The notes under the pieces: model-generated
What the model was told of the DNA's origin: nothing
The model's database searches: none
Seen by the model: the letters and a program-made list of their open reading frames with translations, nothing else
Shown here: piece by piece, positions 1 through 36,637 of the stretch
Numbering within the stretch: the stretch's first letter is position 1
Layout: the number at the start of each line of letters is the position of its first letter
Program-made: the position numbers and the translations under genes
NCBI GenBank assembly: GCA_030431555.1
Contig: JAUIIP010000005.1
Span: 1 to 36,637 of the forward strand
Direction: 5' to 3'
Source of the DNA: a bacterium
GTDB lineage: Bacteria; Bdellovibrionota_C; UBA2361; SZUA-149; JAGRAN01
Length of the DNA: 36,637 nt

Positions 1-292
1 GTTCAGGAGCAACACTCTGGGCAGTCATTAAATTTGCTGCGGGAGCAGAAGGTGGTTCAGTCGTCGCGGCAGCTGAGGAAGCTGAGGAGGAATCGACAAC
101 TGCTTGTTGCGGAGCAGCCTCTACCGTGGTCACGTCCGCCGGCACAGTCTCCGGGGCAGCTTCTTTAGAAGCCGCGTTTGAGGGCTCGGTAAAGTATGCT
201 GTCAGACTGTCGAGCACTCCTTCACGCACGAGTAGACCCGCGAGCAGTGCTCCCGAGATAAAAAACAGAGTATTTCGTACTATCGATTTCAC
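1..292 (-). CDS. N-terminal part of a membrane-anchored Ala/Thr/Pro-rich protein, truncated by the window edge
   Basis: Reverse strand reads GTG-start VKSIVRNTLFFISGALLAGLLVREGVLDSLTAYFTEPSNAASKEAAPETVPADVTTVEAAPQQ... open to the edge; one N-terminal TM helix. Not in the ORF track. Confidence 0.6.
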   Translation of the reverse strand, partial: MKSIVRNTLFFISGALLAGLLVREGVLDSLTAYFTEPSNAASKEAAPETVPADVTTVEAAPQQAVVDSSSASSAAATTEPPSAPAANLMTAQSVAPE

Positions 293-501
293 AAAAGCTA
301 AGCCTGCGGAACTCTATTTTCCGACTAAGCTACTACAGGAATCAAGTGTTTTTGTCAAATTTAATAAGCAATTAGCGGTCTGAGAAACCTGCGAAAATGC
401 TCGCAACCGGGCACATGAATTGGAAGGATAGCGGCCCCAAGACCCCTTAATCAACTAGGGAATAAAATAATTTAGGAAAAACTTTTGTAAGCGTTGCTGC
501 T

Positions 502-990
502 CTAGTTCAGCGCCTTGCGGGCCATCTCAGCCACGGCTTTGTCACTGCTAGACTTCAGGCTGCGAGCATAAGGGAGGAATGACTTGTCTCGCTTACTGCG
601 TTCGATAGCTAACAGAGCAAGATTACGACGAATTTCCGGAGCGGGCACACTGTCAATATAAGTGGCGATAATCCCCGCAAGGCCGCGCATCTCGGGATTT
701 CGCATATCGGCCTCGAGCGCAGCGCTTACTTCTTCGCGGCTGGCGAAGCCAAGCAGCAGCTTCTCACTTCGAGTGGCGATAAACGGCTGAGAGTCGTCAT
801 GTCTTAGCTTCAGCAGCTCAGACACCAGCTTGTCCTCACTTCCGGCAAGCCTGACCAATTTCTCAGGTGGAGTGATTATATGGCGCACTGAGAGTGCGGT
901 ATACACCCTACTTCTGGGGGCAGCGCTCGCCGCGGCAGCGGTAGCGAGCAATACAACTAAAACTGATACAATCCCTGATCGAGCGTTCAT
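502..990 (-). CDS. Small secreted alpha-helical hypothetical protein (signal peptide; possibly HEAT-like)
   Basis: 162 aa ORF with N-terminal signal peptide (SGIVSVLVVLLATAAAASAA) and helical repeats; no named family recognised. Confidence 0.6.
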   Translation of the reverse strand: MNARSGIVSVLVVLLATAAAASAAPRSRVYTALSVRHIITPPEKLVRLAGSEDKLVSELLKLRHDDSQPFIATRSEKLLLGFASREEVSAALEADMRNPEMRGLAGIIATYIDSVPAPEIRRNLALLAIERSKRDKSFLPYARSLKSSSDKAVAEMARKALN

Positions 991-1073
991 ATAACCCCCA
1001 ATATCGATTTCACCGAGAGAGCCTTATCTAATCACGCCGCGCTCTCAATCACAACAGACCGAAAGAAAAACGA

Positions 1074-1108
1074 AAAACGGCTCGGAACCATAGGCCCCGA
1101 GCCGTTTT
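1074..1108. terminator. Rho-independent-type hairpin, potentially bidirectional
   Basis: aaaacggctcgg ... ccgagccgtttt inverted repeat directly downstream of the minus-strand HU-like gene. Confidence 0.7.
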
Positions 1109-1132
1109 AAAAGACTCGCTTCTGCGACGCGG

Positions 1133-1771
1133 CTAGAGGACTGCCTCTTTCAAAGCCTTATTCGCAGTAAAAGCTACCTTCTTCTTCGCAGGAATTTTAA
1201 TCGGCTCACGTGTAGCCGGATTAATCCCCATGCGTGCCTTGGTTCGGCGAACTTGCAGCTTTCCAAGACCAGGAAGCGGGATTTTGTAGCCGCCTTTTAG
1301 GCTTGCGTGCAGCATTCCAGCGAAGTTTTCGTAGAACTCTTTAGCTTCTTTACGCGAACCAAAGCCGCAGTAGTTCTGAATGCAATCGAAAAGTTCACTC
1401 TGTGTATACTGATTAGTTGCAGAGTTCTTGGGCTTCACAAGTACCGGCTTTTTAGGCGGAACTGGTGCAGCTTTCTTAGCCTCAACTTTCTTAGCCGCCG
1501 GAGCAGCTTTTTTAGCAGTCGACTTCTTAGTTGTTTTGCGCGCTGCCGGCTTTTTTGCGGCCGTCTTGCGTGCGGTTGTTTTCTTGCGTGCAGTCTTACT
1601 GGCAGTAGTCTTTTTGCGAGCAGTCTTCTTCGCCGCAGTCTTCTTGCGTGCTCCGGTTTTGCTCTTCGTAGACTTTTTAGCTGCTGGTTTCTTGCTCGCT
1701 GTGGTCTTCTTCTTGGCGGTCTTCTTACGCGCCGCCGTACTGCGTTTTGTTGCTTTTTTCTTGGTAGCCAC
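1133..1771 (-). CDS. HU/IHF-family DNA-binding protein with long N-terminal Lys/Ala/Thr histone-H1-like tail
   Basis: N-terminal ~110 aa of KKTA/ARKTT repeats; C-terminal ~100 aa with HU features (LPGLGKLQVRRTKARMGINPATREPIKIPAKKKVAFTANKALKEAV). Confidence 0.9.
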   Translation of the reverse strand: MATKKKATKRSTAARKKTAKKKTTASKKPAAKKSTKSKTGARKKTAAKKTARKKTTASKTARKKTTARKTAAKKPAARKTTKKSTAKKAAPAAKKVEAKKAAPVPPKKPVLVKPKNSATNQYTQSELFDCIQNYCGFGSRKEAKEFYENFAGMLHASLKGGYKIPLPGLGKLQVRRTKARMGINPATREPIKIPAKKKVAFTANKALKEAVL

Positions 1772-1945
1772 AGAGCACCTCTGTCTAATGGAATTGACTC
1801 ATCGTCCTAAAAAGGTCCGTAAATTCCGTTTACGACCTTCTTTTAAGTAAAAACAAAGCTAACAAAACCCTTCGTAAACGCTTGTGAACACAAGGTCAAG
1901 AGGCTTTAAACAGAAAAAACAATTTTTTTTACGCTGTCGCCGAAG

Positions 1946-1978
1946 CCGTTTGAGCCCCTATTCATGGGGTTCAAACGG
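1946..1978. terminator. Inverted repeat between HU-like and GT4 genes, possible terminator
   Basis: ccgtttgagcccc / ggggttcaaacgg with one G-U type mismatch; lies just downstream of the minus-strand GT4 stop; no immediate T-tract. Confidence 0.4.
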
Positions 1979-1981
1979 GGG

Positions 1982-3196
1982 TCAGCCTGCTACCGAGTTC
2001 GAAGCCGACTGGGAGTCGGCGGACTGATTGCGCAGCCGGCCGCCGCCGAGTTCACTAAATAAGCATTCGTAATCACTGGCTATCTTCTCCCAGGCGAAGT
2101 GCTGCTTAGCGCGCTGTCTCGCGGCACTGCGAGACTGCTGCAGGCGCCGCGGATCGCTCAGCAGACTGTGTAAAAGTTCGCAAAGCACTGCGCGATCGTT
2201 CTTCGGATAAACGTGTCCAGCGTCCGCTATTACCTCTGTGTTTTCCGGAGTTCCGTTTACTATTATGCAGTTCGCGTAGCCCATCGACTCGACCAAAGCG
2301 GGATGCGTTCCGCCTACTTCCGTAGCCTGAATGTAAATTGAAGCGCCCAATTGCAGCGCGGTATATTCGTCGCGAAACCGATAACCGGCAAAGACGACCT
2401 CCGCGCTGGCGGCTCGGTGCAAAGACTCGATATATGCCTTGGCGTAGGGGGCATCGCCGACAATCAGCAAAGGATACTGCCGCCTCACTTCCTCGGGCAG
2501 GCGATTAAACGCCTCTATAACGACATGTGCGTTATTTTCGGGCTCCAAACGGCTTACGAATAAAATGTATGAACCAGGGCTCACGTCGAGCTCAGCAAAC
2601 AGCGGATTGCCCTTTATTTCATCGAGATATTCACTTTTCCCCTCGGCTTTGGCGTCCGCAGCCGCCTCGGCACCTATTGAATGTCCGTAACGAATGACAG
2701 AGCTGTCCACTCCGTATTGCTGCTTATAATAGTCAGCTATCACATCCGCATCGGCGACAATGCGGCTCGCGAACCAAACCGAGCAGCGCTCGCCAAGCTG
2801 GTACCACATGCGGCCGAGTGAATTCCACTTCGCGCGGTGGCGCTCAATTCCATCTACGTTCACCGCCACCGGCAATCCGGCAAGCCGCAGCAGCCATACG
2901 AAAGGACTGTTGGCTGCATTGCAAACCAAGACCACATCCACTCGTTTAAAAAGCAAATGAAAGAAACTAAGCAGTGAGTGCAGCGGCGTCTCTAAATACT
3001 TATGTTTCGGGGCCGGTAACAGACAGATTTCGACGCCCTTATAATACTTCTCGTCGTAGTCAATTACGTGCTTGCGCCCGTAAACACGCACTTGATGACC
3101 GCGCTCGACCAGCCGCGCAGAAAGTTCTTCGGCGAATGTTTCAAAACCGCCGTAGCAGGCAGGAATGCCCCGCGTTCCGCAAATAGCAATCCGCAT
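1982..3196 (-). CDS. Glycosyltransferase family 4 with DUF1972-type N-terminus (rhamnosyltransferase-like)
   Basis: MRIAICGTRGIPACYGGFETFAEELSARLVERGHQVRVYGR start; GT4 C-terminal core (LFVSRLEPENNAHVVIEAF, EVGGTHPALVESMGYAN). Confidence 0.9.
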   Translation of the reverse strand: MRIAICGTRGIPACYGGFETFAEELSARLVERGHQVRVYGRKHVIDYDEKYYKGVEICLLPAPKHKYLETPLHSLLSFFHLLFKRVDVVLVCNAANSPFVWLLRLAGLPVAVNVDGIERHRAKWNSLGRMWYQLGERCSVWFASRIVADADVIADYYKQQYGVDSSVIRYGHSIGAEAAADAKAEGKSEYLDEIKGNPLFAELDVSPGSYILFVSRLEPENNAHVVIEAFNRLPEEVRRQYPLLIVGDAPYAKAYIESLHRAASAEVVFAGYRFRDEYTALQLGASIYIQATEVGGTHPALVESMGYANCIIVNGTPENTEVIADAGHVYPKNDRAVLCELLHSLLSDPRRLQQSRSAARQRAKQHFAWEKIASDYECLFSELGGGRLRNQSADSQSASNSVAG

Positions 3197-3605
3197 TAGA
3201 TGGCTCTAAATAGACAAAGATGACAAAAATAAGAGATTTTAGCCTCTTATACGTTTCGGTTAAAGTTTCCGGCAAGTTACGACGTATCTCACCTTGGCGC
3301 CAGCGGCCTTTGTCCGGCTCTCCATCCTTGATGGAGCCACCGACGAGAACAGTAGGCATGACACCCAACCAAATCTGATCCGCTGGCGCCCTTTGTATCT
3401 GAGTCCCCTACATTGCAGATGGCTTGGCGAAGCACAACCAAAGTGCGATGTTTTCGCCTGACGCACTAGCTTGATATTGCGAAACAATCAGCTTAGCGAT
3501 AAGAAAAAGTGAAGCGAATCGTCGCGTTATGCGTCGAATGATTTGTTTGAGACTGAGCCGCCCGACGGGCAGCTCGATGGTTTAATCAATGCAAGGACCG
3601 TGTTC

Positions 3606-4388
3606 ATGAATCGCATGTTTTCAAAACACCTTACGACAGCCGCCTGCGCAGGCGTGCTTCTAATCGCGAGCCTCCCGCAGCCAGCGGCCGCGATGGACCA
3701 AGACGCTTTCGACAAAATGATGGATTCCTATCTTGAGAGCGACGAAAACCTAGAGAAGGTTGGGAATGCGCTTGAGAAGTTCTTTCGCAAGAAGCGCGAG
3801 CAACAGCAGAAACTCGCCGAGCAGCAGGAAGCTCAGCGCATGGAAGAGCAGTTCAGCAACCCGGTTAAGATCGATATCGCCGGCAGCCCTGTGACCGGAA
3901 ATCCAAACGCAAGTATCACGGTAGTCGAGTTTTCAGACTTTCAGTGCCCGTTCTGCAAGCGCGGCAACCAAGTCATGAAGGATCTGCTCAAGGAATACCC
4001 GGACGACGTAAAGGTCGTGTTCAAGCACTTGCCATTGCCGTTTCACCAACAAGCTAAACCCGCTGCGGTAGCTTCGCTTGCGGCGCATGAGCAGGGTAAA
4101 TTCTGGGAGTTTCATGACGAGCTCTTCGAAAACCAAGAGTCTTTAACTGAAGAGAAATTCATTGAGATTGCTACTAAGCTCGAAATGGATGTCGATAAAT
4201 TCAAAGAAGACCTTAAGAGCGAGAAGTTCGAGAAAAAGGTCGCTGACGACATGGCGGTCGCAACTCAGCTAGGCGTGCGCGGAACACCCGGATTCTTCGT
4301 GAACGGAGTTCAAGTGCGTGGTGCTAGGCCGCTGCCTTACTTCAAGGAGCTCGTCGAGAAGTGGAAAGAGCGCATGGCTAAGAACTAG
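3606..4388 (+). CDS. Secreted DsbA-family thiol:disulfide oxidoreductase
   Basis: Signal peptide from the internal ATG (MNRMFSKHLTTAACAGVLLIASLPQPAAA); thioredoxin motif FSDFQCPFCKRG; cis-Pro region GVRGTPGFFVNG. Confidence 0.9.
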   Translation: MNRMFSKHLTTAACAGVLLIASLPQPAAAMDQDAFDKMMDSYLESDENLEKVGNALEKFFRKKREQQQKLAEQQEAQRMEEQFSNPVKIDIAGSPVTGNPNASITVVEFSDFQCPFCKRGNQVMKDLLKEYPDDVKVVFKHLPLPFHQQAKPAAVASLAAHEQGKFWEFHDELFENQESLTEEKFIEIATKLEMDVDKFKEDLKSEKFEKKVADDMAVATQLGVRGTPGFFVNGVQVRGARPLPYFKELVEKWKERMAKN

Positions 4389-4416
4389 CCAAGCTCTCTG
4401 GAATTAGACAGGTTTC

Positions 4417-4453
4417 AAAGCCGGGGGTGAAGACCAAACCCCCGGCTTTTTTT
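4417..4453 (+). terminator. Rho-independent terminator after the DsbA-like gene
   Basis: aaagccgggggt ... acccccggctttttttt hairpin plus T-tract. Confidence 0.9.
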
Positions 4454-4630
4454 ATGCAATCTCTACCATCACCATTTGGTTCCTCCCGATTGCTCCAGGT
4501 CTGAACAAATTCGGCATGGATTGTGCAATTCAATGAATGAAGATTGATTTCTAAGTGTTTTGCAAGGCTTAGAACAATTTGGTGCTCTCGTACGGAGCGC
4601 AACTCGAATATCTACAACTGGAGTGCAGCA

Positions 4631-5254
4631 ATGAACAGCCGCAGCTTTGCCGGCAAAGGCCTTGGCGCAAGTAAAGGCTCAGCAGAGATACCAGCCATAC
4701 TAGGCGGCCTATCAGGGACGCTAGGCGCTGACCTAGCATCGGCGACTAGCTTACCTCCGGTGCTCCTAGTCGCCCTGATAGCAGTGACCTCAGTCATTTT
4801 GCTGTCAGTAGTCGGCTACTACATCCATATGCTGGTGCTTGGCGGCTCCTCAAAGAAGCAATTGCGACGCGCTTTTCAAAGCCGACTTTATCCTCTGGAG
4901 CAGTTGGTTGAGGAAGCAAAAGCCGAAATCTGGCGCTTCGAGACCACTCTCGATTCAGGCACTACGTCGATATCGCCGCACTGCATCACACTAGTTTCTA
5001 CCCTGAGACGAATTGTCCTTTCAGCAGACAACCATCTGCGTATGATACGCAAGCTTGCGGAGCATGGCGGGCACTCGCAGCTATTGATAGCGGAGGAAAA
5101 GCTCACCTCCGCCGTTCCGATGCGCGACAATTGCCTAGAAGCCTTAATCGATGAGGACCCTCTGCCGGTCCGAGCCATTGAGGACTGGGTGCCCCATATC
5201 TGTTCACTGATCGACGAAATAGACCACGGCCTCAGCCACCGTATCGCCGCCTAA
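4631..5254 (+). CDS. Hypothetical single-TM protein
   Basis: ORF with TM helix (LPPVLLVALIAVTSVILLSVVGYYIHMLVLGG) and helical cytoplasmic domain; start at internal ATG preferred. Confidence 0.55.
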   Translation: MNSRSFAGKGLGASKGSAEIPAILGGLSGTLGADLASATSLPPVLLVALIAVTSVILLSVVGYYIHMLVLGGSSKKQLRRAFQSRLYPLEQLVEEAKAEIWRFETTLDSGTTSISPHCITLVSTLRRIVLSADNHLRMIRKLAEHGGHSQLLIAEEKLTSAVPMRDNCLEALIDEDPLPVRAIEDWVPHICSLIDEIDHGLSHRIAA

Positions 5255-5293
5255 CATTAACAGTAAAGCTTGCGCGACTTGAAGCAAGGCGTG

Positions 5294-6820
5294 CTAGCGC
5301 GCACCTGAGCCGGATAGCACGGCAGGAATGGTTTTCAACAGCAGCTCGAAGTCCTTCTTCAGCGACCAGTTGTCGATGTACTCCAGATCCAACTTCGCCC
5401 ATTGCTCGAAATCTGGAATTTCGTTGCGGCCGCTGACCTGCCAGGTGCAGGTAAGACCCGGACGCATACTCAGTCGGCGGCGCTGCTTGCGCATGTAGAG
5501 CGAAACCTCTTCCGGCAACGGAGGCCTCGGGCCGACCAGGCTCATGTGTCCGACAAGAACGTTAAAAAGCTGCGGCAGCTCATCGATGCTGTATTTCCTG
5601 ATAAGTCGACCAAACCGCGTAACGCGCGGGTCATCGCTCATTTTAAATACCGGCCCCTGCATCTCATTGTGCTCGCGCAGCTCATCGAGCATCTTGTCTG
5701 CACCGAGCTTCATCGAGCGAAATTTTAACAAAATAAAGGTTCTGCCATTCAGACCCATTCTTCTTTGCTTAAAGAATACCGGCCCGGGACTGCTGAGCTT
5801 GATGATCAGCGCCGTAAGCAGAAATATCGGGGACAGAATCACAAGCAGAACTGCAGAAACAACGACGTCTATCACTCGCTTTAAGGCTAGGCGCGAGGTG
5901 TCTCCGGGCGAAGGTCGGTAGTGAATCAGCGGAATCGAACCAAAGTAACTGGTGTCCGAGTTCTGGATGCCCAGCGCAAAAAAGTCAGCGGCGAGAGTAA
6001 CCCCTACCCCCTCGTCGACGGCAATCTCTGCAAGCTCTTTTACATAAGGTGCGTAGAGCATAGGATCGGTGAAAAGCACCTCATCAACAGCGTGTTTCTT
6101 TAGCGCTGCTTCAAAAGTGTTGGCATCAGCTACGACTCTGGCCGGCAAGTCATAAACCATTGAAGTCTCACCTGCACTTTGCATCTTGGAAAAGATTCTG
6201 TAGGACTGCCCTCGGATCTCATCGAGATCAGCCTCGGCTTCTATTCGTCCGCGCAGATCGACAAAGCCGACGACTCTTATACCGAGTTCAGGCTGGCGTA
6301 CGATTTCGGTGTGAATATCTCGAGCCTGCTTTCCGGTGCCGACTATCAGCACGTTGCGAAAGTTCTTCCCGCGCACCCGGTAATAGCGAAGCAGTCTAAG
6401 AACTAATACGCGCTCACAAAAGTGTGAAGCCGCACAAAGCCCACAAAAAATCCCCAACAGGCTTCGGCTGGGATCCATCTTTAAAAGAAAGAACACTGCG
6501 CCGGTCGAGAAAAACACAATCAGCGAACTTAGCAGGCTAACTCGCAAAATCTGCCAGACTGAACTAAAGCGCATACTTCGATACGCACCGAGAGTGCTTA
6601 GCACTGCATTGTAGAGCGGCAGAACTATACCCAGCAGGACAAAATAGTCCTCAACCGGGCCAAGCGGCAGGCTCTCAAGCGACACGGATGCGCCGAGCGA
6701 CTGAGCCAACTGAATAATTTGATCGCGCAGACGATAAGCCAGGAAGAAACAGGCTATTATCAGCAGGTTGTCTGCGACGCGCTCGATTCGCGAAATCAAT
6801 TTCCAGTGCGTCTTAAGCAC
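5294..6820 (-). CDS. Exopolysaccharide biosynthesis polyprenyl glycosylphosphotransferase (WbaP/WcaJ-like sugar transferase)
   Basis: Multi-TM N-terminus, CoA-binding-like domain (NVLIVGTGKQARDIHTEI), C-terminal bacterial sugar transferase (KRVIDVVVSAVLL, GPVFFKQRRMGLNGRTFILLKFRSM, LPQLFNVLVGHMSLVGPRPPLPEEV, RPGLTCTWQVSGR). Confidence 0.95.
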   Translation of the reverse strand: MLKTHWKLISRIERVADNLLIIACFFLAYRLRDQIIQLAQSLGASVSLESLPLGPVEDYFVLLGIVLPLYNAVLSTLGAYRSMRFSSVWQILRVSLLSSLIVFFSTGAVFFLLKMDPSRSLLGIFCGLCAASHFCERVLVLRLLRYYRVRGKNFRNVLIVGTGKQARDIHTEIVRQPELGIRVVGFVDLRGRIEAEADLDEIRGQSYRIFSKMQSAGETSMVYDLPARVVADANTFEAALKKHAVDEVLFTDPMLYAPYVKELAEIAVDEGVGVTLAADFFALGIQNSDTSYFGSIPLIHYRPSPGDTSRLALKRVIDVVVSAVLLVILSPIFLLTALIIKLSSPGPVFFKQRRMGLNGRTFILLKFRSMKLGADKMLDELREHNEMQGPVFKMSDDPRVTRFGRLIRKYSIDELPQLFNVLVGHMSLVGPRPPLPEEVSLYMRKQRRRLSMRPGLTCTWQVSGRNEIPDFEQWAKLDLEYIDNWSLKKDFELLLKTIPAVLSGSGAR

Positions 6821-6950
6821 AAAGATTCTCCTGCCGAAGGCCTAAAGCAGGTAAATTTATCATAAATTGACTTAGATATCACCACACTTTTCTTGTTTGA
6901 TATTAAAAGCTTAGCTAAAAAGCATATAGGATTAAGCCGCGGAGAGGGTC

Positions 6951-7850
6951 TTGTACTACCTTAAACAACAGGTTCACCACTTCCAGGACAATGCCGAGCT
7001 CGAAGCTGCTTTGATTTCGGTAGTGATTCCGGTTTACCCGGCAAAGTCGGCGCAGCTTGAGCTGGTAATCGAACAGGTCAAGCTGCAGGACTACCGGCGG
7101 CTAGAGATTATCGTCGTCAAGAACGGAGCGTTTGAAATCTGCTCAGACGCCGACGGCAAGACGCTTCGAACCTTCGAAATAGAGCGCAATGTCGGCGCGG
7201 CCTACGCGCGAAACTTAGGCGCCAAGCACGCCCGTGGAGAAATTCTATGGTTCGTCGATTCGGATTTGGACTCAATTAAGCCGGACTGTGCGAAGATAGG
7301 AGCACAGACACTCGCGGAAAATCCTGACATTGGAATAGTCGGAGGAATCATCTTTCCGACTGCAGAGGGTAATGTGCTCACAATTGGAAGGCAGCGAGTT
7401 GTCGCGGTAGAAGGCGACGAAACGAAAATAATAGACGACGATTTCTCCAACACGGCCTGCGCGTTCGTGCGCACTCGAGATTTCAAGCGTATCGGCGGCT
7501 TTGCAGATTTTATCGAATATCCCTTCGATGATGTAGATTTAGGATTTAAGTTCAGAGCAGCAGGATTTCGCTGCACCGGAATTGCGGCCTGCTCCGGTGT
7601 GCATCCGCTGCACAGCGGCCGAGCGAGCGTTTTTCATGAGTTCATGAGCTTCCATAACATGCTGGTCCATCTATTCATCAGCTACTCCGCGGCTGGGTTC
7701 GCGAAGCTTTTTGCCAAAAAAGCCCGCCAGGGATTTCGTTTGTCCCCTCCTAGCTTCGAGCTGACGTTAGTCGAACGAATCTCAGCTCTGGGAAGCTTGC
7801 CGGCATGTGCCTCGCTGCCCCTTACCTGGTCCTGCACAGCGCTAAGCTGA
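6951..7850 (+). CDS. Glycosyltransferase family 2
   Basis: ISVVIPVYPAKSAQLELVIEQVKLQDYRRLEIIVVKNGA; NVGAAYARNLGAKHARGEILWFVDSD; TTG start. Confidence 0.85.
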   Translation: MYYLKQQVHHFQDNAELEAALISVVIPVYPAKSAQLELVIEQVKLQDYRRLEIIVVKNGAFEICSDADGKTLRTFEIERNVGAAYARNLGAKHARGEILWFVDSDLDSIKPDCAKIGAQTLAENPDIGIVGGIIFPTAEGNVLTIGRQRVVAVEGDETKIIDDDFSNTACAFVRTRDFKRIGGFADFIEYPFDDVDLGFKFRAAGFRCTGIAACSGVHPLHSGRASVFHEFMSFHNMLVHLFISYSAAGFAKLFAKKARQGFRLSPPSFELTLVERISALGSLPACASLPLTWSCTALS

Positions 7851-7926
7851 TGCAGTTAAGGCGAACTCGACAAGCCCAACTGACCGACTTACAATGAAAT
7901 TCAACGCGAAGGTTTAAGTAAGGGAT

Positions 7927-9129
7927 ATGTCGCTGTTCGAACGCATCATTGCACACATTGTCTCGGACGCTGCAAAAGAGCGAGCCAGGGACCGATTGCT
8001 GCGCTTCGCCGCAGCGCTGCCCCCATCTCTGGTGCGCTCCAGTGCAAGAGGTCTTGCCGCGCTGCCAAGCGTTAAGAACGGGTCTGCGCCGGAGACGCTT
8101 TTCTTTTTCGTAACCAACAAGTGCAACCAGAGCTGCATCCATTGCTTCTACGCAGCAGAACTTAATGTTCCCCAACAGGGAATGACCTTAGAGAACATTC
8201 AAACGATGTGCCGCTCGATTCGTGGCAAGGTATCGACGGTCTTCCTCTGTGGCGGAGAGCCGACTACGCGAAAAGACCTGCCGCAGATAGTTGAAGCATT
8301 TATCGAAGACGCTCTGGTCTCGCGCCTCTTCATTACAACCAACGGCATATTGCGCAAGCGCTTGCTCGAAACTATAGACCGAGCACTCGCCTCCAAGCGG
8401 CAATTTCAGCTTCGAATTCCAATCTCCCTCGACGGTTCTCAGGAGATACATGACGAGATCCGAAAATCTCCTGGTGGATATGCTCGAGCACTCGAAACCT
8501 TGCATATCTTGCGCGAGCGAGCAGCCGAAGACAGTCGGCTTACACCGCTCGTAACCTCGGTTATTCAAAAGGGCAACGCGGACAGCTTTGTAGACTTTTA
8601 CAAGAATATCCGAGAAGACATCGGATGCGAGCTTCAGTTCATTCTACTCAGACAGGACGGCAGAGATGCCGGCGGACTGGATAAGACAATCCTGCTCGAC
8701 GCAGGCAATGCGGAGGACCTTCTTCCCTCGCCGGATAAATGCGAGCAGATTCTAGGCGCTATTGCCGAATACGAAATGTCGAGGCCTGAAAAATCAAGCG
8801 TGCCACTGCTGCGCTCAGCTTTCGCGAGAAAGCATCTCGAGTTGGTTTCCGAAGCTAAGCCTGTGGCTCCTTGCGTTGCTCCGCGGACCTTTGCCACCGT
8901 TTTTCCGGACGGAGGCACCTCACTTTGCGAGATCGTTCGTCCCCACGGGAATCTGAGCGAGCACAGCTATGACCTAATCGCGGCCTGGAACTCAGAATCT
9001 GCCAACCAGCAGCGCCAGGCGCTTAGTGCCTGCTGGTGTACCTATCCCTGCGCGCTTCATACGTCGATTATGCGAGACCCGGACGCATTGAGCGACACCC
9101 TTCGCTTAGTTAAGAAGGAGCTAAGGTAG
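7927..9129 (+). CDS. Radical SAM protein with SPASM-like C-terminal cysteines
   Basis: CX3CX2C motif CNQSCIHC; FLCGGEPTTRKDL; C-terminal cysteines (APCVAPRTFATVFPDGGTSLCEI, CWCTYPCALH). Confidence 0.9.
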   Translation: MSLFERIIAHIVSDAAKERARDRLLRFAAALPPSLVRSSARGLAALPSVKNGSAPETLFFFVTNKCNQSCIHCFYAAELNVPQQGMTLENIQTMCRSIRGKVSTVFLCGGEPTTRKDLPQIVEAFIEDALVSRLFITTNGILRKRLLETIDRALASKRQFQLRIPISLDGSQEIHDEIRKSPGGYARALETLHILRERAAEDSRLTPLVTSVIQKGNADSFVDFYKNIREDIGCELQFILLRQDGRDAGGLDKTILLDAGNAEDLLPSPDKCEQILGAIAEYEMSRPEKSSVPLLRSAFARKHLELVSEAKPVAPCVAPRTFATVFPDGGTSLCEIVRPHGNLSEHSYDLIAAWNSESANQQRQALSACWCTYPCALHTSIMRDPDALSDTLRLVKKELR

Positions 9130-10069
9130 AGGCAGAGATATCCTCTAGCCGCTTGTTTAAGACTCTGCTGCCCTCAGTCGTCGGATGCCATTTTTGGGGA
9201 TTTCCGCCCTGAAATACCACACTGGATGGAACTCCAAAGAAGTCCGCTACATGAACCAGTCCGCTGTCGACACTAAACAGCCGGCTGGCCGTTCTCACAA
9301 GATCAACTGTGCGTGGAAATGGCGCAACTCCGACGAGGTTGCGCAGCTTCACTCCACAGCTGTTCTGAATACGCACTGCGGCCTCGCGATCCTGAGGAGC
9401 TCCAAGCAGATAGACCAAGTCGTCTGCCTCGGATGCCGCGCGCACTAGGGCGCACCAAGTCTCTACCGAAAGGCGTTTATAGGCCTGCTGAAACCCGGCC
9501 AGGGCAACTACCACATGAGAGCTTGCCTGGCCCTCCCTGATTGGTGGAAGCTGAAAGCGGTTGCGGGTAAATCCGCCGAACAAATCGTTTGCCTCTTGGA
9601 TCAAGCGAGTAAAACTGCTCAGCTCATGCTCGTCTCGAGAATAAGCAACGGACAAGTCATAGCAATCGCTTCGGCGGTTAACATCGAACCCCGCAAGCCT
9701 TCCTTCCGACTCGGTCATGCGAGCGCTCAGCAGGGCAGAAAGACCAAAGGTTTGCTCCGTATTAATAACCAGCGGATAGCGGTTCAAGCCGGCCAAGCTT
9801 GGGAGCATTGTTTCTGCAGAATCGTAGCAGAGGCAGTCTACTCCTAAATACTCCAGCCAAATTGAATTGCGCTTCTCCGCCAGCCAGTCGACGTCTTTTG
9901 GGTTGATACCAAGTCCAAGAAGTGCGCGAGTAACTAAAACCATGTCGCCTAGTCCTCCGGGTCGGACGATACAAGGACGAGACTTTGACTGTGCAGGAAG
10001 ACGCAGTCTGCGAAGCAAGTACCTCGGGAAAATTTTAGCCGCACCGTCGAGGGTCTTAAGCCACAGCAC
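9110..10069 (-). CDS. Glycosyltransferase family 9 (heptosyltransferase-like)
   Basis: IVRPGGLGDMVLVTRALLGL N-terminus; C-terminal LFSVDSGLVHVADFFGVPSSVVFQGGNPQKWHP. Confidence 0.85.
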   Translation of the reverse strand: MLWLKTLDGAAKIFPRYLLRRLRLPAQSKSRPCIVRPGGLGDMVLVTRALLGLGINPKDVDWLAEKRNSIWLEYLGVDCLCYDSAETMLPSLAGLNRYPLVINTEQTFGLSALLSARMTESEGRLAGFDVNRRSDCYDLSVAYSRDEHELSSFTRLIQEANDLFGGFTRNRFQLPPIREGQASSHVVVALAGFQQAYKRLSVETWCALVRAASEADDLVYLLGAPQDREAAVRIQNSCGVKLRNLVGVAPFPRTVDLVRTASRLFSVDSGLVHVADFFGVPSSVVFQGGNPQKWHPTTEGSRVLNKRLEDISASTLAPS

Positions 10070-12680
10070 GGCGACGCCTCCAAAATTCGGCGACGACGCA
10101 GAGCAATACGCCTAGCATAGTCAAAACTTTTGCGAATTTGTCGACCGGCTGATCACGGTGGACTACTTCTGTTCGCTCACTCTGCGGAACGAGCAGCATG
10201 AAGCCGTTGACACCCCGGTAAATCGGCACCTCTGCCTGCCACTTAGGATAGTACGAATACTTCAGTAAATGCGGCTTGCCTGGGCAAGAAGTACTTAAAA
10301 TCAAGCGATGAAACCGCTCCTCGACGGAAGCATCGCAGCTCTCAGTAATGCGCTCCGACACGCTCAGTTCACCCGTTGAAGGCAGCATAGAACGCAGCTC
10401 TTCATTTAGGCCGTATACATGGTCGATGAAGTTGCCCCAGTTGCCGCCCTCACCTATCGGCAGCAGAGTGATCGCAGCAAAGGAGTTCCACTCTTGATTA
10501 GGGAGCAAACGCCTAAACTCCAACGGTATCGGTTTGCTGACATCCATCTCACGGCCGTTCGCCAGCGCCCGATAGCCATTTACTCGCATATTAACTTCAT
10601 GCACCCCGGGCGACTTTGCGGCGAGTGGAATAACCACTGCAAAGTTCATCCACTCTTCGGTGTAATACTGTGGATAGGGTTCGTACGATCTACTGGCAAT
10701 GAACAAAGATGGGACTTCCTCCATAGGCTTGCTTATGTCAAAGCCCTCCGGTCCAATCTTCGCTTTTGGGATATTAAAGTAAGTCACAACCTCTCCGCGC
10801 CTAGCCTCCTTCAGCCTCGGCGTCCAACCCCGAGCGGTAAGGTGCCGGCCGCTGTACCACAGCCGTGTGAGGTAATTGACGAAGTCCATTGGATCGACTG
10901 CGGCCTCGCGATGCGCACCGGCTTTCAACACGGCGATCGCCTGATTTCGCAGATCGTCAAAGGCCGGCAAAAACAGAATCAGTTTTTCTACATCGGCGGC
11001 ACTGACAAACATCGGATGTCCGTCGAATACCTCGACCATTGGCGACTTCTCATTGCGCTTATACAGCGCGGTAAAGCGGCCCTGAAACAACTTCTCAAAC
11101 CTTCCGCTCGCTTCAATTGCTCGCTGGTTCTCCTCCCTCGCCGCGATGTGATAGTCCACACCGAGTGCCCGCATCATCTCGGCACCGGCTTCGATATCCT
11201 TCTCGGGCATAATTGAGCCCCTTGGCCAGCCGGCGCAGGTATTGCTCATCAAGCATTGGAGAAAATACGGTATCCCGGGGAGTGTCGCCGAGTTTACGAT
11301 TCCGCCTTCGATAATGTTGTGATCTGTTAGCCAAGGCAGCAGTTCAAATTCACGAACCGTACCGAAAAGCTTGTTGTTTCGGTCGGAGGACTCGAAGGAA
11401 ACTCTGGATTTTGGCTCATTGCGCAGCGTGCTGACCAAGGCTGCGAAATCACCACCTCCCTGCTTCGCCTCCACTCCCGACATATTCCACGTCATCCAGC
11501 CGCGAATATCGCGAAACGCCTCTTCCGAAGGAATTAAGAATCCAATTCCAAGAAACATTAAAATGGTGAGCAGCCGAAAGCCGCGAGCGAAGACTGTTTC
11601 AAACAATGCGATCAGCAGCAAATAACCCGACATGTAAAGACCCGGCCAAAGTCTAATATTGGAAAAGACGATTTCACTAAAAACGCCGCGGGCGCTGATC
11701 AAAAACAACTGAAGCAGCAAAAATACTGAGGCTACGACCAGCAGCGGACTATAAATTTTCTTGAAAAAGAGCGTGCAAGTCAGTAGTGCGCAGAGTCCTG
11801 CTGCAACGACCTCCGTGCGTGTAAGTGAATCGAGAAAGGACCAATTCCAATCTCCGCCAAAGTCTGCTGCCCAACTGCGGTAGTGCATCAGGGGGATCAA
11901 CCACCAGGAGCTAAGTAAAAACCCCGCGACGGCGTTAAGATAGAATGGTGCAAGCTCCTGCGCGCGCTCCCTGCCTTTCCAAACAAGCCAGAGGTCAACG
12001 ATAAAAATAGAGAACCCGAACATTGCCAAAAACAGCGCCACGTAGAAATGCGAAAGCAGTGTCGCGGCAGCGGCGACTGAGGCAGCGAGTGAAAAACGCT
12101 TCTCCATCCGAGCACGAGAAAGCAATCCGAGAGCGATTATGCCTATTACAAACGCCCAACCGTTTGCCACCATCCCAGCTAATGTAGAAAATGCGTTTCC
12201 GCCCCAAACGACAAACCCCTGAGTGTGAAGAAAGCTCACAGCAAGCAGCGAGCCGACGCCTGCAGTCACAAGATGTCCGCCGGCAAAGCGCACTCCTAAG
12301 AACATCGCCGGCGGCAGCAGGAACAACGGGGCAACGGCAAACAATTTGTAGGCGACTTTGGGTTCAATAAGCTGGGCCACCAAGGCACCAATCAGATAAG
12401 GAAGCGGGAAATAGAACTGAAAGAGTTCAAATCCCGCCCAAAGATCGTATGAATAGTGAATTATACTCAGGTCCGCGGACAATGCTCCGCTCAGACTCTT
12501 AATCAAGACCGGATGGGCTGGGTTATCGCCACCCGTAGGAGTCGTCGGTGTGAACAACAGCTCAAGCGGAGTGTTCAGCAGTATGATAAAACTTCCAAGC
12601 AGCGCTAAAGCACTTGCGCCGCAGAGCCGGAGAAGATTGAATCCTGGTATGCGAACAAGCGCTGAAGGCTGATCACTCAT
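10056..12680 (-). CDS. Large polytopic GT-C-like membrane protein with C-terminal periplasmic domain
   Basis: 874 aa, many TM helices; acidic first-loop motif TGGDNPAHPVLIKS; C-terminal segment SYYPKWQAEVPIYRGVNGFMLLVP resembling that of GT-C/AftD-type membrane proteins. Confidence 0.7.
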   Translation of the reverse strand: MSDQPSALVRIPGFNLLRLCGASALALLGSFIILLNTPLELLFTPTTPTGGDNPAHPVLIKSLSGALSADLSIIHYSYDLWAGFELFQFYFPLPYLIGALVAQLIEPKVAYKLFAVAPLFLLPPAMFLGVRFAGGHLVTAGVGSLLAVSFLHTQGFVVWGGNAFSTLAGMVANGWAFVIGIIALGLLSRARMEKRFSLAASVAAAATLLSHFYVALFLAMFGFSIFIVDLWLVWKGRERAQELAPFYLNAVAGFLLSSWWLIPLMHYRSWAADFGGDWNWSFLDSLTRTEVVAAGLCALLTCTLFFKKIYSPLLVVASVFLLLQLFLISARGVFSEIVFSNIRLWPGLYMSGYLLLIALFETVFARGFRLLTILMFLGIGFLIPSEEAFRDIRGWMTWNMSGVEAKQGGGDFAALVSTLRNEPKSRVSFESSDRNNKLFGTVREFELLPWLTDHNIIEGGIVNSATLPGIPYFLQCLMSNTCAGWPRGSIMPEKDIEAGAEMMRALGVDYHIAAREENQRAIEASGRFEKLFQGRFTALYKRNEKSPMVEVFDGHPMFVSAADVEKLILFLPAFDDLRNQAIAVLKAGAHREAAVDPMDFVNYLTRLWYSGRHLTARGWTPRLKEARRGEVVTYFNIPKAKIGPEGFDISKPMEEVPSLFIASRSYEPYPQYYTEEWMNFAVVIPLAAKSPGVHEVNMRVNGYRALANGREMDVSKPIPLEFRRLLPNQEWNSFAAITLLPIGEGGNWGNFIDHVYGLNEELRSMLPSTGELSVSERITESCDASVEERFHRLILSTSCPGKPHLLKYSYYPKWQAEVPIYRGVNGFMLLVPQSERTEVVHRDQPVDKFAKVLTMLGVLLCVVAEFWRRRRAVA

Positions 12681-12685
12681 CTAAG

Positions 12686-13579
12686 TTGCTCGTGCCGGTG
12701 AATTTATCTGACAACAAATTTCTCTCTGTCCTGCAGCTTCTACGGCCGCACCAGTGGGTAAAAAACTTTCTCATCTTTGCCCCGCTGCTGTTCTCCGGCC
12801 AGTGGTCCGAGTCCCTGTTCTATCTCTCGCTTGGAGCGTTTGCAGCATTCTGCTTGATCTCCTCGGCAGCTTACTGCCTCAACGATGCAGCAGATCAGGC
12901 GCGCGACCGAGAACATCCGGAAAAATGCAGGCGGCCGGTAGCCGCGCAGCGTGTATCGACTACCGAAGCTTATTTGCTGACTGCGGTCCTAACAAGCTGT
13001 TCTCTGGTTCTCGCCTGGAAAATCTCCCAGCCACTGGGGCTGACAATCTGCTGTTACGCGGCGGCCCAGCTCGTCTACACTTTTCTGATTAAAAACATAC
13101 CCATACTGGATATTCTACTGCTGTCTAGCCTGTATGTTTTGCGAATTTTGGCCGGAGTAGCTGCAACAGACATCCATGCCTCGACATGGATAATTATCTG
13201 CACCTGGATGATTGCGCTGATGCTCGCTTCCGGGAAGCGCTTTCTTGAAGTCTCTCGCAGCGGCGCTTCGGCCCATCACGCCCGGCCAGTGCTCGGAAAA
13301 TACTCCCACCACTTTCTGCGGCACTTAATGAGCAGTATGGGGGCAGCGACTCTTGTTTGCTATTTGCTGTGGTGCAATGAGACCGTGCAAAGCTCGCGCT
13401 TCAGTTCCGCCGAAGTATTTCCCAGTGGGGCGATAGTTACCTTTTGCCTGCTTCGCTATCAGCTAATGGTCTATCAGAAACAGTTTGACGAGGATCCGGC
13501 AAAGGGGCTGCTCAAAGACATTCAGATACTTGTCGCCGTGCTTCTGTACGTGGCATACATGGCATATGTCATTTACTAG
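12686..13579 (+). CDS. UbiA-superfamily prenyltransferase, decaprenyl-phosphate phosphoribosyltransferase (DPPR synthase)-like
   Basis: LLRPHQWVKNFLIFAPLLFSGQ; NDxxDxxxD motif (NDAADQARDREHP); DILLLSSLYVLRILAGVAA; RYQLMVYQKQFDEDPAKGLLKD. Confidence 0.85.
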   Translation: MLVPVNLSDNKFLSVLQLLRPHQWVKNFLIFAPLLFSGQWSESLFYLSLGAFAAFCLISSAAYCLNDAADQARDREHPEKCRRPVAAQRVSTTEAYLLTAVLTSCSLVLAWKISQPLGLTICCYAAAQLVYTFLIKNIPILDILLLSSLYVLRILAGVAATDIHASTWIIICTWMIALMLASGKRFLEVSRSGASAHHARPVLGKYSHHFLRHLMSSMGAATLVCYLLWCNETVQSSRFSSAEVFPSGAIVTFCLLRYQLMVYQKQFDEDPAKGLLKDIQILVAVLLYVAYMAYVIY

Positions 13580-14423
13580 AAGCAGAATTCTGGGGATCGT
13601 CTACTCCCTATTAGCAGCCGTAATAGTTTTTCCGCACTCCTGTGCTGCGGACTACATCTCCCTCACCGCTTCAACGCACAGTAATATCATCGTTGACACT
13701 AAACAGGTTAATGTACAGTTCTTAATTTCTAACCACGGCGACGAACCCGCCCTGAATGTGGCAATTGAATTTCCTCGGCTGACTCGGCAGTTCACGGTCT
13801 CGAACTCAATCGCACCGGGCGAATCAATTACCCACACTGTCGAAATGACTTTCGATGATTTTAGCATATCGCAGCCGGGCCGTTATGTGCTGCCGTTTCG
13901 ACTAGCATATCAAGATGCCAATCTATTTCCTTTCTCTGCCCCCTACTCGGTTGTTCTCGTCTACAACCACGAACCTCCGCGAATGCTGACTATGGGATTT
14001 ATCGGCATTTCCGGAGCCCTGCGCATAGACTTACGGGACAGCAACCGCTCAGTGCTTGAGATACTGAACACCTCTCCCGATACCGTGCGAATTGAAGACA
14101 TCTCCGGGCACAGCGCAACTGAACTTCAGCTAACTCTAACCCCGCCCGACTTGCCGCTCGAACTCAAGCCTGGGGAAAAAGCTACTGTCCCGGTGCTAAT
14201 GAAGCGCACACGAGGCCAAATCGAAGGCTCAAACTATGGTGGACAGATTCTGGTATCAGGAACCGCAGGCGGGTTTCATTTCGTCGAGTCTTCGAGCTTC
14301 ATGGCCAAGATAGTCGGCGAACCGGTAACTTCGCATCACGCGTCCCGAGTCGCCCTGATTGCACTTGCAGTCATTGTGTTGCTCGGTTGGTTCTTTCAAC
14401 GTCGCTCGGCCAAGGGTTCTTAA
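13566..14423 (+). CDS. Secreted/membrane-anchored protein with NEW3/CARDB-like beta-sandwich domains and C-terminal TM
   Basis: ATG at 13566 gives MSFTRSRILGIVYSLLAAVIVFPHSCAADYISL signal peptide; beta-rich repeats (NVQFLISNHGDEPALNVAIEF); C-terminal TM (VALIALAVIVLLGWFFQRR). Confidence 0.65.
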   Translation: MSFTRSRILGIVYSLLAAVIVFPHSCAADYISLTASTHSNIIVDTKQVNVQFLISNHGDEPALNVAIEFPRLTRQFTVSNSIAPGESITHTVEMTFDDFSISQPGRYVLPFRLAYQDANLFPFSAPYSVVLVYNHEPPRMLTMGFIGISGALRIDLRDSNRSVLEILNTSPDTVRIEDISGHSATELQLTLTPPDLPLELKPGEKATVPVLMKRTRGQIEGSNYGGQILVSGTAGGFHFVESSSFMAKIVGEPVTSHHASRVALIALAVIVLLGWFFQRRSAKGS

Positions 14424-14424
14424 A

Positions 14425-14881
14425 GGGGGTCGAAGACCAGCATAAGCAGGATTCTGTAGACGGCCTCACAGCCGCAGCGGCCATTCATCTAAGCGACGCA
14501 ACCCGAAAACTCACACAACGAGCAGCTGCTGTCCCAAAGCGAACTTCGGGACGGTTTTCCTATTTGGTCTTGCACCAACCGAGGTTTACCGAGCCGCCGA
14601 AGTTACCCCCGACGCTGGTGAGCTCTTACCTCACCGTTTCACCCTTGCCCTGTTTCTCCGGTCGTTCTCTGCTACGCTATCTACTAGGTTTTAAGTAGGC
14701 CGCGCGCTTTACGCACTAGCCCACACACTAGATGAAAGCGACCGGAGAAACAGGGCGGTTTATTTTCTGTGGCACTATCTCTAGGTCACCCTAGGCTCCC
14801 GTTAGAAGCCGATCTGCTCTACGGTGTCCTGACTTTCCTCCCTCCGCAAAGCGGAGAGCGGCCGCAACTGTTCTTCGACCC
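14425..14881 (-). ncRNA. rnpB: RNase P RNA component, bacterial A-like
   Basis: Reverse strand contains P1 pairing (GGGTCGAAGAaCAG / CTGgTCTTCGACCC), GAGGAAAGTC (P3/P4), GGTAAGAGCTCACCAG, CGGTAAACCTC, GCAAGACCAAATAGG, TAGATGAATGGCCGC and ACAGAATCCTGCTTAT (P4 3'). Confidence 0.95.
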
Positions 14882-14904
14882 GAGCGCAGTCTATCACGCC
14901 CGGA

Positions 14905-16155
14905 TTAGCGCTCCAATATCATCGCGCAAGCCATAGCACCGGCAGCGCAGATTGAAATTAGGCCGCGCTTAGCTCCGCTGCGCTTCATCTGGTTCGCCAG
15001 ACTGGTAACAATTCGCCCCCCGGTGGCGGCAAACGGATGACCCAAGGCAACCGAGCCGCCCATCACATTTACCTTTGAAAGGTCCACCTTTCCCACGGCC
15101 GGTTCTTTCCAGCCCTCTTCCCAGGCTTTGATATTCGCAAGTAACTGAGCGGCGAATGCTTCGTGTATTTCGATATAATCGAAATCGTCAAAGGTCAGAT
15201 TGTTGCGGGCGAGCAGACGCGGAACGGCAACCGCCGGAGCCATCAGCAAACCCTCATTAGGATCAATCGCCGAAAACTCGAAATCACCGACAAAAGCCAG
15301 GGGTTCCTTGCCCTCTTTCGCCGCCCGCGACTCCGACATCAACATCACTGCCGATGCGCCGTCAGTCAACGCACTGGAGTTCCCTGCGGTAAGCGTTCCT
15401 GAGCCGCTCCTATCAAACACCGGCTTTAACTTAGCCAGCTTCTCAATCGATGTGTCACCGCGAACCAAACCGTCGCGGTCAATTCCTTCGAGCGGAGCGA
15501 TCTCTGCGGTCAGCCGCCCATCTTCGGTCGCCGCAAATGCGTTCTTATGACTAGCCAGCGCAATTTCGTCCTGGGCCTCGCGGCTAATTCCAAGCTCCTT
15601 AGCAGTGATCTCCATGTGCTGGCCCATCGTTAAACCTGTGCTCGGCTCAGTCACAGCAGGCGTTGGCGGAAGCAAATCACCCGGTCGAAGCTTAAGCAAG
15701 TGACTCAGCCGCTCTCCCATAGATCGTGCTCTGGATACCTTAAGAAATACGTCAGAGCCGCGTTCGCTGTAGAGCAGTGTCGGCTTCGACATCGATTCAC
15801 TGCCACCTGCAATTGAGCAGTGGCTTTGCCCGAGGTTTATCCGGCGTGTCGAACCGGCGATTGCCACCAAGCCGGAAATGCAATTATTGGAAACGGATTC
15901 CGCATATAGAGTCTTAGGCATTCCAGCGGCAAAGACTATTTCACGTGCCCAGTTCGGCGTTCGGGAATCTAAGAGCACCGTGCTGTAAATGAACTCATCG
16001 ACCGTAGCCGGGTCAACGCCGCTGCGATCAACCAGCGCTTTAAGGGCATGGACTCCGAGCTGCTGAAAACTGTACTCCGTCAGCGCTGTGCCTGCCTTCA
16101 TAAATGGAGTTCGCACTCCCTCAACAATTGCCGCCCTTGAACCTTTGTCAGCCAT
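14905..16155 (-). CDS. Acetyl-CoA C-acyltransferase (thiolase, FadI-like)
   Basis: AAIVEGVRTPFMKAGTAL; SVSNNCISGLVAIAGSTRRI; NVMGGSVALGHPFAATGGRIV; ISICAAGAMACAMILER. Confidence 0.93.
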   Translation of the reverse strand: MADKGSRAAIVEGVRTPFMKAGTALTEYSFQQLGVHALKALVDRSGVDPATVDEFIYSTVLLDSRTPNWAREIVFAAGMPKTLYAESVSNNCISGLVAIAGSTRRINLGQSHCSIAGGSESMSKPTLLYSERGSDVFLKVSRARSMGERLSHLLKLRPGDLLPPTPAVTEPSTGLTMGQHMEITAKELGISREAQDEIALASHKNAFAATEDGRLTAEIAPLEGIDRDGLVRGDTSIEKLAKLKPVFDRSGSGTLTAGNSSALTDGASAVMLMSESRAAKEGKEPLAFVGDFEFSAIDPNEGLLMAPAVAVPRLLARNNLTFDDFDYIEIHEAFAAQLLANIKAWEEGWKEPAVGKVDLSKVNVMGGSVALGHPFAATGGRIVTSLANQMKRSGAKRGLISICAAGAMACAMILER

Positions 16156-16290
16156 TTAGCCTCCTATTTTAATGCAGCGAGGAGCGTATAAGAGCCTTAA
16201 CTTTAGCAATATTTCTTGTGAAAGCAATAACTTCTGTATCGTACCGCCGCTAGCCCGCCATACGGTGCAGACAGCGCTAACTTTTCTACG

Positions 16291-16818
16291 GTGCGCACGC
16301 TGTGCGCTCGTGGCAGGATAGAAACATCATCTGCTGCTGCAGCCCGAGGTGCGAAACTAAGAGTGGCCTCCGAAAAAACAACTCCCCTGAAGCCCGGAAC
16401 CAGAGTTCGAGTGAATAGTCTCGAGAAGACTGCCGTAGTCGAAGAAGGACCTAATAGAAAAGGCATGTATCTGATTGCGCTGGGAGCAGTGACAATGTGG
16501 GCCCCTGCCTCCGACCTGCAGCCGCTTAAGCCCCCAAAGAAAACCTCCAGGCCGAGCGCACAGCCGACGCCTTCGTCAGGACGCGAGACTACGCTCAGCA
16601 TCGACTTGCATGGAATGAATCGGGAAGAAGCAACTGTCGCCCTGGAAGAATTGCTCGATCAGGCACTGCGCGCTGGAACTGACCGCCTGGAAGTAATCCA
16701 CGGAATCGGCAGCGGCGCAGTTAAAAATATCGTCCATCAGTATCTCGGCGCCTCACGCCACGTCCGCTCATATCGACTCGACGACACTAATCCGGGTACG
16801 ACCTGGGCTTACCTGTAG
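16291..16818 (+). CDS. Stand-alone KOW-like + Smr domain protein (MutS2 C-terminal module-like)
   Basis: KPGTRVRVNSLEKTAVVEEGPNRKGMYLIALGAVTMWAPASDLQPL followed by Smr domain SIDLHGMNREEATVALEELLDQALRAGTDRLEVIHGIGSGAVKNIVHQYLG. GTG at 16363 is an alternative start. Confidence 0.85.
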   Translation: MRTLCARGRIETSSAAAARGAKLRVASEKTTPLKPGTRVRVNSLEKTAVVEEGPNRKGMYLIALGAVTMWAPASDLQPLKPPKKTSRPSAQPTPSSGRETTLSIDLHGMNREEATVALEELLDQALRAGTDRLEVIHGIGSGAVKNIVHQYLGASRHVRSYRLDDTNPGTTWAYL

Positions 16819-16928
16819 CTCGAACGATATTCCCACCAAAAGCCCGCAGATAGTTTGAACTAAGAGTTTTCATTATTCCTGTGGAGGTCTAAGCTTGATG
16901 GGTATTAGCGAGATCGAACCTCTCTACT

Positions 16929-18263
16929 GTGCGAATGCTTAATCACAATTCCCCAAATAGACGATCGCGCGGGATCACAATCGTCGAGATGGCGATAATT
17001 CTTCCGCTCGCACTTTTGTTGATAATAGGAATTATCGATTTCGGTAGAATCCTGGCGGTTCGGGGCGTGTTAACCGCCGGCGCTTACAACGGCTGCAATA
17101 CAGCATCCAAAGTCGTCGGATTAGAGCTAGATGGTCGTGCCTGCACTGATCTCGTCCCACCTAATCCACCTACTTGTGAGGACTCAACCCAGACTGCCAA
17201 TGCCGGGTTGATTAGCAGCGCACGAGACAAGGTGATTGCTAGAGCTAAGGAATTACCATTGGCGACCTTGCTCAGTGACGGAACGCCGAGCATGGCGGTG
17301 CTCACTGATACCTTTCATCTTCGTCCGGGCGAAAAGGAGTACTTAGACTCGAAGGGGGAGCTGCATCAACACTTTGACTGCAACTGTCGCGACAGAGTCA
17401 GCTCAAGTCCAGGCAATTGCCCAATATTTCCGCCTGCCGCACCGCCGGACCCTCCGGTTCCGTTTAACGGTTATGAACAGCTTAATTTCACCTGTCCGCA
17501 TCTAGTTGGCATGATTGCGGACGTAGACACTCTGATACCGGGTTTGGGTGAATTGCGAATCATGGGTCAAGCGGCCTGCTTTCGAGAAACCACTCTATCG
17601 GGCTCTTACCCGGCGTATACACCTCCGCCGCCAAGTACGACATCTTCAACCAGCACCACTTCGAGCTCGACGACTTCTTCGTCGGTCTCTTCCAGCTCCT
17701 CAAGCAGTTCAACGACATCAACAACCTCCACGACCCAGTCGTCAACCTCAACCACCAGCACGACGCAGTCTTCCACTTCTACAACGTCTTCGACACAATC
17801 TTCTACATCGACGACGTCAAGCACACAGTCGTCCACGTCAACTACGAGCACTACTCAGTCGTCGACTTCAACGACCTCAACTACTCAGTCTTCGACTTCG
17901 ACGACCAGCACTACACAGTCGTCGACATCAACTACTTCAACTACTCAGTCTTCGACTTCGACTACCAGCACGACACAGTCGTCGACATCAACTACTTCAA
18001 CTACTCAATCTTCGACTTCGACTACCAGCACGACCCAATCCTCGACTTCGACAACCTCGACTACCAGTTCAACCAGCAGCACAAGCAGCACCACAAGCTC
18101 CAGTTCGTCGACAACTTCGACGAGTACGGCGTGCTTTCACTATAGTGCTGGAGGAGATGATAATCCGGATTGTAACGGCGCGATGGACAATGACGACTGC
18201 CAGAGACTCTGTGGACTCCCAGTATTCCTTGGCTGCAGTTGCGTGGGCGGCCCGGGGGGTTAG
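16929..18263 (+). CDS. TadE-like pseudopilin with long Ser/Thr(Gln) repeat domain and Cys-rich C-terminus (A1)
   Basis: Prepilin-type motif SRG|ITIVEMAIILPLALLLIIGIIDFGR; Cys-containing globular region; YTPPPPSTTSSTSTT linker; ~11 copies of SSTSTTSTTQ; tail CFHYSAGGDDNPDCNGAMDNDDCQRLCGLPVFLGCSCVGGPGG. Confidence 0.85.
   Translation: MRMLNHNSPNRRSRGITIVEMAIILPLALLLIIGIIDFGRILAVRGVLTAGAYNGCNTASKVVGLELDGRACTDLVPPNPPTCEDSTQTANAGLISSARDKVIARAKELPLATLLSDGTPSMAVLTDTFHLRPGEKEYLDSKGELHQHFDCNCRDRVSSSPGNCPIFPPAAPPDPPVPFNGYEQLNFTCPHLVGMIADVDTLIPGLGELRIMGQAACFRETTLSGSYPAYTPPPPSTTSSTSTTSSSTTSSSVSSSSSSSSTTSTTSTTQSSTSTTSTTQSSTSTTSSTQSSTSTTSSTQSSTSTTSTTQSSTSTTSTTQSSTSTTSTTQSSTSTTSTTQSSTSTTSTTQSSTSTTSTTQSSTSTTSTTQSSTSTTSTTSSTSSTSSTTSSSSSTTSTSTACFHYSAGGDDNPDCNGAMDNDDCQRLCGLPVFLGCSCVGGPGG
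17631..18130 (+). repeat. Low-complexity Ser/Thr-coding repeat region including an 11x ~30-bp tandem array (17736-18065)
   Basis: Gln codon (cag/caa) recurs every 30 nt inside tcgacttcgac/taccagcac type units; translates to SSTSTTSTTQ repeats. Confidence 0.95.
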
Positions 18264-18558
18264 GACGCCGCGCGGCAGCAGGGCCTTAAACACCTGTACA
18301 GATTTGAACAGCTTCAACTAAAGTGAAGCTAATTCGGCGTCGATAGCATCTATAGCAACAGTGAATAAGACAAGAAATACGAACAATTTTGTGCATTATT
18401 CTTATCGGATGTTCAATTTTGTGCTATTCTTGTAAGGAAAGAAGTTGTGCAGGGTGGTCCTTCCCTGCTTCAGGTGCGGTGGATTAATCAACATATCTAG
18501 TTTTTAACCGAGACCTCTCGGGTTAACTCTCGAGGGTACTCTGTCAGGAGGTTTTCTA

Positions 18559-19164
18559 ATGGCCCTCAGCCGCTATCCATTTTGTCGACGACGCAACAGC
18601 GAAGACGGCGTAGCTCTTGTAGAATTTGCAATTATGTCGCCCTTCTTGGTCGCCTTGCTTGTAGGCATCATCGAGTTGGGAATGCTCCTCGATCAGTATC
18701 TGCACGTGGTGAACATCGCCCGTGACTCTGCCAGGCTTGCAGTTCAAATCGTCAACCACGAACAAAATCAGCCTTGCACGGTGACTTACGGCACGCCTTG
18801 CTCGCAGACAAATGCTAGCATTGCACATCAGCGTGCCTGGTATTTGCTCCAATATATGGCGCCTGACTTAGACCTCGGTGGAACGGGCGATCCGCAGCTC
18901 AGCACCACTTCCAACCTGTTCGTTGACGGCAGCGGCACTGGTCAGGACCAGACAATACGATTTAGCGTAAATGGTGAATTCGTAGCCTTAAACGGCGTCA
19001 GATTGCCAGTCAGCGTCCAAGCCACCGGTGGCTACCGCGCTATCGGTGCAGGCGGCAGCGGCAGTGGCGGAAGTGGCGGCGGCGGCTACAGCGTTCCGCG
19101 GGACGATCTCGAGGATCTTTGGTTGGAGATCTTCAGATTGAGCCATCCGTCGATGACCAAGTAG
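18559..19164 (+). CDS. TadE-like pseudopilin with Gly-rich C-terminus (B1)
   Basis: SEDG|VALVEFAIMSPFLVALLVGIIELG prepilin-like helix; Gly-rich GAGGSGSGGSGGGGY tail; paralogue of the ORF at 19516. Confidence 0.85.
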   Translation: MALSRYPFCRRRNSEDGVALVEFAIMSPFLVALLVGIIELGMLLDQYLHVVNIARDSARLAVQIVNHEQNQPCTVTYGTPCSQTNASIAHQRAWYLLQYMAPDLDLGGTGDPQLSTTSNLFVDGSGTGQDQTIRFSVNGEFVALNGVRLPVSVQATGGYRAIGAGGSGSGGSGGGGYSVPRDDLEDLWLEIFRLSHPSMTK

Positions 19165-19515
19165 GCTCTAGGAGAAAGCCCTAGGCGCTGATCCAATTCG
19201 ATCAGGAACGAACTAAATCAAACTGCTTCGACGAGGTGGACACATCCCATAACGCCTTGTAATCACTGCATAAAATTTTTCTTTAAATTTATGCATAAAA
19301 CCCTGAAGCAAAGTGCCCAATTCTGTCGACTATGAGTATGGAGAGGAAGACTCTCCAGTGTGCGACTTAATTACCAGCTCTTTTCTTGGTGTTTTCGGAA
19401 GTTGTTGGCGGTCAAACGACCCAGGTGGGGTGGATGCAAAACCAGGAAGCAGCGGTGTAACGCGAGCGAGAGGAATCGCAGCGGGGCACTTAGACTTCGG
19501 TTGGGTAACTTTAGA

Positions 19516-20184
19516 ATGAATTCAGACAACATACATATTCACGGGCGCAGCTCAGAGCGAGGAACAGCCCTCGTTGAATTTGCGATAATGGCCCCGTTTC
19601 TAGTTTTCTTTTTAACAATGCTGATTCGCATGGGCTTTATCATGGAGCAGTACCTGCACGTGGTGAACATTTCGCGCGATGCAGCGCGCCAAGCAGTCCA
19701 GATCGTGAACCACGAAGCCAACCAATCCTGCGTAGTTACCGAGACTTCTACCGCCGGATGCCCGATTACCAACGGCTTCGTTCCTCACGTAAGAGCTTGG
19801 TATCTGCTCTCTGAATTTGCGCCGGATCTTGATCTGAGCACAGTTAACACTAACTCGCTGCTCACGATGGACGGCAGCGGAACAGGCTCAGATCAGACTG
19901 TTCGTTTCCAAATTAGCGGTGACTTTCTCGGCATCGGCTCGATTCCAGTCCCGATTAGCGTCCAAGCAACCGGTGGATACCGGGTGATTGGCGCAGGCGG
20001 CGGCGGCGGCGGTGGTAAAGGCGGCGGCGGCTTGGGTTACGGTCGTGACGGTATCAATGAAATCAAAGACGATTGGGGCGACGGTGTCTATATGGACGAC
20101 ATGTACGTTCTCAAAGGAGCCGACCAGCAGGCCCAAGGCGCGAGCAAACAGGTAGTTGAAACAGTGGTGGTGATGACCCCTTGA
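19516..20184 (+). CDS. TadE-like pseudopilin with Gly-rich segment and acidic tail (B2)
   Basis: ATG at 19516: MNSDNIHIHGRSSERG|TALVEFAIMAPFLVFFLTML; shares EQYLHVVNIxRDxARxAVQIVNHE, RAWYLL..APDLDL, DGSGTGxDQT and SVQATGGYR with B1. Confidence 0.85.
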   Translation: MNSDNIHIHGRSSERGTALVEFAIMAPFLVFFLTMLIRMGFIMEQYLHVVNISRDAARQAVQIVNHEANQSCVVTETSTAGCPITNGFVPHVRAWYLLSEFAPDLDLSTVNTNSLLTMDGSGTGSDQTVRFQISGDFLGIGSIPVPISVQATGGYRVIGAGGGGGGGKGGGGLGYGRDGINEIKDDWGDGVYMDDMYVLKGADQQAQGASKQVVETVVVMTP

Positions 20185-20234
20185 TAGGCGCTGCTGCGCA
20201 TGAATTTTTAATCTGCCTTTAGTGGATAATCTTG

Positions 20235-20264
20235 AAAGGGTGCCTGATTAGCGGCACCCTTTTT
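20235..20264 (+). terminator. Rho-independent terminator after the B2 pseudopilin
   Basis: aaagggtgcc tgattagc ggcaccctttttt hairpin with T-tract. Confidence 0.9.
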
Positions 20265-20465
20265 GTTATAATTTGGAGTAAGATAGGTGGTTTGACGAAT
20301 GGTTTTCGGAAATCGCAAATGACCAGCTAGGTTTTCTGCAGACAAAAGTTGCCAATCGCCAAATCAGCATGAAATAGTTATTGTGATGCCGGGACTTTCC
20401 ACTAAATTCCCGTGTCTTCGCGACGTGTGGAGGATCGCGACTTAACATAGCGAAAACCGCTTCTT

Positions 20466-22196
20466 GTGATGGTGAACGAAGACCAGCCAGTCAATAAACG
20501 CGCCTGCGCGAGCAGGCTTAGGCTGGGTTCATCCTGCGAATCGGGTATTACGATGGTCGAGATGTCGATCGTCCTGATTGTCCTCCTGTTAATCCTCCTC
20601 GGAATTATCGACTTCGGCCGCGTTCTGGCGGTGCGAGGTATCCTGACGACAGGTGCTTATAACGGCTGCAACGTCGCAGCGAAGGTTCCCGGCTTGGAGC
20701 TCGACGACAGGGCCTGCGGCGCGCAAGTACCGCCAAACCCGCCGGGCTGTGATGACGAAATTCAGACAGGAAACGGAACTGGGACAGGAAACGTAGCCAA
20801 GCTGCAGGCAGCGCGCGACGCCGTGCTTGCCCGAGCCAAACAGCTTCCGCTCGCGACCCTGCTGACTGACGGCACAGACCCTGCGAACCCCGAAGAGAGC
20901 ATGGCAGTGCTTACAGATGTAATGCACCTTCGCCCAGGTGACCCGGCGATGAACGACTCGCAGGGAGACGAGTTTCGCCACTTCGACTGTGCCTGCGAGG
21001 ATCGGGTGATGACGAATCCTCCTAACTGCCCTGGGCTGGGAGACCCGCCGCATGGCTTTAACGGATTTGAGAACCTTAACTTTGATTGCCCGCATATCGT
21101 TGCGATGCGCGCGGACGTTCAGACACTTATCCCCGGAATCGGCCCGCTGCGGGTAGAAGGTCGAGCAGCCTGCTTCCGAGAAGTAACGCTGACAGGCTCC
21201 TTCCCGGCCTACACTCCACCGCCGCCGACAACGACTTCGTCGACTAGCACCACCAGCACTTCGTCTTCCTCGCAGTCCAGCTCGTCTACGACTACGACTA
21301 GCTCGACATCGACCACGACAAGCACGACTTCGAGCACCACCAGCAGCACGTCATCAACGACGAGCACAACCAGCTCGACCAGCACGACTACTTCAACGAC
21401 AAGCTCCACGACCTCAACTACCTCGACTACGAGCACGACGAGCACGACAAGCACAACTACCAGCACAACAAGCACCAGCACCTCGACTACGAGCACGACA
21501 AGCACAACTACGTCGACGACCAGTTCTACGAGTTCTACCAGCTCGACCACATCGAGCTCGACGTCGACATCATCGACTACTTCAACTAGTCAGTCGTCCA
21601 GTTCGAGCACGTCGAGCACCTCAAGCACTCAGTCTTCGACTTCGAGCACATCGACTACTCAGTCATCCAGCTCCAGCACGTCGACTACCCAGTCTTCGAC
21701 TTCAAGCACATCGAGTACTCAGTCCTCGACTTCGAGCACATCGACTACTCAATCTTCGACTTCAAGTACATCAAGCACGCAGTCATCGACTTCGAGCACC
21801 TCCAGCTCACAATCATCAACGTCGAGCACCTCGTCCTCGCAGTCATCGTCTTCGTCAACTTCATCGAGTCAGTCGTCCAGCTCTTCAACATCGACTTCGC
21901 AGTCGTCCAGCTCGACCACCTCGAGCAGTATGTCGTCGAGTTCGAGCACTAGCACTACTAGCTCCACAACTTCTTCGACGACGACTTCGAGTTCTACAAC
22001 CAGTTCGTCGAGCACAACTTCATCGAGTGTTTCTAGTTCCAGCTCCACTACTTCCACCAGTGTCTCGTCGACATCATCCACCTCTTGTTCGGATCCATGC
22101 GGAGCTACCGGCCCGCTTGATTGCGGAACCGGAGGCTGTCTGCTGCCAAACTGGAACCCCTTAAGCTGTAGATGTGAAGCCGGCGGAGGCGGATAA
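20466..22196 (+). CDS. TadE-like pseudopilin with very long Ser/Thr-rich domain and Cys-rich C-terminus (A2)
   Basis: SG|ITMVEMSIVLIVLLLILLGIIDFGR; globular region paralogous to A1 (LELDDRACGAQVPPNPPGCDDEIQTGNG); ~285 aa of S/T with periodic Gln; tail CSDPCGATGPLDCGTGGCLLPNWNPLSCRCEAGGGG. Confidence 0.85.
   Translation: MMVNEDQPVNKRACASRLRLGSSCESGITMVEMSIVLIVLLLILLGIIDFGRVLAVRGILTTGAYNGCNVAAKVPGLELDDRACGAQVPPNPPGCDDEIQTGNGTGTGNVAKLQAARDAVLARAKQLPLATLLTDGTDPANPEESMAVLTDVMHLRPGDPAMNDSQGDEFRHFDCACEDRVMTNPPNCPGLGDPPHGFNGFENLNFDCPHIVAMRADVQTLIPGIGPLRVEGRAACFREVTLTGSFPAYTPPPPTTTSSTSTTSTSSSSQSSSSTTTTSSTSTTTSTTSSTTSSTSSTTSTTSSTSTTTSTTSSTTSTTSTTSTTSTTSTTTSTTSTSTSTTSTTSTTTSTTSSTSSTSSTTSSSTSTSSTTSTSQSSSSSTSSTSSTQSSTSSTSTTQSSSSSTSTTQSSTSSTSSTQSSTSSTSTTQSSTSSTSSTQSSTSSTSSSQSSTSSTSSSQSSSSSTSSSQSSSSSTSTSQSSSSTTSSSMSSSSSTSTTSSTTSSTTTSSSTTSSSSTTSSSVSSSSSTTSTSVSSTSSTSCSDPCGATGPLDCGTGGCLLPNWNPLSCRCEAGGGG
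21228..22085 (+). repeat. Low-complexity Ser/Thr-coding region, partly organised as 30-bp units
   Basis: Translates to STT/SST runs, then a ~10-aa Gln-spaced array (QSSTSSTSTT, QSSTSSTSST, QSSSSSTSSS) from ~21591. Confidence 0.95.
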
Positions 22197-22214
22197 ATTC
22201 ATGGAGGAACAATT

Positions 22215-24392
22215 TTGAATACTGAATCCGCACGGGAATATCTCTCCGAGCAGTTGAAGAGACAAAGGCGTAAGTTAGCAGGCGCTGACGGAGCTGTTAT
22301 CGTCATTGTGGCACTGCTGCTGATTATTGTTATTTCCTTCGGCGCCTTAGCAATCGACGGCCTTACCGCCGCCAATGCGCAGCGCCAGCTTACAGTCGTA
22401 TCTGAAATGGGCTCTTTGGCGGCCGCTGAGCAGTTTTTCGGTTCTGGCGCTGCGACTACTCAGGGACAGCTCACAGAAGCACTTGCACGAGCTAATCAGG
22501 TCTCTGCCTTAAATGCACTTGTGGGCTACGCCGAGGGTGAAGCAGGCACCGAAGATCAGCCTTTTGGTTATTTGGGCTTAGCATTCGGCTTCGACCCGGG
22601 AAATGACTGCTCGGCCTGGCCGGCTGGGAACGACTGCACCAATGGAAGTCTTATTCCAGGAGAGTATTTCCTGGAAGACCCCGACGAAGCGGGCCCCGAA
22701 GATCCCTGCGTCGGCGATTACCCCTGTTTTCTCCCAGCCCCGGATGAGACCGGCACAATCAACGCCTTTCAGGTCGTAACCAATTTCGTGACGCCGATGC
22801 GGACTTGGTTCGGAGGCCTAACCGGTTTCGACAATCTCTCGATGACCGGAAGCGCTGTAGCGGCGCAGGTCCCGCGCCATGCGATGTTCTTAGTAGACGA
22901 ATCACCATCAATCGCCGGCGACACGCACCGTTCCTCAAACCTGCCATGCACAGGCGACGGAAATGATCCTAATCCGCCGCTCGACAGTGCGTGTTACCTG
23001 CATTTTGCTGGATTCCCTGGTGGAGCCGCTGCTCACACCTATGACTGGACCGGGCCGCCGGCCGATCCCGATGTGGATTTGCGAGTGCGTGCCCACCGCT
23101 CGTTTTATGCTTATGAAGACATCTACACCGGCGGTTCAAGCTGTGTAGAGTATTACGCGGGCGACCCGAACACGAATCCGGTTACGGTAGAGTGCTCCTG
23201 GGAAGCACTTGTGGCATTCGGCAATCGTCCCGGCGCCTGCCCGCCCGGCGGCCCGGCAGACCCGACCTGCCCCTGGCAAACCACGAGCTTTGAGGATTTT
23301 GAGCAGACTAAATGGTTTCCGGACGACTACAGTTATAACTTCTCAGTCGACGATCAATGCGACCGCGGAAGCGGCAGTCCGGCAGGAACACGCAATTACC
23401 GAGCACCCGATCCGCTTGGACCACTACCTGATCCCCAGCCGTTGTTTTCTATTCTAAGAGGTGTAGTAGCGGCCTTAAACGAGTTTGCTAATAACGCCGT
23501 CGCTGGAGACTTGATCGGTGTCAAAGCTTTTGACCAGTGCGTACCGGACGATCCCGTCAGTGGACGCTTTTTTGACCTTGGCCCGGTTTCAAACATTCCA
23601 ACAACAGCAGTTGACCCTGACCATGCGTCTCGCGCCTATCTCGACAATATGTTCTTTCCGATGGGACCTTACAACACGGACGGGGTGCTGGCGCTCGAGC
23701 AAGCGGTGTCTGATCTTTCGAATGCGCCGAACGCCCTGCTCGCTTCAAGCTTCGTCGTAATATTTACCGATTGGCTGTTTAACTGCGAGCACAGCGGCGG
23801 AACGGCTAATTGTCAAAACCTGTATCCGGAACATGCTCTGGCAATGGGTGAAGCTGCGACACTAGCAGACCTTTTTGCCAGCCAGAGAGTTGCAGCGCAT
23901 GTGATCTTCGCGGGTGAAGCGGTGTTCCCTCACACGCTTCTCTACCGTTCACTCGACCAGAACGACTGCATGGACGACCTTGAGGCCAGGTATCTGGGAA
24001 TTGATTTTGTCAGGCCCGGATGTTCCGATCCGGTTGCCTGCAACAACAACTTCAACCAGATGCTCAATGGTATTGGGACTTATTCCGGCCACATCTTAAA
24101 CGCTTACGACTTTGCCAGAAAAACGGGCGGTGAATTCGTGACACTGCGAGACCCCTGTGTCCAAGGTTCTGACGTAACGCCGGCGTTAACCGCTGCTTGC
24201 CAGGCCGCTCCGGCTTGGTCATGGACCGTGCCGCCGGTGCCGACTGAAGTCTATCAGCCGCCTTATACTCAAGGCAGCAATCCAGGCGAGAATGAGGTTA
24301 TTTGCGAGCCGACCGGAGTGAGCAAAGACGTTCAAGTTCAAAACGCAATTGCGCGCATTATGGGTGTGCACCCATTTAAGCTGATGCAGTAG
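22215..24392 (+). CDS. TadG-like protein with von Willebrand factor A-like region
   Basis: TTG start with ggagg RBS; N-terminal TM (GADGAVIVIVALLLIIVISFGALAIDGLTAANAQRQL) typical of TadG/Flp-associated proteins; DxSxS MIDAS-like motif HAMFLVDESPSIAGD. Confidence 0.8.
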   Translation: MNTESAREYLSEQLKRQRRKLAGADGAVIVIVALLLIIVISFGALAIDGLTAANAQRQLTVVSEMGSLAAAEQFFGSGAATTQGQLTEALARANQVSALNALVGYAEGEAGTEDQPFGYLGLAFGFDPGNDCSAWPAGNDCTNGSLIPGEYFLEDPDEAGPEDPCVGDYPCFLPAPDETGTINAFQVVTNFVTPMRTWFGGLTGFDNLSMTGSAVAAQVPRHAMFLVDESPSIAGDTHRSSNLPCTGDGNDPNPPLDSACYLHFAGFPGGAAAHTYDWTGPPADPDVDLRVRAHRSFYAYEDIYTGGSSCVEYYAGDPNTNPVTVECSWEALVAFGNRPGACPPGGPADPTCPWQTTSFEDFEQTKWFPDDYSYNFSVDDQCDRGSGSPAGTRNYRAPDPLGPLPDPQPLFSILRGVVAALNEFANNAVAGDLIGVKAFDQCVPDDPVSGRFFDLGPVSNIPTTAVDPDHASRAYLDNMFFPMGPYNTDGVLALEQAVSDLSNAPNALLASSFVVIFTDWLFNCEHSGGTANCQNLYPEHALAMGEAATLADLFASQRVAAHVIFAGEAVFPHTLLYRSLDQNDCMDDLEARYLGIDFVRPGCSDPVACNNNFNQMLNGIGTYSGHILNAYDFARKTGGEFVTLRDPCVQGSDVTPALTAACQAAPAWSWTVPPVPTEVYQPPYTQGSNPGENEVICEPTGVSKDVQVQNAIARIMGVHPFKLMQ

Positions 24393-24405
24393 GCTTTCTC
24401 AGTCG

Positions 24406-24900
24406 CTACTCAGTAGAAATTCGCTCTAGCTCAGACTTGAGCATAATCGTGTTGTAGGGCTTTGGTATGAACCCATCAACGCTTTCGAGCGGAAAGCTGC
24501 CCGAAACGTGCGTCTCGGGATATCCACTTGAGAGCAAAATCTTAACTGACGAATTAATCCCGCGAATATGCGAAACGACTCGCGACGAGTGAGTTCCCGG
24601 AATATCATAATCCAGAATAATGCAGTCGATATCATCTGCTGCACGTTCGTACTCGTCGATAGCGTCCGCACCATCCGCGGCCAGAGCGACTGTAAAGCCA
24701 AAGGACGATACTATGTCAGCCAAGACCTCCCGCACGAATTCATCGTCTTCGACGATTAGTACAGTAGTTCCTGATGACATAGTGCTGTTCGAACGCCGCT
24801 TCGCATCCGCAACGCGGTGCGAACCGTCGATTGGGACATCCAATCTGTCCATTTTGCACTTCCCCCTTAGCGTTCGCAGGAAGAAAATCAATCTCCCCAC
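24406..24900 (-). CDS. Single-domain response regulator (CheY-like receiver)
   Basis: TTVLIVEDDEFVREVLADIVSSFGF, CIILDYDIPG, ILLSSGYPE, FIPKPYN; probable start at the internal MSSGTTVL. Confidence 0.9.
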   Translation of the reverse strand: MGRLIFFLRTLRGKCKMDRLDVPIDGSHRVADAKRRSNSTMSSGTTVLIVEDDEFVREVLADIVSSFGFTVALAADGADAIDEYERAADDIDCIILDYDIPGTHSSRVVSHIRGINSSVKILLSSGYPETHVSGSFPLESVDGFIPKPYNTIMLKSELERISTE

Positions 24901-25227
24901 TGCGATAAAATTCTACCGGCTTGAATTTCTATAATCCACGTGAGTCCCCGGATGAGGACTTTATTCAGCTGACTAAAGGCAAAAATCGAACGAGCGCTTG
25001 GCAACAAACGGCCATGACAATGCAGCAATACTGCTTTAATTTAGATGAAAGTTTACGGGAAGCTACGCACTCTTGTGGACACCGCGCCTAACTACAAAAC
25101 TTTGTTCGAATGCCAACTGGAGCCCGAATTATAAAAAATTTATTCAAGCAACTTTTTTATGCATACAATAATATGCAGGGCAAAATTTCACGACGTATTT
25201 ACTGAGAGAACTGCTAAGCGGCAGTAA

Positions 25228-26223
25228 TCACTTCGACTTGCCCTCGATTACTGATTCAAGGATGCGAAACTGGGGATCGAATTCACCTAAGGCATCAAGA
25301 CCAAGATTTTCCACTGCAAGTTTCACAAGCTCCTGCGACGTAAGCTCCTGTGAAGATTGGTAGTATCTCCCCGCATCCAGCAGCGCCTGGCGCGGAATCA
25401 GTCCGATTAGTTCGCTGCCCGCGACATTCACCCCAAGTAGCCGAGCGCACTCACGGCATGCCTCATAGGCTTGAGCGAGGCCGGTAACTCCCAGCTGCGT
25501 TAAGTTCATCGAGACCTGGCAGCAGCCATACTGCTCCATCCACCAGCCAATCGCTTTCACACCAGCAAGGTGTGGACCCGGCCCCCCACCGCGCTGGCGC
25601 ACCATTGCTGCGATCTTTCGCGCTGTCGGCAGTTCGGCTCCGCTGAGGTTGACGTTAAATGCAGCCAGAAACTCACGTGCGCCGGTCACCAAAGCTCCGA
25701 AGCGCGGATTGAATGCTCTCGGTCCGAAGTCAGGTATCCACTGCTCATCGAGCAGTTTGTGTTCCAAGCCTTCGTAGCCGCCCCGCCGAACATCAGCCAA
25801 ATTCTTTCTGTGCGGCGCCTGGGAAGACGCCTCATACAAATATACGGGGACCTTGAGTTCACTTCCAACCCGACTTCCCAGCTCGCGAGACAACTGCACA
25901 CACTCTTCGATTGTCGAGGTTCCCAGGGGCACGAATGGCAGCACGTCGACGGCGCCAATCCTAGGATGTTCGCCGCGATGAGTTTGCATGTCGATGTGGC
26001 GCAAGGCGGATTCGACCAGTCGAAATGAGCCCTCAAGCACCGCATCAGGCTCACCTACAAAGGTAATCACAGTTCTGTTCGCATCGGAGCCCGGATCCAC
26101 GTGAAGAATCATCACGTTGGTTTTCTCAAGGTCGCCAAGAATCGCCGCGACGGTATCGCGATTTACTCCGGCACTAATGTTAGGTATGCACTCGACGAGC
26201 TTGCTCTGTGCCACGACCTGCAA
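25228..26223 (-). CDS. ftcD: Glutamate formimidoyltransferase
   Basis: KLVECIPNISAGVNRDTVAAIL; HVDPGSDANRTVITFVGEP; MQTHRGEHPRIGAVDVLPFVPLG; QVSMNLTQLGVTGLAQAYEACRE. Confidence 0.95.
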   Translation of the reverse strand: MQVVAQSKLVECIPNISAGVNRDTVAAILGDLEKTNVMILHVDPGSDANRTVITFVGEPDAVLEGSFRLVESALRHIDMQTHRGEHPRIGAVDVLPFVPLGTSTIEECVQLSRELGSRVGSELKVPVYLYEASSQAPHRKNLADVRRGGYEGLEHKLLDEQWIPDFGPRAFNPRFGALVTGAREFLAAFNVNLSGAELPTARKIAAMVRQRGGGPGPHLAGVKAIGWWMEQYGCCQVSMNLTQLGVTGLAQAYEACRECARLLGVNVAGSELIGLIPRQALLDAGRYYQSSQELTSQELVKLAVENLGLDALGEFDPQFRILESVIEGKSK

Positions 26224-27141
26224 CTATCCGGACTTCTGCCAGGACGCTTGACCAAGCAGTTTTATTTGACTGGCAAAGCGGCTTTCATCTTCGCCGCTGT
26301 CGGTAATCCAAAGACTGACATCCTGCGCATCGAGCTTTTTGACGATGTGGCTCGGCCCTCCGTCCAAAACACTACGGATTTCCTCGACTGAAGAGCCGAG
26401 GTCTTCGGGTCTGGCAAGCAGCACCAAGGCAACATTCCCGCGAAACCCTTCCTTGCCTTGCCGGGTCGCACCTAAAACCATTTCTGCATTAGTCGCAGGC
26501 ACTCCGATATTGGAGATGTCATGGCCGCCTTCAAATTTAACGGCTGAGTCGGTGTGCAGCTTCCCAGCAACCGCCACCGAATCGCTTTGAGTTCCGCCAA
26601 ATGCCGCATTTACATCCTGAACGTAGATCGCGAGAGAACTCCGCGGCTCTATTACCAAAGAAATCGCATACCACTTGCCTGGCTCCAAAGAGACAGAGTC
26701 AAAGGGAAACCAGCCGCCTGCGCCCTTGGAGTCTCGCCAGTACGCTTCAACCCTCAAGGAAGTCTCGCGGCGGTGGACACCAATCGCCCAGCCAGGGTAC
26801 GGCCGTTTGTTGCGCGCGTACTTTGCAATCAGATTGTGGCGGTAAGTCGCTTCCGGCAGGTCGTCAAAGCGCACAAGAAATGACACTAAAAAATTACGGT
26901 CAACTGCCGCGTCCAGCTCCGGATAGGAGTCGACCGCCGCGAAAGCCACACCAGATCCTACAGTTATAACTTTCGGAGTATTCTCTGACTCGGAAATTGC
27001 GGCTCGACGCCTGGCTGCCGCATCAGTCAAATCTCTGGTACCCGAGGCACTTGAGTAATATGTGGAGATAAATATCAGCGAGCCGACAACCGGAGCAATG
27101 AACCCGAATAAAGAGAGCAAGGCAATTCGCGTTGGGGACAA
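26224..27141 (-). CDS. Membrane-anchored LamG/concanavalin-like domain protein
   Basis: N-terminal TM; jelly-roll-like pattern (NFLVSFLVRFDDLP...GWAIGVHRRETSLRVEAYWRD...LEPGKWYAISLVIEP...GFRGNVALVLL). Confidence 0.65.
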   Translation of the reverse strand: MSPTRIALLSLFGFIAPVVGSLIFISTYYSSASGTRDLTDAAARRRAAISESENTPKVITVGSGVAFAAVDSYPELDAAVDRNFLVSFLVRFDDLPEATYRHNLIAKYARNKRPYPGWAIGVHRRETSLRVEAYWRDSKGAGGWFPFDSVSLEPGKWYAISLVIEPRSSLAIYVQDVNAAFGGTQSDSVAVAGKLHTDSAVKFEGGHDISNIGVPATNAEMVLGATRQGKEGFRGNVALVLLARPEDLGSSVEEIRSVLDGGPSHIVKKLDAQDVSLWITDSGEDESRFASQIKLLGQASWQKSG

Positions 27142-27225
27142 AGTCTTCGCTCCAAGTTCCTAACTACAAACTCGAGAACCTTTGGCCACCCGAGTAAAAA
27201 CCCGAATCTTCGTCTCAGCCGGATA

Positions 27226-27834
27226 TTAAGATTCGCTGTCTTGCTTCTCGTCTGAGTCTTCGTCGTCCGCGGCAACGATAGCACCGTCTTCATCGATGTC
27301 GAAGCCCTCGACCACCTCAACGTCTTCATCAGAAGCTTCCAGATTAGCCCTGGCCTCTTCAGTCTCCTGAGCCTCTTCCTCCTCAGTAGCCTTGGCTTTG
27401 TTAACGACAACTGTGAGGTTTGCTGTTACTTCGGGATGCAGCTTCACGCTGACCTTGTGTTCGCCGATCGAACGAATCGGCTCAGCAATCATTACTCGCC
27501 TACGGTCAATTTCGATCCCCTGCTCTAAAAGTTTAGCAGCAATATCTCTGTTGCCGATTGAGCCGAAGACCTTGCCGCCGCTAGCTCCCCTAAGCGTAAA
27601 TTCCAGAGTAAGCGAAGAAACTTCCTTGGCACGCTCCTCTGCGGCACCCTTCAACTGTCGCTTCTTGGCGTTGATTCTGCGGCTCATGTGCTCGACCTGC
27701 TTGGCGCTGGCCGAAGCAAGTTCTATTGCCGTACCGCGGGGAATCAAGAAATTCCTAGCGTATCCAGGCTTAACTGTAACAGTCTCACCGATGTCGCCGA
27801 GTCCGACCACGTCTTCTGTAAGAATAACCTGCAT
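27226..27834 (-). CDS. rplI: 50S ribosomal protein L9 with acidic C-terminal extension
   Basis: MQVILTEDVVGLGDIGETVTVKPGYARNFLIPRGTA; acidic tail EEEEAQETEEARANLEASDEDVEVVEGFDIDEDGAIVAADDEDSDEKQDSES. Confidence 0.97.
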   Translation of the reverse strand: MQVILTEDVVGLGDIGETVTVKPGYARNFLIPRGTAIELASASAKQVEHMSRRINAKKRQLKGAAEERAKEVSSLTLEFTLRGASGGKVFGSIGNRDIAAKLLEQGIEIDRRRVMIAEPIRSIGEHKVSVKLHPEVTANLTVVVNKAKATEEEEAQETEEARANLEASDEDVEVVEGFDIDEDGAIVAADDEDSDEKQDSES

Positions 27835-27874
27835 TACTTCCTCCGCCGTTGTAATCTAGTTGGGGCGCGCGCAC

Positions 27875-28348
27875 TTAAGCCGACGCGTCAGCACTCCGAG
27901 AGTCATCGTCATCATCCGAATCGTCGTCGTTGTCGTCGTTGTCGTCGTCATCCGAATCGTCGTCATCTGAGCGCCGTGAGCTGCGTTCTCCCTGCACCGG
28001 AGCAGCTTGCTCCTTGAGCTTAGTAGACAGCGGAGGAGCAAACTCGTCGCGCTCGACAATCAGCACCCGAAGGCAGTTGTCGTTGATCTTAAGCTGGCGA
28101 CTGATATCAGCTACCAAGGAATTGTCAGCGTCAAAGTCAATTACGACGTAAATGCCGTATTGCTTCTTCTGAATTGGATACGCCAATTGACGGCGGCCCC
28201 AAATCTGATTGCTGATAATCTTGCCCTGGTGAGCCGAAATCGCTGCTTCGACCTTAGCAATCTCTTCCTTGACCGCCTCTTCGCCGAGGTCGGAGTCAAA
28301 GATGATAACTGCCTGGTATTGCAATGTGTCTTTTCTAAAATTAGCCAT
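27875..28348 (-). CDS. rpsF: 30S ribosomal protein S6 with Asp/Ser-rich C-terminal tail
   Basis: QYQAVIIFDSDLGEEAVKEEIAKVEAAI; WGRRQLAYPIQKKQYGIYVVIDF; tail RRSDDDDSDDDDNDDNDDDSDDDDDSRSADASA. Confidence 0.97.
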   Translation of the reverse strand: MANFRKDTLQYQAVIIFDSDLGEEAVKEEIAKVEAAISAHQGKIISNQIWGRRQLAYPIQKKQYGIYVVIDFDADNSLVADISRQLKINDNCLRVLIVERDEFAPPLSTKLKEQAAPVQGERSSRRSDDDDSDDDDNDDNDDDSDDDDDSRSADASA

Positions 28349-28401
28349 TCTCTTACGCCGTAAGTATCACACCCGACACCTGACATCGGGCGCGACGAAT
28401 T

Positions 28402-30480
28402 CTATACCAACATTGGGGCGATAACTAAAGCGACAATCGACATCAATTTAACCAAGATATTCATCGATGGTCCCGAGGTGTCCTTAAACGGGTCACCCAC
28501 TGTGTCACCAATCACTGCCGCTTTATGGGATTCACTGCCCTTAGACTCGCCCTCAACATCACCGGACTCAATCATCTTTTTGGCGTTGTCCCACGCACCG
28601 CCGCTGTTAGCCATAAACAAGGCCAACACGACTCCACTAACCAGGGCCCCAGCCAACATTCCGCCGAGTGCTTCTGCGCCAAGACCGAATCCAACAATTA
28701 GAGGCGCCACGACAGCCAAGACTCCCGGAGCAATCATTTCGCGCAGCGCCGCTTTGGTCGAAATTTCGATGCAGCGCTCAGTGTCACCCTTTACGCCTTC
28801 CTTACCTTCGAGCAGGCCGGGAATCTCTTTAAACTGTCGTCGGATTTCAGAAACCATGTCACCGGCGGCTCGGCCAACCGAAGTCATAGTAAATGCCGCA
28901 ATGACAGCCGGAAGCATTGCACCAATCAGCAGGCCAACTACGACTAAAGGCTCAGTTAGGCTGACTGAAATCGGCTCAGGCACCGCTTGAGTAAAGGCCG
29001 AGAACAGCGCCAGCGCAGTCAGAGCCGCCGAACCAATCGCGAACCCTTTACCAATGGCAGCAGTCGTATTGCCGAGACTATCAAGCTCGTCAGTGATTTT
29101 CCGAACATCAGGACCCAGGCCGGACATCTCTGAAATCCCGCCAGCGTTGTCTGCAATCGGTCCGTATGCATCGACACTCATCGTAACGCCTACAGTAGCA
29201 AGCATGCCGACGGACGCGATGCCGATTCCGTACAGACCGCCGAAGTAATTTGCAATCAATATTGCAGCGCAAATTCCAAGCAGCGGTGCCGCGACACTTT
29301 CAAATCCGACAGCCAAGCCGCCGATGATGTTAGTAGCTGAACCGGTCTTGGATGCTTCCACAATTCTGGTAACCGGCTTACCGGAGGTGTAGTGTTCGGT
29401 CAGCAATCCAATCAAAACACCTGCGACGCAGCCGGAAACAACCGCCATCCATACAGATACCGCGACACTCGAAAACAGGAAGAAGATCAGCGAAGCGCCA
29501 AGGAAAATCGCGGCGGCGTAGATAGTCGCCTTACGAAGCGCATCACTTGGGTCAGCCTCCTTGAGCTTGTCCATCGCCTTGATTCCAATCAGCGAAGAAA
29601 TTAGCCCGATCAGCGAAAGCGCCAAAGGTGTTCCGATGAGCGCCATGCGATAAGTTTCAGCACCGTCAGGTGTGAAGTTATTAGTGAGCTCCGCAATTTT
29701 CTCAATTGGAAGCGTCGCTGCAATTGCCATCGTGGCAATAATTCCACCGACATACGACTCAAAAATATCAGCGCCCATCCCGGCCACATCGCCCACGTTG
29801 TCACCAACGTTGTCGGCAATTACGCCTGGGTTGCGTGGATCGTCTTCGGGAATGCTCGCCTCCACTTTACCAACGAGGTCTGAGCCAACGTCGGCCGCTT
29901 TAGTGTAAATTCCTCCGCCGACACGAGCGAAGAGCGCAATCGAAGAAGCGCCCATTGCAAAGCCAGTAATGTGCTTAACAGTGGCAGCATCTCCACCGAA
30001 CATGTAGTTCAAGATCCCTACACCGAGCAGCCCGAGACTTGCGACTGCCAAGCCCATTACTGCCCCACCGCTGAACGCTACGAACAAGGCATCGGCAGAG
30101 CCGTTCTCTGAAGCACTTGCGGTCGTTCGAACGTTTGCGCGAGTAGCAGCGATCATCCCACTCACGCCGGCCGCTACAGAACACAATGCACCAAGTAAAA
30201 ATGAAATTCCTGTCTGCCATCCGAGAGAGCTGCTCGAAAGGATAAGCAAGAATACGATTAAGACGAAAGCAGCCAGGTAGGTATACTCGGCCTTCAGAAA
30301 CGCCTTCGCTCCTTTCTCAATCTCGAGAGCGATGTCGCGCATGCGATCAGTGCCGGTCGGGCGAGTCATGAAATCGCGAAAAATCTTATTCGCGTAAAAC
30401 AATCCACCAATACCGGCTATCGGCGCCAAAAACGCCAAAATGTAAGCAATGCCTGTTTGAACAGTCCCTAAAAAGCCCAT
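28402..30480 (-). CDS. hppA: Membrane-bound ion-translocating pyrophosphatase
   Basis: [82 protein letters not shown]; start preferred at [10 protein letters not shown]. Confidence 0.97.
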
Positions 30481-30663
30481 TAGCTCGCTCTCTCCATCTA
30501 TCTTCCTCAGCCGTCGGGCCAAGCTGTTCACCGAGCCGAGTGGCGGCTCGCTGAGCACCGACGGTCATTCACAAAAACGAAAAATCTTCAGGGAATACGT
30601 TGTCCTCGCCCTGGGAAACCACAGCCTTTACAAAAGGTCAGCTCTGAAGTCAAGAAGTAGCAG

Positions 30664-31239
30664 CTATCCGCCTTGGCTCCGATTGAAGCGCTGCTGAGTC
30701 AGCTCCAAGCCTTCCTCGAGCAAACAACGAATCGCCTTCGCGCCATCTGCCGCGGCATCCAAAACATGCCGCTGCTCCTCCCCCGACGGGCGGCCCAAGA
30801 CCCAGGACGAAACTGCGTCTTCCGACCTGGCACGCTCAGCATCAGGGCGACCTATCCCGACCCGTATTCTATAGAAATCCGCCGTGCCTAAGGCGCGCTT
30901 TATATCGTTCAGGCCTTTATGACCCGCGGTCGAACCACCGCGTTTAACTCTGAGCGCTCCAGGCGGCAAATCGAGCTCGTCGTGGCAGACTATTAAGTTC
31001 TCAGGCGCAATCTTATAAAACGCCATCGCCCGCTGAACCGGAGAACCACTCAAATTCATGTAGGTCTGGGGAAGAACCAACAAACAGCGCTCCTCGGCAA
31101 TCTCGACTCGCGCGAGCTTAGCTTCGAATTTGTCTTCCCAAGGCCCACCGGAGAGCGCCTCAATAACCCATACTCCGGCGTTGTGTCTCGTGCGTTCATA
31201 TCTAGACCCGGGGTTGCCGAGTCCAACAATTGCGAACAC
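30664..31239 (-). CDS. pth: Peptidyl-tRNA hydrolase
   Basis: MFAIVGLGNPGSRYERTRHNAGVWVIEAL; LVLPQTYMNLSGSPVQ; VCHDELDLPPGALRVKRGGSTAGHKGLNDI. Confidence 0.97.
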   Translation of the reverse strand: MFAIVGLGNPGSRYERTRHNAGVWVIEALSGGPWEDKFEAKLARVEIAEERCLLVLPQTYMNLSGSPVQRAMAFYKIAPENLIVCHDELDLPPGALRVKRGGSTAGHKGLNDIKRALGTADFYRIRVGIGRPDAERARSEDAVSSWVLGRPSGEEQRHVLDAAADGAKAIRCLLEEGLELTQQRFNRSQGG

Positions 31240-31288
31240 CTTTGGTCCCCTCTTGCAGCAATGCGTAACGCACCACTAAAGGCTCGGC

Positions 31289-31981
31289 CTATTCGCCTTC
31301 GCCTTCTGCCTGAGCGCCGGCCTCACCAGCTTCACCAGCCTCGCCGCCTTCACCCTCAGCAGCCTCGCCTTCTTCTGCGCCCTCTGCTTCGGCAGCAGCC
31401 GCGGCCTCAGCCATACGCTTCTTAGATAGAGCAGCAACAACCGAAACAACTTCTTCAGTTCGAAGCTCTACACCTTCAGGAAGTACTATATCCCCAACGT
31501 TAAGGGTATCACCCGTCTCGAGACTGCTGACATCGATTTCGAGCACCGAAGGAATCTCTTTCGGCAAGCACTCAACTTCAACTTCATTGAGAGTCTGGCT
31601 AAGAACTGCCTCCCCGATTTTAACCGCCGGACATTCACCAACAATCTTAACGGGGACACTGACGCGAATCGCTTCACCGGTCTTGAGAGCTAGAAAATCT
31701 ATGTGAAGCGGCTTGCCCTTGATCGGCTCGATTTGCATATCTCGCACTAGAGCCATTTGGCCGTTCAGCTCGCTGTCGGGAGACTGAATGATGAAGATCT
31801 GCGATGAACCGGTGCTGGCGATCTTATGGTCAAACACCAGATTATCTACCTCTACCGAGACAGCTTCATCAAACTCTGCGCCGTAGAGAACGCCGGGAAT
31901 AATCCCCGCTCTTCTAAGCCTGCCGGCATTCCCTGAGCCGAGCGAAGCGCGCTTCTTTACTTCAATTTCTATGGTTTCCAC
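31289..31981 (-). CDS. rplY: 50S ribosomal protein L25/general stress protein Ctc, with Ala/Glu/Gly tail
   Basis: METIEIEVKKRASLGSGNAGRLRRAGIIPGVLYG; HIDFLALKTGEAIRVSVPVKIVGECPAVK; tail EAEGAEEGEAAEGEGGEAGEAGEAGAQAEGEGE. Confidence 0.95.
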   Translation of the reverse strand: METIEIEVKKRASLGSGNAGRLRRAGIIPGVLYGAEFDEAVSVEVDNLVFDHKIASTGSSQIFIIQSPDSELNGQMALVRDMQIEPIKGKPLHIDFLALKTGEAIRVSVPVKIVGECPAVKIGEAVLSQTLNEVEVECLPKEIPSVLEIDVSSLETGDTLNVGDIVLPEGVELRTEEVVSVVAALSKKRMAEAAAAAEAEGAEEGEAAEGEGGEAGEAGEAGAQAEGEGE

Positions 31982-31992
31982 TTCTTCCTCCT

Positions 31993-32967
31993 TTATACGA
32001 TATCGAAAAGTGAGCTGATCGAGTCATCCTCATGGATGCGCAAAATGGCTTCACCAATAATAGTAGCCACGCTTAACCTCGTCAGCCACGGCAGCTCTCC
32101 GTTGTCGAGATCCGCGTGATAAATAGTGTCACTGACTATTACTTCTTCTATGCTGCTCTCGGGCAGCCTGGTCTTAGCAGTCCCGGATAGTACTGCGTGA
32201 GTACAGACCGTAACAACACGTTCGGCGCCGCGATCCAGCAGCGCATCAGCCGCCTTAATCAGCGTCGAACCTGTATCAACCATGTCGTCGACTATAATAG
32301 TCGTCTTGCCAAAAACATCACCGACCACATTCATCTCAGCCACTTCATTCGGACCGGAACGACGCTTGTCGATGATTGCAAGCGAGGCGTCACCCATGTG
32401 CTTAGCGTAAGAACGGGCTCTGGCCACACCGCCGGCGTCCGGTGATACGATACAGACATCCTCTCCACCAAACTTTTCACGCAAGTATTTAAGGTGAACC
32501 GGCATGGCATACAGGTTATCCACCGGAATATTAAAAAACCCCATAATTTGACCGGCATGGAGGTCCATCGTCAGGACCCTGTCCGCGCCCGCCGTTACGA
32601 TAAGGTCCGATACCAGCTTGGCCGTAATTGGAACGCGCGGTCTCGTTTTTCTGTCCTGACGTGCATAACCGAAATACGGTATAACCGCCGTAATACGTTC
32701 CGCACTCGAGCGCCTCAAGGCATCGAGAATGATCAACAGCTCCATTAAATAATCATTCCCGGGACTAGACGTGCTCTGAATGACAAAAACGTCATGGCCG
32801 CGCACGTTGTCACCCACTTCGACGTACAGCTCGCCGTCGCTAAATCTTCGAATATCGCAAGCCCGCAGGTCTCCTGCACCTGAAGCTCGAGCCGCTGCTG
32901 TCGCCAGTTTAGGATTCGATCGACCCGAAATAATCGAAAGTGGTCCGCGTGAAATCGAATTTGCCAC
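31993..32967 (-). CDS. prs: Ribose-phosphate pyrophosphokinase
   Basis: FSDGELYVEVGDNVRGHDVFVIQSTSSPGNDYLMELLIILDALRRSSAERITAVIPYFGYARQDRKTRPRVPITAKLVSDL; TTIIVDDMVDTGSTL. Confidence 0.97.
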   Translation of the reverse strand: MANSISRGPLSIISGRSNPKLATAAARASGAGDLRACDIRRFSDGELYVEVGDNVRGHDVFVIQSTSSPGNDYLMELLIILDALRRSSAERITAVIPYFGYARQDRKTRPRVPITAKLVSDLIVTAGADRVLTMDLHAGQIMGFFNIPVDNLYAMPVHLKYLREKFGGEDVCIVSPDAGGVARARSYAKHMGDASLAIIDKRRSGPNEVAEMNVVGDVFGKTTIIVDDMVDTGSTLIKAADALLDRGAERVVTVCTHAVLSGTAKTRLPESSIEEVIVSDTIYHADLDNGELPWLTRLSVATIIGEAILRIHEDDSISSLFDIV

Positions 32968-33043
32968 TGCGCTGCTATCCTCCCGGACTTGGGCCGAAAC
33001 CCAGTTCGTATGAAAATTACTGTCCAGCGACGGACTTAAAAGC

Positions 33044-33114
33044 TGGGCGGGCAGGATTCGAACCTGCGAATGCCGGAACCAAAATCCGGAGGCTTACCGC
33101 TTGCCGACCGCCCA
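33044..33114 (-). tRNA. tRNA-Gln (anticodon UUG)
   Basis: Reverse strand TGGGCGG TC GGCAAGCGGTAAGCC T CCGGA TTTTGGT TCCGG CATTC GCAGG TTCGAAT CCTGC CCGCCCA forms a full cloverleaf; anticodon TTG. Confidence 0.95.
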
Positions 33115-33553
33115 ATAACCATAGACAGGCTTATGTGGAGTCCCCCAACGCGTTGCGCTGAGAGGGAATCATAAACCACGGTTTGTAAAGTCTGTCTACT
33201 GTGCAAACATTGCTACGATTTTTATTCGAGCCCCGCCGCTAAAATTGGGCTATTTAATACCGAGAGACTGAAGTAATTTCAAGAGCTGGCTGCGCGATTA
33301 AACGGCTGTGTTTTACTCAGTAATAGTCTTGCACTTTTTGCGATTACACTTAAACTATTGATACTGGGGATAAACCATCGATTATCTTGCTTTATGAGCG
33401 GACCTATACCACTCAAGCGTACCCTTTTTCAGTCTGAGGGCGTCTAAGAGAGTAAGAGAATCTGGGCGAAGGGATCGCCAGTTGCTGTGTGGATCGCCTG
33501 TTAATGCCGAAAAATGCGGCTTAGTGCAGGCTTGGTTAGGAAGCGGGTGTTGC

Positions 33554-33757
33554 ATGGATGGGACTAACGGGGACGCGAAGTTCCCCAATTGTAAGAAGTG
33601 CGGTGCGGGTGTACTCGTACCACTTTCAGATTACGGTCAGGAAGGTGCAAGCGTGCCGTATAAAGCTTGGGCCTGCACTAATCCGGATTGTGGATTTTCA
33701 CTTCGAATAGATAAAGGCGACGTTACCTACGGTCGCAAGATTCAGCAGAAACAGTAA
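33554..33757 (+). CDS. Small zinc-ribbon-like protein
   Basis: MDGTNGDAKFPNCKKCGAGVLVPLSDYGQEGASVPYKAWACTNPDCGFSLRIDKGDVTYG: CxxCG...CxxxxCG. Confidence 0.7.
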   Translation: MDGTNGDAKFPNCKKCGAGVLVPLSDYGQEGASVPYKAWACTNPDCGFSLRIDKGDVTYGRKIQQKQ

Positions 33758-33789
33758 CAAGCGTTCGGCTTGCTGAGCCGACGCAATTA

Positions 33790-35241
33790 TTACGTTTCGC
33801 CCGCTGCCGTCTCACTCGGTTTATCCGCGATACCGAGCTTGTCCATCTTGTATTTGAGGATGCGCCGACTGATGCCCAGCAGCTCAGCGGCTTTGGTCTG
33901 AACGTATCCGGTGCGCTTCAGCGCCTTTTCGATAAGGTCGCGTTCGAACTCCGCCTCCGCCTGTTCGAACGGTATAATGCCGTCCAAGACGTCCTGTTTC
34001 AAATTGCCGCTTGTCGGCGAAGGATTCTTAAGCCGCGCCGGAAGATCAGCCTCTGTAATCATATCCGCTGAACTCAGGGCCAGCAGCGATTCGGTTACAT
34101 TCTCAAGCTCCCTCACATTCCCGGGCCAAGAATAGCGCTTGAGCAAGCCTACCACTTCATCTTCGATCTTCGGCTGCCGCCCCGCATAAAGCGGCGATAA
34201 GCGCTCGACAAAAAATTTGATTAACGTGTCGATATCTTCGCTGCGCTCTCTAAGCGGAGGACTGTGCAGCGACACGACGTTTATTCGATAAAACAAGTCC
34301 TGGCGGAACGTGCCGTCAGCAACTGCTTTTTCAAGACTCTTATTGGTGGCGGCGATAATTCGAACATCAACTTTCGTCGGAGTGGACTTCCCTACCCTGT
34401 AAAACTCCTGCTCTTGCAAGAAGCGCAGCATTTTTACCTGAACCGCCAGACTAAGCTCTCCTATTTCGTCCAGCAGCAAAGTTCCACCGTCAGCTAATTC
34501 AAAATGCCCGACGCGCTTCTCCACGGCATGCGTAAACGCGCCCTTCTCGTGGCCGAAAAGCTCTGACTCTATAAGTGTCTCGGGAATCGCGGCACAGTTT
34601 AGCGCAACAAACGGTCCGCCGCGGCGCGGACTGCGATTATGAATTTCTCGCGCAATGAGTTCCTTGCCGGTTCCGGACTCACCCGTAACGAGAACAGTAG
34701 TATCCCGCTTAGCAACCTGTTCAATCTTTTTATAAAGCTCCTGCATCAACGGATGCGAGCCGACCATGCAGCCGAAATCACCTTCCGCAGCGGGAAGTTC
34801 AGGCCTTGAATACTGATGGACAACGACTTCGCCGGGAGTTGACTTCCCACCGGCGCCGGCACTTAGCGTGTTCTCGATAAGACTAAGAAGCTCGTCGACG
34901 TCATACGGCTTGTTTAAGTAATCAACCGCACCAATCTTCATAGCTTCGACAACTGTTTTTACGTTCTTGTTTGCCGTGAGCATGATTACAGGAATTTCAA
35001 CGAAATCCTTGCGGACCTTCGCCAACATTTCCATTCCATCGACGCCGGGCATTGTGACGTCTAGCAGCATCAAGCTTGGCAGAGTGCCGGCTTCGCGCGC
35101 AGCTCTGAGAAGCTCCAGTGCCTCCTCAGCGCTTTCGGCAGCCTGAGTCTCGTAGATCCGCCCCAGGATGAGCTTTAGCGACTCACGAACGTTGGCTTCG
35201 TCGTCGACAATTAAGATGTGTTCTTGAGATTTGTCACTCAT
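33790..35241 (-). CDS. Sigma54-dependent NtrC-family response regulator (REC-AAA+-Fis HTH)
   Basis: [15 protein letters not shown] receiver; [15 protein letters not shown] Walker [35 protein letters not shown]; Fis-type [26 protein letters not shown]. Confidence 0.95.
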
Positions 35242-35422
35242 GGACTTAAAAAACCCTTAACCTCACGCCGGCAGCAGCGAGCCGCACCCCCGCGCCTTAA
35301 ATGAATTCGGCCGACATTCGTCTCTATTAAGATGCAACACCGTGCAGGATCGTTGGTAGCTATAATATTTTTGATTGTTGCCTGAAATACTGCTAGTTAA
35401 GAGCAGATGAGGGGCAAGTTGG

Positions 35423-36409
35423 ATGCGTAAGCTTTTAATATTACTGATATTATTTTCACCGAAGATGGCTTCAGCGATAGTCGCGGAGTCATTGGTCCCT
35501 CCTCCCAGCCACGTCAATAAAACGCTCGATCGCCTGGCCGTTAAACTAAACAACTCCGAGCTAAGAGCAGACTCAAACAAACTCAAGGCGGCTTGCGGCG
35601 ACTTTGCTAAGGCCAAGCCCCAACTTTCACGCGGCCTGCTCGACGACGCGGAACTGTACAGCGGCTATTGCAGCGAGCTGCTCGGCGATTTTGAAGCGGC
35701 TCTTAGCGCTTACGAAAGAAGCCTGGCCGTAAAAGCTAATAACCCAATTGCGCTCTACCGTGCAGGGCGAGCACTGGAGGAGCTGGGCCGCTGCGACGAA
35801 GCGGAACTTAGGTTTAAGGAGGTAATATGGCGCCTCGACCAGAATTCACATGAAGCGAGGTTTCATTTGGCAAAGTGCCAAGCTGCGACCGAGCAGCCAG
35901 CACTTGCTGCTAAATCGCTCAAGCTCGCGATTGAGGAGAAACCTGACTATACCCCCGCATTGAAATTGCGAAACGAACTGCGAAGGAAAGCGCTTAGCGA
36001 ACTGAGTGATTCGAGCTCCGTAAAAACTTTGCGAGACAAGATGATCGCCGACTACAGGACAATCCTTGCGCAGGAACCGGGCGACTCTCAGTCAGCCTCG
36101 GAGTTGGCGCGGCTGCTGATTATGGGCAGCGACCCGGTATTCGATGTTGAAAAACTCAAGGAAGCGCAGGAGATTTCCGCCAAGCTGGTCGAGTCCTCCA
36201 ATTATAAAAACGCAGACTTTGCTAGATTATACTTCGACGTGCTGCTCGCGAGGCGCGACCTCGACCAAGCCAAGGAAGTTATTCAGAGAGCGTTGGTGGA
36301 GAACCCCGCGAACGCTGCGCTGCTTGAAGCCTCGCTTCAGCTCGAAATTGAATTGGGAGCTGAGATAGCAGGACGCGAAAAAGAAGACGAGCAAGCTGAC
36401 CCTAGCTAA
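35423..36409 (+). CDS. Secreted TPR-repeat protein
   Basis: N-terminal signal peptide (MRKLLILLILFSPKMASA); TPR-like units (GDFEAALSAYERSLAVKANNPIALYRAGRALEELGRCDEAELRFKEVIW). Confidence 0.8.
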   Translation: MRKLLILLILFSPKMASAIVAESLVPPPSHVNKTLDRLAVKLNNSELRADSNKLKAACGDFAKAKPQLSRGLLDDAELYSGYCSELLGDFEAALSAYERSLAVKANNPIALYRAGRALEELGRCDEAELRFKEVIWRLDQNSHEARFHLAKCQAATEQPALAAKSLKLAIEEKPDYTPALKLRNELRRKALSELSDSSSVKTLRDKMIADYRTILAQEPGDSQSASELARLLIMGSDPVFDVEKLKEAQEISAKLVESSNYKNADFARLYFDVLLARRDLDQAKEVIQRALVENPANAALLEASLQLEIELGAEIAGREKEDEQADPS

Positions 36410-36637
36410 AGTAATCGATTGCAGCGTTTAGAGCTTCAGCAAACCGCTCTACGTCATTAACGGTGTTATAAATACCGACGCTGGCACGGGTGCTGGCGCC
36501 GATACCGAATGCTCGCAGCAGCGGCTGGGCGCAGTGATGCCCTGCCCGTACAGCAACTCCCGAATTGTCAAAGAACTGCGACAAGTCGTGTGGGTGAATT
36601 TGTGGATGATGAAAGGCCACAAGAGCATGATGCTCTC
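36402..36637 (-). CDS. sufS: Cysteine desulfurase, SufS-like, C-terminal part, truncated by the window edge
   Basis: Reverse strand EHHALVAFHHPQIHPHDLSQFFDNSGVAVRAGHHCAQPLLRAFGIGASTRASVGIYNTVNDVERFAEAL, open to the window end. Confidence 0.88.
   Translation of the reverse strand, partial: EHHALVAFHHPQIHPHDLSQFFDNSGVAVRAGHHCAQPLLRAFGIGASTRASVGIYNTVNDVERFAEALNAAIDYFS

Follow-up and report, generated by a model that had tools for sequence, protein, structure and literature searches.

A five-gene TadE/TadG-type cluster with Ser/Thr-stalked minor pilins, probably an exchangeable Tad pilus tip

A cluster of five genes in the window (the whole stretch of 36,637 nucleotides analysed here) probably specifies a tip complex that can be exchanged on Tad (type IVc) pili, a reading to which we give a probability of roughly three in four. 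TadE/F/G-type tip cassettes are already known, although modular tips were recognised only recently, in a predatory bacterium. What is new here is that the variation resides in the TadE-type subunit (hereafter A), and that an A/B pair is duplicated while TadG is single.

Gene content of the cluster

All five open reading frames of the order proposed by the sequence-only reading, namely A1-B1-B2-A2 followed by a TadG/vWA protein, were found (Table 1). This order had been described as mirrored, which holds for the succession of the genes but not for their orientation, as all five lie on the plus strand. The B2 frame opens at 19360, the ATG at 19516 being the likelier start. The hairpin located after B2 weakly suggests that A1-B1-B2 and A2-TadG are separate transcripts; the suggestion is weak because, in a promoter and terminator scan of the region, such sites were no more frequent than in shuffled sequence.

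Table 1. Features of the cluster and of its flanks, in window coordinates
Feature	Position	Strand	Details
Thiolase, left flank	14905..16155	-	conserved in same-genus and order-level relatives
Smr-domain protein, left flank	16291..16818	+	conserved
A1, TadE-type minor pilin with Ser/Thr stalk and Cys-rich C-terminal module	16929..18263	+	444 aa; PF07811 E 2.3e-10
Ser/Thr stalk of A1	17634..18128	+	165 aa, ~11 units of QSSTSTTSTT
Cys-rich C-terminal module of A1	18129..18260	+	6 Cys, from sequence
B1, TadE-type minor pilin with Gly-rich tail	18559..19164	+	201 aa; PF07811 E 1.6e-11
B2, paralogue of B1	19516..20184	+	222 aa from ATG 19516; PF07811 E 2.8e-7
Terminator-like hairpin after B2	20234..20263	+	11-pair stem; hairpin scan
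A2, TadE-type minor pilin with the longest Ser/Thr stalk	20466..22196	+	576 aa; PF07811 E 4.7e-10
Ser/Thr stalk of A2	21228..22082	+	285 aa, 95% Ser/Thr
Cys-rich C-terminal module of A2	22083..22193	+	6 Cys, from sequence
TadG-like protein: putative N-terminal pilin module, followed by split vWA with large insertion	22215..24392	+	725 aa; MIDAS residues, model, Foldseek
Response-regulator receiver protein, right flank	24406..24900	-	from sequence; conserved in same genus
Glutamate formiminotransferase-like protein, right flank	25228..26223	-	conserved in same-genus and order-level relatives; name from sequence alone

The four small proteins had been taken for TadE-type pseudopilins, a claim made to hang on a match to TadE, and all four match the Pfam TadE family (PF07811) above its curated cut-off (31.0-44.5 bits vs 22.9; E from 1.6e-11 to 2.8e-7). 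The prepilin-type G-x4-E motif reported for them was also recovered, as a scan of the 65 window ORFs of at least 90 aa for this motif followed by a hydrophobic helix returned exactly A1, B1, B2, and A2. Both pairs are paralogous, as proposed: the N-terminal parts of A1 and A2 are 61% identical, and B1 and B2 are 57% identical. A1 has an orthologue in a same-genus genome (73% identical), and B1 likewise in the same genus (85%). The predicted model of A2 is pilin-like, with a long helix (residues 18-73) and a sheet (mean pLDDT 78.6). Neither fold nor sequence search found solved-structure relatives of A, and NCBIfam models match none of the five proteins.

The identity of the TadG-like vWA partner stands, and rests on its MIDAS residues (D228, S230, S232, T488, and D519) together with its predicted model, in which a long helix and a sheet, forming a putative pilin module, precede a vWA domain interrupted by a large insertion. 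D228 and S230 are invariant across 14 relatives and, judging from these residues, the metal site of the putative vWA head is intact. Foldseek searches with the model returned mostly vWA domains as top matches, including the Streptococcus sanguinis minor pilin PilB, with probabilities of up to 0.99 but E values of only 0.01-0.1. Pfam VWA does not match the window protein directly, and VWA_2 matches four of the 14 relatives, the window protein not being among them. Pfam Tad (PF13400) scores 12.5 bits on the window protein, below the 22.3-bit cut-off, and is found at E<=1 in 12 of the 14 relatives (best 5.6e-5).

Lineage distribution and Tad machinery

TadG-like relatives occur in 32 of the 46 lineage genomes and A-type relatives in 21. 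The TadG-like gene adjoins 26 of the 32 A-type genes examined, and many relatives show the order B-A-TadG. For example, the order-level relative G012 carries thiolase-Smr-B-A-TadG-formiminotransferase, at the same chromosomal place as the window's cluster, and both ends of the window's locus are present in the same-genus genome G001. As the G012 locus holds B-A-TadG at the same place, A-B-B-A arose by duplication of the A/B pair at the level of the genus. In the tree, one clade (support 100/99) unites A1 and A2 with the G001 copy; an ancestral B-A-TadG cassette gave rise, within this lineage, to the duplicates A1-B1 and A2-B2. A simple tandem duplication of B-A is rejected, because it would yield B-A-B-A and not the observed A-B-B-A; given the B-A-TadG order of the order-level locus, one or more additional duplications or losses are needed. 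The intergenic stretches of the cluster share no repeat beyond coding homology.

The window contains neither a major pilin nor an engine. The genome (354 contigs, 88% complete) carries its engine genes on contigs other than the window's: TadA-like ATPases lie on contigs C3, C181, and C185, with a weaker one on C182, and there are TadB/C-like neighbours. CpaB matches TIGR03177 above cut-off, a Flp pilin, also above cut-off, adjoins CpaB-TadA on C3, and a single prepilin peptidase with its GGGD motif is split across the ends of contigs C276 and C147. The sequence-only reading, which staked itself on such genes being present, was thus right to place the assembly machinery elsewhere. Its other option, an orphan module, is ruled out by the engine, pilin, and peptidase genes of the same genome, and B-A-TadG cassettes recur in the lineage. 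In better-assembled relatives the cassettes are located far from engines: G007 has two on a 295-kb contig without TadA matches, and G009 one on a 94-kb contig, also without TadA matches. No RcpA-like secretin was clearly identified in the fragmented, 88% complete genome. Its two secretins both lie beside type IVa pilus/T2SS-like genes, so that the outer-membrane route may have been lost in assembly gaps.

Known tip complexes and proposed mechanism

The closest description is that of the KilL/KilM/KilN tips of Myxococcus xanthus, reported in 2025, for which genetic evidence indicates that one pilus can bear alternative tips encoded by TadEFG-type cassettes at remote loci (PMC12075869). As in the window's set, three TadE/F/G-type minor pilins are encoded together, with several paralogous cassettes per genome, separately from the engine, and the C-terminal domains are disulfide-rich and variable (PMC12075869). 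This likeness is one of description, and the two differ in that the window has an A/B pair duplicated around one TadG. In addition, the variable head is reported mainly on KilN in Myxococcus (PMC12075869), whereas the window has a vWA/MIDAS head on the large subunit, and stalk and Cys-rich module on the TadE-type A. The tip1-4 families are restricted to Myxococcota, and the KilN4 head is without PDB homologue (PMC12075869); it is thus not a vWA domain, and no Kil-type role in predation can be read across to the window's cluster.

In the modelled Tad pilus tip of Caulobacter crescentus (CpaJ/CpaK/CpaL), CpaL has a pilin module and, after it, a vWA domain that carries MIDAS and is interrupted by a large insertion, the order of parts predicted for the window's TadG-like protein; in contrast to A1 and A2, no stalks are described on CpaJ and CpaK in the accessible part of that study, which also deals with a single CpaJ/K/L set (PMC12607857). 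The window's set further shares the TadE helix family and a TadG-type large partner with classical TadE/TadF/TadG, whose genes lie within the tad locus, whereas the window's cassette stands alone and has long C-terminal extensions on A. Finally, in S. sanguinis the minor pilins PilA, PilB, and PilC form a heterotrimeric tip that includes a vWA subunit, much as the putative heterotrimer of the window would, but they belong to a type IVa pilus of a Gram-positive bacterium. No sequence relationship was found, and no Ser/Thr stalk is known on these three.

A and B are TadE/TadF-type minor pilins. We infer that their leaders would be cut by the prepilin peptidase encoded elsewhere, and that their helices would join the putative pilin module of TadG in one bundle, giving a heterotrimer. 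Once exported, this bundle would prime and cap, at its tip, a Flp pilus assembled by one of the Tad engines of the genome. The parts facing outwards would be the vWA head and, borne on long Ser/Thr stalks, the Cys-rich modules of A1 and A2; these exposed parts probably serve to adhere to cells or surfaces or to recognise them. The duplicated A/B pairs would provide two stalk lengths per TadG, used either together or in turn, neither option being favoured.

Stalk variation and alternative explanations

Among the four pseudopilins, Ser/Thr stalks are found on A1 and A2 only (residues 236-400, 93% Ser/Thr, and residues 255-539, respectively). Comparisons of their 10-aa units gave a pS of 0.70 and a pN of 0.08 for A1, and of 0.71 and 0.19 for A2. 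Synonymous sites are thus saturated while residues have seldom changed, which indicates that the Ser/Thr composition is under selection. The opinion that so long a Ser/Thr domain is not standard on a TadE-type pseudopilin agrees with the literature found, as the papers listed by our search include none on a Ser/Thr-rich TadE or mucin-like pseudopilin, but does not hold within the lineage, where 11 of the 32 A-type proteins have such a stalk. Others have Pro-rich stalks, EGF-like Cys repeats (up to 114 Cys), or none, and a Cys-rich C-terminal module lies beyond the stalk in 25 of the 29 extended A proteins. The A subunit is modular, being composed of a pilin domain, a variable stalk, and usually a Cys-rich C-terminal module.

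We tentatively go one step further, at somewhat less than even odds, and propose that swappable Tad tips are lineage-wide and that the TadE-type subunit acts as their display arm, with one pilin base, a freely replaced stalk, and a Cys-rich end, the duplicated arms of this genus giving two reaches for one vWA head. If so, Tad pilus tip swapping would not be confined to myxobacterial predators, an uncultured lineage would have a general means to vary what its pili touch, and tip variation would sit on another subunit than in the systems described to date. The natural variants, in which one conserved base bears different stalks, would also offer a direct way to ask which part of a tip binds and which is a spacer.

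Alternatively, the stalks may be generic low-complexity linkers without special function, and the cluster a TadEFG minor-pilin operon of the ordinary kind in which genes were duplicated, which we consider unlikely, though less so than the explanations below. Stalk kind differs among relatives, and Ser/Thr or poly-Ser stretches are also seen in further proteins of the genome that are predicted to be exported (FnIII-like, malectin-like, and type IV pseudopilin), but a mere linker does not fit a Ser/Thr composition held despite codon saturation, nor a Cys-rich module so generally kept past the stalk. This alternative overlaps with the tip reading, as it keeps the tip complex and denies the display arm alone. 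The same stretches on unrelated predicted surface proteins rule out a Ser/Thr domain unique to A1 and A2, and "mucin-like" thus names one type of spacer.

It is improbable that the proteins form a membrane-anchored surface complex outside any pilus, in which the helices would be anchors and the stalks would let a vWA/Cys-rich receptor reach across the envelope, for instance for sensing: TadE/TadG-type helices occur on many proteins without proven pilus role and the adjoining response regulator is conserved in the same genus, but this regulator is missing from the G012 locus, the G-x4-E processing motif is conserved in all four pseudopilins, and three pilin-type genes are adjacent. Equally improbable is a short pseudopilus, or an adhesive fibre on the surface, that stands by itself and has A1 and A2 as mucin-like coat proteins instead of tip subunits, close to the extended fibre originally proposed: two A/B pairs per TadG are unlike a 1:1:1 tip and selection has kept the composition of the stalks, but major pilin and engine are absent from the window, the ancestral unit is B-A-TadG, Pro-rich or Cys-repeat sequence can take the place of the stalks, and the set fits the TadEFG/KilLMN/CpaJKL complexes, minor pilins proposed at tips (PMC12075869, PMC12607857), with B-A-TadG cassettes recurring.

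O-glycosylation of the Ser/Thr stalks is putative. Candidate GT-C and O-OTase-type genes are present in the genome, both families being common and not specific. The glycosyltransferase genes upstream of the cluster are kept in the same genus but were not seen beside the order-level cassette, so that no link between them and stalk glycosylation is claimed. Among named genomes, a profile search with A1 and A2 returned one relative, in the MAG "Bdellovibrionales bacterium HKST-UBA19".

Composition of the five-gene set

The sequence-only reading had placed two pairs of pseudopilin paralogues (A1/A2 and B1/B2) and a TadG-like gene here, and all five genes are present as it stated, every one on the forward strand. 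A Pfam search gave a TadE match above cut-off for each of the four pseudopilins, which are also the only ones of the 65 window ORFs of at least 90 aa to carry a G-x4-E motif ahead of a hydrophobic helix. Identity is 61% between A1 and A2, and 57% between B1 and B2.

Coordinates of features in the window and in extracted loci (L; genome:contig in brackets; G000 is the window's own genome)
Feature	Location	Strand
A1	16929-18263	+
B1	18559-19164	+
B2	19516 (likely start)-20184	+
A2	20466-22196	+
TadG-like	22215-24392	+
Antisense ORF	21209-21550	-
Glycosyltransferase genes	5294-14423	
Wzy_C-type protein	L047:12879-14426 (G000:C30)	
EGF-like stalk	L091:2792-5212 (G014:C16)	
EGF-like stalk	L188:3559-6501 (G009:C54)	
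Double stalk	L088:3312-4790 (G007:C60)	
Exported protein	L135:3531-4616 (G000:C259)	
Exported protein	L133:2983-5025 (G000:C76)	
Exported protein	L132:4160-4852 (G000:C62)	
Type IV pseudopilin	L134:3473-4129 (G000:C142)	

For the TadG-like protein, Pfam returns only a Tad match, below threshold; this match is found at E<=1 in 12 of 14 relatives, and VWA_2 in four. When aligned, these relatives have a pilin-type helix at the N-terminus, a number of conserved Cys and a DxSxS motif in which D228 and S230 are invariant, with T488 and D519 further along. The model (mean pLDDT 59.9, core 70-90) predicts a long helix and a sheet, then a vWA domain interrupted by a low-confidence insertion (about 235-409), and its Foldseek matches (E 0.01-0.1) are mostly vWA domains, including the S. 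sanguinis minor pilin PilB. The same order of parts is published for CpaL, the Caulobacter TadG-type protein (PMC12607857).

A-type proteins follow a single layout: base, replaceable stalk, Cys-rich end. The modelled base is pilin-like (long helix 18-73 and small sheet, mean pLDDT 78.6), with no match among solved structures. Stalks of 32 A-type proteins are Ser/Thr-rich (11), Cys-repeat (7, with 16 to 114 Cys), Pro-rich (4) or other (7), the last three proteins having no extension; at least four Cys lie within the last 45 residues in 25 of the 29 extended proteins. In two A-type pseudopilins, long EGF-like repeats with about 100 to 114 Cys take the place of the stalk, and another carries two consecutive units of Ser-rich stalk plus Cys module.

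Ser/Thr stalks

The Ser/Thr domain spans 165 aa in A1 (93% S/T) and 285 aa in A2 (95% S/T). Comparison of the repeat units shows saturation at synonymous sites in both (pS about 0.7) but little residue change (pN 0.08 in A1, 0.19 in A2), so the Ser/Thr make-up is maintained by selection and does not reflect fresh DNA expansion. An antisense ORF encoding almost only Val/Leu/Glu/Asp is the repeat read in reverse, and is thus no evidence of a gene.

The stalk material is not pilus-specific, since this genome encodes further predicted exported proteins with poly-Ser or Ser/Thr stretches; the special feature is the placement of this material on a TadE-type subunit. Three of these exported proteins are listed above, and the organism seems to use such linkers habitually. 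A pilin of another class, a type IV pseudopilin with a GFTLIEI motif, ends in a poly-Ser tract, a tail of the same kind.

Upstream of the thiolase gene, the window carries a group of glycosyltransferase genes: a sugar transferase, GT2, GT9, a membrane protein of 874 aa with a match to PTPS_related, and a UbiA prenyltransferase. Most of them are retained in the same-genus genome. Elsewhere in the window's own genome, a Wzy_C / O-oligosaccharyltransferase-type protein is encoded some 5 kb away from a further TadE cassette.

Origin of the A-B-B-A order and location of the Tad machinery

Of 46 lineage genomes, 32 have TadG-like relatives and 21 have A-type ones, most commonly as a B-A-TadG unit, frequently several per genome. 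In a genome of the same order (G012), this unit sits between Smr/thiolase and formiminotransferase genes, identical to the window flanks. The same-genus genome (G001) has thiolase-Smr-A1-B1 on one contig and TadG-response regulator-formiminotransferase on another, each ending at a contig break. A1, A2 and the G001 copy form a single clade (100/99), as do B1, B2 and the G001 B copy (100/99). Since the sister of A1 is the G001 copy, the duplication predates the split of the two species, and these clades, together with the older B-A-TadG locus, indicate that A-B-B-A is a genus-level elaboration of that locus.

The window's genome (3.53-Mb draft, 354 contigs, 88% complete) contains 16 TadE matches above cut-off, spread over 10 contigs. 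TadA-like ATPases are located on C3, C181, C185 and, as a weaker match, C182, near CpaB-, TadZ-, TadB- and TadC-like genes; CpaB on C181 is supported by an NCBIfam match, and C3 carries a Flp pilin above cut-off. The only prepilin peptidase found is broken across the end of C276 and the start of C147 (L042, L041), its pieces holding CxxC pairs and a GGGD motif. None of the TadA-like ATPases, CpaB, Flp pilin or prepilin peptidase lies on the window contig. Both secretins detected in this 88%-complete genome stand beside genes of pilus or secretion types other than Tad, so neither is clearly an RcpA. Cassette-bearing contigs of 295 kb (G007) and 94 kb (G009) also lack TadA, so the separation of cassettes from the engine is genuine.

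A putative pilus tip

The A/B/TadG set probably belongs to the TadEFG-type tips, a kind already known. The closest tested case is Myxococcus, which has four partially redundant kilLMN cassettes, any one of which suffices for Kil pilus formation while each alters prey recognition; its authors propose that TadEFG sets in other bacteria are tips too (PMC12075869). By parallel, the helices of A, B and the TadG-like protein would bundle together and prime a Flp pilus, with their heads displayed at the pilus end. Candidate binding parts are the vWA head and the stalk-borne Cys modules. A literature search, with subscription journals largely outside its scope, found no description of Ser/Thr-rich TadE proteins. 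Unlike in published tips, the TadE-type subunit here bears a putative display arm with interchangeable stalk types, and the A/B pair is doubled beside a single TadG; the head is vWA, not Kil-type. A fully glycosylated mucin-like chain extends about 0.25 nm per residue. If the stalks were glycosylated to that degree, their reach might be estimated at about 70 nm for A2 and about 40 nm for A1.
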